The notes under the pieces were generated by a model that saw only the letters and a list, made by a program, of their open reading frames with translations, ran no database searches and was not told where the DNA came from. Below, one piece after another: positions 1 to 51,441 of a DNA stretch of 51,441 bases. This DNA is from Pirellulaceae bacterium (GTDB lineage: Bacteria; Planctomycetota; Planctomycetia; Pirellulales; Pirellulaceae). The stretch is taken from the NCBI GenBank assembly GCA_030681235.1, contig JAUXWY010000427.1, forward strand, positions 1 through 51,441, in the 5' to 3' direction. Position 1 is the first letter of the stretch, and every line of letters starts with the position of its first letter. A program made the translations under genes and the position numbers.

Positions 1-256
1 GATCCTGAACCGCTTCGATGCCGTAAAAAAGGCGCCCGGCTCGCCCGGCGGCTCGTTTCGGCTTCTCGCTAATGCGCGTCCGTCGCGCGCTGAAATCCCG
101 CCCGGCTCGCGGTCTGTTGATTTAGTGTTTAACAGTCAGCCGCAGGCGTACTCGCCACCGTACGAGTACGCCTGCGGCTGACAGTTAAACACTAATGTCG
201 CCAACAGATACTAAATCAACAATCCGCTTGCGCGGCGGGCGGTGGTTACGGGCGGG
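1..256. other. Intergenic region at left window edge
   Basis: No convincing gene is visible. The stretch is GC-rich and contains a large palindrome at 122-195, listed separately. A short CGCCCGGCTCGC-type motif occurs twice, near 32-43 and 99-110. Both could be part of a composite intergenic repeat that continues left of the window. The region lies downstream of the leftward barrel gene, so the palindrome could also act as a transcription terminator, although no clear T-run follows it. Confidence 0.5.
122..195. repeat. Palindromic intergenic repeat with 33-nt arms
   Basis: Arms at 122-154 and 163-195 are reverse complements with a single mismatch, separated by an 8-nt loop. The core reads GTCAGCCGCAGGCGTACTCG on the left arm. 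An outer pair, GTTGATTTAGT at 116-126 and ACTAAATCAAC at 210-220, extends the symmetry with an internal loop. The size and intergenic setting fit a REP/BIME-like element. No transposase is near, and mobility is not shown. Confidence 0.75.
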
Positions 257-1699
257 CTAATACGCCGCTCCCAATGAGAAATTGCCGGAAAGGAACCCGA
301 GGGCTGAGTCGGGGCTGCTGAAATTGCCGGCGTTTAACCAGTTTTGCCCTTCGATCGTCAATCGCGCGAAGATTCGGCTATCCGGGCGAGATCCGACTGC
401 TTGGGACCATTCGACTCCGATGCGGACGGTGGCATTGGTGATCACGCGATGAGAATTCTCTTGATAGGTCAAGATTCCGTTTTGCAACACATTCCAACGA
501 TCCGAGCCGAACAACACGCCCATTTGTGCTCCGCCCAACATCGCCAACTGCGTGTGTCCAATCGGGCGGTGGTATTCGATATCAAAACTGGGGCCGATCC
601 CGGAAAATCTTCTCCGCCCGTCCAGAGTTTCGATGGGCACCGTGGTCGCAAGATTCGCAAACCGCGAGTAGCTGACCGCTTGACGGATAACGGTGTAATC
701 AAAACCGAACCCGCCTGAAATCGTCGAGACCGGAAAATAGACTCGTTTGAAGGCCGTGGGTCGATAAGAAGTCAAATGCTCACGAGCCGTCGATTCCAGT
801 CGTTCGTCGGGAAGTGCGGAGATCGAAAACGGACCCGCAAATCCTGGCACCGAGACTTCGCCATCGACTCCGGACACGCCGCCAAACACACCGGCGGAAA
901 GTCGTTCGGAAATTGCAAACAGATCCGTGTACTGGAACATGCCGCCGGGACCTTTCTTGCTCTCCCAGCCCACGACGCCACGATTCCCAATGATCAGGTT
1001 GTAGTCAAAGGGTTCCGACATGGACAATGGTCCGGACTGAACGGTTAGTCCCGGGTGTCCGTTCGAATAATACGGCCAGGCGACCAAGGCCTCGTAGCGA
1101 CCAAACCATTGGCCGCGACTTCCGAAGGGCTGGGGCGTTTTTTCTTTGCGTTGGTAGGAGCCGAACAGATCAGGTTCGCAGTCGTCGGCGTACGACTCGT
1201 GCTGCAAGTCCGACGGGTGCATTTCTTTGATGGGCGGCATCTGGCTTCTATAGGACTGGGTGTAGGCATGATTCAAACGGCCATGGTCGGAGTGAGGTTG
1301 CATGGCGGGACGGCTTGTGGGGCGGCGGGAATGACGTTGCGGCACAAAATGAGGGCCGTGGAAGGCGTGTTCCCAGTCGGAAACCGGTTGCGTCCGGCCA
1401 CAATCTTCGTCCGCCAATAGACTCGGGCGATCGATACTCGTCCAAGCGGAGTCCCAGTTCGGCAGGCAATTGTCGGAGACGGCTTCCGCTGACCTTGCCG
1501 ATGGCAACGCGGTTTCCCGAGTTTCGTGCGCGGTCAAAAAGTACTCATTGTCGACGTACTGCCGAGTCTCCGATTTCGGAGCTGCGATCGAAATTTGACC
1601 ATGCGTAGAGAGGTTGGTGCCGAGGCCGACGACCAAGGCCCACATGCCAACTGCCACCCCTGAAAGCTGGCCCAACTTTCGCTTTTTCCGAACGGCCAT
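257..1699 (-). CDS. BBP7-like outer-membrane beta-barrel protein
   Basis: Predicted exported outer-membrane protein of 480 residues. A basic N-terminus (MAVRKKRK) precedes a hydrophobic stretch at about residues 12-33, which suits a signal peptide. Residues 40-190 are low complexity and rich in His, Ser and Arg. From about residue 195 the sequence has the alternating, aromatic and glycine-rich pattern of a beta-barrel, starting near WFGRYEALVAWPY and ending LGFLSGNFSLGAAY; an aromatic C-terminal residue is usual for barrel proteins. It resembles the BBP7 barrel family common in planctomycetes. Its substrate or role is unknown. It is monocistronic here, with about 140 bp of upstream DNA. Family assignment is moderately sure. 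Confidence 0.7.
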   Translation of the reverse strand: MAVRKKRKLGQLSGVAVGMWALVVGLGTNLSTHGQISIAAPKSETRQYVDNEYFLTAHETRETALPSARSAEAVSDNCLPNWDSAWTSIDRPSLLADEDCGRTQPVSDWEHAFHGPHFVPQRHSRRPTSRPAMQPHSDHGRLNHAYTQSYRSQMPPIKEMHPSDLQHESYADDCEPDLFGSYQRKEKTPQPFGSRGQWFGRYEALVAWPYYSNGHPGLTVQSGPLSMSEPFDYNLIIGNRGVVGWESKKGPGGMFQYTDLFAISERLSAGVFGGVSGVDGEVSVPGFAGPFSISALPDERLESTAREHLTSYRPTAFKRVYFPVSTISGGFGFDYTVIRQAVSYSRFANLATTVPIETLDGRRRFSGIGPSFDIEYHRPIGHTQLAMLGGAQMGVLFGSDRWNVLQNGILTYQENSHRVITNATVRIGVEWSQAVGSRPDSRIFARLTIEGQNWLNAGNFSSPDSALGFLSGNFSLGAAY

Positions 1700-1840
1700 G
1701 CTCTCAGATCCCGATCGTTGTGAAGCGCCCTCCGCAGAAAGGATCGAATCGGAATAGACCTTATAATCAGTCCAAACCGGACGTGTGGAAAAATCCGGAC
1801 AAGCCGCAATGTCTGCCTATTTTACCAAGAGTGGCGATGC

Positions 1841-3295
1841 TTACTGAAACCGTTGCACGATCTCCGCACGTTTTTCTTTCACAAACTTCGCTTCGGGCAT
1901 TTGCTTGTAATAATCGTCTAACGGAAAGCAGCCGCTGAGGAGATGGTTGCGGGGGCCGGTCGTGCAGTCGCTAAAGGTGCGGCAGATCCGTTTTCGCTGT
2001 AATGGACGTCCGGCCAAAACGTCGGCCGGCAGATCGGGATAGGAAAGAACCATTCGCCCCAGTCCCACGAGATCGACGTGACCTTGGCGGATTTCATGTT
2101 GCGCCACATGGGGCAGGAAGTCCTGCAAGTAACTGTAGCCCGATCCCACGATGATCAGATCCGGAAAGCGAGACTTGGCCTGCCGAACGGCGGACAGTTG
2201 GCGAAACACCGAGAACAAAGGGTCGACCGGCGGCCAATACCCATCGCTGGGCGGGTAACTGGCGGGGCGTTGGACATGTGCCGATCCGTAGGGCGTGCCA
2301 ACCGAAACGTTGATCAAATGGATTCCTAAAGTTTGCAGGATCTTTAGCAGGGCCATTGGTTCGGTCCAGTCCGGCAGCAACGGCTGGGCCGCGTTCATCC
2401 CGAAGCCCAATCTCCAAGGAAGTAGGTGCTGGTGTTCCAGCGGTCGACCCGCTCCGTCAACCCCAGCACTGTGCGGCGGCAGGTCCGTCAGACCCAGTCG
2501 CACGCCGATCTCCAGTCCTGGGCATTCTGCTCGAATACCCGCGATGATTTCCAGCAACAACCGAGTCCGATTCTCGAAATTGCCACCGTATTTCCCTGGT
2601 CGATCAAACGCCGACAGCAACTCGTGAATCAAGTAGGCATGGCAAGCCTTGATGTCGACGAAATCGAACCCAGCGGACTGGGCCACGCGAGCTGCTGCCA
2701 CGAAGTCATCGCGAATTTGCGCTAGTTCTGCGTCGGTCAGCAGTGGGTGGTTGTCGGCGAGTTTGTATTTTTCGTTGTACAGTGGATGACGGAAGGCGAT
2801 TTTCGGTTCGAGATGTATGTGGTTAGGCCGCGCGAATCGGCCACTGTGGGTGAGCTGCAATCCAATGTAGGGACAACTTGAAGCACCGTTCTTTGCTTGA
2901 TGGGCGGAGACCAACTCCCGCCGCAAATCACCCAATATCTTGGCGTTGTCCAGACTGGGGTTGATGAACAATTGGTTCGGGTTGGCTCGGCCATCGTGCC
3001 GCACGGCCATCGCTTCGCCGCCCCAGATCAGCCCGGCTCCACTTTCGCCGAAACGACGCCAGCGTCGGATGGTGTGTTCGGTCGGCGCTCCGTCCAACGT
3101 GCCGTCCCAACCTTCCATCGGGTGAATGGCGAACCGATTGGTTATCGTGCGCCCGTAAATGGTCAATGGTGCGGCCAATGCCCCTCCCGCGACGACGTCG
3201 ATGTCGCAGCCAAAACTCGGGTCAATTTCACGCAATCGCTCGAGGAACGCGGCCGGCGTTTTATAGCTACCGGGCGATTTGAAACGTTTAGCCAT
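1841..3295 (-). CDS. NADH:flavin oxidoreductase, old yellow enzyme family
   Basis: Probable FMN-dependent ene-reductase-type oxidoreductase of 484 residues in the cytoplasm. The start at MAKRFKSPGS is preferred over an ATG 15 codons upstream because the family similarity begins there. A TIM barrel opens near residue 40 with NRFAIHPMEGWDGT. QLTHSGR at about 147-153 matches the FMN and substrate-binding QxxHxGR motif, and SAGFDFVDIKACHAYL matches the following active-site strand. GLGRMVLSYPDLP near residue 410 is the usual C-terminal phosphate-binding strand. The C-terminus has a Cys-containing extension (ICRTFSDCT) but no full second flavin domain of the dienoyl-CoA reductase type. Substrate unknown. 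Confidence 0.82.
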   Translation of the reverse strand: MAKRFKSPGSYKTPAAFLERLREIDPSFGCDIDVVAGGALAAPLTIYGRTITNRFAIHPMEGWDGTLDGAPTEHTIRRWRRFGESGAGLIWGGEAMAVRHDGRANPNQLFINPSLDNAKILGDLRRELVSAHQAKNGASSCPYIGLQLTHSGRFARPNHIHLEPKIAFRHPLYNEKYKLADNHPLLTDAELAQIRDDFVAAARVAQSAGFDFVDIKACHAYLIHELLSAFDRPGKYGGNFENRTRLLLEIIAGIRAECPGLEIGVRLGLTDLPPHSAGVDGAGRPLEHQHLLPWRLGFGMNAAQPLLPDWTEPMALLKILQTLGIHLINVSVGTPYGSAHVQRPASYPPSDGYWPPVDPLFSVFRQLSAVRQAKSRFPDLIIVGSGYSYLQDFLPHVAQHEIRQGHVDLVGLGRMVLSYPDLPADVLAGRPLQRKRICRTFSDCTTGPRNHLLSGCFPLDDYYKQMPEAKFVKEKRAEIVQRFQ

Positions 3296-3627
3296 TTTGG
3301 ATTCCGCGGGTGGCAAATGGACTTGGGGGGCAGACCCCAAGTCATCCTATCATCTGCGACGCGCCGCTGCCAGAAAACCAAGAGAATCAAAACGACATGG
3401 AGCAAGCGGCATTGGTTAACCGCGTGGCCAGAGCAAATTTGGCGAATTTTGATTTGGCATCGAAAAACGCGTCGAACCGCCAAATTTGCAGCGGCCCGCG
3501 TTTGGGTTGTGAATGGCTACAAAAAAAGGACGACTTGCGCGAGCCGCCCGCCGGGCACAGAGTGGGCTCCTTCTGTTATCATGACTACGGCAACAAACTG
3601 AAACTGGAACGACGCGGGAAAGATCTG
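3296..3627. other. Divergent intergenic region carrying repeat copy A
   Basis: This 332-bp gap separates two divergent genes, so it must hold both promoters. I cannot place either one with confidence. Its middle is occupied by the structured repeat at 3414-3520. Open frames crossing the gap are longer upstream extensions of the sugar-isomerase gene or frames through the repeat, and are not supported as genes. Confidence 0.6.
3414..3520 (+). repeat. Structured dispersed repeat, copy A
   Basis: Shares its first 35 bases exactly with the reverse strand of 28638-28743, starting GGTTAACCGCG. It also shares a second block, CCAAATTTGC followed by GCGGCCCGCGTTT with one differing base. The shared blocks form the arms of an imperfect hairpin. 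Bases 3421-3444 pair with 3478-3500 through CGCG, GGCC and a perfect 12-bp GCAAATTTGGCG stem, with a bulged T and a 3x3 internal loop. The 33-nt loop has diverged between the copies. It lies between two divergent genes. It could be a MITE or REP-like element, or an RNA structure. Confidence 0.72.
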
Positions 3628-4605
3628 ATGAATTCGAACTCGAGGAAGAATCGGCGGCAATGGTTGTTGGCCCAGGGACTAGGAACCGGTGCGCTGCTGG
3701 GCTCGACCCTGCTTACCGCTGAACAGAGTACACAAACTGCCACTGCCTCCCAACCGTCTCGTTCCATCTCGCCTCGGTTTTGTTTCAACACCGCGTGCCT
3801 GCGCGGGCGAACGATTCCCATCGAGCAATTGGTGCCGATGGTGGCCAAGGCAGGCTACGATGGGATTGAGGTCTGGATCGATGAACTGGATCGGTACACG
3901 GCGTCGGGAAAAGCCTTGAAGGATTTGGGGAAACAGATTGCCGACGTGGGGCTAAAAACAGAAGGTGCGATTGCATTCGCCAATTGGTTGATCGAAGACG
4001 CGACCGCTGCGGACAAGGAATTCGAGAAAGCCAAACGGGACATGGAAAAAGTGGCGGCGATTGGCGGACGAGCGATCGCAGCGCCACCGGTCGGGCAAAA
4101 CGACCGGCCCATTGAGGATTGGAACTTTGCGGCCCAGCGATTGGCGCGGTTGGGTGCCGTCGGTCGGGAAGTGGGCGTGGTTCCGCAATTGGAGTTATGG
4201 GGTTTTAGTCAAGCGATTGGCAATATCAGTCAATTAATGCAAGTGGCGTCGCGGGTGGAGACTCGCGACTTTGGTGTGCTGTTGGACGTGTATCACTTGT
4301 ATAAAGGTGGCTCGCCTGATAACGCGTTGCGATTGGTCAGTGGAAGTCAAATGGCGTTGTTTCACATCAACGATTACCCGTCCGTTCCGGGTCGAGCGGA
4401 GATCGCTGACAAGGACCGCGTGTTCCCGGGCGATGGAATAGCTCTATTGGGGCAGATTTTTCGCGATTTGGAGAGCAGTGGTTTTCAAGGCGCGTTGAGT
4501 TTGGAGTTGTTTAATCCCGAGTATTGGCAGCAAGATCCCGAATGGGTATTGGCCACTGGTTTGGCAAAATCGCAGGCGGCGTGGGAAGGTCGGCACGAGT
4601 CGTGA
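3628..4605 (+). CDS. Tat-exported sugar phosphate isomerase/epimerase-like TIM barrel protein
   Basis: Probable exported protein of 325 residues with a xylose-isomerase-like (AP endonuclease 2 family) TIM barrel, related to hydroxypyruvate isomerases and inosose-type enzymes. The ATG at 3628 gives the N-terminus MNSNSRKNRRQWLLAQG, a twin-arginine signal with a hydrophobic stretch ending near residue 30. Barrel strands include IPIEQLVPMVAKAGYDGIEVW, VPQLELWGF, FGVLLDVYHLYKGG and FHINDYP. The Glu, Asp and His residues in these strands are the usual metal ligands. An in-frame extension upstream runs through the repeat and is unlikely to be translated. The next gene, PmoA-like, is co-directional after about 138 bp. 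Planctomycetes often export such enzymes for carbohydrate catabolism; the substrate here is unknown. Confidence 0.82.
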   Translation: MNSNSRKNRRQWLLAQGLGTGALLGSTLLTAEQSTQTATASQPSRSISPRFCFNTACLRGRTIPIEQLVPMVAKAGYDGIEVWIDELDRYTASGKALKDLGKQIADVGLKTEGAIAFANWLIEDATAADKEFEKAKRDMEKVAAIGGRAIAAPPVGQNDRPIEDWNFAAQRLARLGAVGREVGVVPQLELWGFSQAIGNISQLMQVASRVETRDFGVLLDVYHLYKGGSPDNALRLVSGSQMALFHINDYPSVPGRAEIADKDRVFPGDGIALLGQIFRDLESSGFQGALSLELFNPEYWQQDPEWVLATGLAKSQAAWEGRHES

Positions 4606-4743
4606 GAGAATCGGACGTTCGATCGAAACCGAAAGGTTCGTGACTCCACCGCTGGCGGCGAAACCGGTTAGAATGGGGGAGGTTGCTTGGGGCCGGGTGG
4701 CTTCGCGTCGCTCATGTTTATGAATATACGGGAGAATGAATTC

Positions 4744-5844
4744 GTGCACCTAGAAGTTTCCAATCGCGGACACAACAAGACCCTCGTCCGCCTGTTGACC
4801 CTGTTGATTTCGTGCGTGGCGTTTGGTGTTGGTACACCATGCTGGGGGGTAGGGTTTGACGAACCAGCCACGGAATCGCGTTCATTAATAGCCAAGTCAG
4901 ACGACTCGCTCGAAACAAAACGTTGGAGCTTTCGGGTCGTTCAACCCGGTCAAGTCGATGTGCTTTGGGACTCGCAGCAAGTGACAGGCTATCGAGTCCG
5001 CGACTTGCGAAAGCCCGTGTTGTACCCCGTGTTTGGGCCCGGCGGACATTCGATGGTCCGCCATCACCCCTTGATGCCTGGGACGGCCGGCGAGGCCACG
5101 GATCATCCTCATCACAAGTCGATCTGGTTGGCTCATGGGAATGTCAACGGGCATAGCTATTGGGACGAGAAAGCCAGTATCCGCGCCGTCGGTGAACCTA
5201 GTTTATTCCCGGCGGTCGCCGCGATGGTGGTCGAGCACGAGTGGTTGGCGACAGAATCACCGGAAGTGCTTGCTCGCGAGCGAACTCGATTGAGCTTCGG
5301 CTGCCTCGAACCCGAGCGATCGCCGTTGGCAGGCGGTTGGTGGCTCCAATATCAAGTTCGCGTGACCGCCGTTGCACCGGAGTTGACCTTTGGCGATACA
5401 AAAGAAGGATTTTTTGCGATGCGAACGCACCCGAACTTGCAGTTGACCAACGACCCACGAGCGGGAGTGACAACCGCCAACGGTCGGGCGATCAATTCGC
5501 AAGGGTTGAGGGATAAGGACCTGTGGGGACAACCGGCCGAATGGGTCGCTTATGGCGGGACGATTGGCGAACAACCGGTGACGATTGTGATGATGGATCA
5601 TCCGGCCAACTTGCGGCATCCGACGACGTGGCACGCCCGCGACTATGGGTTGGTTGCGGCCAACCCATTTGGATTGCATGATTTTCAGAAACTGCCGGCG
5701 GGTGCTGGCGATTTTGCCTTATCCCAGGGTCAATGTATAGAATTCTGTTATCGGATCGCCTTTCTGCCGACACTACTGGACGAATCGGCCATCCGTGCGG
5801 CCTACCGTGAATTTGCGGCCGGTCCGAACGGTTGGGAAGATTAG
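4744..5844 (+). CDS. PmoA-family (DUF6807) exported protein
   Basis: Exported protein of about 366 residues in the family labelled methane oxygenase PmoA or DUF6807. That label is historical: the family is not the membrane monooxygenase subunit and its function is unknown. Recognisable segments are RDLRKPVLYPVFGPGG, then HPHHKSIWLAHGNVNG, and near the end YGLVAANPFGLHDF. The start is uncertain. A GTG at 4744 has GGGAG nine bases upstream and gives a compact signal peptide (basic start, then LVRLLTLLISCVAFGVG). ATGs at 4714 and 4720 would add 8-10 residues. It follows the sugar-isomerase-like gene and may act with it on exported carbohydrate metabolism, an inference from co-orientation. Confidence 0.8.
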   Translation: MHLEVSNRGHNKTLVRLLTLLISCVAFGVGTPCWGVGFDEPATESRSLIAKSDDSLETKRWSFRVVQPGQVDVLWDSQQVTGYRVRDLRKPVLYPVFGPGGHSMVRHHPLMPGTAGEATDHPHHKSIWLAHGNVNGHSYWDEKASIRAVGEPSLFPAVAAMVVEHEWLATESPEVLARERTRLSFGCLEPERSPLAGGWWLQYQVRVTAVAPELTFGDTKEGFFAMRTHPNLQLTNDPRAGVTTANGRAINSQGLRDKDLWGQPAEWVAYGGTIGEQPVTIVMMDHPANLRHPTTWHARDYGLVAANPFGLHDFQKLPAGAGDFALSQGQCIEFCYRIAFLPTLLDESAIRAAYREFAAGPNGWED

Positions 5845-5940
5845 TCCGCGTCCGTTGCTTTTCCTGAGTGTCGTTGGGCTTTGTGCCTGAACCTTGCGCC
5901 CCAATCGAACCTGTTCCCTACCTTAGAAAACGAGGCCGAA

Positions 5941-6960
5941 GTGTCTACCGGAAAACGCAGTCTGGGCGATGTGATGAAGGAATTTGCCGATCATCGCTTG
6001 GTCATGAAAGAAGAGCTGCAAAAGGTGATTGTTGGCCAAGACGAGGTCATCGAGCAGTTGTTTGCGGCCATCTTCACGCGTGGTCATTGCTTGCTGGAAG
6101 GTGTGCCGGGACTGGCGAAAACCCTGCTCGTGAGTACGGTCGCGAAGATCTTGGACGTGAACTTCAACCGAATTCAATTCACTCCCGACTTGATGCCGGC
6201 CGACATCACGGGCACCAATGTGTTGGAGGAAGACGAAGCCGGCAAGCGGTTCTTTCGATTTGTCGAGGGCCCGATCTTCACCAACATTCTGTTGGCCGAT
6301 GAAATCAACCGCACGCCACCCAAAACCCAGTCGGCATTGTTGCAAGCCATGCAGGAGCGACAAACGACGGTCGGTCGCGAGACCTATGATTTACCGGATC
6401 CGTTTTTTGCCATCGCGACCCAGAACCCGATCGAACAAGAAGGTACTTACCCACTGCCTGAAGCTCAATTGGACCGCTTCATGTTCAATATCATCGTGGG
6501 TTATCCCTCCGCCGAAGAGGAAGAGAAGATCTTGTTGGCGACGACCACGGGTGAGAAACCGGAAGTTCGCAAAGTGCTGACGGCCAAAGCCATTGTCAAC
6601 TTGCAGAAACTGGTGGGGAACGTAGCCGTCAGTCCGTTGATTATCAGCTACGTGGCGAAGTTGGTGCGAGCGACGCGGCCGCGAGATGTTTCCGCGCCCG
6701 AGTTTGTTCGCGAGTTGGTCGACTGGGGTGCGGGACCGCGGGCGGGTCAGTTCTTGATCCAAGGTGGAAAAGCCATGGCGGCGATGGATGGTCGGTTGAC
6801 GGTGAGCCTGGACGATGTTCGGCGAGTGGCAGTTCCCGTGCTCCGGCATCGGATCAGCTTGAATTTTCAAGCTCAAGCCGAAGGAATGGACAACGAAGCT
6901 GCCGTCCACCGACTGCTCAAAGAGATTCCGGAACCGGCGATCTCGAAGTATACGAAGTAG
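5941..6960 (+). CDS. MoxR family AAA+ ATPase
   Basis: Cytoplasmic AAA+ chaperone-like ATPase of about 339 residues. Visible motifs are Walker A GVPGLAKT, Walker B NILLADEINR, sensor 1 in FAIATQNPIEQEGTYPLPEAQLDRF, and a C-terminal lid ending EIPEPAISKYTK. A GTG at 5941 preceded by GAGG at 5932-5935 is the likely start; an upstream in-frame start at 5881 would add 20 poorly conserved residues. It heads a row with DUF58 and two large VWA membrane proteins, the standard Bat arrangement in which MoxR is thought to remodel VWA or metal-dependent partners. Family assignment is firm; its client is unknown. Confidence 0.93.
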   Translation: MSTGKRSLGDVMKEFADHRLVMKEELQKVIVGQDEVIEQLFAAIFTRGHCLLEGVPGLAKTLLVSTVAKILDVNFNRIQFTPDLMPADITGTNVLEEDEAGKRFFRFVEGPIFTNILLADEINRTPPKTQSALLQAMQERQTTVGRETYDLPDPFFAIATQNPIEQEGTYPLPEAQLDRFMFNIIVGYPSAEEEEKILLATTTGEKPEVRKVLTAKAIVNLQKLVGNVAVSPLIISYVAKLVRATRPRDVSAPEFVRELVDWGAGPRAGQFLIQGGKAMAAMDGRLTVSLDDVRRVAVPVLRHRISLNFQAQAEGMDNEAAVHRLLKEIPEPAISKYTK

Positions 6961-7026
6961 TTTTGAATCTCTGGGAATGCGAAGTTCCTGTTTCACTCCC
7001 CTCACGACCTTTCCGCCGAGAACCCC

Positions 7027-7926
7027 ATGACGCACGGCGTTGGCGCATACCTGAAGCCCGAAGTGATCAACCAAATCAAGCGGTTGGATCTGCGGGCTCA
7101 ATTTGTCGTCAAGGGTTTTTTACAGGGCCTGCACTCCAGTCCCTTGCATGGTTTTAGCGTCGAGTTTAGCGAGCATCGCGAGTATCGACGCGGGGATGAT
7201 CCGCGGGGCATCGATTGGGGCGTGTATGCCAAGACCGACAAGTACTACATTCGCAAGTTCGAAGCCGAAACGAACCTGACCGGCTACATCGCGGTCGACC
7301 AAAGCCAATCGATGGGCTACACTTATCGCCAAGATTTGACGAAGTTTGATTATTCCATTTGTTTGGCGGCCAGCTTGGCGTATTTGATGATCGGCCAACA
7401 AGACCCGGTGGGCTTGATCACTTTCGACAACAAAATCCGCGACTGTTTGAAGCCAAAAAGCAGTCGTCGGCAGTTGACCAACATGTTGGCCCTGCTCTCG
7501 AAATTGAAGCCGCTGGGTACGACCGACATCGCCAACAGCCTGTTGCAACTGGCCAGCATGTTGCGGCATCAGAGCTTGATCATGTTGTTTACGGATCTGT
7601 TGGTTGATCCACTGCCCGTACGGCAGGCGCTAAGTCGACTCAAGCACGGCGGCCATGACGTGATCGTGTTTCATGTGTTGGACGAGGCCGAGGTGACGTT
7701 TCCGTTTGAGGGGGCGGTCGTGTTGGAAGATCCGGAAACGGGCGAAGAAGTCAAACTTGACGGCCGGTCGATGCGCAACCCTTATCGCGAAGCGGTTCGA
7801 GATTTTCAAGAAGATTATCGGCAGTGGTGCCGCAAGATGCGAATCGACTACGTCGCGATGGACACGCACACACCGTTCGACAAAGCGTTGTTGGAATACC
7901 TCATGAATCGACGAATGAGGATGTAA
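7027..7926 (+). CDS. DUF58 domain-containing protein
   Basis: Soluble DUF58 protein of 299 residues. The family signature is clear: FSEHREYRRGDDPRGIDWGVYAKTD at about residues 47-70, then KFEAETNL and a VWA-like core beginning VDQSQSMGYT, whose D-x-S-x-S order fits a metal-ion-dependent adhesion site. The C-terminal third has the second VWA strand (IVFHVLDEAEVTFPF). It starts 66 bp after MoxR and ends 3 bp before the next gene, so the genes are very probably co-transcribed. DUF58 proteins accompany MoxR ATPases in many bacteria; their biochemical role is not settled. Confidence 0.92.
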   Translation: MTHGVGAYLKPEVINQIKRLDLRAQFVVKGFLQGLHSSPLHGFSVEFSEHREYRRGDDPRGIDWGVYAKTDKYYIRKFEAETNLTGYIAVDQSQSMGYTYRQDLTKFDYSICLAASLAYLMIGQQDPVGLITFDNKIRDCLKPKSSRRQLTNMLALLSKLKPLGTTDIANSLLQLASMLRHQSLIMLFTDLLVDPLPVRQALSRLKHGGHDVIVFHVLDEAEVTFPFEGAVVLEDPETGEEVKLDGRSMRNPYREAVRDFQEDYRQWCRKMRIDYVAMDTHTPFDKALLEYLMNRRMRM

Positions 7927-7929
7927 CGC

Positions 7930-10773
7930 ATGTCGGCTCTCCATGTTTGGTTGATGGCCTTGGGCGTCGGACTCGCGGTCGGCCCCATTGTCTTGCACTT
8001 GCTGTTGCAAGAAAAACCGAAACGACTGCCATTTCCAGCCCTCCGATTCGTGATCGCGAAGCAGCAACACGCGCGGCGGTCGTTTCGCTTGCGGCACTGG
8101 GTGTTGATGAGTCTGCGAGTGGCGATGATCGCGTTGGCGGCGTTGGCGTTGAGTCGTCCGGCGGCCGCGACAGCGCTGTTCGGATCCAGTCTGTTGTTGG
8201 GCGGGACGATTTTGTCCGGGGCCTTGTTCTTGTTCTTGACCTTGTATTGGCGAAACAAAGTTCGTTCGCAACCATCGAGTTTGCGAGGAGAGACCACCGC
8301 TGCGGTTCGTAGCCGCAGCCAGCTGGGAGCTACCTGGCCATTGGCGTTGTTGGCCCTGGTAGTGCTTGGGCATGTGGGCACGGCCGTGTGGTTGGCGTAC
8401 CAAATTTGGCAAAGTGATTCGGGTCCGGTTCTGACGGGCAAACAGCCGGTGGCGGCGGCGCTGATCATCGATACGAGTCCTCGGATGTTGTATCGGAAAG
8501 AAAATCAAACTCGGCTGGAGCGAGCCCAGCAGTTGGCCGACGCCGTGATTGAACTTTTGCCAGCCGGGAGCCAGTTGACGATTGTCGATACTAGCCCCGA
8601 TCCCGTTGGACTCAGTTTGGATCTGGCAGCGGCCCGACAACAGGTCGGCGCGCTGCGAATCTCTTATCAACCTCAACCGATCCCGAATCGAATCCGGGCG
8701 GCCCTGCAGTTGTTGGACGATAGTCCGTTGGACGGTCGCGAGTTGTTTGTGATCACCGACCTGAGTCGGCCGGGTTGGACCGCCGCTCCGGGCACTCCCA
8801 ATCAGTTGAACGTCGACCCCGAAGTTTCGTTGTATGTCATCGATGTAGGGGCCAAGTCGCACGAAAACTGGTCGGTGGAACAATGGGACTTGCCGACTCC
8901 CGCGATCACTCCAGGCGGCTTGATCCAAGTTCGGGGAACGATTGCGCGAAAGGCGATCATTGATCGCGAAGAAGATTTGGTTCGCGAAGTCGCGACGGAT
9001 CGCGCCCGACTGAAGGTCGCGGAACCACAACCCGCTGAAGACACTGCTCCCGCCACAACCGCGCCGGAAGGTTTGCTGGAGAACGGTGCCGCCGGCAATG
9101 CGACCAGGGCCATCGACTTGCCAGCCGAAGGTCGAACGATTCGCATGTTGTTCGAGAAACCGGAAACCGGTCGACCCGTGTATCGCAATGGTGAAACCTT
9201 GTTGCCGACACAACATTGGGAACGTTTGACCCAAGTGAATCTTGCTCCTGGGCAATCGACCGAAGTGGCGTTCTCCTTGCCCGATTTGCCGGAAGGCATT
9301 CATCACGGTTGGATCGAGATCGATGGTGGCGACGCGTTGGGTTTTGACAATCGCAGGTTTTTTACGGTTACAGTTCAACCCGCGTGGAAGGCCTTGATCG
9401 TCAACGGTCCTGGCGTGAGCGACGCTAATTTTTTGGAAGCGATTGCTCCCGAAAGTGTGCGAGAAAAAGGCCAAGCGGTGTTCGACTGCAAATCGATTCG
9501 AGCCGAGCAGCTTCGCGAATTCAATTTGACCGATTATCGCGTCGTGTTCTTCTTGAATCCGGGGCCGCTAAGCGACGAACACTGGCAGCAGCTCTATCGC
9601 TATGTCTCGGGTGGAGGCAGCGTGGGATTTTTCTTGGGCCATAATTCGCTGACGACCGATGCGAATCGCTCGGTGCCGCATCCAAGTTTTAATCAAGTAT
9701 CGGCCCAGCGATTGTTGCCCGGCCAGCTCGAAGCACCTTGGCGTCAACCCGAGGGCTTGATTTTCGAGCCGACCGCATGGGATCATCCCGTTTTCAGCCG
9801 CATGCAACCGCTGCGAACCGTGCTGATGTGGAGCCGCTTGGAAGTCTTCATGCACCTGGGGCTGAAACTCGTGCGCGACAAAGATAAATCGGCCGAGCCT
9901 CCGCCGTCAATTCCTAACGCCACAGAAGACTTGCCGCCGGCTAAGGCGGCGGACCAAACAAAGGACCCAGCGGTTCCGAATTCAAGGGATGATACCAAAT
10001 CGGGTGCAGGGGACGCTGTTGCGAAAGACGCCGACAACCAGAACGAGGACCCGTTGCCGAAGGCTGTTAGAATCCTGGCGACGTTTTCGAACAACATGCC
10101 GGCGTTGGTGGAAGCCACGGTTGGTCAAGGACAAGTCCTGCTGATGACGACTCCCGTGACCGACCCGACGCGGCCCGACGATGGGCGTAGGCCGTGGAAT
10201 TCGTTTGCGATCAGCGATGATCGTTCGTTCACGTATTGGTTATTGGCGACCGAGATCGCTCGTCATTTGGCGACGGCCAAATCAGCGAACCTCAACGGTT
10301 TGGTCGGTGATTCGTTTGTATTGCCGAATGATCAAGCCAATGCTCCGTCGAAGTACTTTTTGTATCGGCCCGAGAATCAAGAGCCGGTTGATGTGGCGGT
10401 GGAACGGGGTCGATTGTATTTGGATTTTAACGATCGGCCGGGAGCCTATCGCCTGCGCGGCTTGAACAATCAACAGGAAGTTCACTTGCGCGGCTTTACG
10501 GTCAACGTTCCTTCCGGGCAGAGTGACTTGAGTCGAATTGGCAAGCCGCAGCTCGATAGTTGGCTGGGGCGGGGGCGTTATGCGGTGGCGGAAAATGAAT
10601 CGCAGATCCAACGAATTCAAGGAGCGGGCCGGGTGGGCTTGGAATTTTACCCGAGTCTCATTCGTTTGTTGGCCGTGGCGTTCTTGGCTGAAATCCTGTT
10701 TTCGAACTGGTTTTACCGCGAACCTCCCCGCAAAAAAACGGCCCAAGAGATCATTGTTGGGCGAACCGAGTAA
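7930..10773 (+). CDS. BatA-type membrane protein with VWA and amidotransferase-like regions
   Basis: Large membrane protein of 947 residues. It begins with the BatA N-terminal double-transmembrane module, including PIVLHLLLQEKPKRLPFPALRF and FRLRHWVLMSLRVAMIALAALAL. Two more hydrophobic segments follow at about 78-100 and 132-155. A VWA-like region starts near residue 177 (AAALIIDTSPRML); its metal site is degenerate because the last serine of D-x-S-x-S is Arg. A class I glutamine amidotransferase-like region spans about 480-620. An acidic Pro/Asp-rich linker of some 65 residues comes around 650-715, and one transmembrane helix lies near the C-terminus (LIRLLAVAFLAEILF). Third gene of the Bat operon, probably acting in the envelope. 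Confidence 0.87.
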   Translation: MSALHVWLMALGVGLAVGPIVLHLLLQEKPKRLPFPALRFVIAKQQHARRSFRLRHWVLMSLRVAMIALAALALSRPAAATALFGSSLLLGGTILSGALFLFLTLYWRNKVRSQPSSLRGETTAAVRSRSQLGATWPLALLALVVLGHVGTAVWLAYQIWQSDSGPVLTGKQPVAAALIIDTSPRMLYRKENQTRLERAQQLADAVIELLPAGSQLTIVDTSPDPVGLSLDLAAARQQVGALRISYQPQPIPNRIRAALQLLDDSPLDGRELFVITDLSRPGWTAAPGTPNQLNVDPEVSLYVIDVGAKSHENWSVEQWDLPTPAITPGGLIQVRGTIARKAIIDREEDLVREVATDRARLKVAEPQPAEDTAPATTAPEGLLENGAAGNATRAIDLPAEGRTIRMLFEKPETGRPVYRNGETLLPTQHWERLTQVNLAPGQSTEVAFSLPDLPEGIHHGWIEIDGGDALGFDNRRFFTVTVQPAWKALIVNGPGVSDANFLEAIAPESVREKGQAVFDCKSIRAEQLREFNLTDYRVVFFLNPGPLSDEHWQQLYRYVSGGGSVGFFLGHNSLTTDANRSVPHPSFNQVSAQRLLPGQLEAPWRQPEGLIFEPTAWDHPVFSRMQPLRTVLMWSRLEVFMHLGLKLVRDKDKSAEPPPSIPNATEDLPPAKAADQTKDPAVPNSRDDTKSGAGDAVAKDADNQNEDPLPKAVRILATFSNNMPALVEATVGQGQVLLMTTPVTDPTRPDDGRRPWNSFAISDDRSFTYWLLATEIARHLATAKSANLNGLVGDSFVLPNDQANAPSKYFLYRPENQEPVDVAVERGRLYLDFNDRPGAYRLRGLNNQQEVHLRGFTVNVPSGQSDLSRIGKPQLDSWLGRGRYAVAENESQIQRIQGAGRVGLEFYPSLIRLLAVAFLAEILFSNWFYREPPRKKTAQEIIVGRTE

Positions 10774-10790
10774 CCCCAGGTCCATGACTG

Positions 10791-13130
10791 ATGTTTGAAA
10801 CCCTAAGCTTTGATCCCGTATTCCCCTGGTGGATGATCGCCGGCTTTGCGCTGGTCGCCGTCATCCTCAGTTGCTTACGGCCGGGCTTTGGCGAGCTTAG
10901 CCCGGCAAAACAGCGAACGCTGACGGTCCTTCGGTTGTTGGCGATGATTTTGCTACTGTTGGCAATGATCCGTCCGGGCTTTCTTTCGGTCGAAAGTCGC
11001 AAACAACGAGCGGTGATCCTCGTGATGATGGACTTGAGCAAGTCCATGCAGTTGCCCAACGCGGCGCAAGGTGAGTCGCGTTACTTGGTCGCGCAGCAAG
11101 CTTTAAAACAATTGGACAAGTTCAATGATCGCTTGGCAGCGCAGGATGTGGAGTTATTAGTTTATGGGTTTGATCGCGAAGTTTATCCGCTGAAACGGGA
11201 CGGTGCGACAGGTCCGGCGGAGACGGGAGCGGGAAACCAAGACGCGGGTGCAGCCGTCGCCATCGACTTGCCGGCAACGCCAACGGGCAAAGAATCGGAT
11301 CTGTTGGGAGCGATCGACTCGGTCGTGCGGTTGAATCGCAATCGGCGAATCGCCGGCTTCTTGATGCTGACCGATGGCGTCCCGAACGTGATTCGTCCCA
11401 AGACCACGGCCAGCGAAGTCACGAGAGCCTTATCGGCCCGCGATGCTCCGTTCCACGGCATGATTTTTGGACCCAGCACGGTCGCGGAAGATTTCTTGGA
11501 TGCGGCGGTCGAGTCGATGCCCGACAATTTGGCGGGCTTTGCCGAGAACGAAATCGAGTTCCGCGCGGGGGTGCGATTGCGGGGGTTCAATCGCCGCACG
11601 GTTCCCGTGCAGTTGATCGTTCGCAAACCTGACGGCGAAGAGATTGTCGCCCAAACGAAACAAGTCACTCCGACATCTGCGGATCATTTGGCGCAAGTAG
11701 ATTTTAATTACTTGCCGGAGCTGCCTGGTAGCTACAAGCTTCAAGTCAAAATCCCGGACCAACCGCGCGAAGTCGCGTTGACCAACAACATGCTGTCGGC
11801 GTATTTGCAGGCCTTTCCGGGCGGGTTGCGAGTATTGTACATCAGGGGCGATTTGCAAATGGAGCAACATTTTTTGGTGCGTTCCTTGGAGGCGTCGAAA
11901 GACATTCAGGTTCGCACGATATGGATCGACTCCAAAAATCGGAGCCGTTGGCCAGTGGATCTGACTCGTGAATTAAAGGACAACAGTTTTGACGTCGTAG
12001 TTTTGGACAATATCGATGCCTCGGCGTTGCAGGGCCAACGCGGGAACAACCTATCGATCTTGGCCCAGTCGGTCTTGGACGGCCGCGGCCTGTTGATGAT
12101 GGGCGGCTATCATAGCTTTGGTCCGGGCGGTTATGCGGAAACTCCGTTGGAAGACGTGTTGCCGGTGCGGATGTCCCGGAATCAGCGGCAAGAATTTGAG
12201 GCTCCGCTGCGTACCGACATGCACTTGGAGGATCCGTTGGCGCTGCGACCAGCGATGGATCATTACATCACGCGTTTGGGCGAGGGCGAAGGTGCGGCGT
12301 TGGGAGCCGCCTGGGAACAATTGCCCAAGCTCCGCGGAGCGAATCGCTTTGGCCGACTGAAAGACAGTGCCATGGTCTTGCTGGAAAGCGAAGACCGCGA
12401 CCCGCTCCTGGTGGCCGGCAATTACGGAGGTCGGGTCTTGGCCTTTGCAGGAGATTCGACCTATTTGTGGATCCGCGCCGGTTTTGAACAACAGCATCAA
12501 CAATTTTGGCGGCAATTGATGCTCTGGTTGGCCGCTCGCGATGTGGCCGGGGACGAACGAGTCTGGATGCGATTGGCCAAACGTCGGATCATGTCGGGCG
12601 ACGTATTGCATGCCGCAGCCGGGGTGCGCGGCGAGGGCGGTGACAATGTCGATGGCGTTCGGGTCACCGCTTCATTACAAAGTCCCGACGGATCGACTCG
12701 ACCGATTCCGTTTAGCATGCAGGCCGATCGCTCCCAATTCAACGGCAGTGTGGAAGCCGATTTCATTGCAAGGGGCGGGGTTTACCGCTTGGAAGTTGTC
12801 ATGAGCAAAGACGGCGCGGAGATTGGTCGCGAGTCGCAAGAATTCGACGTCGTCGATATCGACAGCGAAACCGTCATTCCCGTCGCCGATATTAGCTTGG
12901 TCCAGCAATTGGCGGATGCGACTCAGACGGCTGGCGGCCAATTGTGGACGGTGCAGCAGTTGGAGGGCTTGGCGGATTCGCTCGTGAAATCAACCGAGAA
13001 GTTGGATATCAAGATCCCGCAACTTTGGCGACTGGGTGATACGGCAGGGGATGCTTACGGTTTTGTGATCGCTCTGTTCGTCGTGATGATGTTACAATGG
13101 GGGCTGCGGAAGTATTGGGGTTTGGTGTAG
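10791..13130 (+). CDS. Membrane VWA protein with glutamine amidotransferase-like domain
   Basis: Membrane protein of 779 residues that closes the Bat-type operon, starting 17 bp after the preceding gene. Two N-terminal helices (WWMIAGFALVAVILSCL and LLAMILLLLAMI) are followed by a VWA domain beginning VILVMMDLSKSMQ. Here the D-L-S-K-S metal site is complete, unlike the preceding paralogue-like gene. A beta-sandwich region covers about 230-340. A glutamine amidotransferase-like fold follows from LRVLYIRGDLQMEQHF to about residue 560 (MMGGYHSFGPGGY). No catalytic cysteine of true amidotransferases is evident in the GGYHS turn. A final helix (FVIALFVVMMLQWGL) anchors the C-terminus. Probably a periplasmic or envelope scaffold served by MoxR. 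Confidence 0.85.
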   Translation: MFETLSFDPVFPWWMIAGFALVAVILSCLRPGFGELSPAKQRTLTVLRLLAMILLLLAMIRPGFLSVESRKQRAVILVMMDLSKSMQLPNAAQGESRYLVAQQALKQLDKFNDRLAAQDVELLVYGFDREVYPLKRDGATGPAETGAGNQDAGAAVAIDLPATPTGKESDLLGAIDSVVRLNRNRRIAGFLMLTDGVPNVIRPKTTASEVTRALSARDAPFHGMIFGPSTVAEDFLDAAVESMPDNLAGFAENEIEFRAGVRLRGFNRRTVPVQLIVRKPDGEEIVAQTKQVTPTSADHLAQVDFNYLPELPGSYKLQVKIPDQPREVALTNNMLSAYLQAFPGGLRVLYIRGDLQMEQHFLVRSLEASKDIQVRTIWIDSKNRSRWPVDLTRELKDNSFDVVVLDNIDASALQGQRGNNLSILAQSVLDGRGLLMMGGYHSFGPGGYAETPLEDVLPVRMSRNQRQEFEAPLRTDMHLEDPLALRPAMDHYITRLGEGEGAALGAAWEQLPKLRGANRFGRLKDSAMVLLESEDRDPLLVAGNYGGRVLAFAGDSTYLWIRAGFEQQHQQFWRQLMLWLAARDVAGDERVWMRLAKRRIMSGDVLHAAAGVRGEGGDNVDGVRVTASLQSPDGSTRPIPFSMQADRSQFNGSVEADFIARGGVYRLEVVMSKDGAEIGRESQEFDVVDIDSETVIPVADISLVQQLADATQTAGGQLWTVQQLEGLADSLVKSTEKLDIKIPQLWRLGDTAGDAYGFVIALFVVMMLQWGLRKYWGLV

Positions 13131-13148
13131 ATCGAGGAAGGACGGCCG

Positions 13149-13718
13149 ATGACGACAAGTTCGACGCTGACGATCGATACGGCTCGTGAATTACTGACGG
13201 CCTGGACTCCGGGGTTGGCGCTGCGCCGGCACGCACGAGCGGTCGAGCTGACCATGCGAAAATTGGCTGCGGAACTTTCGCCGGGCGAGGAAGAAATGTT
13301 CGCGGTCGCCGGGCTGCTGCACGATGCCGATTACGAGCAATGGCCGGACGAGCATCCGCAGCGGATCGTGGCTTGGCTGCGTGAACAGCAAGAGGACGTG
13401 ATCGCGGGTGCGGTTGCTGCCCATTACACTCATTGGGGAGTTCCGGCGGAGACACTGGTCGCCAAAGCCCTGTTGGCGGCGGATGAGCTGACTGGTTTCG
13501 TTTGTGCGTGTTGTTATGTGCGGCCCGGTGGAATTTCGACTTTGGAACCTGCCAGTGTGTTGAAAAAGCTGAAGGACAAAAAATTTGCGGCCAAAGTCGA
13601 TCGGCAGGAGATCGAAATCGGTTGCCAACTCCTCGGCGTGGAGGCGCGGCAATTGGTCGAATGGATCACTCACGCTTTGGCCCCGCATGCAGTAGAATTG
13701 GGGATCCAAGGGACCTGA
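13149..13718 (+). CDS. HD-domain phosphohydrolase
   Basis: Small cytoplasmic HD-superfamily protein of 189 residues. Candidate metal ligands are His28 in RRHARAVE, His58-Asp59 in GLLHDADYEQWP and Asp112 in LLAADELTGF, which gives the H...HD...D pattern of metal-dependent phosphohydrolases. The substrate cannot be told from sequence; the compact form resembles HDIG-type hydrolases acting on nucleotides or phosphorylated metabolites. A good ribosome site, GAGGAAGGA, sits upstream of ATG. It follows the Bat operon by 18 bp and might be read through from it. Confidence 0.85.
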   Translation: MTTSSTLTIDTARELLTAWTPGLALRRHARAVELTMRKLAAELSPGEEEMFAVAGLLHDADYEQWPDEHPQRIVAWLREQQEDVIAGAVAAHYTHWGVPAETLVAKALLAADELTGFVCACCYVRPGGISTLEPASVLKKLKDKKFAAKVDRQEIEIGCQLLGVEARQLVEWITHALAPHAVELGIQGT

Positions 13719-13751
13719 TTAGTAGGATTTACTGCCAGGTCCCCGTATAAT
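13710..13751 (+). promoter_or_regulatory. Inverted repeat plus TATAAT box
   Basis: GGGACCTG at 13710-13717 and CAGGTCCC at 13736-13743 form a perfect 8-bp inverted repeat with an 18-nt loop that overlaps the HD gene's stop codon. A consensus TATAAT follows at 13746-13751, about 34 bp before the next start. No good -35 hexamer is seen at the expected distance. It could be an operator with a promoter, or a weak terminator. Confidence 0.35.
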
Positions 13752-13784
13752 GTTGAAGCAAAATGATTTTGGAAAGGCCCGAGG

Positions 13785-14414
13785 ATGTTGAATATTCTAG
13801 CGGTTCGAAACATCACCCCAATCGTAAGCGGCTTCGTCCTGACCGTCGCTTTGGTTGGGTGCAACGTCGGTGTCGATACGGGCCAATTGAAGGGCCAATC
13901 GAACGGCCAATCAGCAAGCGAATCGTCGGGCCAATCCCTTCCAACAGTGACGGCGGCGACCGTAGGCAACACCAAGCCTCTGCTGCAAGTGGAACATTGT
14001 TACCTCGCCGGACAACCGCAAGCGGATGACTTTGTGGCTTTTAAAGCCGCCGGCGTCAAAAAGGTGATTTCGATCCGAGACCCCAGCGAAGTCAACTGGG
14101 ACGAACGAGCTGCCGTCGAAGCCGCTGGGATGGAGTTTGTGCAGATTCCGATGCGCTCGCCGGACCAAATGACTGAGGACAAAATCAAAGAGATTTGTGA
14201 ACTGTTGCAACAGGCGGACGAACAAGATGAAATGGTCGTGTTGCACTGTGGCGCAGCGGTGCGAGCTTCCGCCGTGTGGTTGGCACATTACTGCGTCAGC
14301 CGAAAGGCGTCTTGGGAGGAAGCTGAAGCGGTCGCGGCCACTTTGGTTGAAGTACCTGACGCATGGAAAGCACCCGTCAAGTCTTACGTCGAAAAGAACG
14401 TCTCACGGAACTGA
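13785..14414 (+). CDS. Lipid-anchored phosphatase-like protein (DSP/BLH fold)
   Basis: Predicted lipoprotein of 209 residues: a hydrophobic segment ends in the lipobox LVGC, with Cys26 as the anchor. After a Gln/Ser-rich linker the domain from about residue 65 resembles the tyrosine-phosphatase-like family of beta-lactamase-hydrolase-like proteins (DUF442). It has the opening LAGQPQADDFVAFKAAGVKKVISIR and the P-loop HCGAAVRAS, with Cys155 and Arg160 four residues apart, the spacing usual for this subfamily rather than the CX5R of classic phosphatases. The linker DNA repeats GGCCAAT four times. Catalysis is plausible but unproven; it would act outside the cytoplasm. Confidence 0.78.
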   Translation: MLNILAVRNITPIVSGFVLTVALVGCNVGVDTGQLKGQSNGQSASESSGQSLPTVTAATVGNTKPLLQVEHCYLAGQPQADDFVAFKAAGVKKVISIRDPSEVNWDERAAVEAAGMEFVQIPMRSPDQMTEDKIKEICELLQQADEQDEMVVLHCGAAVRASAVWLAHYCVSRKASWEEAEAVAATLVEVPDAWKAPVKSYVEKNVSRN

Positions 14415-14419
14415 AGCTG

Positions 14420-14851
14420 ATGCAACAACCCGAATGGGAATGGACGATCGAGCGGAAGCTCTGCAGCAAAGCAGAGGCGGCTGCCCTGATGATCCAAGAG
14501 ATCCTGGATCGAATGGAGTCTTTGGGCTGGTCCCAAAAGGAACAGTTGGACACCCATTTGTGTTTGGAAGAAGCGTTTATGAACGCCATCAAGCATGGCA
14601 ATCGCAACGACAGCCAACGTTGCGTCGAGACCAAGTGCTGGATCAATACCCAACATTTTCGGATTCAGATCCAAGACGAAGGTTCAGGGTTTCGTATCGA
14701 AGAAGTTCCCGATTGCACGAAGGCCGAAAATTTGACGAACTGCAGCGGCCGCGGCCTGATGATGATGCAATATTTTATGGATGTGGTTCAATACAATCCT
14801 GTGGGCAACGCTGTCACGATGGAAAAGCGTCGAGGTAACCAGCAGCTTTGA
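14420..14851 (+). CDS. RsbW-like ATP-binding anti-sigma regulatory protein
   Basis: Stand-alone GHKL ATPase of about 143 residues, of the type found in anti-sigma-factor kinases. The N box is CLEEAFMNAIKHGN (Glu and Asn), the G1 box DEGSGF, and the G2 box GRGLMMM. Such proteins bind a sigma factor and phosphorylate an anti-anti-sigma partner; neither partner is visible here, and many planctomycete members are unstudied. The ATG at 14420 lies 5 bp after the preceding stop, so the two genes are probably translated from one message. An in-frame ATG at 14363 would overlap the upstream gene and is less likely. Confidence 0.87.
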   Translation: MQQPEWEWTIERKLCSKAEAAALMIQEILDRMESLGWSQKEQLDTHLCLEEAFMNAIKHGNRNDSQRCVETKCWINTQHFRIQIQDEGSGFRIEEVPDCTKAENLTNCSGRGLMMMQYFMDVVQYNPVGNAVTMEKRRGNQQL

Positions 14852-15300
14852 GCGACGATCTGCAGGCAACGGCAAACGACAAACTTGGGTGGCCGATCCA
14901 ATTGGTCACGGAGCCGGCATCCCGCCTTCCTGATGTTTCGCGGTCTGTCGTTGTGGCGGTCGTTTTGTGGAGCGTCTTGATTCTCGCCATCAGCGGCCTC
15001 GGGTATCTGACTGGCTCCGAGATCATTGTCTGTCACTTGCGTCGTTGGACGGGTTGGCCATGCCCAATGTGTGGTGGGACGCGCATGGTGCTTTCGCTCT
15101 TGAGCGGGAGGATCACCGACGCTTTCTGGTTCAATCCGCTGTTGTTCGTGACATTGATCGCCGCCGGCGGTTGGTTTGGTTGGCCGGCGTTGACAGGCTA
15201 TCGATTCCGAGTCAGGGCAACGTGGTTTGGCTGGTGGGCTTTGTGCCTCCTGGGGTTCGCCGCGGTAGTTGCCAACTGGATTTATTTGGTTGCAAAATAA
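14848..15300 (+). CDS. DUF2752 membrane protein
   Basis: Small inner-membrane protein of 150 residues. The DUF2752 signature is clear: ITGSEIIVCHLRR-like entry, then CPMCGGTRMVLSLLSGR, where the paired cysteines sit at the membrane face. Three hydrophobic helices are visible: VVVAVVLWSVLILAISGLG, FNPLLFVTLIAAGGWFGW and WWALCLLGFAAVVANWIYL. The start is a TTG at 14848 whose last two bases overlap the stop codon of the ATPase gene, indicating translational coupling. Function of the family is unknown; the cysteines might bind metal. Confidence 0.85.
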   Translation: MSDDLQATANDKLGWPIQLVTEPASRLPDVSRSVVVAVVLWSVLILAISGLGYLTGSEIIVCHLRRWTGWPCPMCGGTRMVLSLLSGRITDAFWFNPLLFVTLIAAGGWFGWPALTGYRFRVRATWFGWWALCLLGFAAVVANWIYLVAK

Positions 15301-15453
15301 GCCAGGGTTCACCGATCGCCCATGCCGATGAAGTAACAGCTTCGCAACTAGCCGAGCTCGTCGTGGGAGATAAGTAGGGACAAGTGACTTACCCGGGCTA
15401 TAATTCAACAATCGCTGGGTTGGTTTGGTTCTCGAGCACGTTGTGGATTCCCC

Positions 15454-17079
15454 ATGAATAGTCCGTTTCTTTCGCTGCCATTGTGGGCGGTTGTTGTCTT
15501 CTTGGTCCTAATGGCTGGCTGCGGAGAACAAAGTAAGGCCGTTGACGCGACGAAGAGCCCGGCAAAGCCGGGGACCGAAAACACCGTCGACGATGAAATG
15601 GCCTCCCGCGTCAATTCCATGTTCAAGAATCTGCCGGAGGCCTCCAAAACTGATCGGCCCGCCTTTTCACTGGGAGATGGCACTCCAGCCCCGGCGGACT
15701 CCAGCGCCAGCAAAGTAACCGACGGAACCACACCCGAAGTATCTGCCCAGCAAGGTGTCGTTTCCCAGGGCGCAACGACCGCTACGGACTCGGCGAACTC
15801 CGGGGACATCAATCGGTTGATGGATCGACTACAGAAATTGCATTCAATGCAGTTGGATGTGCAGTCGATGGAGCAGTTCCAACAAATTCAGATCGAACGC
15901 CTTGAGAAGTCTACTCAAGTGTTGGCGTTGAACCCTTCCTACGAATTCCAGGTCATGGCGATCAAGACCCAAATCGATGCCTTGAGTTGGCAGGATGGAA
16001 CCGATCAGCCGGGAGCCGCCGAGCGACTCGAACAGCGCTGCCAAGAGCTACTGCAAAGCGAAAATCTGGACTTTCGCCGGATGGGCATGTTGGGGCAAAC
16101 CGGGGCCTTCATGCGTCGCTATGCAAAAACGCCTTCGATCGGCGTGGCTCCGTTGGTTGCGAGTATCCAGAAAATCATGCCCCAAGATTTTGATGACTTT
16201 GAACTGGCGACCGAATTGGCGCAAACCGCCTCGGCCATCTTTGTTCAACGACAACGGGCCGATTCGATTCAAGTCATGACCGCGCTTCGCGATTGTCTGC
16301 GAAACAGTCAGCAATTGCCCGTTATCGGCATCGCCGATTCGCTCTCGGCCCAGATCGCCATGGCCGAAGTGGAGTTTGACAAATTGATCAAGAACCAAGT
16401 GGCCGACGAAGAAAAAAACCTGCCTGCACTTCGCGCTGGGATGGAAAAAATCGTCAGCACCGGTGCGACGGTTTCGATGTACAACGAGATGATTCCATGG
16501 ATGCAGCTGTTTGAACAGCAAGCCTGTTATCGCTCGACCGGGGTCGTCGCAGAAGTGTTGGAAACGGCGTTTCGCCAAATTCCTTCGGACCCGAGCATCG
16601 TCGAAGTGTTGAGTGCCTTGCAACCCGTTCGGCAGCGCATGCAGTTGATAGGCAATCCGCTGGAGTGGTCGGAATTGGTCGACTACAAAGGCGGAGCGTT
16701 TGATGGCAACGTCTTGAAAGGCAAAGTGGTCTTGGTGACGTTCTTTTCGGGCAAGGCGGACAAGCCGCTACGTGATCAACTGCAGTTTGAAACCAAGATG
16801 TTTGAAGAATTGCAGGACAAGGGCTTCGCGATGGTCGGATTCAATATCGATCCCGATCCCAATTCCTCGCGAGATTTCTTCGGTTCGCGCTTGCCGCGAT
16901 GGCATTGTTTGCAGTCCAGCAACCCCGCCAAACTGGGTTTCGATTCAGTTTTTGCGGTGCAAACCGTGGCGAATCAAGTGCCGTATCGTTTGCTGTTGGG
17001 CCGCGATGGAAAGGTCGTGCATCTCGGCATTCCAATCGACCGACTCGGGAAGTACGTCACCGATGAAATGCAAAAGTAG
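15454..17079 (+). CDS. Lipoprotein with TlpA/thioredoxin-like domain lacking CxxC
   Basis: Predicted lipoprotein of 541 residues. The signal ends in the lipobox LMAGC, with Cys23 as the anchor. A low-complexity linker runs to about residue 105, and a helical region to about 400. The C-terminal 135 residues look like an AhpC/TlpA thioredoxin fold: GGAFDGNVLKGKVVLVTFFSG, then FNIDPDP, and VPYRLLLGRDGKVVHLGI with the cis-proline-like VP. The usual WCxxC site is replaced by FFSGKADK, so disulfide exchange is unlikely. It faces fmt tail to tail, 12 bp apart. Its role is unknown, possibly binding or structural at the envelope. Confidence 0.8.
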   Translation: MNSPFLSLPLWAVVVFLVLMAGCGEQSKAVDATKSPAKPGTENTVDDEMASRVNSMFKNLPEASKTDRPAFSLGDGTPAPADSSASKVTDGTTPEVSAQQGVVSQGATTATDSANSGDINRLMDRLQKLHSMQLDVQSMEQFQQIQIERLEKSTQVLALNPSYEFQVMAIKTQIDALSWQDGTDQPGAAERLEQRCQELLQSENLDFRRMGMLGQTGAFMRRYAKTPSIGVAPLVASIQKIMPQDFDDFELATELAQTASAIFVQRQRADSIQVMTALRDCLRNSQQLPVIGIADSLSAQIAMAEVEFDKLIKNQVADEEKNLPALRAGMEKIVSTGATVSMYNEMIPWMQLFEQQACYRSTGVVAEVLETAFRQIPSDPSIVEVLSALQPVRQRMQLIGNPLEWSELVDYKGGAFDGNVLKGKVVLVTFFSGKADKPLRDQLQFETKMFEELQDKGFAMVGFNIDPDPNSSRDFFGSRLPRWHCLQSSNPAKLGFDSVFAVQTVANQVPYRLLLGRDGKVVHLGIPIDRLGKYVTDEMQK

Positions 17080-17091
17080 CCTCGACTGCAG

Positions 17092-18081
17092 TTAGAATCG
17101 TTGTCCTGGACGCAGGCCATAGCCGCGCAAAAATTCGCCGCTAGCCATGCCTCGCTTGCCGGCAGGCTGAACGCGAGTTAGTGCCAAGACTCCGGTTCCC
17201 GTTTGAACCCACAAATCGTGGCCTTCCGCGCGCAGGATTTCGCCGGGAACGGCGGTCTTGGAGGCCGTCGTTTCGAGTTGAGTTTTTTCTGTAGCGACAA
17301 TCTCCGTGGCCAGAACAATCAAGCGCAGGGGCTGTTCACCACCGGGCGGTTCACCACCGCGTCGCCACAACGTAAAACTCCCCGGCCAGGGTTGGAAAGC
17401 GCGAATCTGATTGCGAATTTGGTCCGCCGAATGCCGCCAATCGATTTGGCTTTGAGACTTCGCCAATCGCGGGGCCTTTGTCACGAGTGACGGATCTTGA
17501 ATGGCACCAAGAATCGATTGTCCGTCCCAGGTTTTCAACATGTGCAAGGAGTCACGTACCGCATCCACGCCCAGCACGGAAAGCCGTTGTTCCAATTCGC
17601 CCGCCGTTTCGTCCGGATCAACTGGAAGGCGTCGTTGCACTAGAATCGGACCGCCGTCCAATCGTGGGGTCATGTGAATCACCGAAACGCCGGAGTCGAG
17701 GTCCCCGTGAAAAACACACCATTGCACGGGAGCGGCACCGCGGTACTTGGGCAAGAGAGAACCGTGCAAGTTGATCCCGCCCCATCGCGCCGTCTCCAGC
17801 GCTGCCGGCGCCAAGATCTGTCCGTAATCGCACACGACCAACAGATCGGCCCCGACCGCGCCCAACGTTGCCACCGCATCCGGCGAATTGACATTCGGCG
17901 GGTCGAAGATTGGAATCGTTCGAGTTTGAGCCACGACACGCATGGGGCTGATCGGCGGCTCTTTCCCTTTCGCGGGAACCGGCGGCCGCGTCACCAACAA
18001 CGGGATATCGTGCTCGTCCGACAACAGGGCTTCAAACGTGGGGACTGCAAACGGGCCGGTGCCCATCATGATGATCTTCAT
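17092..18081 (-). CDS. fmt: Methionyl-tRNA formyltransferase
   Basis: Adds a formyl group from 10-formyltetrahydrofolate to initiator methionyl-tRNA in the cytoplasm. The 329-residue length is normal. The N-terminal Rossmann region starts MKIIMMGTGPFAVPTFEALL. The catalytic segment GINLHGSLLPKYRGAAPVQW contains Asn104 and His106, and HMTPRLDGGPIL supplies Asp142, matching the Asn-His-Asp triad of the family. The C-terminal tRNA-binding domain ends GEFLRGYGLRPGQRF. Peptide deformylase (def), often adjacent, is not in the window. A tiny upstream frame overlaps its ATG by two bases and may couple translation. Confidence 0.95.
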   Translation of the reverse strand: MKIIMMGTGPFAVPTFEALLSDEHDIPLLVTRPPVPAKGKEPPISPMRVVAQTRTIPIFDPPNVNSPDAVATLGAVGADLLVVCDYGQILAPAALETARWGGINLHGSLLPKYRGAAPVQWCVFHGDLDSGVSVIHMTPRLDGGPILVQRRLPVDPDETAGELEQRLSVLGVDAVRDSLHMLKTWDGQSILGAIQDPSLVTKAPRLAKSQSQIDWRHSADQIRNQIRAFQPWPGSFTLWRRGGEPPGGEQPLRLIVLATEIVATEKTQLETTASKTAVPGEILRAEGHDLWVQTGTGVLALTRVQPAGKRGMASGEFLRGYGLRPGQRF

Positions 18082-18182
18082 GGCTGCTCCTGCTGCTGAC
18101 GATATTCCGCAGCTAATTTCACATAGTGTTGGGCCGCGTGTTGAATTCGCGCCAGATCTTCCTTCGTCACCGCACGACGCAC
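18078..18182 (-). CDS. Possible short coupled ORF upstream of fmt
   Basis: A 34-codon frame starting GTG at 18182 (alternative GTG at 18170) ends in TGA overlapping the ATG of fmt as ATGA. The product reads KEDLARIQHAAQHYVKLAAE near its middle, an amphipathic helix-like sequence rich in Ala and Gln. There is no recognised family. It may be a coupling leader, the remnant of a larger gene, or chance. Confidence is low because only length and overlap support it. Confidence 0.3.
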   Translation of the reverse strand: MRRAVTKEDLARIQHAAQHYVKLAAEYRQQQEQP

Positions 18183-18230
18183 GACCGCCGGCGACCCTTA
18201 CGCCATGGGCTGCACGACATCTTCCTTTGT

Positions 18231-21200
18231 CTAGGCGATTTGTGCGGCTGGTCGGATCGTCTCCGGCGCCACGGCCTTCAAGGCCTTGCTCAATACTTCA
18301 ACGGTATGACGAATCTGGGACTCCGAATGGGCCGCCGTTATGAAGAATCGCACGCGAGCCCGAGCTTCCTCCACGGCAGGGTACAGAATCGGTTGAGCAT
18401 TGATCCCGGCATGGAACAAGTATTCGGAGATCCGGAGCGCCTTGACCGAGTCGCCGACGATCACGGGAATGATCGGCGAATTGCTGCTCATGCCCGTGTC
18501 GATTCCGGCCGCCTTGGCCAATCGCAGGAACAACTTCGAGTTCTCGATCAGCCGAGTCACTCGTTCGGGTTCTTTTTGCAATTGCTGCAAAGCTCCCAAG
18601 GCCGCACCCACATTGGCCGGTGGCATCCCGGCTGCAAAGACGTAGCCTGGCGTCGTGTAACGCAGGTATTGAACCAACGACTTGGCCGCGCCCACGAATC
18701 CACCACAACTGGCGAATGATTTGCTCATGGTGCCCATCCAACATTCGACATCGCTGCGTTTGACGTCAAACATTTCGGCCACCCCACGACCCGTCTTGCC
18801 AAGCGTGCCGAACGAGTGGGCCTCGTCGACGTACATCCAACAGCGATGTCTTTTCTTCACTTCGACGAATTTGGTTAGATTCGGATAATCGCCGTCCATC
18901 GAATACAAGCCTTCGATCACGATGATCACGCGGCGGTAATCGGTGCGAATCTCTCCCAAGATCTCGTCCAACTGTTGCCAGTTGTTGTGGTCAAACGCCC
19001 GCCGCCGCGCACCGGAAAGCTCCGCGCCTTGGATCAAACTGTTGTGTGCCAACGCATCGTGCAAGACCAAGTCACCGGCCGAAACCAGATGCCCAAGGAC
19101 GGTTTCGTTGGTCGCGTGTCCACCGGGGAATGTAATGACATCTTCGACACCAAAGAAGTTGGCAATTTCGGCTTCCAATTCTTTGTGAATCGTCTTTTCA
19201 CCACTGACCAAGCGGCTGGCGGAAACGCTTGTCCCGAACCGATCGATCGCCTGTTTGGCCGCGGCGCTGACAGCCGGATGGCCGGATAAACCCAAGTAGT
19301 TGTAGCTGGCGAAACTGATCAGTTCGCGTCCATCGATCCGAGTCGTATCGGAGATCACGCCGTCGTGGACACTGAAGAACGGATTGCGAGCGCCCGTCGA
19401 CAAAATCAGGTTGCGAGTCCGCTCGAACCGCAGGTACTCGGGCATCTCTTCGACTTTGTAAAACGACGATGGCAGTTCTTCACTGGAGTGAAATTTGCGA
19501 ATCTTCGCCGTCGTTTCGGCAGCAGTAGCGACATGCTGGATGGGATGCGTGCCGATATGCGTTGTGATCGCCAGTGCAATCTCACGGATCGTCTCAATCT
19601 CTTGCAGAATTTCGTTGGGAAAGTTGCCGCCATAGATTTCTTCCAATTGGCTGGCAATGCTCATTCGTTCTAAGGAGTCCAAGCCCAGGTCGACCACGAT
19701 GTTGGTGTCCAAAGTCAAGGCCTTCGCCCGTTCTTTTGCCACGCCTTTGACGGCTTGCATGACCATTTCGACGACATCGATATTCACGTCGGCCGCGTCC
19801 GCTAGTGACGCGCCAGACGTAGAGTTCGTCGCGTCCGTCCCTTCATCGGTCGTGTCGGCAGTTTGCCAGGCACTCCATTGGGCAACGATCAGCAGCCGAC
19901 CCTCTTCAAAGTACTTGCGACAGGCGGTTCGTTGGATCTTGCCCGATGAGGTCTTGGGAATCGAGCTGGAACGAACCAGGATCACTACATCCGGCGGCAA
20001 TTCGTGTTCGGCGGTCACGGCCGATCGCACAGATTGAATCACGGCGTTCCAATCGACATCGTGCTGCCGTTCGACTTCACAGACCACCGCCAACAATTCT
20101 TTATCATCGCGTTCGAAGGCAAAGGCTGCCGCTCCCGCCGGTCGCAAGTGTTTGCTGCAACGCTCGACGGTCGTTTCAATGTCTTGAGGATAACGATTGA
20201 CGCCGTGGACAATGATCATGTCCTTCAAGCGTCCACTGACGAACAGTTCGCCACCGTAGAAGAACCCCAAGTCCCCAGTGCGCAAGAACCGAGTCTGGTT
20301 CGGGTCATCTACCAAGGTGGCATGGAAAACTTCGGCGGTCTCTTGCGGCTTCTTCCAATAGCCCTGCCCAACGCTGGGGCTGCTGATCCAAATTTCCCCG
20401 ATTTGATCGGGTCGCGCTAAAGTACAAGTTTCATGTTCGACAATGATCACCTCTTCGTCGCCGACGGTACGGCCGCAACCCACCAACCGCCGCGTCGGCA
20501 CGTTTTCTCCAGGTTTTGGTTCACGGACCTGGTACTTCTCCAAGTCCGTCGCGACGAATTCAACCGTCGTGGGCTCTTTATGAGGATCCGCACCCGTTAC
20601 CAACAAAGTTGTCTCCGCCATCCCATAACACGGAAAATGGGCCTTGTGACTAAAGCCATAGGGAGCAAATTTCTTCGAAAAGCGTTCCATGACATCGGCC
20701 CGCACAGGTTCCGCACCGTTAAACGCCAACTTCAAGCACGAGAGATCCAGCCCCTCGCACATCTCGTCCGTGATCCGCTCCACACACAGCGAGTACGCAA
20801 AGTTCGGACCACCCGTAATTCGAGCGCGAAAGTTCGACACCGCTCGCAACCATCGAATCGGTCGGGTCAACATCGCCACGGGGCTCATCAACGTTACCGA
20901 GCATCCCATGAACAGGGGGTTGATAATGCCACCAATCAAACCCATGTCGTGATACAACGGCAACCAACTGATCGCGTGATCGTCCGTCGAAACCTGGAAG
21001 GCCTCCGAAATCATCTTGCAATTGGACATCACGTTGAACTGCGTCAACACCACGCCCTTGGGTGTTCCCGTCGAACCTGAGGTGTATTGGATGAGCGCCA
21101 TGTCGTCGGATGTCAAACGCGGATGGACCCAGTCACTGGCCAACTCGCTCGGTACCCCATCGGTCGCCAACCAACTGGCGCGTTGCAGGCTCGGCGAATC

Positions 21201-21620
21201 GGACAGCGTCGCGCGGTCGATACGCTCCAACACGTCGTTCGTCGTCAAAGCCACCGCCGCCTGAGCGTCCCGCGAAATGGCGTCGATCCGCCCCATGTTG
21301 CGATTGCGGCGCGGCGGGAAAGCTGGCACCGGTACCACACCCGCGTAATGGCAGCCCATGAACCCTTCCACGAAGTCGAGTCCCGATTGGTACAGGAGCA
21401 GGGCCCGCTGCCCACGCATGTTCATCGACGTCAACTTGGCGGCGACCGCCCGAGCACGTTCATCCAACCGAGCAAAGGTCAGGCTAACCTCTTTTTGCTC
21501 GCCATCCTGCAAGAATCGCAGGGCCAAGTCGTTCGCTTTCGCATCTTTCCAATATCGCAGCCGATCGACAAAGTTCGTCTCTGGCGGAGAAAACGGACGC
21601 AGAAGTTCGGCAAGATTCAC
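18231..21620 (-). CDS. FAAL / acyl carrier protein / alpha-oxoamine synthase fusion
   Basis: Multidomain enzyme of 1129 residues. Residues 1-590 are a fatty acyl-AMP ligase: YTSGSTGTPKG for ATP binding, WLPLYHDMGLIGG, GYWKKPQET, and the late catalytic Lys561 in SGKIQRT. Residues about 610-690 are an acyl carrier domain with VVDLGLDSLERMS, where Ser649 is the phosphopantetheine site. Residues about 720-1115 are a PLP-dependent alpha-oxoamine synthase related to KBL, BioF and serine palmitoyltransferase: SYNYLGLSGHP, DEAHSFGTLGKTGRG, and the PLP lysine near 967 in GTMSKSFA. The predicted path is fatty acid to acyl-AMP to acyl-ACP to decarboxylative condensation with an amino acid, giving a long-chain amino ketone. 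The amino acid is unknown; a sphingoid-base or related lipid precursor is inferred. Confidence 0.9.
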   Translation of the reverse strand: MNLAELLRPFSPPETNFVDRLRYWKDAKANDLALRFLQDGEQKEVSLTFARLDERARAVAAKLTSMNMRGQRALLLYQSGLDFVEGFMGCHYAGVVPVPAFPPRRNRNMGRIDAISRDAQAAVALTTNDVLERIDRATLSDSPSLQRASWLATDGVPSELASDWVHPRLTSDDMALIQYTSGSTGTPKGVVLTQFNVMSNCKMISEAFQVSTDDHAISWLPLYHDMGLIGGIINPLFMGCSVTLMSPVAMLTRPIRWLRAVSNFRARITGGPNFAYSLCVERITDEMCEGLDLSCLKLAFNGAEPVRADVMERFSKKFAPYGFSHKAHFPCYGMAETTLLVTGADPHKEPTTVEFVATDLEKYQVREPKPGENVPTRRLVGCGRTVGDEEVIIVEHETCTLARPDQIGEIWISSPSVGQGYWKKPQETAEVFHATLVDDPNQTRFLRTGDLGFFYGGELFVSGRLKDMIIVHGVNRYPQDIETTVERCSKHLRPAGAAAFAFERDDKELLAVVCEVERQHDVDWNAVIQSVRSAVTAEHELPPDVVILVRSSSIPKTSSGKIQRTACRKYFEEGRLLIVAQWSAWQTADTTDEGTDATNSTSGASLADAADVNIDVVEMVMQAVKGVAKERAKALTLDTNIVVDLGLDSLERMSIASQLEEIYGGNFPNEILQEIETIREIALAITTHIGTHPIQHVATAAETTAKIRKFHSSEELPSSFYKVEEMPEYLRFERTRNLILSTGARNPFFSVHDGVISDTTRIDGRELISFASYNYLGLSGHPAVSAAAKQAIDRFGTSVSASRLVSGEKTIHKELEAEIANFFGVEDVITFPGGHATNETVLGHLVSAGDLVLHDALAHNSLIQGAELSGARRRAFDHNNWQQLDEILGEIRTDYRRVIIVIEGLYSMDGDYPNLTKFVEVKKRHRCWMYVDEAHSFGTLGKTGRGVAEMFDVKRSDVECWMGTMSKSFASCGGFVGAAKSLVQYLRYTTPGYVFAAGMPPANVGAALGALQQLQKEPERVTRLIENSKLFLRLAKAAGIDTGMSSNSPIIPVIVGDSVKALRISEYLFHAGINAQPILYPAVEEARARVRFFITAAHSESQIRHTVEVLSKALKAVAPETIRPAAQIA

Positions 21621-21762
21621 TGTTCTAGTACCCTTTTATGAGCAGCCCAATTCGGTCCAATCCAAATATCGACTCCCGCCCATCCCCTGAACCAGCCTCA
21701 AAACGCAGTTTTTAATCCTCCGCGCCCAAAAGCCGGAAAATCGAGCTGCCACGCTACGCCAA

Positions 21763-22536
21763 TCACCGGCGAAATGTCCCACCGCATACCGAAATGTCCT
21801 GCAGAATCACATGAACTTGTGAAATCTGAGGGTAATGGGAGAAATGGGCGATCTCGACCTGGATTCCCGGCTCCTCGCTCCACATCCTTGAAAAGAAAGC
21901 ATCTACCCAGCCAAGGTCCGAGATTTTACCGATTTTAACTGGGTTCTCCAATGGGCTCACCGCCTTCAGTAGCACGAGCTGCTTGGCGCGAACCTGCGTC
22001 GCCAACCACATGGCCAGACTATCCGATGTGACATCCCAGCTTTCTGGAAACCGGCGGTCCGCAGCGGCGGCGGCAGCGAGGTCGACGACCAGCGGACGTT
22101 CGACTCCAAAACGAGCCGCCGTGCCCGTCCAAGCCGCCATCTCCGACCGAGTCATCGGGTCGACCGAGTCCGGTCCCTCGGGCGAGACCTTCCCGCCACC
22201 GATCGCCCCAGCCGCTGGAAATTCCAGCAATGGCCATTCCATCAGCCGCGCGACCATCCGAGCCGTGACTTGCATGCCCGCCAAGGCCAATCGATGACTA
22301 TCTCGGGGGGATAACGAATGAACCCGATCCCAAGCGCGGACGGCATCGACCACGGTTCCGCCACCAACCACGACCAACCACTGTACCGGTCCTGATTCGA
22401 CATGGAGGTCGCGCAAGTGCTGCCACCATCGACCGACTTGGTTCGGCAAATCCGGGGACTGCAGCAAACTGCCCCCCAATTTCAGAACATGGGTTGATCG
22501 GGACTGGCCGGGATCATCAACTTGGAGTTGGGCCAT
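21763..22536 (-). CDS. Amino acid kinase family protein, MfnE-like
   Basis: Small kinase of about 257 residues in the aspartate/glutamate/uridylate kinase superfamily. VLKLGGSLL near residue 18 is the phosphate-binding strand, WLVVVGGGTVVDAVR the glycine-rich loop, and TSDSLAMWLATQV followed by LVLLKAVSPL the nucleotide-binding end. The pattern resembles the MfnE-type kinases and their relatives in tetrahydromethanopterin-linked C1 gene sets, which some planctomycetes carry. No other C1 gene is visible here, so that role is only a suggestion. The start at MAQLQVDD is preferred; an ATG 11 codons upstream is possible. Confidence 0.72.
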   Translation of the reverse strand: MAQLQVDDPGQSRSTHVLKLGGSLLQSPDLPNQVGRWWQHLRDLHVESGPVQWLVVVGGGTVVDAVRAWDRVHSLSPRDSHRLALAGMQVTARMVARLMEWPLLEFPAAGAIGGGKVSPEGPDSVDPMTRSEMAAWTGTAARFGVERPLVVDLAAAAAADRRFPESWDVTSDSLAMWLATQVRAKQLVLLKAVSPLENPVKIGKISDLGWVDAFFSRMWSEEPGIQVEIAHFSHYPQISQVHVILQDISVCGGTFRR

Positions 22537-22744
22537 GTTGGTACTAACGAAGGACGGCACCGAACGCACCGAACGTTATCGCCAGAAAGAACCAAACAAT
22601 TAGTTTTGAGCGAATCGCCATTAAAAGTAACTTGCGAGTCCAGATCGTTCAATAGGACTCGACGCCTCGTTCACGACAAAAAACGCCAAACTCGAACCGG
22701 GACATGGCACTGCAAAATCAAGACGCGTTTTTGGAAAAAAGTCC

Positions 22745-23386
22745 TTAGGCCACGGGCTTCCAAACCTCCCACCATTTTCGCTTTGAGTTATTGCCAGAAG
22801 TTTTCTTTTGATAGGGTCGACCCGAGGCCGTGATCGAACCTTCCAGTTTGGCATGATTGAACAGGGCACCGTTGATGTTTGCCGAGTTCATATCGCAGTA
22901 ACGCAAATCAGCGAAACTTAGATCTGCTTTTGAGAAATTGACGCTGAACAGGTTCGCTCGCTGGAACGTGGCATGACGCATTTCACAATGAAACTCGGCC
23001 ATCGCACAATCGGTATGATTCAAGTTGGCTCGTTCGAATTGAGCACCGTTGGCTTTGCAATGTCGCAACTCGGCGCCTTCCAAGCAGGCGTCCGTGAAAT
23101 TCGCCCCTTCCAAATGACAGTCGTTCAACAGAGCTTTGGTGAAATCGGCCTCTTGGCACTCGGTGCCCAGCAGCGCCGCGCTGGTCAAGTTTGCTCCACG
23201 AAAACAACTGTACTTGCAATCCGCCGAAGATAGATTGCAGTTCCGCATGCTGACGCCGGAAAAATCCAAGCCGCTCAAATCGGCGCCATGCAAATCGATG
23301 TTGTCCAAAACCAAGTCGCGATGAAATTGAGCATCCGGATCCTGATACAGGACCTTGCCGGTTTCTTTATGCTTGATCGTTATCAT
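22745..23386 (-). CDS. Pentapeptide-repeat protein
   Basis: Protein of 213 residues. About residues 28-190 are a near-continuous run of A(D/N)Lxx-type repeats, for example LHGADLSGLDFSG, LEGANFTDACLEGAE and FSKADLSFADLRYC. These fold as a right-handed quadrilateral beta-helix. The first 25 residues (MITIKHKETGKVLYQDPDA) and the basic C-terminal tail lie outside the helix. Cysteines occur at many turn positions. The start has an AGGAG site seven bases upstream. There is no signal peptide, so it is probably cytoplasmic. Functions in this family vary, including DNA mimicry and scaffolding; none can be assigned here. Confidence 0.88.
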   Translation of the reverse strand: MITIKHKETGKVLYQDPDAQFHRDLVLDNIDLHGADLSGLDFSGVSMRNCNLSSADCKYSCFRGANLTSAALLGTECQEADFTKALLNDCHLEGANFTDACLEGAELRHCKANGAQFERANLNHTDCAMAEFHCEMRHATFQRANLFSVNFSKADLSFADLRYCDMNSANINGALFNHAKLEGSITASGRPYQKKTSGNNSKRKWWEVWKPVA

Positions 23387-23948
23387 CGCTCACTCCTGTC
23401 AAGGTCTCCCTTGGCAACTCTGTCTTCACCTTAAAGACTCACACATCTCTCCTGGCAATTCCATGGATGTTGAGGAAGCAACAAAATCGGCGCTACCCAC
23501 GCTACCTCCACCAACTAACATCGTGCTTCCGTACACGCGGTCTTTGCAAAACTCCGACCCATTGTAACCAAAACTTGTTACAAAATTAATGGAAAATGCC
23601 AGCGTTCTCCACATTTCTATCGTTCTGTTCGGCTCGTAAGTTCCGACATATCGTCACTTCGCGATTCTACAACGCTTTGGGGATGGGTGTTTTCGACTTG
23701 GTCGGACGATATCCATGGACCGGCCGACCGCGGTGGGACGTCGATCTGGCTGAACCTAAAACCACCATCCATTCGCCAAGGTTCGAAAATTCTTGGGGGA
23801 ATTGACGATCGCGGCAACGATCACGGGCCGCCGCCATGTACCGCCCGATTTCGCGCGTTACAATTGCCGGGCTTTTTGCAGCGGTTGACCGATTCCGTAG
23901 TGGCATTGGTTCCCGTGGTTTCATGTCCGAAATTTGGGATCTCGCAGT
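23387..23948. other. Long intergenic gap between divergent genes
   Basis: About 560 bp separates the leftward pentapeptide gene from the rightward TAXI gene. Open frames on both strands here are short, overlap one another and show no family signature. I see no tRNA cloverleaf or clear terminator. Promoters for both flanking genes must lie here but are not distinct enough to place. Confidence 0.5.
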
Positions 23949-24986
23949 ATGACAACGTTGAAGGTCGTTCGGTTCAGTTTCGCGGGCAGTTTGGCAATTT
24001 CGGCCGCCAGTTTGTTGGCGTGCGCCTCCCTGTGGGTCGTCGGCTGTGGTGGAACGGGTGGCGACGGCTCGACATCAACCGGCAAACGAATGTTTATCAG
24101 CGTGGGAACCGCTCCGGCCGGAGCGGCATTCAACCCGGTCGGCAGCGCGATCTGTGAAGTGATCAACGAAAATCGTGGCGACTTGAACTGGACGGCCAAC
24201 GCCGAAGCCACGGGCGGTTCGATGGAAAACATCCGCTTGCTCAGTCAAAAGAAACTTCAATTTGCGATGTCAAACGCTTCGATCACATACTTTGCGGTGC
24301 GCGGGACGGAAGGTTGGGAACAAAAGCACGAAGTTCAATCGGTCATGTCGCTGTTCCCCAATATCGCCATGTTCGTCACGGTCGCAAATTCGGATGTCCA
24401 GAAGATTGCGGACCTGAAAGGCAAGCGAGTCTACATCGGTCCTGAAGGGGCGGGCTTCGAGTACTTTATCAACCCGATTCTCAACGCGCACGGACTGAAG
24501 CTCAGTGATTTGGAAGTTCGTTACGGCACACAACTGGAGGCCGCGGAAATGTTGAGCGATGGAACAATCGCTGCCGCGGTGTTGGGCGGGGGAAATCCAG
24601 TTGCGGCAATCACGCAGTTGGCCCAAGGCAATGCCATTCGCTTCTTGCCATTTGAGGACGAGGCCAAACAAAAGCTGTTGGAACAGTATCCGTTTTACTC
24701 CGCAGCGACCGTTCCGGCTGGGACATATAGAGGCCTTGATACCGAGTTCGCGGGGCTCAGCGTCGGTTGGGCTCACTTGATTGTCCATCAATCGCAGGAC
24801 GAAGAAACGGTCTACCAGTTCACCAAGTTGTTGTGGGAGAACCGTGAAAAGATCGCGACTCGCAATCGCGCCGCCGCCGCCATCAAGCCAGAAACCGCGG
24901 CGCGAAACACTGGGGTTCCCTATCATCCGGGCGCCGAAAAGTACTTTCGAGAAATCGGGATTTGGCCAGAAGCGGCGACGAAATAG
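23949..24986 (+). CDS. TAXI-family TRAP transporter substrate-binding lipoprotein
   Basis: Periplasmic binding component of a TRAP uptake system, about 345 residues. The ATG at 23949 (MTTLKVVRFSF) is preferred over an in-frame TTG five codons upstream. A hydrophobic signal ends in VVGC, with Cys33 a likely lipid anchor. The TAXI domain starts FISVGTAPAGAAFNPVGSAICEVIN and continues with SMENIRLLSQKKLQFAMSN and LKGKRVYIGPEGAGFEY. TAXI proteins bind small carboxylates such as glutamate or 2-oxoglutarate in studied cases; the ligand here is unknown. The fused permease follows after about 100 bp and completes the transporter. Confidence 0.9.
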   Translation: MTTLKVVRFSFAGSLAISAASLLACASLWVVGCGGTGGDGSTSTGKRMFISVGTAPAGAAFNPVGSAICEVINENRGDLNWTANAEATGGSMENIRLLSQKKLQFAMSNASITYFAVRGTEGWEQKHEVQSVMSLFPNIAMFVTVANSDVQKIADLKGKRVYIGPEGAGFEYFINPILNAHGLKLSDLEVRYGTQLEAAEMLSDGTIAAAVLGGGNPVAAITQLAQGNAIRFLPFEDEAKQKLLEQYPFYSAATVPAGTYRGLDTEFAGLSVGWAHLIVHQSQDEETVYQFTKLLWENREKIATRNRAAAAIKPETAARNTGVPYHPGAEKYFREIGIWPEAATK

Positions 24987-25088
24987 TACCGTTCCGTGGC
25001 ATTGTGCCCAAGCGGATGTTGGCCCCGGATTTACTGAACGCGAGCTCCGCGTTTCTTCACTGATTCTTGAACGAGAAAGCAGATAAAC

Positions 25089-27323
25089 ATGGGTCGGTCT
25101 CCCACGAGCGATTCTCGTTCGATGGACGCTCGTCGCGCCGGCGGTGAAGACGATCATCCGAACTGGGCCGCGAACTTTCATTCCGTCGACAGAGTCTTCC
25201 GTCATTGGGCCAGTCTCTTGATGGCGGTTGCGCTGACCGTGTTTGTGTTGTTGGAAGTGATTTTCGCGCAACTGTCGCCGCTGAAACAGATTTCTCTGTT
25301 CGTGACGTCAGGTTTGATTTTGTGTTTTCTCCAGGTCCCCGCGCACCCGGCCTTGGCCAAGTCCCTATGGCTTCGCGGTCTGGACCTTCTGTCGATGCTG
25401 TTGTCGATTCTTTGTTGCGGGTATCTGTTGTATGAAGGCAATGCGCTCGGGCAACGAGCGGCTCTGTATACGACAACCGACCTATGGGTTGGCACGATCG
25501 GTTTGATATTGATTCTTGAAGCAGCGCGGCGAACCGTGGGATGGTCACTGCCGATTTTGGCCATCGTGTTTATGGTCTACGCCCATCAAAGTGTGGCTCA
25601 GCAATTGCCGGATTGGATGTTCCCCCACCGCGGACAAGACTGGGAATCGATCATCGGGCAAACGTACTTGCGGACGCAAGGTGTTTTTGGAACCGCAGCC
25701 AGCGTGATGTTTCGCTACGTGTTCCTGTTTGTGGTTTTCGGAGCTCTGTTACAAGCCAGTGGAGCCACCGAGTATATCATCGGGATTGCCGTACGGATCT
25801 TCGGCAAACGTGCCGGAGGTCCCGCCAAGATTGCCGTCATCGCTTCGGGCCTCATGGGTTCGTTGTCCGGCAGCGCGGTTGCGAACGCGGCAACCACGGG
25901 AGCATTCACCATTCCGCTGATGAAAAACATCGGCTTCAAACCCCACGAAGCGGCTGGGGTGGAGGCCGCGGCGTCATCCGGCGGCGCACTGGTACCGCCC
26001 GTGATGGGAGCTGGTGCGTACATGATGATGGAGATCATCAATCCTCCGGTGACCTATCTCCAGATCATGCAAGCCGCTTTGATTCCGGCCATCCTGTATT
26101 ACTTGTCGATCTTCTTGTTGGTTCACTTCTCCGCCCGCCGAATCGACTCGGCGGAAGACGCAGCGCGTGGCCATGCGTCGGCCGATGAAGTGCGTCAATC
26201 GACCGAATTAGTGGAGCGAGCCAAGCACACGCCCTGGTTTTCGTTTGCTGGCCTCTCGTTTGTCAGCTCGCTTACCAGCCTATTGGCCTTCATGATCGTC
26301 GGTTTCTCGCCTTACCGTGCGGTTGCGTACGCCACGGCCGTCGTGGTCTTGATCTTGATGATCGACCCGAACACGAAAGTCCAAATCCGCAGTCGGGTCA
26401 TCAGCTTTGGTATATGGGCTTTGGCAACCGTTTCAGCGTTTTACTGGGCACCGTTTGGTTCGGCCGCCTTTTGGGGCGACGCAGTGGGCGACGCCTTGAT
26501 CATCGGGATGGCGGCGTTGTCCGTGATTGGCATCTTTTCCCCAGCTTGGTCGCCGCTGTTGCACAAGTTATTTCGCAGTACGGCGGCGGGTTCGATTCCG
26601 CTGATCGTGGCGGCGGCGACCGTCGGCGTGATTGTGGGTATGGTTTCGCGAACCGGGATTGGCACGGCGGTGCCGCAAGCCATTATTCCCTTGGCGGCCG
26701 GCAATCTGTTTCTCGGGTTGATGGCGATCATGACCTGCTCCCTTGTCCTAGGAATGGGCGTGCCATCGGCCGTGTCGTACTTGTTGCTGGCGACGATCAT
26801 TGGCCCCGTCTTCGCCGAACCGCAACTTGGCGTGCCGATCCTCGCGGCGCACATGTTTATCTTCTACTTCGGCATGATGGCGATGGTGACTCCGCCGGTG
26901 GCCTTGGCCGCGTACGCCACCGCTTCGATTGCGCAAGCGAGTGTGTTTTGGTCCAGTGTCGCGGCCTTTCGATATTCATTGGTGGGGTTCACGCTCCCGT
27001 TTATGTTTGTTTATCGCCCCGCGCTTCTCTTGATGAACGAAACCGGCGGGCCGCCCGTTTGGAGCGAGGTGGTCATAGCGATTGTAGCGGCTGTATTGGG
27101 AATTCTCGCTCTTTCGTCAGCAATGTCCGGGTTCTTGTTTTATCGCTTGACCCGTTGGATGCGCGTGCTATTGTTGCTTGCCGCTTCATCCTCGTTGTTC
27201 CCCGACCAATTTGGTTTGCTCGGAAAACACGTGCAACTATTTGATGTCATTGGCGGTGCCCTTTTGGGCGTGGCTGCCGTATGGAATTGGCGGTCGGGCC
27301 AAAACCATTCCAAACAGCCCTAG
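25089..27323 (+). CDS. TRAP transporter fused permease (DctQM type)
   Basis: Integral membrane protein of 744 residues joining the small (Q) and large (M) TRAP subunits, the form that pairs with TAXI binding proteins. About twenty hydrophobic segments are visible. The large-subunit signature is AVIASGLMGSLSGSAVANAATTGAFTIPLMK with AGVEAAASSGGALVPPVMGAGAYMM, and later LGMGVPSAVSYLLLATI and GMMAMVTPPVALAAYATASIA. It moves substrate with sodium or proton gradients across the inner membrane. The gene ends 23 bp before the glycosyltransferase start and may be co-transcribed with it. Confidence 0.93.
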   Translation: MGRSPTSDSRSMDARRAGGEDDHPNWAANFHSVDRVFRHWASLLMAVALTVFVLLEVIFAQLSPLKQISLFVTSGLILCFLQVPAHPALAKSLWLRGLDLLSMLLSILCCGYLLYEGNALGQRAALYTTTDLWVGTIGLILILEAARRTVGWSLPILAIVFMVYAHQSVAQQLPDWMFPHRGQDWESIIGQTYLRTQGVFGTAASVMFRYVFLFVVFGALLQASGATEYIIGIAVRIFGKRAGGPAKIAVIASGLMGSLSGSAVANAATTGAFTIPLMKNIGFKPHEAAGVEAAASSGGALVPPVMGAGAYMMMEIINPPVTYLQIMQAALIPAILYYLSIFLLVHFSARRIDSAEDAARGHASADEVRQSTELVERAKHTPWFSFAGLSFVSSLTSLLAFMIVGFSPYRAVAYATAVVVLILMIDPNTKVQIRSRVISFGIWALATVSAFYWAPFGSAAFWGDAVGDALIIGMAALSVIGIFSPAWSPLLHKLFRSTAAGSIPLIVAAATVGVIVGMVSRTGIGTAVPQAIIPLAAGNLFLGLMAIMTCSLVLGMGVPSAVSYLLLATIIGPVFAEPQLGVPILAAHMFIFYFGMMAMVTPPVALAAYATASIAQASVFWSSVAAFRYSLVGFTLPFMFVYRPALLLMNETGGPPVWSEVVIAIVAAVLGILALSSAMSGFLFYRLTRWMRVLLLLAASSSLFPDQFGLLGKHVQLFDVIGGALLGVAAVWNWRSGQNHSKQP

Positions 27324-27346
27324 ATTTGTCCGCTGAGACACCGACC

Positions 27347-28600
27347 ATGATACCGACAGTGCCCCCATTTGCTCCTGCCAAGTGCCTGCATCTGATCAAT
27401 GGCGAACATTACTCGGGGGCCGAACGGGTCCAAGATCTGTTGGCGATGTCGTTGCCGAAGTTCGGCTACGAGGTCGAGTTCGCGACGCTGAAGGCCGGCA
27501 AGTTTATTCCTAATCGACGCTCCACCGTCTCGGTGCACGAGTTTCTCATGCGTGGCCGTTTGGACTTCTCCACGGCCAAGAAAATTGCTCAAACCGTGCG
27601 GCAGGGCGGATTCGAGTTGTTGCATGCCCACACGCCGCGTAGTTTGATGGTGGCCGCTCAGGTCGCGCAGCAAACTCGCTTGCCATTGCTCTATCATGTG
27701 CATAGCCCGGTCGGTCGCGATTCCACTCGTTGGCTCCAAAACAAACTCAACCTGTGGATCGAACAGTTTTCGCTCCGTCATGTCACCAAGATGATCGCGG
27801 TCTCGGACAATATCGCGGAGTACATGGCCGAATTGGGTTATCGTGGCGATCGCCTCACGGTGGTGCCCAACGGCGTTCCCGTCATTAGCGACGATCAAAA
27901 CGCTGCCTTGTCGGGCTCGCGAATTTATAAGTCACCTTGGCAATGGACGTTGGGGACGGTGGCTCTGTTTCGACCACGAAAAGGCACCGAAGTCCTGTTA
28001 GAAGCGGTCGCGCAATTGAAAGCCGAGGGCTGGGACATCGGTGTCTTGGCGGTGGGTGGATTCGAGACCGTCGAGTACGAGCAAAGTCTTCGCGCCAAAG
28101 CCGAACAACTGCAGATCTCCGATCGTGTCCATTGGACGGGGTTCACGCAACAAGTCAACGAGTACGTTCCGCACATGGACGTGTTTGTGCTCCCGAGTTT
28201 GTTTGGCGAAGGGCTGCCGATGGTGATCTTGGAGGCCATGGCATTGGGGCGGCCCGTGGTCGCCTCGCGAGTCGAAGGCATCTCGCAAGCGATTCGCGAT
28301 GGTGTCGACGGCAAGATCGTTCAACCAGGATGCAGCCGAGCATTGGCCAAGGGCTTGCTCGATCTATTGCAGCCAAGCGTGGACTTGCGAGCGATGGGCC
28401 GCGAAGCCCAACAGCGTCAACGAGCCCACTTTAGCGACCTGAGCATGTGTCGTGGTACCGCAGCCGTTTACGATCAAGTCCTCGGTCGCCCCGTGCGCTC
28501 GCAACCAACCTTGGCCTCGACAACCGCGGCCTCGGCCGCTTGGCCGACATTGCAGCTCCCCGCCGTCCATGCCGCTAACACCCCGGTCGATACGCACTAA
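27347..28600 (+). CDS. Family 4 glycosyltransferase
   Basis: Cytoplasmic GT-B glycosyltransferase of about 417 residues. The ATG at 27347 is chosen because an upstream in-frame start overlaps the permease gene. The N-terminal half opens CLHLINGEHYSGAERVQDLL, the binding pattern of GT4 enzymes. The C-terminal half has GTVALFRPRKGTEVLLEA, VHWTGF and the donor-site LFGEGLPMVILEAMALGRPVV with its E-x7-E pattern. It probably transfers a sugar to a lipid or polysaccharide acceptor; donor and acceptor are unknown. No other polysaccharide gene is next to it, so its pairing with the TRAP genes may be accidental. Confidence 0.9.
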   Translation: MIPTVPPFAPAKCLHLINGEHYSGAERVQDLLAMSLPKFGYEVEFATLKAGKFIPNRRSTVSVHEFLMRGRLDFSTAKKIAQTVRQGGFELLHAHTPRSLMVAAQVAQQTRLPLLYHVHSPVGRDSTRWLQNKLNLWIEQFSLRHVTKMIAVSDNIAEYMAELGYRGDRLTVVPNGVPVISDDQNAALSGSRIYKSPWQWTLGTVALFRPRKGTEVLLEAVAQLKAEGWDIGVLAVGGFETVEYEQSLRAKAEQLQISDRVHWTGFTQQVNEYVPHMDVFVLPSLFGEGLPMVILEAMALGRPVVASRVEGISQAIRDGVDGKIVQPGCSRALAKGLLDLLQPSVDLRAMGREAQQRQRAHFSDLSMCRGTAAVYDQVLGRPVRSQPTLASTTAASAAWPTLQLPAVHAANTPVDTH

Positions 28601-28637
28601 ACTAAAGTTTGGTCAACGCCGAGGGATTTGTCGTCGC

Positions 28638-28743
28638 GTGACCGTTCATCGCGAAAACGCGGGCCGCCGCAAATTTGGCTGTTAGAACTTTTATTCGAGG
28701 CAAGTTGGAATTCGCCAAATTTGCTCTGGCCACGCGGTTAACC
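28638..28743 (-). repeat. Structured dispersed repeat, copy B
   Basis: Read on the minus strand, this begins GGTTAACCGCGTGGCC and matches copy A at 3414-3520 for 35 consecutive bases, then again across the second arm. The stem is 28713-28736 with 28658-28679, including an 11-bp GCAAATTTGGC pairing, and encloses a 33-nt loop whose sequence differs from copy A. The palindrome GGTTAACC at 28736-28743 holds the TAA stop of recB. A short minus-strand frame crosses the repeat but is not supported as a gene. The position between convergent genes fits an inserted element or an RNA 3-prime structure. Confidence 0.72.
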
Positions 28744-31700
28744 CGCGCCGTTGGCTCCGGCCGTGAGCGGATACGTCGCGGCACGGGTCGGTCCGGCTCC
28801 ACAGAATAGTTGGTCCAAAGCATCAATCAATTCCCAGGGCGGTCGTTCAAAATAGACACCGCGAGTGCTTGGATTATCGAGCCCACGCAGAAATACATAG
28901 GCCGCGCCGCCGATGTGTTGGTCGTAATCGTAGTTCGCCAATCGCTGACGCAAATGACGATGCAGGGCGACCAAGTACAAGCTGTATTGCATGTCGTAAC
29001 GTTTGTCGCAAATGGCTCGCTGCAACGCGTCCAGGTGGTAGTCCTCACTGCGCGAGCCCAAGTCGTTCGACTTCCAGTCGGCAATGTAATAACGGCCTTG
29101 ATATTCGAACACCAAGTCCACAAATCCCTTCAACAATCCGTTCAATTGATCCGCTTCCAATGCCGGACGTGGTCGCCCCAGCACTGTTCCCGTGGTCACC
29201 ATCCGATCCAAAATCCGAGTGGGCACGGAATTTGTTTCGAACCAAAACTCGAGTTCTGCTTGAGTTTGCTCGGTCTTCAGTTCCGACAACCGTAAACCAC
29301 ACGAACCCAACGGCAATTCGGTGTGCAGAAACTGATCGAGCCAATCGTTGAGCGGTTCGCACCATGAACCCCAGTTGGCTTGTCGCGTGATTCGTTGCAA
29401 GAATGATTGGCGGAGGCTGCGGTCCTCGGCCACGCGATTGAAGCCGCGGTCCGTCGCCCATTCCAAGATGCTGTGCAAGAACGTTCCCGCTTGCGGCCCG
29501 CGCGGAAATTGGAGCATGGATGGGTTTGTTGTTTCGGGTTGAACCAGATGGACGGACAGCGATTGCGATTCCACGTCCCAAACTTCTTCGGCCGCGATTT
29601 CTTCCCGAGCCCGCTCCGGGGCCGCTTGTTCGCGCAGACGCAGCGCCGAGTAACTCGCGATCCACCAACGTGCCGACAGGCGCCGAGTCACACGGCGAGC
29701 TGGCCCCAACGCCCGATTCTCGAACGCTGGCAATCGATCCAAACAGTTTTTCGGCACGGCGGAAACTTCAATCGCTGGACAGGGCGACACGGCAGCTCTC
29801 AAGTTCTGCTCCACTTGATCGGCTCCAAATCTGGATTCACCGAACAACAAATATCCGATCCCACATTCGGCTAGTGAATGCCATCTGCTCTTGAGTGTCT
29901 TCCCCACGGGGGAACAGCCCAGCCACAAGGCGTGTTGGGCGCGCGTGAGCGCCACGTACAGCAATCGCATGTCCTCACTCAGGCGTTCCTGATTGGCCTG
30001 ACGATACGATTCGGGTGCCAACTTGGAACCTCCCGCCAATTCGGTCCTCAAGTCATAGCCCGTTGAGTCGCCCGTGCGCTGATGATAATCCACCACTTTG
30101 GATCGATTCGATTCTCGGTATGAACAGATGAACGGCAATAACACGAGCGGGTATTCGAGCCCTTTCGATTTGTGAATCGTAATGACTTTGATCAGATCCG
30201 CGTCGCTCTCCAGTCGCAAGATTTGTTCGTCGGTTGGGTTCTCCATCTGCTGCCCGAGTCGTCGAATCAAAGCCAATTCACCATCGACCGAACTACTGGT
30301 CTGTTGCAACCATTCCGATACGTGCAGCAAGTTCGTCAACGCCCGCTCGCCATGGGATTCTGCCAACAACTTTTTGGGAGCATCGAAATCCCAAAGCAAG
30401 GCTCGCAACATGGGCAACACGCCTTGATTCTGCCACAACTGATGGTAATTGCGAAACCGATTGATGGTTTCGTCCCAGCGATCTTCATCGTCGAAGACGG
30501 TCCGCAGCTCATCCAGTGACATGCGCAGACTGGCCGTTGTGAGGGCCGTCTTGATCAATCGCTCGTCCGCAGGATTGGCCACCGCCAACAGCCACCGTAG
30601 GATGTCGCGAGCTTCGTGCGTTTCGAACACCGAATCTTTGTCCGAAAGATAGACGCTGCTGACCCCTCGACGTTGCAACGCTTGCCGAATCTGCGCCGCT
30701 TCACGACCCGTCCGAACCAAGATGGCGATGTCGCGAGGTCGCAGTGCACGGAAGTCTTGTTCCGAACGAAAACCTGCCCTGCCTTCAGCAGCCAGCGTCA
30801 GCCACCGCACGATCTCGCTGGCCGATGCATCGGCCAATTGTTGTCGGTAGTCGGCTGGGCCGGTGACGCCGTGCTCGTTCTCGCCCGGCAAGTACCAGAA
30901 CTGTAGAGGAGTAACCGGTTGCCCCTCGATCAAAAAAACTTCGTTACGGCCCTGTGCCGCGACAGGAGCGAACGGGATCGGATCGGACGACTCGGTGCGA
31001 AAGCGAAACGCGCCCGCCGCGTGGTGCTCGGCATGTTGGAACAAATGATTGACCGCTTGGACCATGCCCAACGTCGAGCGATGATTGGTGCCCAAGGTTT
31101 CGCAACGCGAATCACAGGCTTGTTTGGCTTGGAGGTACGTGTAAATGTCGGCGCCGCGAAACGCATAGATGGCTTGCTTCGGGTCGCCGATCATCACCAG
31201 GCTCAGCTGCGAATCGTTGTCGCGCACCCGGTAGATGCGATCAAAAATCTCGTATTGGATCGGGTCCGTGTCTTGAAACTCGTCGATCATGGCCACGGGG
31301 AACTTTTGCCGAATGGCCTGAGCCAATCGTTCGCCGTTGGTTCCTTGAAGGGCCGCGTGCAAGCGGACCAACATGTCGTCATAGCTCAATTCCCCTCGAG
31401 CTAACAAACGCTGCTGCAATTCGCGGCTCACCCAATCGGCGGCATGCAATAGCAGCGACACACTCAGCGGTGGTTCCAGGACCTCGGGTTGCTGTTCCAA
31501 TAAATCGCACCAAAGCCCAATGGCATCGAAGGCTTCGTGCCGTGGTTCGACTCCGCCTTTATTCAACTTGAAGCGGCCGGTCCCTAGACGCTGGATCTTT
31601 TTTAGATCGTCAGTTTCGGCGTGGCTACCGTCCGCCCAATGCTTTAGCATGTCCAGCAGTTGCTCGCGACTTCCGCTACGATGATATGTTCCACCGTTGA

Positions 31701-32511
31701 GTGGCGCGTCGCGCAACAACGCCGCGATCCGTGACCAATTCGCAGCGACCAGTCCTCGCGCATGGGTCTCCGCAGCGTCGGCATCCGTTTGCCACTGAGA
31801 CTGTTGTTCTTGAACGGCTATGGCTCGGGCCAGCAGCTCGTCCAAGTTATCAGGTTTCGTGATGGGTTGACCGATGTGCACCGTCTGGCGGTTCGGTTTG
31901 CCTAGCAAATACTTGACCTGCGCTTGCAACTCGAACGGCGCTTTCCAACAAGTCATGACCGCCGCCGCCAATTCCGGTCGATCGTGATAGGGGTAGAAAT
32001 GCCGACGCCAATAATCCTCGACGCATTCGGAAAAGATCTCGCCGGGGTTCGCATTGAGTTTTTGACTAAACAGCAGATGGCTCTCGAAAGCATGTTCCCG
32101 AAGCATGCGATAACACCAACTGTGAATGGTGGATACCGCGGCCTCGTCCATCGTCTCGGCCGCGCGTTCCAACTTATCGGCCGCCAATTCGCGAGATGGA
32201 TCGCGGTAGTCCGCCAAGATGCGAGCCAACGGGTCAGCGGGGTTGACCTGCCCCGGATCACGGAACCAGCGAGCGGCTTCGTTCAATCGTTGGCGAATTC
32301 GGTCCCGCAGTTCCTGACTGGCGGCATCCGTAAAAGTGACGACCAAGATTTCGTTGGGCTGCAAGCTGCGATTGAAACTGGCGTCCTCCCCATGTCCCAA
32401 TACGTACCTGACATACAACAAGGCGATGGTATAAGTCTTGCCTGTGCCGGCGCTGGCCTCGATCAGACGACTGCCGTGGAGAGGAAACGTGCGGAAATCT
32501 AGCGGAGGCAT
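28738..32511 (-). CDS. recB: RecB-like exodeoxyribonuclease V beta subunit
   Basis: Helicase-nuclease subunit of 1257 residues for double-strand-break repair. Walker A is EASAGTGKT at residues 18-26. Further UvrD-type motifs are VTFTDAASQELRDRI, MIDEFQDTDPIQ, IGDPKQAIYAFRGAD, TIHKSKGLEYPLV and LLYVALTRAQHALWLG. The C-terminal nuclease is intact: GFVDLVFEY supplies Asp1132, and ADWKSND supplies Asp1145 and Lys1147. It starts 33 bp after recC on the same strand. No recD lies beside them. Its stop codon lies inside the dispersed repeat copy B, so the last residues might come from the repeat junction. Confidence 0.93.
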   Translation of the reverse strand: MPPLDFRTFPLHGSRLIEASAGTGKTYTIALLYVRYVLGHGEDASFNRSLQPNEILVVTFTDAASQELRDRIRQRLNEAARWFRDPGQVNPADPLARILADYRDPSRELAADKLERAAETMDEAAVSTIHSWCYRMLREHAFESHLLFSQKLNANPGEIFSECVEDYWRRHFYPYHDRPELAAAVMTCWKAPFELQAQVKYLLGKPNRQTVHIGQPITKPDNLDELLARAIAVQEQQSQWQTDADAAETHARGLVAANWSRIAALLRDAPLNGGTYHRSGSREQLLDMLKHWADGSHAETDDLKKIQRLGTGRFKLNKGGVEPRHEAFDAIGLWCDLLEQQPEVLEPPLSVSLLLHAADWVSRELQQRLLARGELSYDDMLVRLHAALQGTNGERLAQAIRQKFPVAMIDEFQDTDPIQYEIFDRIYRVRDNDSQLSLVMIGDPKQAIYAFRGADIYTYLQAKQACDSRCETLGTNHRSTLGMVQAVNHLFQHAEHHAAGAFRFRTESSDPIPFAPVAAQGRNEVFLIEGQPVTPLQFWYLPGENEHGVTGPADYRQQLADASASEIVRWLTLAAEGRAGFRSEQDFRALRPRDIAILVRTGREAAQIRQALQRRGVSSVYLSDKDSVFETHEARDILRWLLAVANPADERLIKTALTTASLRMSLDELRTVFDDEDRWDETINRFRNYHQLWQNQGVLPMLRALLWDFDAPKKLLAESHGERALTNLLHVSEWLQQTSSSVDGELALIRRLGQQMENPTDEQILRLESDADLIKVITIHKSKGLEYPLVLLPFICSYRESNRSKVVDYHQRTGDSTGYDLRTELAGGSKLAPESYRQANQERLSEDMRLLYVALTRAQHALWLGCSPVGKTLKSRWHSLAECGIGYLLFGESRFGADQVEQNLRAAVSPCPAIEVSAVPKNCLDRLPAFENRALGPARRVTRRLSARWWIASYSALRLREQAAPERAREEIAAEEVWDVESQSLSVHLVQPETTNPSMLQFPRGPQAGTFLHSILEWATDRGFNRVAEDRSLRQSFLQRITRQANWGSWCEPLNDWLDQFLHTELPLGSCGLRLSELKTEQTQAELEFWFETNSVPTRILDRMVTTGTVLGRPRPALEADQLNGLLKGFVDLVFEYQGRYYIADWKSNDLGSRSEDYHLDALQRAICDKRYDMQYSLYLVALHRHLRQRLANYDYDQHIGGAAYVFLRGLDNPSTRGVYFERPPWELIDALDQLFCGAGPTRAATYPLTAGANGAG

Positions 32512-32544
32512 CCGGACACCCTCCTATGGTCAGACGAAACGTGG

Positions 32545-35500
32545 TCAATCATCGTGTCCCTCTTGCTCCAAGGCCTCACAGTGATCGCACAAAAACGTAT
32601 AGAACGGACGATACAATCGTTCCACACATTGATCAAACGAAGGTTGCACGGTTGTTCGAGCCGGAGGCTGCACCAAAGCCTCGAACGTTGGCCAACAACG
32701 AGCCAGCAGCGGTGATCTCGTCGCATCGCCGTCCAAGTGATCACCTCCATTGTATTGAAACTCGGCTTTGACCGATTGACTGGGTGATCCCGCGTAGTGA
32801 TCCACCATTCCTACGTACGCGGTCTGACAGGCGACGGGCAACGGCTGCTGCATGCCCAGATCAAAGGCTTGCAATAAGTTGAGCAACATTTGACCTGCCT
32901 CGGCTGCTGGCATACCGGCCAAGACAAAACGTCGACCGCCGCCGTGAATGATGATCGTGTTGGCTGCCTCGCCCGCAAACGTGCACAGTGCCAAATGCTG
33001 CGGCCACAATCGCACGACCTGCACGAAGTTGAATTTCTGTCCGTCGCGAAGATCGCTGGCCAACCAAACCAGACGTCGCAATTGCTGTGGGGCGTCTGCC
33101 ACTTGGAAGACCAAATCCAACGAATCGTTGAGCGTGATTTGATGCCCCCGCGCTAGAGCCGGGGCCGCCAACTGCAGCGACGGCAGAGTCGTAGCTCGCA
33201 GTAGCTTCAGCTCGTCGCGGTACAATTCGACTTGTCGTCGCATTGTGGTTTGCAGTTGTTCTTGCACGCATTGAGCAAAGGGAGGATGCGGCAAACTGCC
33301 TTCGCCTCGGATGCGATTCAACTGCTGCTGCAACAACACTTCCACGTCGGACTGAACATTGTCACGAAGCTGAGCGGCGATGGAGTGCAAGATCTCTTGG
33401 TTCAAACTCCAGCGTTCCAAGCCCGCAACGACGAACGGTTCGTTGTCGAGATCGATGCCCTCCGACTCGCTAAATCGGACCTGCAAGACTCGCTGAAAAA
33501 ACGCGTCGACGGGGCTCTTCAAGAAGTCGCCCAAATCCGTCAGGGTCAAGGCATCTTGCGGCTGCCACATCGCTTGGTCGCGAGGAACCGCATGCTCCCG
33601 ATAACCGAACTCGCGATGAACCGCGCGCCACTGATTCGAATAAGTAAACAGTCGTGGTTGATTCTGGAAGTATTCGCGGCTAAACGGCTGCAACGGATGT
33701 GTCGTGGTCAAGTGCTCCACCAATGCTCGACCCGAGTTCGCTCCGGAATCCGAACCGCCAGCCAACTGCCAACCGCCGGCGACGTGATCGCGGAGTTGGC
33801 CGCAGAGAACCGATGGGGGACGAGCCGAGTTGTCGCGAATGCTGCGCCCGACCCAACTGATGTACAAAGACTCGCGAGCCGACAGCAGGGCCTCGAGAAA
33901 CAAGTAGCGATCGTCGTCCCCGCGGCTGCGATCTCCCGCTCGATACATCCCGGCAGTGTTCATCAAATCGAATTCGTTGACCGTGGTTTGGCGAGGGAAG
34001 TCCGGTTCGTTCATGCCTAACAAGCAGACGCGCCGGAACGGGATGGCTCGCATCGGCATCAGCGTGGCAAAGTTGATCGCGCCGCCCAAGAATCGCTGGC
34101 TCAAATGCGGTTCACGCAGCCCACCCAGCCAATGTTCGCGAACAATGTTCAGCGGCAGGGGCTGATCGAATCGCGAGTCTTGACATTGTTGGAGCCAAGT
34201 TTCCAGGGCCCCTTGCAACTGCGATAGCTGCGATTCTTCGGCAGCTGATTGCGGGGCGAAGAATTCGGGCAAGAGTTGCGACAATCGCTCGTGCCACTGG
34301 GCGGGAGCGGCGGGCTGTTGTAGGACTCGCCACCATTGATGCAAGCGTCGCACCAATTGATCCAACGTTCCCGCAACAGCCGCTTCCAAGCCACCCACGC
34401 GGGGCAGTGGTTCGATCTCGGACCACGCCGAACTTTCTCCGACGGCATAGCCCAAAATCATGCGCCGCAGACCAAATCGCCACGTGTTTTGTTCGGAGTG
34501 TTCGGGCAAGCCCAGCTGAGCTCGGTGGTCCGCGTCAAAGCCCCATCGGATTCCACTCTCTTGAATCCACCGTTCTAAACGTGGCAAGTCGCCGCCCGTG
34601 ATTCCAGCCGCCTGTCGAAATGCTGGAACCTCCAACCAGTCGATCAATTCGCTGACCGTCATCCGGCTTTGATCCAACTGCAACAATCGATCCAAAGCCA
34701 AGAACAGGGTTTGCGCCTGCGACCGATCTTGATCGTTGACCGTGAAAGGCAGGTAGCGTGGATCGTCGGCCGCGATCTGCCCAAACACGGCTTGGATATG
34801 GGGAGCGTACGTGTGAATGTCGGGAACCATGACCATGATGTCCCGCGGCTGTAGTTCCGGATCGGCTTGGAACGCGGCCAACAACTGGTCCTGCAAGATT
34901 TCGACTTCGCGCTGTGGACTATGAGCGACTTGAAAAGTGAGCGAGTGATCCGCAAGTCCGATCTGTGCACGCAGCGTCGCCGAGGTGGGATCGGTCCATT
35001 CGTTCAAGATCTCGTTTTGTAGTTGTTGCAGCAGTGTCGACCCATCGCCAAAGGAAACAAATTGCGAGCTTTCAGTTGCATGAGGATGGGCCGCCGCCTG
35101 CACGCTCAGCATCTTGAGATACTCGTTGCCTTGCCGACCCCAGGCCGCCAGGAGTGGATGTAACGCCGGGAATGATGCGTCGGGCAACGCATAAGCAGCG
35201 AGAGGGGATGGGTCCGAGGCAAACGCGACCGCGCGACTGGGGTTGTGAACAAAAACGTGGACCGCCATGCGGCGGCCCAATGCCATCAGCACCTCCAGCA
35301 ATTGTCGCGGAAGTGACGAGATGCCGAAGACCAGGATTCGTCGTGGCAATCCCCCGGTTGTGGACTGGTTCAACCACGGATCGACGGCCGTTAGAAAGCG
35401 ATGATGAACATGAGCGCGACTGCTATCGCGGTGCGCTTCCGGGAGATCTTCCATGAGCAACCGCCATAGATAGGGTTGCCACATATGGTCGCTGGGCACC

Positions 35501-36015
35501 GGTTGCGTGGACTGGTCGGCTCGGGTCAGCAAATCTCTGCCGTTGGCCCAGAGCAACAACCAATCCGCGCGATAGACTTGATACTGATCGAACAGATCGG
35601 CCAATCGTTGGGCCAATTGATAGAGCTTTCGCGACGACGGATCTTGAATCAGGAACGTGCGCAGCGAATGGAACTCAGGGATCGGTGGCAATTGTGGCAG
35701 AAGCCGCATCAATCGCCACAAGAGATGGCTTTTCTCGAAGGGCGAGTCCTCGGGCAAATTGCCCAGGACCGCGCGGTAGGCTCGCCATTGGAAGCGACCG
35801 GGCAACAGAAGTTTCAAGCCAGCGGCGATGCCACAACCATGTTCACGCGAGGCCAGCGACAGCTTGAGCCATTGAGCGATCCCGTTGCTTTGCACCAAGA
35901 TCACTTCATTTTCCAGCGGCGACAACGGCTGGGTTTGAATGACGCTGACCAAGCGGTCGCGGAGCACCTCCAGGCGATTGCTGTAGAACGGAAAAAAGCC
36001 GCCTGTCAAGTTCAT
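32545..36015 (-). CDS. recC: RecC-like exodeoxyribonuclease V gamma subunit
   Basis: RecC-type subunit of about 1156 residues, which in the known enzyme splits the strands and scans for Chi. The start at MNLTGGFFPFYSNRLE is preferred over an ATG 15 codons upstream because the family begins there. Recognisable parts are VILVQSNGIAQWLKL, ILVFGISSLPRQLLEVLMALG, VAHSPQREVEILQDQLLAAF and MPMRAIPFRRVCLLGMNEPDFP, the last a degenerate helicase region. The length is close to that of E. coli RecC. It heads a recC-recB pair and probably shares its promoter. Chi specificity in this organism cannot be inferred. Confidence 0.92.
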   Translation of the reverse strand: MNLTGGFFPFYSNRLEVLRDRLVSVIQTQPLSPLENEVILVQSNGIAQWLKLSLASREHGCGIAAGLKLLLPGRFQWRAYRAVLGNLPEDSPFEKSHLLWRLMRLLPQLPPIPEFHSLRTFLIQDPSSRKLYQLAQRLADLFDQYQVYRADWLLLWANGRDLLTRADQSTQPVPSDHMWQPYLWRLLMEDLPEAHRDSSRAHVHHRFLTAVDPWLNQSTTGGLPRRILVFGISSLPRQLLEVLMALGRRMAVHVFVHNPSRAVAFASDPSPLAAYALPDASFPALHPLLAAWGRQGNEYLKMLSVQAAAHPHATESSQFVSFGDGSTLLQQLQNEILNEWTDPTSATLRAQIGLADHSLTFQVAHSPQREVEILQDQLLAAFQADPELQPRDIMVMVPDIHTYAPHIQAVFGQIAADDPRYLPFTVNDQDRSQAQTLFLALDRLLQLDQSRMTVSELIDWLEVPAFRQAAGITGGDLPRLERWIQESGIRWGFDADHRAQLGLPEHSEQNTWRFGLRRMILGYAVGESSAWSEIEPLPRVGGLEAAVAGTLDQLVRRLHQWWRVLQQPAAPAQWHERLSQLLPEFFAPQSAAEESQLSQLQGALETWLQQCQDSRFDQPLPLNIVREHWLGGLREPHLSQRFLGGAINFATLMPMRAIPFRRVCLLGMNEPDFPRQTTVNEFDLMNTAGMYRAGDRSRGDDDRYLFLEALLSARESLYISWVGRSIRDNSARPPSVLCGQLRDHVAGGWQLAGGSDSGANSGRALVEHLTTTHPLQPFSREYFQNQPRLFTYSNQWRAVHREFGYREHAVPRDQAMWQPQDALTLTDLGDFLKSPVDAFFQRVLQVRFSESEGIDLDNEPFVVAGLERWSLNQEILHSIAAQLRDNVQSDVEVLLQQQLNRIRGEGSLPHPPFAQCVQEQLQTTMRRQVELYRDELKLLRATTLPSLQLAAPALARGHQITLNDSLDLVFQVADAPQQLRRLVWLASDLRDGQKFNFVQVVRLWPQHLALCTFAGEAANTIIIHGGGRRFVLAGMPAAEAGQMLLNLLQAFDLGMQQPLPVACQTAYVGMVDHYAGSPSQSVKAEFQYNGGDHLDGDATRSPLLARCWPTFEALVQPPARTTVQPSFDQCVERLYRPFYTFLCDHCEALEQEGHDD

Positions 36016-36199
36016 CGTCAACCGTTCACGTCTCAGTCCAACGCCGGGCATCAGCCCCATTTTTCGCTATGGTTCGCCCAAGTTTGTCAGCAACAACCAC
36101 CGGTGAATACCCGCTAGAGCCGCTGGGGTCGGGCCTTGGATCAAGTATACTTGTTTTTGGGGGCCTCGTCCGGGTGGGGTAAAAAGGGTAGCGCGAGAT

Positions 36200-36853
36200 A
36201 TGGAGTTTGATTGCCCAGACTGCGGGGTACTGCTGCGACTCAAAGACGAATTCCTTGGTAGGAATGTCAAGTGTCCAAAATGCGGCACGTCGCTGCTCAT
36301 TGCCGAGCCTGTTCCACCGAGTTTGCCGGACGAAGACGATCCGTTGTTCAGCATCACACCTGGACTGACTCCGCCACCGGTGCATCAGGAACTCCGACCA
36401 TCATCGGAGCAACCACGAGTCCCCGCCTACCTTACGTCGCCAACGGGTCCTCGTGCGCCGATTTCCAATCCCAAATACCCCGCGGCTGCTCCGCCCGTTC
36501 CGATCTATTCCACTCACAGTTCGTACCCCAACGGTCTGGGCCATCGCACTCTGAGTTCCGCCGATCCCAGCACCGCTGGAGCGGGCGAACGAACATCCGG
36601 CTCCTCGGCTCCTTCAACCTCGGCTCAGTCAACCACCGCAGAGGTTCAATCGCCGGCGAAGACTTGGTCGATGTCGCCCGGCACGATCGCGACGGGCTTG
36701 TTGATGATGTTAGGAGCGATGGTTTGGGTCGTGGCTGGCATGGCAGCGGGCGTTACCAATTACTATCCATTAGTCCTGTTCGCCATTGGCATCGGCACGG
36801 TGATCAAAGGTTGTATCGGCCAACGCGAACGATGGTGCCCTGGAAAGAAATGA
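36200..36853 (+). CDS. Zinc-ribbon membrane protein
   Basis: Protein of 217 residues starting with a zinc ribbon of the MJ0042 type: CPDCGVLLRLKDEFLGRNVKCPKCGTSLL, with four paired cysteines in the first 30 residues. A Pro/Ser/Thr-rich linker of roughly 110 residues follows. Two hydrophobic helices close the protein (IATGLLMMLGAMVWVVAGMAAG and YYPLVLFAIGIGTVIKGCIG), giving a small membrane anchor and a basic tail. The arrangement zinc ribbon-linker-two helices recurs among planctomycete proteins of unknown function. It is divergent from recC. Confidence 0.78.
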   Translation: MEFDCPDCGVLLRLKDEFLGRNVKCPKCGTSLLIAEPVPPSLPDEDDPLFSITPGLTPPPVHQELRPSSEQPRVPAYLTSPTGPRAPISNPKYPAAAPPVPIYSTHSSYPNGLGHRTLSSADPSTAGAGERTSGSSAPSTSAQSTTAEVQSPAKTWSMSPGTIATGLLMMLGAMVWVVAGMAAGVTNYYPLVLFAIGIGTVIKGCIGQRERWCPGKK

Positions 36854-37102
36854 TCATCGCCCTGGAGCAACTGCGAGCCGGTCAAGCGGTCGCGGATAGT
36901 AGAGCGAGCGCCCCGATCGCTCCCGACGCAGAAGTCGACTCCGCCTCAACGAACCCCTCGACCGCGTTCTCTCGCTATCGGCTAAGATGTAGCTGTGAGT
37001 CGTGCTCTCCGTCGGAGTGAATCGAGTGAATCCGCCGGAGACCGGCGTAAGGCCGACCTTCGAAACTGACGTATCCCTCGGGCCGGGAAGGCGAGTGCAC
37101 CT

Positions 37103-38110
37103 ATGATGATCGATCCTTCTGACAATCCGTATGCACCACCGCAGGCCGATTGCAGTCGCCCGCTCGGGACTCATCGCTATTATGGCTTGATGATCGCCAA
37201 ATTGAAATTCGCCGAATTGCGGAAGATCACTCGCAATCCTTTGATTTGGTGTCGGTTGACGGCGCTTCATTGGCTCGGAGGTTCCCGCGCGGTCATTGTG
37301 ACTGGAGTTGTCAACCCGCAATCGCCTTTGGAATTGCACGTTGCGGAGTTCCCGAGCCAAGTGCGGGAACGTCTGGCGACCAAACACGACCTGTTATCGC
37401 AGCATGGTTTTCGCTGGGTCGGGAATTACCGATCCCCAGCGATCGGAGCGGGACAAAGTGTTGGCGATTTGTGGATCGACGACAACAACACGATCTGCCT
37501 CAATCTCCTAATCCAAACGCTGGTCTACCCACGCGCGACGGTCGTCGCGGAGCACCTATCGCTTTTCTCATCGCTCGCGGACGGTACGATGACGATTACG
37601 ACCAGCTATCCGATTTCGATAGCAGAGAACCCTACTCACGATGTGGTGCGGCTTCCGGGTATCGCGCCGGTGGAGTTGATTCGCCGACATCGCGAGCGGT
37701 TGGCGGTTCTGAAGCCACGGCAGTTGACGCCACAAACATCGTTATCGGAAGCGGAAGTTTGGTCGCTCCTGCATCATTATTTGTTGGACGAGATATGCAG
37801 CCTGGAGCGGGCGGGAGTTGTCACACCAATCGATGAAGCCCAAGTTGCGAAGTTGCACAAGTACAATGTTTGTTTTGACTTCCGCGAACGAAAAGTCCCT
37901 TGGATGGTGCGTCTATTTTCCTCAAAGACGATCTCGCTGGTTTTTTATTTGGTTGCGATTGTTGGTGTGATCTCGCGCTGGCCGAACTCTCGAATTTGGA
38001 TGTATGTCGGCATGTTTTGGTTTTGCCTCACTTTATTATTCTCGAACCAACTAATTTACAGCTATCTGCGCGCCAAACCGCAAGACCTCTTGCCACCGAG
38101 GCAGCCGTAA
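37103..38110 (+). CDS. Uncharacterised membrane protein with NPYAPP start
   Basis: Protein of 335 residues with no domain I recognise. The N-terminus (MMIDPSDNPYAPPQAD) carries the NPYAPP motif seen at the start of many planctomycete membrane proteins. The central 250 residues look soluble and mixed alpha/beta. Two helices lie near the C-terminus (ISLVFYLVAIVGVIS and WMYVGMFWFCLTLLFSNQLI), followed by a short basic tail. A second ATG at 37106 is an equal start candidate. It meets the DUF1080 gene tail to tail 7 bp apart. The topology suggests a cytoplasmic domain tethered to the membrane. Confidence 0.68.
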   Translation: MMIDPSDNPYAPPQADCSRPLGTHRYYGLMIAKLKFAELRKITRNPLIWCRLTALHWLGGSRAVIVTGVVNPQSPLELHVAEFPSQVRERLATKHDLLSQHGFRWVGNYRSPAIGAGQSVGDLWIDDNNTICLNLLIQTLVYPRATVVAEHLSLFSSLADGTMTITTSYPISIAENPTHDVVRLPGIAPVELIRRHRERLAVLKPRQLTPQTSLSEAEVWSLLHHYLLDEICSLERAGVVTPIDEAQVAKLHKYNVCFDFRERKVPWMVRLFSSKTISLVFYLVAIVGVISRWPNSRIWMYVGMFWFCLTLLFSNQLIYSYLRAKPQDLLPPRQP

Positions 38111-38117
38111 CCAAGAG

Positions 38118-39314
38118 TCAGTCGATTCGCCGGAGGTAGAGGTTGGCCAGGTCGAGGGGGCCGGTGGCGGTTAGAGTTAGGTGGCTTTTGGCGGCGAGGT
38201 TTTTGAGCGTGTGTTGTTGTTCGAGGGGGTGGCCGTTTAAGGTGAGGGTGAGGGCTGAGTTGATGACGGTGCCTTCGAGACGATTCCACTGGCCGGGCTT
38301 GACGAGTTGTTCGTCTTGGTTCGCGGTGGTGTAGACCGAAATGGATGCTTGATCGTTGGCAGTTTCCACCTTGGCGGACTCGGCGTTGGTCAGCTCCAAG
38401 GCGAACACACTTTCGGTTTTGTCCAATTTGAAGTCGACGACGAAGCCAAAGTTTTCCAAAACTTGTTCGTGGATTAGTGATTGGCGGGAGCCGGGTTGCT
38501 GATCGGCGACTGGTCCTTGGTAGGCCAGGACCCAGTCGCGTGCCTGCCACGCGTCAGTTGAAGGATCTGCGGCGCGCCAACCGCTGAGGTCCAAGCCTGT
38601 GTAGATCGAGTAGTAACCGCGATTGGCGACGGCAATTTCATCAGCGGGTACCTGAGTATCCGGCAACTCCTTGATCTTCACGTTGCGATAATGAACCACT
38701 CCGCCTTCCGATTCCAGACAAATGTAGCCCTTGCGCGGGGAGCATTGCTTGCCTTGAGTCACCACTTTGCCGTTGACCGCCAGACTCACTTCGCCGTCTT
38801 GGGCGGTGATGCGGTAGTGGTTCCATTCCGGGCTGGGGTTCGACCGGTTCTCGCTCGGAAACGCTCGGTCGCCACCACGTCCGTTGACGGGCACCATCTT
38901 CGCACCGTGGATTGGAAAGATGTCGCCATGAGTGGTGTGGCTGCGAGTGTTTCCGTACGCATTCTCGAGCACTTGCACTTCGATCCCACGATGGAACGGT
39001 ACGCCGCGCGCGGTGATGTCGTCGGCAAACAAAAAAATCCCAGCATTGCCGCCGGGAACCATGTGTCGCCATTCGACTTCGAGGATGAAGTTCTGGTACA
39101 TCTTCTCGGTGCGAAGCTCGCCGATCGGTTTCCCTGTGCAAACGACCAGGCCGTCTTGATAGGACCACGTTGATTCCGGGGTGTTGGTCCGGACCCAACC
39201 TGTAAAATCTCGACCGTTGAATAAAGGTACAAAACCCTCGTCAGTATCGTCTTGTCCCCAGAGAAAGCCAGGGCAGAGCAGGGCGGTTGCGATCAAAATA
39301 CGTAGTAAAAACAT
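38118..39314 (-). CDS. Exported DUF1080 (3-keto-disaccharide hydrolase-type) protein
   Basis: Exported protein of 398 residues. The ATG at 39314 gives a clean signal peptide (MFLLRILIATALLCPGFLWGQ); longer upstream frames run into korB and are spurious. A DUF1080 domain opens GFVPLFNGRDFTGWVRTN, continues EVEWRHMVPGGNAGIFLF, PSPEWNHYRITAQDGEVSLAVNG and IKELPD. A second, related concanavalin-like region covers about 240-398 and begins YYSIYTGLDLSGWRA, so the fold may be duplicated. Some family members hydrolyse 3-keto-glycosides; no substrate can be set here. It starts 4 bp after the korB stop, an unexpected operon partner. Confidence 0.85.
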   Translation of the reverse strand: MFLLRILIATALLCPGFLWGQDDTDEGFVPLFNGRDFTGWVRTNTPESTWSYQDGLVVCTGKPIGELRTEKMYQNFILEVEWRHMVPGGNAGIFLFADDITARGVPFHRGIEVQVLENAYGNTRSHTTHGDIFPIHGAKMVPVNGRGGDRAFPSENRSNPSPEWNHYRITAQDGEVSLAVNGKVVTQGKQCSPRKGYICLESEGGVVHYRNVKIKELPDTQVPADEIAVANRGYYSIYTGLDLSGWRAADPSTDAWQARDWVLAYQGPVADQQPGSRQSLIHEQVLENFGFVVDFKLDKTESVFALELTNAESAKVETANDQASISVYTTANQDEQLVKPGQWNRLEGTVINSALTLTLNGHPLEQQHTLKNLAAKSHLTLTATGPLDLANLYLRRID

Positions 39315-39318
39315 GGGG

Positions 39319-40332
39319 TTAACCCACCGTCCAGGTGTCGCCGGAGTTGAATATGGAGTTGAGGTCGCCTTTCGACTTGGCCTTGGCATGATGGACTTGT
39401 TGATGAACTTGTTCTTCATAACACGCCCGACTGACTTGTCGGAAGACGCCGATTGGGACCGGGAGTTCAGGATTCGAAAACCGAGCCAGGAGGTTGGCGA
39501 TGTGCGGTTCTGGTGCTGATTGGTCGTGCACCAACAGGTGCTGCTCGGTGACCTCGCCGCCCAACACCACACTTTGCGGAGTCAGGGTCTGTAGTCGCAC
39601 GCCTTTGTCGTTATTCTTGCCGTAAACCATGGGCTTGCCGTGTCGCAGTACCAACAGGTTATCGTCCTTCACGTCCTTGTCGGTCAAATGTTCCCAAGCG
39701 CCGTCATTGAAGACGTTGCAGTTTTGCAGCACTTCGACAAAGCTGGTACCGCGATGCTGGGTCGCTTGATACAACGTTTCACCGAGGTGCTTGGTGTTGA
39801 AGTCAATACTGCGCGCGACGAAGGTCGCATCGGCACCCAACACCACAGATAGCGGATTCAGGGGATGGTCCAACGAACCCGTGGGTGTGCTCTTGGTAAC
39901 GTGGCCTTGAAGCGAAGTCGGCGAGTATTGGCCTTTGGTCAAACCATAGATTCGATTGTTGAACAAAATAATGTTCAAATCGACGTTGCGGCGAATCAAG
40001 TGCAGCAAGTGATTGCCGCCAATGCTCAAGGCATCTCCATCACCCGTGATCACAAACACGGTAAGGTCCGGGTTGGCAATCTTGAGGCCAGTGGCGACCG
40101 CCGGGGCTCGACCGTGAATCGTGTGCATGCCGTACGTGTTCATGTAATAAGGGAAGCGGCTGCTGCAACCGATTCCCGAAACGAACACGATCTTGTGCGG
40201 TTCGATGCCGACCTCCGGCAAAATCTTTTTCATTTGGGCCAAGATCGAATAGTCACCACAACCTGGACACCAACGTATATCTTGATCACTGGCAAAGTCG
40301 GACGCTTTGAGAACGGGAAGCGCGGTATTCAT
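39319..40332 (-). CDS. korB: 2-oxoacid:ferredoxin oxidoreductase beta subunit
   Basis: Thiamine-diphosphate-binding subunit of 337 residues. RWCPGCGDYSILAQM near the N-terminus and SGIGCSSRFPYYMNTYGMHTIHGRA supply cysteines for an iron-sulfur centre. VITGDGDALSIGGNHLLH with LFNNRIYGLTKGQYSPTS is the thiamine diphosphate and magnesium site. With the alpha subunit it converts a 2-oxoacid, probably 2-oxoglutarate, plus CoA to acyl-CoA and carbon dioxide while reducing ferredoxin. Substrate choice between 2-oxoglutarate and other 2-oxoacids rests on general similarity. It follows korA by about 120 bp on the same strand. Confidence 0.92.
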   Translation of the reverse strand: MNTALPVLKASDFASDQDIRWCPGCGDYSILAQMKKILPEVGIEPHKIVFVSGIGCSSRFPYYMNTYGMHTIHGRAPAVATGLKIANPDLTVFVITGDGDALSIGGNHLLHLIRRNVDLNIILFNNRIYGLTKGQYSPTSLQGHVTKSTPTGSLDHPLNPLSVVLGADATFVARSIDFNTKHLGETLYQATQHRGTSFVEVLQNCNVFNDGAWEHLTDKDVKDDNLLVLRHGKPMVYGKNNDKGVRLQTLTPQSVVLGGEVTEQHLLVHDQSAPEPHIANLLARFSNPELPVPIGVFRQVSRACYEEQVHQQVHHAKAKSKGDLNSIFNSGDTWTVG

Positions 40333-40451
40333 ATTTCGTGTTCCTCAGAACTTTAGGTAAATCGCGTCGGCGCGATCTCACACATGATTGAAGGGTCAGG
40401 GCCGCTGGGGGTAAGCCGTACGGGGTTGATTCGGTCGGGAATCGTTCTGGA

Positions 40452-42338
40452 TCACAAGCTGGAAGCGACTTCGGCATCGCACTCAGCGACCACGGCTTGA
40501 ATCTTGGCGATCAATTCGCTGATCGAAAACGGCTTGCCCTCGACCTTGTTGATGCCATGAGCAGTGATGGCCAATTGCCCTTGAATCAGTTGCCGCAGTT
40601 GTCCAGTGTTCAGTTCAGGAATCACAATCTTGCGGAAGCCAGCCAACATGGACCCGAGTTCGCGGGGTAGCGGGTTGACCCAACGCAGGTGCAAGTGCGA
40701 AACGGAATTTCCCGAGGCCTGTAGCTGCGTGACGGCGGTGCGGCAAGCGCCGTAGGTCCCGCCCCAGCTCACGACCAACACATCGCCCGAGCGTTGTCCG
40801 AAAATTGTGGGCGGATCGACCAAGTCATTGGTATTGGAGACCTTTTGGGCCCGTGTGTTGACCATGTGTTGGTGATTGGCGGCTTCGTAGTTGACGTTCC
40901 CGGTGCGATCTTCTTTTTCCAAGCCTCCCACCCGGTGCATCAAGCCCTCGGTTCCAGGAATGGCCCATGGTCGGGCCAACAAATGATCGCGTTCGTAGGG
41001 CAAGAATTTTTGGTCGGGTGTTTCTGTCGGATGATGAATGACAATCGGATGCATCGCTTGAACGTCGGGGATTTTCCACGGTTCGGAGCCATTGGCGATG
41101 TAGCCGTCCGACAAAATCATCACCGGCGACATCAATCGCGTGGCGACTCGCCAAGCTTCGATGGCGACGTCGAAACAATCAGCGGGACTTGCGGCGGCGA
41201 TCACTGGCATGGGGCATTCACCATGGCGACCGTGGATGGCCATCAATAAGTCGGCTTGTTCGGTTTTGGTTGGCAAGCCAGTGCTTGGGCCGCCGCGTTG
41301 AATGTCGATGATCAGCATGGGCAGTTCCATCATCACCCCCAAGCTCATGCCTTCGCCTTTGAGCAGGATGCCGGGTCCGCTGCTGGCCGTTACACCCATT
41401 TGCCCGGCAAACGCCGCGCCGATGATCGAACAAATCGCAGCGATCTCGTCCTCGGCCTGAAAGGTCAGCACGTCCAAGTTCTTGTAGCGGCTTAGTTCGT
41501 GCAGGACATCGCTGGCTGGGGTAATCGGGTACGAACCCAAGAACAATTTCTTGCCGCTCAGTTTTGCGGCGGCCATCAATCCGTAAGCCAGAGTTTGGTT
41601 GCCGATGACGCTGCGATAATGTCCGGGAGGCAAAGTTGCAGCTGGGACTTGGTACGTGGTGGGGAACGCTTCGGTGGTTTCGCCAAAGTTCCAACCCGCC
41701 TTTAGCGCCAAGCGATTCGCCGTGGCAACATCGAGCGCCCCAGAGAACTTCTTTTCAATGAATCGCAGGGTCGGCGTCATGTCGCGACCGTAAAGCCAAA
41801 AGATCAGTCCCATCGCAAAAAAGTTCTTGCAGCGATCGGCTTCCTTCACACTGATCTTGGTTTCGGCCACGGAATCGCGAGTCAATTGCGTCATCTTCAC
41901 CCGAATCAAACGGTAGCCGTCGGTTGTGCCGTCTTCGAGAGGATTGCGGGCGAGTTTCGCGAGCTTCAAATCTTTTTCTTCGAAACTGTCGGCGTTGACA
42001 ATCAACAATCCGTTTGGCTTTAGGTCCCGGAGGTTGGTCACCAGCGCTGCGGGGTTCATGCACACAAGTGCATCGAGACCATCGCCGGGCGTGAAGATCT
42101 CTTCGCTAGAGAAATGAACTTGGAAACCGCTGACACCCGCGCGCGTTCCGCGTGGGGCGCGGATCTCGGCCGGAAAGTCTGGGAATGTCGCGATGTCGTT
42201 GCCGGCCAACGCGGATGTGTTGGTCAATTGCATGCCGGACAATTGCATGCCATCTCCCGAATCACCAGCCAATCGAACCGTCGCGCCTTTGAGTTCCTGG
42301 ACCGGCTTGGAGGAATCTCCGAGATTTGTTTGCAGCAT
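40452..42338 (-). CDS. korA: 2-oxoacid:ferredoxin oxidoreductase alpha subunit with fused gamma domain
   Basis: Large subunit of about 628 residues. The N-terminal 190 residues are the gamma domain (ATVRLAGDSGDGMQLSGMQLT, then FPDFPAEIRAP). The alpha domain follows (GNQTLAYGLMAAAKLSGKK, FLGSYPITPASDVLHEL, FQAEDEIAAICSIIGAAFAG) and ends in the transketolase C-terminal-like region (LVVSWGGTYGACRTAV). This gamma-alpha fusion is usual in two-subunit KorAB enzymes. MLQTNLG is the preferred start; an ATG 20 codons upstream is possible. The divergent neighbour is ndk. Confidence 0.92.
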   Translation of the reverse strand: MLQTNLGDSSKPVQELKGATVRLAGDSGDGMQLSGMQLTNTSALAGNDIATFPDFPAEIRAPRGTRAGVSGFQVHFSSEEIFTPGDGLDALVCMNPAALVTNLRDLKPNGLLIVNADSFEEKDLKLAKLARNPLEDGTTDGYRLIRVKMTQLTRDSVAETKISVKEADRCKNFFAMGLIFWLYGRDMTPTLRFIEKKFSGALDVATANRLALKAGWNFGETTEAFPTTYQVPAATLPPGHYRSVIGNQTLAYGLMAAAKLSGKKLFLGSYPITPASDVLHELSRYKNLDVLTFQAEDEIAAICSIIGAAFAGQMGVTASSGPGILLKGEGMSLGVMMELPMLIIDIQRGGPSTGLPTKTEQADLLMAIHGRHGECPMPVIAAASPADCFDVAIEAWRVATRLMSPVMILSDGYIANGSEPWKIPDVQAMHPIVIHHPTETPDQKFLPYERDHLLARPWAIPGTEGLMHRVGGLEKEDRTGNVNYEAANHQHMVNTRAQKVSNTNDLVDPPTIFGQRSGDVLVVSWGGTYGACRTAVTQLQASGNSVSHLHLRWVNPLPRELGSMLAGFRKIVIPELNTGQLRQLIQGQLAITAHGINKVEGKPFSISELIAKIQAVVAECDAEVASSL

Positions 42339-42515
42339 TGCGGCCAAGCGCCTGTGAAAAATGGTATTGGGGGTGGGCCTGCGAACTACTTCCAACATCG
42401 CAGGAGCCGCTCATTTTGACACCTTCCAGCCGTTTGCGGAAGATCGGTCCGCTTGGTAAACTCCCGGTTTCCCCAAAACTTGACTCACAACGAACGAAAG
42501 AAAGCGAGCGACTCC

Positions 42516-42974
42516 ATGGAGCGAACCCTCATCCTCCTCAAACCCGACTGCGTTCAGCGACGATTGAGCGGCAAAATAATCAGCCGTTTTGAAGATAAAG
42601 GGCTCAACATAGTGGCCCTGAAAATGCTGCAAGTCACTCCCGAACTCGCCAAGCAGCACTACGCCGAACATGTCGCCAAGCCATTTTATCCGGGATTGGA
42701 AGCATTCATTACCGCTTCTCCCGTCGTCGCGATGGTGCTGGAAGGGTTGGAAGTCATCCGAGTGGTTCGTGAGATGTTGGGTGCCACCAGCGGTTTGAAG
42801 GCAACTGCCGGGACGATCCGCGGCGATTACAGCAACAGTCGTCAGATGAATTTGGTGCATGCCTCGGACGGGCCCGAAGCGGCTGCTCGCGAAATTGGGC
42901 TGTATTTTAAGGCCAATGAAGTATGCCCGTACACTCCGTGCCTGACACCGTGGATGAAGGCCGACGACGAATAG
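42516..42974 (+). CDS. ndk: Nucleoside diphosphate kinase
   Basis: Balances nucleoside triphosphate pools by phosphate transfer through a histidine intermediate. From the ATG at 42516 the product has 152 residues, slightly longer than E. coli Ndk. It opens MERTLILLKPDCVQRRL. The active-site segment NLVHASDGPEAAAREI carries the catalytic His115; Ala replaces the Gly most often found after it in the HGSD motif. Other expected parts are PFYPGLEAFITASPVVAMVLEG and GTIRGDY. An in-frame frame upstream (from 42453) is not needed. It is monocistronic and ends before a likely terminator at 43061. Confidence 0.95.
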   Translation: MERTLILLKPDCVQRRLSGKIISRFEDKGLNIVALKMLQVTPELAKQHYAEHVAKPFYPGLEAFITASPVVAMVLEGLEVIRVVREMLGATSGLKATAGTIRGDYSNSRQMNLVHASDGPEAAAREIGLYFKANEVCPYTPCLTPWMKADDE

Positions 42975-43377
42975 GCTACCCCTTGCCATGTGCAATAATG
43001 CAGCGCCGACCGACCTTGAGGGCATCAAAGGCAAATAAGCACCCATTGAGAACCGTCGCGGGGGTCGATTTTTGTTTAGAAAATCGCCCCTTTTCTGTTT
43101 AAGAATTTCAGGTATTGTTGAGAGGTTGCGCGGCCGGCGATGTGGCTGGGAGGCTGAGTGGTTGGCGCCGACAGGTGGGTAGTTTGGGGGTGGTTTCCAG
43201 GTCGTGTTGAGCGGGAGTGGTATCGCGCGACAACAGTGACGGGTGAACCCGTGATCGTGAACTGTCTCGTGAAATGGGCCAGGGATGGCGAATTTTCGGA
43301 CGGAACATGGCCGACAGCGTCAGTGTTGGTCATGCTGGTGTGACTGGTTTTTTCCCCGTTTCAGTTGAGGATGAATG
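42975..43377. other. Gap upstream of glutamine synthetase
   Basis: About 400 bp between ndk and the glutamine synthetase gene. It starts with a terminator-like hairpin and continues with a G-rich stretch containing TGGCTGGGAGGCTGAGTGG. A small hairpin, ACGGG-TGAA-CCCGT, lies at 43239-43252. A 61-codon frame at 43158-43343 has no recognisable family and a Trp- and Val-rich composition unlike its neighbours. I looked for a sigma-54 promoter and found no convincing TGGCAC-N5-TTGCA. The length leaves room for a regulated leader. Confidence 0.45.
43061..43094 (+). terminator. Probable terminator after ndk
   Basis: GGGGTCGATTTT at 43061-43072 pairs with AAAATCGCCCC at 43080-43090, with one bulged T and a 7-nt loop, followed by TTTTCTGTTT. 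Stem plus T-rich tail fits an intrinsic terminator about 90 bp downstream of ndk. Confidence 0.55.
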
Positions 43378-44403
43378 ATGACCAAGTGCAAGTTAGAGTA
43401 CATCTGGTTGGATGGCTACAAGCCCACCCAAAGCCTGCGCAGCAAAACCAAAGTTATTGAGGACTTCAGCGGCAGCGTGTTGGACGCTCCCCTCTGGTGT
43501 TTCGACGGTTCGTCGACCGAACAGGCGCCCGGCAATTCGTCGGACTGTTTGTTGGCACCGGTCGCCGTTTTCCCGGATCCGGTTCGACGCAACGGTTTCT
43601 TGGTCATGTGCGAAGTGATGTCCCCGGACGGCACTCCACATCCGACCAATGGTCGCGCTCAGATTAATGACGATGACAACGACTTCTGGTTCGGCTTCGA
43701 GCAAGAGTACACGCTGTGGGACCTGACAACCAATCGCCCCTTGGGATTTCCGCTCAACGGCTACCCGGGTCCGCAAGGTCCATACTACTGCTCCGTTGGT
43801 GCCGGCAAAGCGTACGGCCGTCACATCATCGAAGAGCATTTGGACGTTTGCTTGGACGCGGGCTTGAATGTCGAAGGGATCAACGCCGAGGTGTTGGCGG
43901 GCCAGTGGGAATTCCAAGTCTTTACCAAGGGCGCCAAGATGGCGGGCGACCAAACCTGGGTGGCACGCTACTTGTTGGAACGAGTCGCTGAAAAGCATGG
44001 AGTTGGCATCAACTGGCATTGCAAGCCGATGAAAGGCGACTGGAACGGGTCCGGCATGCACGCCAACTTCTCGAACGAGTTGATGCGAACTTGCGGCAGC
44101 AAAGAAGTTTACGAAGCGATTTGCCGCGCGTTCGAACCACGGATCAAGAACCACATTGACGTTTACGGTGCCGACAACCACCAAAGGTTGACCGGCCAGC
44201 ACGAAACACAATCGATTGACAAGTTTAGCTACGGTGTTTCGGACCGCGGTGCTTCGATCCGCATTCCGATTGCGACGGTCGACCGCGGCTGGAAGGGCTG
44301 GTTGGAAGACCGTCGTCCGGCTTCGAATGCCGACCCCTACAAGGTGGCTTCGGAAATCATCAAGACCGTGAAGTCTGCCAAGTTGCCGACCGCGGTCGCG
44401 TAA
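43378..44403 (+). CDS. glnII: Glutamine synthetase, eukaryotic (GSII) type
   Basis: Makes glutamine from glutamate, ammonia and ATP in the cytoplasm. The 341-residue length and sequence are those of the short GSII class rather than the 470-residue GSI-alpha/beta enzymes. Signatures include LEYIWLDGYKPTQSLRSKTKV, DAPLWCFDGSSTEQAPG, WFGFEQEYTLWD, NAEVLAGQWEFQV, NWHCKPMKGDWNGSGMHANFS and ADNHQRLTGQHET. These cover the metal ligands and the glutamate-binding loop. GAGG seven bases before the second ATG favours 43378 over 43375. A strong terminator follows. GSII lacks the adenylylation tyrosine control of GSI, so regulation is probably transcriptional or allosteric. Confidence 0.92.
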   Translation: MTKCKLEYIWLDGYKPTQSLRSKTKVIEDFSGSVLDAPLWCFDGSSTEQAPGNSSDCLLAPVAVFPDPVRRNGFLVMCEVMSPDGTPHPTNGRAQINDDDNDFWFGFEQEYTLWDLTTNRPLGFPLNGYPGPQGPYYCSVGAGKAYGRHIIEEHLDVCLDAGLNVEGINAEVLAGQWEFQVFTKGAKMAGDQTWVARYLLERVAEKHGVGINWHCKPMKGDWNGSGMHANFSNELMRTCGSKEVYEAICRAFEPRIKNHIDVYGADNHQRLTGQHETQSIDKFSYGVSDRGASIRIPIATVDRGWKGWLEDRRPASNADPYKVASEIIKTVKSAKLPTAVA

Positions 44404-44432
44404 CTTCGGTGTGAACGGACGGTAAGACTCAA

Positions 44433-44461
44433 ACCTGCCAGCCAGCGCTGGCAGGTTTTTT
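44433..44461 (+). terminator. Intrinsic terminator after glutamine synthetase
   Basis: A perfect 10-bp stem, ACCTGCCAGC at 44433-44442 with GCTGGCAGGT at 44447-44456, encloses CAGC and is followed by a run of Ts at 44457-44461. It sits 30 bp past the stop codon and is the clearest terminator in the window. Confidence 0.88.
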
Positions 44462-44583
44462 CATGTGCGGAGGTCGATTTTTTTAGTTGGGTTGTCGTGA
44501 TTTCATGCGGCTATTGGTATATTTGATCGGCGAACGAGTCGCGGTGTTGTATCAGTCGCAGCAATCCTCTTGGATGAGCAATA

Positions 44584-45720
44584 ATGTCAGACAACCAGCC
44601 TTCGATGAAGGGCATCCTGCTTTCGGGTACGGATCGAGATTTACCCGACGTTTTGCCGGCGGGGATTTCTCGCTACACCAATTTTGCTGAAATGTCGCTC
44701 GGGAACCGTTCGCGGCTGAGTTCGGCCTTCGACACGATTGTCGGACGCACGGTGGCCATCAAGTCGTTGTTGCCCAGTTGTGCGGTGGACCGTCGGCATC
44801 GGCGTCGTTTCTTGCGAGAGGCTCGGGTGACGGCCCAATTACAACACCCCAATACCGTTCCGGTTTACGACATTGGTACGGATCCGGAATTGGGTATTTA
44901 TTTTACGATGAAGCGGATTTCCGGCGAGAACCTATTGCAGGTCATTCGGCGGTTGTCGCAACGTGATGAAGAAGCGAAAACGGCCTTCCCATTGCGTCGG
45001 CTCTTGGATATTGCCATCAACGTCGCGCAGTCTTTGGCCTATTCGCATGTGCGGGGTGTGATCCATCGCGACATCAAACCCGAGAATATCTGGGTGGGAA
45101 ATTTCGGCGAAGTGATCGTTTTGGATTGGGGCGTTGCCAAGGTTTGGGGCTACCCAGATGAACTGGAAGATCTGTCGCCGCCAACGCCCACCGAGTTAGC
45201 GGAAAGAGGAACAAGTGTCGACCCCGCGAGCACCGCGGTTGACCTCGCGACGATGTCAGGAGCAGACCTTCAACAACGGGCTGCCGTCGAACCTCGTACC
45301 GACTCGGACATGAGCGATGTCGGCAGCCATTCCGAAGACGACTTGGAGAAGGATCAATTGAGGACGTTGACCAATAACGGCCAACGCTTGGGGACGCCGC
45401 TGTACATGTCGCCAGAACAGGTTCGGGGGAGTCAGTTCGTTGACGATCGCACGGACATGTTCAGTTTGGGTGTCGTGCTGTACGAAATGTTGACCCAGAA
45501 AGAACCGTTTCGAGGGCGTTCGATTGAAGACACCTTTCACTTCATTCAGAATTGGGACCCGCCCAAGCCCAGCAGTCAGGCCCCGTTCGCCGATATCCCG
45601 CCGGCCCTCGATCAGGTCGTGATCAAGGCGATCGCCAAACGAGCGGACGATCGCTTTCAAACAATGCCGGAGTTGATAGCGCAGTTGCAGGCTGTCATGG
45701 ACAGCTTGGGAAGCGGATAA
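44584..45720 (+). CDS. Ser/Thr protein kinase with long acidic activation-segment insertion
   Basis: Eukaryotic-like protein kinase of 378 residues. The ATP-anchoring Lys60 is in TVAIKSLL, but the glycine-rich loop before it is not recognisable. The catalytic loop is VIHRDIKPENIW, about 159-170. The metal motif is DWG (181-183) rather than DFG, as in many planctomycete kinases. About 65 residues, acidic and Ser/Thr-rich, are inserted between DWG and the P+1 region TPLYMSPEQVRG at 271-282. The C-lobe continues FSLGVVLYEMLTQKEPFRG. There is no transmembrane helix or sensor domain after the kinase, so it is cytoplasmic. The insertion could carry phosphorylation sites. Confidence 0.9.
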   Translation: MSDNQPSMKGILLSGTDRDLPDVLPAGISRYTNFAEMSLGNRSRLSSAFDTIVGRTVAIKSLLPSCAVDRRHRRRFLREARVTAQLQHPNTVPVYDIGTDPELGIYFTMKRISGENLLQVIRRLSQRDEEAKTAFPLRRLLDIAINVAQSLAYSHVRGVIHRDIKPENIWVGNFGEVIVLDWGVAKVWGYPDELEDLSPPTPTELAERGTSVDPASTAVDLATMSGADLQQRAAVEPRTDSDMSDVGSHSEDDLEKDQLRTLTNNGQRLGTPLYMSPEQVRGSQFVDDRTDMFSLGVVLYEMLTQKEPFRGRSIEDTFHFIQNWDPPKPSSQAPFADIPPALDQVVIKAIAKRADDRFQTMPELIAQLQAVMDSLGSG

Positions 45721-45747
45721 CAGCGGAACCCACTTCCAAACCAGAAA

Positions 45748-45774
45748 ACCAGCGTCGATGAGATCGACGCTGGT
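45748..45774. terminator. Hairpin between convergent genes
   Basis: ACCAGCGTCGAT at 45748-45759 and ATCGACGCTGGT at 45763-45774 form a perfect 12-bp stem with a 3-nt loop. It lies between the kinase and the leftward exported-protein gene. On the minus strand it is followed by a T-rich run (GGTTTTCTGGTTT), so it may terminate in both directions. Confidence 0.65.
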
Positions 45775-45816
45775 TGCTGTTGGGTGAATCACGTCGGGGC
45801 GAGTTACGTGCCGGGG

Positions 45817-46473
45817 TTATTCGCCCTCACCCCCGACGGCACCACTTACGGCTTGAGCATTTAGGACCGGTGGCGGCAAGTTCTCCTTGAAGGCGCGTGT
45901 CACGCTTTCAGCGTAACTGCCACGTCCAGTCACAGGGAAGTTTTGCGTGCTGGCCACCATCATATTGGCCGATCGACCGAACTCGGTTTGCAGGTGCTGT
46001 TGGACCGATTCGATTCTAGCTTGCGCGATCTCTGGTGTTTCGCCCCAAACGTAAACGGAGCGACGATCTTGGGGCGAATGTCGGACCGCTTGCATGACTT
46101 TGGCGGCGCCCAACCGATTGAGTCGGCCACTTTCTTCAAAGCACGCATCCGAAAGAGTCAGTTCAATTTCCCAGCCGCGATCCAAGCAAGGTTGGAACCA
46201 TTCGTAATAAGTCGCGCGGTCCATCTCACGAAACGGAGTTGGCCAAGCCGCGTTGCGATCGTAGTCCAAGCCCATTCGATCGAAGGACTGTTTGATTTCC
46301 GCTCCCGCAGCACTCGCCGATTTCGACACGGCACCCAAGCCAAACGGACGGCTGGGGAATTGAAAGTTCTGAGCTTCGACCGAACCGACGGTCGACGAAG
46401 CCACGAATCCAAGTAATGCGACGGTCCGCACGGTCGAACCCAACGAAACCCTCATCCAACTCCAACTCGACAT
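45817..46473 (-). CDS. Exported protein of unknown function beside Tad genes
   Basis: Predicted secreted or periplasmic protein of 218 residues. The ATG at 46473 has a GAGGAGA ribosome site and gives a signal peptide (MRVSLGSTVRTVALLGFVASSTVGSVEAQ). The mature part has four conserved-looking features: two cysteines (PCLDRGW and DACFEES), a segment RRSVYVWGETPEIAQARIESVQQHL that resembles the repeating helix of OmpA/CpaD-like domains, and a Gly-rich C-terminus. It sits 129 bp after tadC on the same strand. A part in pilus assembly at the envelope is possible, but the family is not recognised with certainty. Confidence 0.7.
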   Translation of the reverse strand: MSSWSWMRVSLGSTVRTVALLGFVASSTVGSVEAQNFQFPSRPFGLGAVSKSASAAGAEIKQSFDRMGLDYDRNAAWPTPFREMDRATYYEWFQPCLDRGWEIELTLSDACFEESGRLNRLGAAKVMQAVRHSPQDRRSVYVWGETPEIAQARIESVQQHLQTEFGRSANMMVASTQNFPVTGRGSYAESVTRAFKENLPPPVLNAQAVSGAVGGEGE

Positions 46474-46601
46474 CGATTCTCTCCTCAGAAATTCAGGCAA
46501 ACAGGTAGCACACTGTTTGAATGTTCACGGGAGTTATCGGATTGGCTGCAACGATTCTGGCGTTTTCTTGGGCTGTGAGGGTTATTCCGGTCGTAAGCTG
46601 T

Positions 46602-47555
46602 TCAGTTAGTGAGCATTCCTTCGATAATATTGATTGCGGCGGGTCCAACCAATACGACGAATATGCCGGGAAAAATGAATAGGACGAGTGGGAAGAGTAG
46701 TTGAACTGCGGTCTTTGAGGCCTTTTCTTCGGCTTTTTGGCGACGCTTGATTCGGAGTGACTCGCTTTGAACCCGAAGCGCCTGCGCAATACTCGTTCCG
46801 AAACGATCGGCTTGAATCAACATTTTTGACAGAGAAGTCAGTTCTTCGGCGCCGTTGCGTTCGGCCATGTCGTTCAGCGATTCCTCACGCGTTCGGCCCA
46901 TTTGCAGGTGCATGTTGGTCAGCGAGATTTCGTAAGCTAGCACTGGATTGGACTCCGCCATTTCTTCCGACACCTTCCGCATCGCGTGATCCAGGCCCAA
47001 GCCGGCTTCCACACAGACCACCAACAAGTCGAGACAGTCGGGCATCGACAGGACGATTTTTTGCTTGCGGCCTTTGATCAGGCTGCCCAACACAATTCCG
47101 GGGAGGAAGAACAGCAGCAGTCCCACGGCGATTCCCATCACCCACCACATCGCGGTTCCGTCCGAGAATATCCCGACCCCCAAGAGGCCAAACAAGGTGC
47201 CGCCAATCAGCAAACAGACTTTGGTCGCCAAGTACATCGACTGGGCTGAATCGGTTCTCAGCCCGGCGTAACTCAATTGTTGGCGCAGTTTGTCAGCTTC
47301 TTTTGCGGTCTTGGGTTTGACTGAATCCGCCAACACCGACGACGTTTTTTCCACCCACTGCTTGATCTCGTCCCGTCGTTTGCTTTTGGATTCGTTGATC
47401 GAAGCGGCGGCGGAGATCCCTTGGATTCGTCGCAACCGATCTTCGCCTTCCTGGGATCTGACAACAAACATGTCGGCGATCGACCAAAGTCCCAAAGCTG
47501 CGGCGACGAAGATGCAGACGGGCAGTAAGTACGGGTTGTTCAGTAATTCTTGCAT
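46602..47555 (-). CDS. tadC: Tad pilus platform protein TadC (type II secretion F fold)
   Basis: Inner-membrane protein of 317 residues with the type II secretion system F fold. Helices are visible at about 12-32 (LLPVCIFVAAALGLWSI), 110-160 and near the C-terminus (LLFPLVLFIFPGIFVVLVGPAA). The core domain reads SMPDCLDLLVVCVEAGLGLDHAM and TREESLNDMAERNGAEELTSLSKMLIQADRFG. With TadB it forms the platform that CpaF drives in Flp pilus assembly. It begins 2 bp after tadB, indicating one message. Confidence 0.9.
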   Translation of the reverse strand: MQELLNNPYLLPVCIFVAAALGLWSIADMFVVRSQEGEDRLRRIQGISAAASINESKSKRRDEIKQWVEKTSSVLADSVKPKTAKEADKLRQQLSYAGLRTDSAQSMYLATKVCLLIGGTLFGLLGVGIFSDGTAMWWVMGIAVGLLLFFLPGIVLGSLIKGRKQKIVLSMPDCLDLLVVCVEAGLGLDHAMRKVSEEMAESNPVLAYEISLTNMHLQMGRTREESLNDMAERNGAEELTSLSKMLIQADRFGTSIAQALRVQSESLRIKRRQKAEEKASKTAVQLLFPLVLFIFPGIFVVLVGPAAINIIEGMLTN

Positions 47556-47557
47556 GA

Positions 47558-48520
47558 CTACACCTTGATGTTGATGATTTTCTTGATCCAGAAGAAGCCC
47601 AAGACTTGTGCGACTGCGGCACCGGCCAACATTTGATGGCCGATTGGATGGCTGAATAGTCGCATGATGTACTCGGGATTGAGGACAAACATCACCCCTG
47701 TCAACACGGGCGGCAATCCTAACAGCACGGCACCGGATAATCGCCCTTCCCCGGTCAATGCCATGATCATGCCGTGGATTTGAAACCGCTCCCGAATCAA
47801 TCGCGCGATTTTGTCCAGAATTTCACACAAGTCACCGCCGGTCTGACGCTGCAGAATCACGGCCATGGCAAAAAACTTCAAGTCAACGTTGGGCGCCCGT
47901 TTCGACATTTCCAGCAAGGCGGCCTCGAGCGTGATGCCCAAATTTTGCTCTTCATAACAACGCAAGAATTCCGGACCCAGTGGTGCGGGGGCTTGTTCCG
48001 AGACGAGGTTGAAACAGGCATTCAGACTCTGCCCGGCCTTGAGCGCGTTGCACATCATCGACAAGGCGTCTGGCAGGTACTCGGAAAACTTGCCCAGGCG
48101 TTTTTTTCGCTTCCACGAAACATACATGTACGGCAGGCACGCCAATCCGATTCCAGTCAAGATCGCGAACGATTTGAAAGGCAGGAACAAGACGTGGAGA
48201 ATGGTAGCGCCCAATAACAAACCGACAGTCAATGAGCCAAACCCGCCGACCCGAAGCGGCACACCCGATTGGCGGAGAAATTCTTCGGCTCTGGGAAACG
48301 CCTTGACGATCAATTGGCCCGCCCAATTCACGTCACCTTGATCGCGGAGATACGAATTTGCATTGCTGGCCGAATCAGACGGGCCATTTTTTGAATTCAT
48401 GATTCGATTCAGCCGCGCATTGGTATCGGGCGACTTCTGTTCGATGAACATTGTCGCGGCGAAGTAAATGATCGTGGCAATAAACCCAAAAATACAAATC
48501 GCTAGGGCAATGGCAACCAT
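47558..48520 (-). CDS. tadB: Tad pilus platform protein TadB (type II secretion F fold)
   Basis: Inner-membrane protein of 320 residues, the partner of TadC. An N-terminal helix (VAIALAICIFGFIATIIYFAA), two central helices (FGSLTVGLLLGATILHVLFLPF and FAILTGIGLACLPYMYVSW) and two C-terminal helices frame the F domain. The domain reads YLPDALSMMCNALKAGQSLNACFN and NVDLKFFAMAVILQRQTGGDLCEILDKIARLIRER. It begins about 63 bp after cpaF in the same direction. The set needs pilin, prepilin peptidase and secretin genes that are not in this window. Confidence 0.9.
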   Translation of the reverse strand: MVAIALAICIFGFIATIIYFAATMFIEQKSPDTNARLNRIMNSKNGPSDSASNANSYLRDQGDVNWAGQLIVKAFPRAEEFLRQSGVPLRVGGFGSLTVGLLLGATILHVLFLPFKSFAILTGIGLACLPYMYVSWKRKKRLGKFSEYLPDALSMMCNALKAGQSLNACFNLVSEQAPAPLGPEFLRCYEEQNLGITLEAALLEMSKRAPNVDLKFFAMAVILQRQTGGDLCEILDKIARLIRERFQIHGMIMALTGEGRLSGAVLLGLPPVLTGVMFVLNPEYIMRLFSHPIGHQMLAGAAVAQVLGFFWIKKIINIKV

Positions 48521-48583
48521 AACTCAACTTCCATAAGTGCGAAGCACTTTGTGATCGGGTTCAACGGCGGAAAGCCGTTTGGA

Positions 48584-49900
48584 TCATTCGTCAACCAACA
48601 TCACTCGTTCGCGGAAAATTCCGTTGGGCAGGCGAATCCCTGAGGCTTCCATGCGTTCGATGCACTTGGGTCGAATGCCTGTGGCAACGAACTTGCCCTT
48701 GGCTTTTCCTTGTGGATTCACGCCTTCCTGCACATACTTGAAAATGTCCTGAGTCAAGATCATGTCGTTTTCCATGTTCAGGACTTCGGTCACGTAGGTC
48801 ACTCGGCGTTTACCTCCCTGCAAGCGACTGGCTTGAATCACCAAGTCCACCGCGCTGGAGATCTGCTGTCGCATGGCTTTGATCGGCAACTCGAACCCGG
48901 ACATCATGATCATCGTTTCCAAACGAGCCAGACAGTCGCGTGGGGTGTTGGCGTGAGCGGTGGTCAATGATCCATCGTGGCCCGTGTTCATGGCCTGCAG
49001 CATGTCCAACGCTTCGGGCCCGCGGCATTCACCAATGATGATCCGTTCCGGCCGCATACGCAGCGCATTTTTTACCAAGTCGGTAGCCGATACAGCGCCG
49101 CGACCCTCGATGTTGGCCGCGCGAGTTTCCAGCCGCACCACGTGTTCCTGTTGAACTTGAAGTTCGGCGGCGTCTTCGATGGTCACGATACGATCATGGT
49201 TGCCAATGAAACTGGTCAGCGTATTCAGCAGAGTTGTTTTACCCGAACCCGTACCGCCGGAGATGAGCACATTCAGCCGAGCCTTCATGGCTCCCTCCAT
49301 GAACATCACCATTTCCGGCGTAAACGCCTTGAACCGCAGCAAATCTTCTAACTTCAGCGGATTGGAACCGAAGCGACGAATCGAAACCGCCGCTCCATCC
49401 AACGCCAATGGCGGAATGATCGCATTGAAACGTGAACCGTCCGACATGCGTGCGTCGACCATCGGGCAGGTTTCGTCCACGCGTCGTCCGACTCGCGACA
49501 CAATGCGGTCGATGATTTGCAACAAGTGATCGCCGTCGCGGAAGGCGATCGGGGTCCGCTCCATCATGCCTTGTCGTTCGACATACACATGATCCGGACC
49601 ATTGATCAAAATATCATTGACGGTTGGATCTTTGAGCAACGTTTCCAAAGGCCCCAGCCCCAACGTCTCGTCGATCACTTCGTCCACCAATCGCTCTCGT
49701 TCCGAGCGATTGAGCATCATGTCTTCGTTGTCGTAGATGCGTTCGATGATCACCCGCAGTTCTTTGCGGAAGGTGTCCGATTGCGAGTTGGAAATCCGCG
49801 ACATGTCCAACTTGTCCACCAGTTTTTGGTGGATTCGCATTTTCAGGACTTCGAATTCCTTCGTCTTATTGATGGTTTCCGGCATTGGCTTGGTGTTCAT
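48584..49900 (-). CDS. cpaF: Tad pilus ATPase CpaF/TadA
   Basis: Cytoplasmic secretion ATPase of 438 residues that powers Flp pilus extension. After a helical N-terminal region come [21 protein letters not shown] and [21 protein letters not shown]. Walker A is [17 protein letters not shown] near residues 213-221. A diagnostic stretch follows: [20 protein letters not shown], then Walker [15 protein letters not shown] and [26 protein letters not shown] with its conserved histidines. It is the first gene of cpaF-tadB-tadC. CpaE/TadZ, often just upstream, is absent from the 414-bp gap before it. Confidence 0.94.
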
Positions 49901-50314
49901 CGGTGTCTTCCATGTCGACCGTAATAGTCAGCGGCAATTCGAGCGTGCAGCGGCTTGCCCAAGACCGATCCCAACCGCAATCTGGGCCAGTCGGTCTCTC
50001 GAGTGGTTTTCTCGGCATCGAAAATGCGGTTCCTACGCCCAGGCGTGACAACTGCGGGTTATGCTGGTTGGTCTAAGATCCGGTCCGACGTAGAGGCAGC
50101 AAAGGTATGGTCCGCTTAGACTTGAGAAATCGATTATACTGGCTGAAGCAATCGGACGGGGCCTTGCCAGCCAGTCTCGAATGCCGCAAGGTTCTAAGCG
50201 TAGTGAACGTCGCCAAGACTTTCGGCGGTGCCCGATCGCCCTGGAAAAACCGAATGTCTTGACAACTTTCGCGACTAGTAAATCCGCATCCTTACAGATC
50301 CATAGAAAGTTCCC
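49901..50314. other. Divergent intergenic region upstream of cpaF
   Basis: This 414-bp gap separates leftward cpaF from the rightward binding-protein gene and has no supported gene. Promoter-like pieces on the plus strand are TTGACA near 50259 and TATACT near 50135, but neither has a partner at a good distance. Frames across the gap are short and overlap cpaF antisense. Confidence 0.45.
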
Positions 50315-51334
50315 ATGAACCATACGCGGTTAAACCATTGGTGGTGCTTTGGCCTGTTGTTGTTCGGGTTAATTGGCTGTAGCGAGAGTGCAGTACCGTC
50401 GAAGGACGGCGTCGAAAAAGTTCGCCTGCAATTGAACTGGGTTCCCGAAGCCGAGCACGGTGGATTCTATGCGGCATTGGAACACGGGTATTACGAGCAA
50501 TTGGGGTTGGAAGTCGAAATTATTCCGGGCGGTGTTTCCGCGCCGGTCACCCAACAATTGGCCATGAACCGTGTCCAATTCGGAGTCATGAACGCGGATT
50601 GGGTCGTGATGGGTCGCAATAGCGGGGCCAAGATCCAGGCCTTGATGGCGCCAATCCAAGATAGTCCCCGATGCATCTTGGTCCGGCCCGAGTCCGGCAT
50701 TACCAACTTTGGCAACTTCCAAAACATCACCGTCGCTGCCAAACCGGAAGATCCGTTTCTAGAATTCTCAAAGCGGAAGCTCGTGTGGGACCAAAAGAAC
50801 GTCACCATCGTCCCTTACTTGTCGATGCAGGCCTTTTTTACAAACCAGAATTACGCCCAGCAAGGCTACTCGTTCAGCGAACCGTTTTTGGCGAAGGCCC
50901 AAGGGATCGATCCCGTCGTGTTGATGGTCTCCGAACTCGGCTACAACCCATACACCAGTTGTTTGGTCGCCGACGAAAGTCTGATTCGCTCCAACCCAAC
51001 ACTCGTTCGCAAGTTTGTTCAAGCCAGCATCCGTGGCTGGGAGAAGTATCTAGCAGATCCCGAAGCCACCAATCGCCGTATCGCCGGATTGAACGCCGAC
51101 CAATCGATGGAGAGCCTGGCGTTTGCTTTGGACGACGTTCGCAAACTTTCGCACTGGGATGCCGAGACGAAACAAACGACATTGCCGATGGGAAGCATGA
51201 CCGACCAGCGGTTCGCGGAAATAGGCCAGGCTTTGCGCGAAATCGGTTTTATCTCTGCTGAAGACGATAGGGTCTTTCAGCGGGCCGTCAACTTGTCCTT
51301 CCTGCCAGACTCGGAAGCACCGATCGCCAAGTGA
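50315..51334 (+). CDS. NMT1/THI5-like ABC substrate-binding lipoprotein
   Basis: Periplasmic binding lipoprotein of 339 residues. The signal ends in the lipobox LIGC at about residue 23. The domain opens VRLQLNWVPEAEHGGFYAALEHGYYEQLGLEVEI, the usual start of NMT1/THI5 and SsuA-type proteins. It continues with VTQQLAMNRVQFGVMNADWVVMGR and SFSEPFLAKAQG. Members import pyrimidine thiamine precursors, alkanesulfonates, nitrate or related compounds, so the ligand cannot be fixed. ABC permease and ATPase genes would be expected downstream, beyond the window edge. None is visible upstream. Confidence 0.88.
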   Translation: MNHTRLNHWWCFGLLLFGLIGCSESAVPSKDGVEKVRLQLNWVPEAEHGGFYAALEHGYYEQLGLEVEIIPGGVSAPVTQQLAMNRVQFGVMNADWVVMGRNSGAKIQALMAPIQDSPRCILVRPESGITNFGNFQNITVAAKPEDPFLEFSKRKLVWDQKNVTIVPYLSMQAFFTNQNYAQQGYSFSEPFLAKAQGIDPVVLMVSELGYNPYTSCLVADESLIRSNPTLVRKFVQASIRGWEKYLADPEATNRRIAGLNADQSMESLAFALDDVRKLSHWDAETKQTTLPMGSMTDQRFAEIGQALREIGFISAEDDRVFQRAVNLSFLPDSEAPIAK

Positions 51335-51371
51335 TTCCTGAACCATCGCAACGCCTTTTCGCGAGCGCTGG

Positions 51372-51441
51372 TGTACCGGCTTCAGCCGGCGAGTGGCTGA
51401 AAAAAGCCTTTTCACTGCACCCGCCGGCTGAAGCCGGTACA
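51372..51441. repeat. Palindromic repeat at right window edge
   Basis: TGTACCGGCTTCAGCCGGCG at 51372-51391 is the exact reverse complement of 51422-51441. The 30-nt spacer contains GTGGCTGAAAAAAGCC, itself weakly paired. Each arm is also internally symmetric around GGCTTCAGCC. It lies 37 bp after the binding-protein gene and is cut by the window edge. It resembles short intergenic palindromes that occur many times in planctomycete genomes; copy number here cannot be judged. Confidence 0.75.

Follow-up and report, generated by a model that had tools for sequence, protein, structure and literature searches.

A fused fatty acyl-AMP ligase, carrier protein and α-oxoamine synthase as a probable single-chain amino-ketone synthase of Pirellulales

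One gene of a Pirellulaceae bacterium (assembly GCA_030681235.1) appears to join fatty acyl-AMP ligase (FAAL), acyl carrier protein (ACP) and α-oxoamine synthase (AOS) in a single protein, which raises the question as to what such a protein may produce. The gene lies on contig JAUXWY010000427.1, of which a stretch of 51,441 nucleotides was analyzed as a whole (the window). We could establish that the reading frame runs on the minus strand, which the initial annotation had not specified, from a GTG start at 21620 to a stop at 18233–18231, and that it codes for 1129 residues without interruption. The plus-strand reading of the same frame (18231–21620) contains several stops. Pfam matches along this open frame confirmed the predicted architecture of FAAL, carrier and AOS:

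18231..21620, minus strand: tri-domain FAAL–ACP–AOS protein, GTG start, 1129 amino acids, frame open throughout
20355..21533, minus strand: N-terminal AMP-binding part of the FAAL, residues 30–422 (Pfam PF00501 AMP-binding, 2.6e-60)
19884..20222, minus strand: C-terminal ligase subdomain, residues 467–579, with Lys561 at 19938–19940 (Pfam PF23024 AMP-dom_DIP2-like, 6.7e-14)
19572..19763, minus strand: acyl carrier domain, residues 620–683, with Ser649 at 19674–19676 (Pfam PF00550 PP-binding, 1.6e-9)
18291..19325, minus strand: AOS domain, residues 766–1110, with the PLP lysine Lys967 at 18720–18722 (Pfam PF00155 Aminotran_1_2, 8.2e-45)

The search for this architecture across planctomycetes that the initial annotation had suggested showed that at least 49 of 60 genomes, with the present one included and nine of them not retrieved, contain a complete tri-domain frame, and that there is a strong match in 283 of the 297 genomes of the order, which we take to be Pirellulales. 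These comparisons support a planctomycete origin, in the family to which Blastopirellula marina belongs. Since the frame is open, its domains match known families and its architecture is conserved over an order, we can exclude the possibility of a chance frame or an assembly join. In a search for plasmid-borne copies, none of 207 records covered 80%.

Lys561, Ser649 and Lys967 occur at exactly the positions where intact active sites had been predicted. In an alignment of 55 tri-domain rows (54 of the 63 loci examined plus the window protein), these residues are kept in 55, 55 and 54 rows, respectively. The AOS lysine, the stacking histidine, the DxAH motif and the arginine are retained in nearly all rows; the protein of locus L048 has lost both K967 and H859, and that of L064 has lost D932. 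The N-terminal half combines an AMP-binding domain with a FAAL-type C-terminal subdomain containing the catalytic lysine, which identifies it as a FAAL. As described in the available text of PMC8460268, W224, M231 and F279 of EcFAAL plug the CoA pocket, a small residue or proline at T83, P107 and T252 guards an alternative pocket, and loading has been observed for the pairs EcFAAL–EcACP and MxFAAL–MxACP. We mapped this numbering by way of the FAAL from an E. coli plasmid, with the offset set on W224 and in agreement at T83, P107, M231, T252, R258 and F279. The corresponding plug residues W219, M226 and F274 as well as the guards P103 and P247 (EcFAAL P107 and T252) are each present in 55 of 55 rows, and the third guard at position 79 (EcFAAL T83) is P in 30, A in 14 and S in 11 rows. 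On this alignment, the FAAL domain retains the published residues that would reject CoA and admit the carrier arm.

Among solved structures, the FAAL part is closest to 7r7e (about 548–549.9 bits), which we take to be MxFAAL; the PDB entry itself is titled "Polyketide synthase". With regard to the FAAL-specific insertion, residues 15–582 of the window protein align to this structure with short gaps only. The AOS domain is best matched by ThAOS of Thermus (254.8 bits), to which we assign the entries 7poa and 8s1y; 3a2b and 7yjo are presumably from Sphingobacterium and a plant, respectively. According to the accessible text of PMC8460268, MxFAAL and MxACP are separate proteins, whereas ligase and carrier are fused in the window protein.

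This protein is probably best explained as a long-chain amino-ketone synthase in a single chain. Its FAAL would use ATP to convert a fatty acid to the fatty acyl-adenylate, and not CoA but the phosphopantetheine arm of the fused ACP would receive the acyl group. With the acyl-ACP as substrate, the PLP-bound AOS would then carry out the condensation with an amino acid under loss of CO2 to afford a 2-amino-3-keto long-chain product. The conserved active sites and FAAL hallmarks support this logic of activation, loading and condensation as it had been put forward in the initial annotation, and they are consistent with the broad product class of 2-amino-3-ketones named there. We infer the order of the reactions, ACP loading in cis, the product class and the role of the protein. 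The genome contains one PPTase gene. Since the gene is nearly universal in Pirellulales and has no biosynthetic neighbors, we consider a general precursor of envelope or membrane lipids (a sphingoid-like base or a lipid anchor) to be a more likely product than an occasional secondary metabolite.

The two genes that flank the tri-domain gene are

17092..18081, minus strand: Met-tRNA formyltransferase (Fmt), downstream neighbor (TIGR00460, 209.2 bits, cut-off 201.5; cluster c8)
21763..22569, minus strand: amino-acid-kinase-fold protein, upstream neighbor (PF00696, 4.3e-11; cluster c9)

The kinase-fold protein bears a weak likeness to MfnE (39.6 bits, cut-off 300). Both were considered as operon partners and judged unrelated, as each adjoins the gene in 4 of 41 regions, all from the genus of the present bacterium. 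Neither the window nor the other regions compared contain biosynthetic neighbors, and the statement that later enzymes do not adjoin the gene is true for the window. Capsule genes are absent next to the gene in the window and among ten neighbors scanned at other loci. Nine same-strand neighbors from elsewhere (HisRS, Rex-like, QueG-like, a P-type ATPase, a ParA-like ATPase, another amino-acid kinase, GH130-like and two without family) were scanned and rejected as partners. A supposedly shared partner of about 735 residues near divergent copies was rejected as well, because the proteins in question belong to three families that are not related to each other, plus one protein that has no family. 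Three neighbor clusters (c1, c3 and c2) recur in some members of the order, in 17, 13 and 13 of 41 regions, respectively. The one scanned member of c1 (L024) is BBP7 porin-like; this cluster does not occur in the window, and elsewhere it lies mostly on the opposite strand. NCBIfam gave no match for c3, and c2 is sugar-isomerase-like. We found no link between these recurrent neighbors and the pathway.

We then turned to the type of AOS contained in this protein. Its scores of 307.4, 291.4 and 231.7 bits fall below the cut-offs of three serine palmitoyltransferase (SPT) models (640, 500 and 670); as a control, E. coli Spt exceeds the second cut-off (599.9 bits), yet a cyanobacterial fusion from the SPT clade also fails all three (440.3, 397.5 and 319.5 bits). 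The top NCBIfam score was obtained with bioF (344.7 bits, cut-off 426.45), and the KBL model gave 294.3 bits (cut-off 460). A capsule-type AOS from S. meliloti produced the same pattern (bioF 360, SPT 302).

In two careful trees, the window-type AOS falls inside a clade of RkpG-like AOSs from capsule clusters (100/99 and 100/100), and a quick tree of 75 rows recovers this clade including the window type with an SH-aLRT of 96. The grouping (100/99) joins the window type with stand-alone AOSs, whose genes lie in capsule or polysaccharide clusters (S. meliloti pSymB, Shinella, Caballeronia, Paraburkholderia and Pseudomonas), and with AOS ends of polyketide synthases; close AOS ends of this kind come from Pirellulaceae (L063), Planktothrix and Streptomyces. 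Both careful trees place the window type outside the bacterial SPT clade (100/98; 100/99) and its clade on the SPT/LCB2 side (98/95; 98/94), with LCB2 as the nearest, weakly supported neighbor (85/61; 92/93). AU tests were not decisive on the deep position of this clade: a union with SPT was not rejected (p 0.18), and neither was a union with BioF or KBL at the 5% level (p 0.069 and 0.067). ThAOS, which according to the available text of PMC10230504 accepts various amino acids as well as acyl-CoAs, is a stand-alone user of acyl-CoA and groups with BioF and KBL, which the window AOS does not.

The capsule-cluster relatives invite the explanation that the protein is a lipid-anchor synthase for capsule or exopolysaccharide, with an AOS that takes the part of rhizobial RkpG, except that a FAAL would supply it in place of the dedicated polyketide synthase RkpA. 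RkpG-type AOSs from rhizobial K-antigen (rkp) clusters are 46–53% identical to the window AOS and share with it N860 (7 of 8) and mostly Q864. According to the accessible part of PMC3557214, the rkp-1 region produces, modifies and transports a lipophilic molecule, which may serve as an anchor for KPS. However, RkpG-like proteins stand alone, whereas the window AOS carries FAAL and ACP. The RkpG-like gene of S. meliloti adjoins a KS-AT-DH-ER-KR-ACP synthase, an SDR and capsule genes (we read these pSymB genes as RkpA/G/H-like), a context that the window gene lacks. Near-universal conservation would also be unusual for a capsule locus, and we consider this explanation rather unlikely. Similar doubt applies to a serine palmitoyltransferase that would provide 3-ketosphinganine for membrane sphingolipids. 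The initial annotation saw in the protein a Caulobacter-type SPT set fused into one, which the SPT scores and the position in the RkpG-like clade, apart from bacterial SPTs, speak against, with the AU test leaving a union with SPT standing. The available text of PMC9386255 describes this rhodobacterial ceramide starter set as acyl-ACP synthetase (AasR), dedicated ACP (AcpR) and an AOS (Spt). The set, also found on an E. coli plasmid (L087) with neighboring genes annotated as FAAL, epimerase, ACP and AOS, covers the same three steps as the window protein, but as separate genes together with CerR, and the plasmid Spt belongs to a different AOS clade. Consistent with SPT activity are the serine following DxAH, as in LCB2 and four of five bacterial SPTs, the SPT/LCB2 side of the tree, and Spt-like proteins in 138 Planctomycetota MAGs from the Black Sea (PMC11334938, the accessible text of which does not say whether they are of the window type). 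Neither a CerR-like nor a TSC10-like partner was found in the searches described below.

A first step towards a secondary metabolite or signal of the alkyl amino-ketone, pyrrole or pyrazine type would agree with the closely related AOS domains that end polyketide synthases, but is improbable for a gene that is near-universal in the order and lies outside any biosynthetic cluster. We think it very improbable that the protein is a wrongly named BioF or KBL that has its acyl supply fused to it and acts in biotin or threonine metabolism, despite the top score with bioF and the AU values. The AOS stays below both cut-offs, the capsule-type AOS of S. meliloti scores alike, and the trees argue against this assignment; the firm placement in BioF or KBL by which the initial annotation would have been refuted did not occur. 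In addition, the genome encodes its own KBL beside Tdh (464 bits, cut-off 460) and its own BioF, which adjoins BioB, is cut by the contig end (304.3 against 426) and was named for its place. Since these genes are present, the tri-domain AOS presumably does something else.

For the long-chain amino-ketone synthase that we favor, no clear 3-keto reductase candidate emerged from sequence searches of the genome and its relatives. We take the label CerR to denote an epimerase and KDSR an SDR. With a cyanobacterial SDR as query, one of 60 relatives gave a match at E ≤ 1e-30, a doubtful one, as TSC10 was absent among the best 60 PDB matches of the protein found in that relative. The best SDR of the present genome matches the S. 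meliloti SDR with 33% (E 5e-21). The CerR-like epimerase from E. coli found no match in 40 relatives at E ≤ 1e-25, in a search without positive control. Lipids listed in the accessible description of Stieleria mannarensis are PC, PE, two unidentified phospholipids and two unidentified lipids, and no sphingolipid or long-chain base named for any Pirellulaceae species was found in the literature as far as it was accessible.

A FAAL–ACP–AOS fusion of the same domain order and length also occurs in cyanobacteria (Picosynechococcus PCC 7117, L127 7950–11249; Limnothrix, L098; 38% identity). The bacterial SPT clade includes its AOS but not that of the window protein, and its gene adjoins a TSC10-like reductase (SDR), a second FAAL, a GT4 glycosyltransferase and a flippase. 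This SDR matches TSC10 with 100.3 bits (next PDB match 91.8) and exceeds no NCBIfam cut-off, the best being a general SDR model (197.7 against 215). Since TSC10 is not among the best 60 PDB matches of the S. meliloti SDR, we claim TSC10 likeness for the cyanobacterial SDR only. By these comparisons, the cyanobacterial fusion would fit a Caulobacter-type SPT set in one chain better than the window protein does. A single AOS clade for both types was rejected (p 0.0013), and the tree tests favor separate origins of three such fusions. Tentatively, and at somewhat less than even confidence, we propose that Pirellulales produce an undescribed long-chain amino lipid throughout the order by way of one-chain FAAL–ACP–AOS proteins. 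This machine would have been assembled at least three times: as the core type of Pirellulales, which has an RkpG-like AOS, in cyanobacteria with an SPT-type AOS, and as a second type in Blastopirellula and its kin. The direct feeding of an AOS with acyl-ACP, without CoA, would thus be a recurrent way into sphingoid-type lipids, and glycosphingolipid production would have been overlooked in cyanobacteria such as Picosynechococcus.

If this proposal is correct, a lipid pathway extends over a whole order in a group whose membranes are known to be odd; among the papers listed, no title or abstract opening describes it or a FAAL–ACP–AOS fusion of this sort. Genome surveys that rely on SPT, CerR and CerS would overlook this pathway or give it a wrong name. 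The repeated fusions would suggest a preference for one chain in which fatty acid activation is coupled to carrier and condensation, and with the cyanobacterial gene group the product could readily be identified in an organism that is tractable.

A single open frame of 1129 aa covers the whole of 18231-21620 on the minus strand. Its product contains AMP-binding, FAAL-type C-terminal, carrier and aminotransferase I/II domains, giving the order fatty acyl-AMP ligase (FAAL), acyl carrier protein (ACP) and α-oxoamine synthase (AOS). Other genes in the window include the following.

23934-27323: TRAP-type transporter, made up of an NMT1-like binding protein and a 744-aa DctM permease
28738-36060, minus strand: UvrD helicase with PD-(D/E)XK nuclease and RecC-like exonuclease V gamma, large adjacent genes
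39319-42398: 2-oxoacid:ferredoxin oxidoreductase pair, a TPP-enzyme C-terminal domain protein and a fused POR/POR_N protein

The three active residues named in the initial annotation (Lys561, Ser649 and Lys967) occupy exactly those positions. We aligned 55 tri-domain sequences, namely the window protein and those of 54 of the 63 loci (L numbers) examined; the other nine comprise contig-cut copies (L061, L075, L144), polyketide-synthase forms (L063, L065, L066) and proteins of reduced length, about that of an ACP-AOS pair (L076, L077, L078). K561 and S649 are invariant, and K967 varies in one of the 55 rows. In this protein (L048:8070-11570) the PLP lysine of the AOS is replaced by T and the stacking histidine H859 by D, with the FAAL lysine and the ACP serine kept. 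The AOS of L064 has N in place of D932.

The ligase domain aligns over residues 15-582 with 7r7e, which we take to be MxFAAL, at 549.9 bits. Residues that plug the CoA pocket and guard an alternative pocket are published for EcFAAL (excerpt of PMC8460268). We mapped them by way of the FAAL from an E. coli plasmid, with an offset fixed on W224 that also holds for six others of the published residues. The plug residues are invariant in the 55 rows, as are two of the three guards; the third is a small residue or proline. Since plug and guard residues are kept, the alignment argues that the ACP, rather than CoA, would receive the acyl groups.

The AOS domain scores below every NCBIfam cut-off shown (bioF 344.7, cut-off 426; serine palmitoyltransferase, SPT, 307, cut-off 640; glycine C-acetyltransferase, KBL, 294, cut-off 460). 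The AOS of S. meliloti gives the same pattern (bioF 360, SPT 302). For two housekeeping roles the window organism also has separate genes, a KBL beside Tdh (464 bits against the cut-off of 460, C328) and a BioF beside BioB (304 against 426, cut by the contig end, C95). Among the plasmid matches listed (tblastn, best 60 of 534 records with a match), relatives at 46-53% identity are the KS-AT-ACP-AOS protein of a Streptomyces, a polyketide synthase of Planktothrix and AOSs from Caballeronia, Paraburkholderia, Pseudomonas, Methylobacterium, Shinella and Sinorhizobium. Of the regions inspected, five adjoin genes for a polyketide synthase and for capsule or polysaccharide; that of Methylobacterium is unannotated. 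Identity to the SPT, KBL and BioF rows used is 28-35%.

The window type and its 46-53% relatives form a single clade in one quick tree of 75 rows and two careful trees of 34 rows (support 96; 100/99; 100/100). Bacterial SPTs form a separate clade, and KBL, BioF and ThAOS group together. The firm placement in BioF or KBL that would have spoken against the initial annotation was thus not observed, though AU tests gave p 0.069 for union of the window clade with BioF and p 0.067 with KBL. Union with SPT gave p 0.18, and with SPT and LCB2 p 0.07; none of the four is rejected at 5%, so the deep branching order of the AOS clades is tentative. Two residues mark the clade: N after the PLP-stacking histidine (43 of 46 Pirellulales rows, 3/3 synthase ends, 7/8 others), where SPT, KBL and BioF rows have A, and Q at position 864 (44/46, 3/3 and 5/8), where these rows have D except for one BioF. 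AasR, AcpR and Spt are separate proteins (excerpt of PMC9386255), and the protein had been read as this ceramide starter set fused into one. That proposal holds in part: the protein would work like an acyl-ACP-fed SPT set within one chain, but its AOS is in the trees RkpG-like, that is, akin to the stand-alone AOS of rhizobial-type capsule clusters, not SPT. The rkp-1 genes may produce a lipid anchor for KPS (excerpt of PMC3557214).

AOSs of related sequence also occur in other arrangements. Pirellulaceae also contain proteins of about 2560-2580 aa with a C-terminal AOS of the window's clade (L063:419-8086, L065:1-7722, L066:1837-9576); the first has the order KS-AT-DH-ER-KR-ACP-AOS, and a DUF4261 protein gene directly follows the other two. 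The KS-AT-ACP-AOS gene on a Streptomyces anthocyanicus plasmid (L079:5722-13131) is divergent from an MMPL transporter. A Xenococcus MAG (L143) has a FAAL gene (8001-9779) some 4 kb from a separate gene (13888-15537) for an ACP-AOS-sized protein of 549 aa, whose AOS is 53% identical to that of the window. On an E. coli plasmid (L087:2071-8304) the annotation names FAAL, NAD-dependent epimerase, ACP, AOS and lptF/lptG genes, and this AOS scores above an SPT cut-off.

The search for the same architecture across planctomycetes, proposed in the initial annotation, found it widely in the order. The window organism has one full-length copy, and 58 of 60 genomes (its own included) give some match at E<=1e-60. 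Loci were taken from 50 of the 59 other genomes, leaving nine out; 48 have the complete frame (G005 and G036 do not), so that with the window at least 49 of 60 genomes carry it. Across the order, 283 of 297 genomes at least 90% complete match at E<=1e-150 (117/123 genera), a count of matches at this threshold and not of confirmed tri-domain proteins. In the class 57 of 198 genomes match, 51 of them within the order; in the six others the match is confined to query 12-692 and comes from the FAAL-ACP portion of frames of 1390-4895 aa. In the phylum 6 of 246 genomes match, two from other classes: one by FAAL only (12-581, G062), the other by a contig-cut copy with the C-terminal ligase part, ACP and AOS (G277). 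These counts suggest that the tri-domain gene belongs to the core of the order and is no isolated fusion.

The Fmt and kinase neighbours of the tri-domain gene are kept in the window organism's genus only, and adjoining same-strand genes in other genomes are mostly housekeeping. Neighbour-gene clusters c1, c3 and c2 recur in 17/41, 13/41 and 13/41 regions and are absent from the window; c1 is BBP7 porin-like in L024 (11955-15481), c3 has no family and c2 is sugar-isomerase-like. With the cyanobacterial reductase described below as query, a single one of the 60 relatives gave a hit at E<=1e-30, and TSC10 is absent from the best 60 PDB matches of this protein, a doubtful candidate 3-keto reductase. 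The window organism's best SDR match to the SDR of S. meliloti is 33% identical. E. coli CerR-like proteins were found in 0/40 relatives by a search that had no positive control. One PPTase gene was found.

Scanning named genomes with a 38% paralogue from G021 returned, among the 80 of 465 confirmed loci listed, full FAAL-ACP-AOS proteins in Blastopirellula marina (L096, same family as the window organism), Limnothrix, Picosynechococcus and a Thermoguttaceae MAG. The family assignment of B. marina comes from identical match coordinates in G356, a genome of the window organism's family, and G680, the genome that holds L096. The paralogue gene itself (L062:5856-11450) and a gene for an MMPL-family transporter are convergent neighbours. 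The cyanobacterial fusions stand in similar gene groups.

L127:7950-16442, Picosynechococcus: fusion, SDR, second FAAL, GT4 and, on the other strand, flippase
L098:7965-18942, Limnothrix: the same genes, with one extra FAD-binding/epimerase-like gene ahead of GT4

Neighbour genes are 58-66% identical between the two. Of 177,635 sequences with solved structures, the closest to the SDR is that of the 3-ketodihydrosphingosine reductase TSC10, at 100.3 bits against 91.8 for the next. The fused AOSs fall within the SPT clade, and SPT is the best NCBIfam model for the cyanobacterial fusion (440, still under cut-off). This gene group looks like a glycosphingolipid pathway.

A single clade of all fused AOSs is rejected (AU p 3e-40), as is one of all three FAAL halves (p 2e-136). 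Paralogue and cyanobacterial types are rejected on both halves (AOS p 2e-10, FAAL p 2e-59), and window and cyanobacterial types on the AOS (p 0.0013), with a borderline value on the FAAL (p 0.047). For window and paralogue types the FAAL union is rejected (p 4e-46) and the AOS union is not (p 0.35). The bootstrap of the FAAL tree had not settled. Every pair is therefore rejected on at least one half, which is most simply read as three separate fusions. The pattern may instead stem from an older fusion with one half exchanged. Among the FAALs nearest the paralogue's are some encoded by frames that contain no AOS (L097, 698 aa; L099, 676 aa).

Spt-like proteins are reported in 138 Planctomycetota MAGs, and the section on them does not mention the fusion (PMC11334938). 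The excerpted description of Stieleria mannarensis names no sphingolipid (PMC12254169), and by titles and abstract openings we found no paper in the open-access literature searched that describes a FAAL-ACP-AOS fusion. Taken jointly, an undescribed order-wide amino lipid, a fusion assembled at least three times and cyanobacterial glycosphingolipid makers make up a reading that we put forward tentatively, at a little under even chances; we lowered our estimate because a common AOS origin of window clade and paralogue is not rejected. The fusion is of interest as an order-wide protein and as one of three apparently separate fusions.
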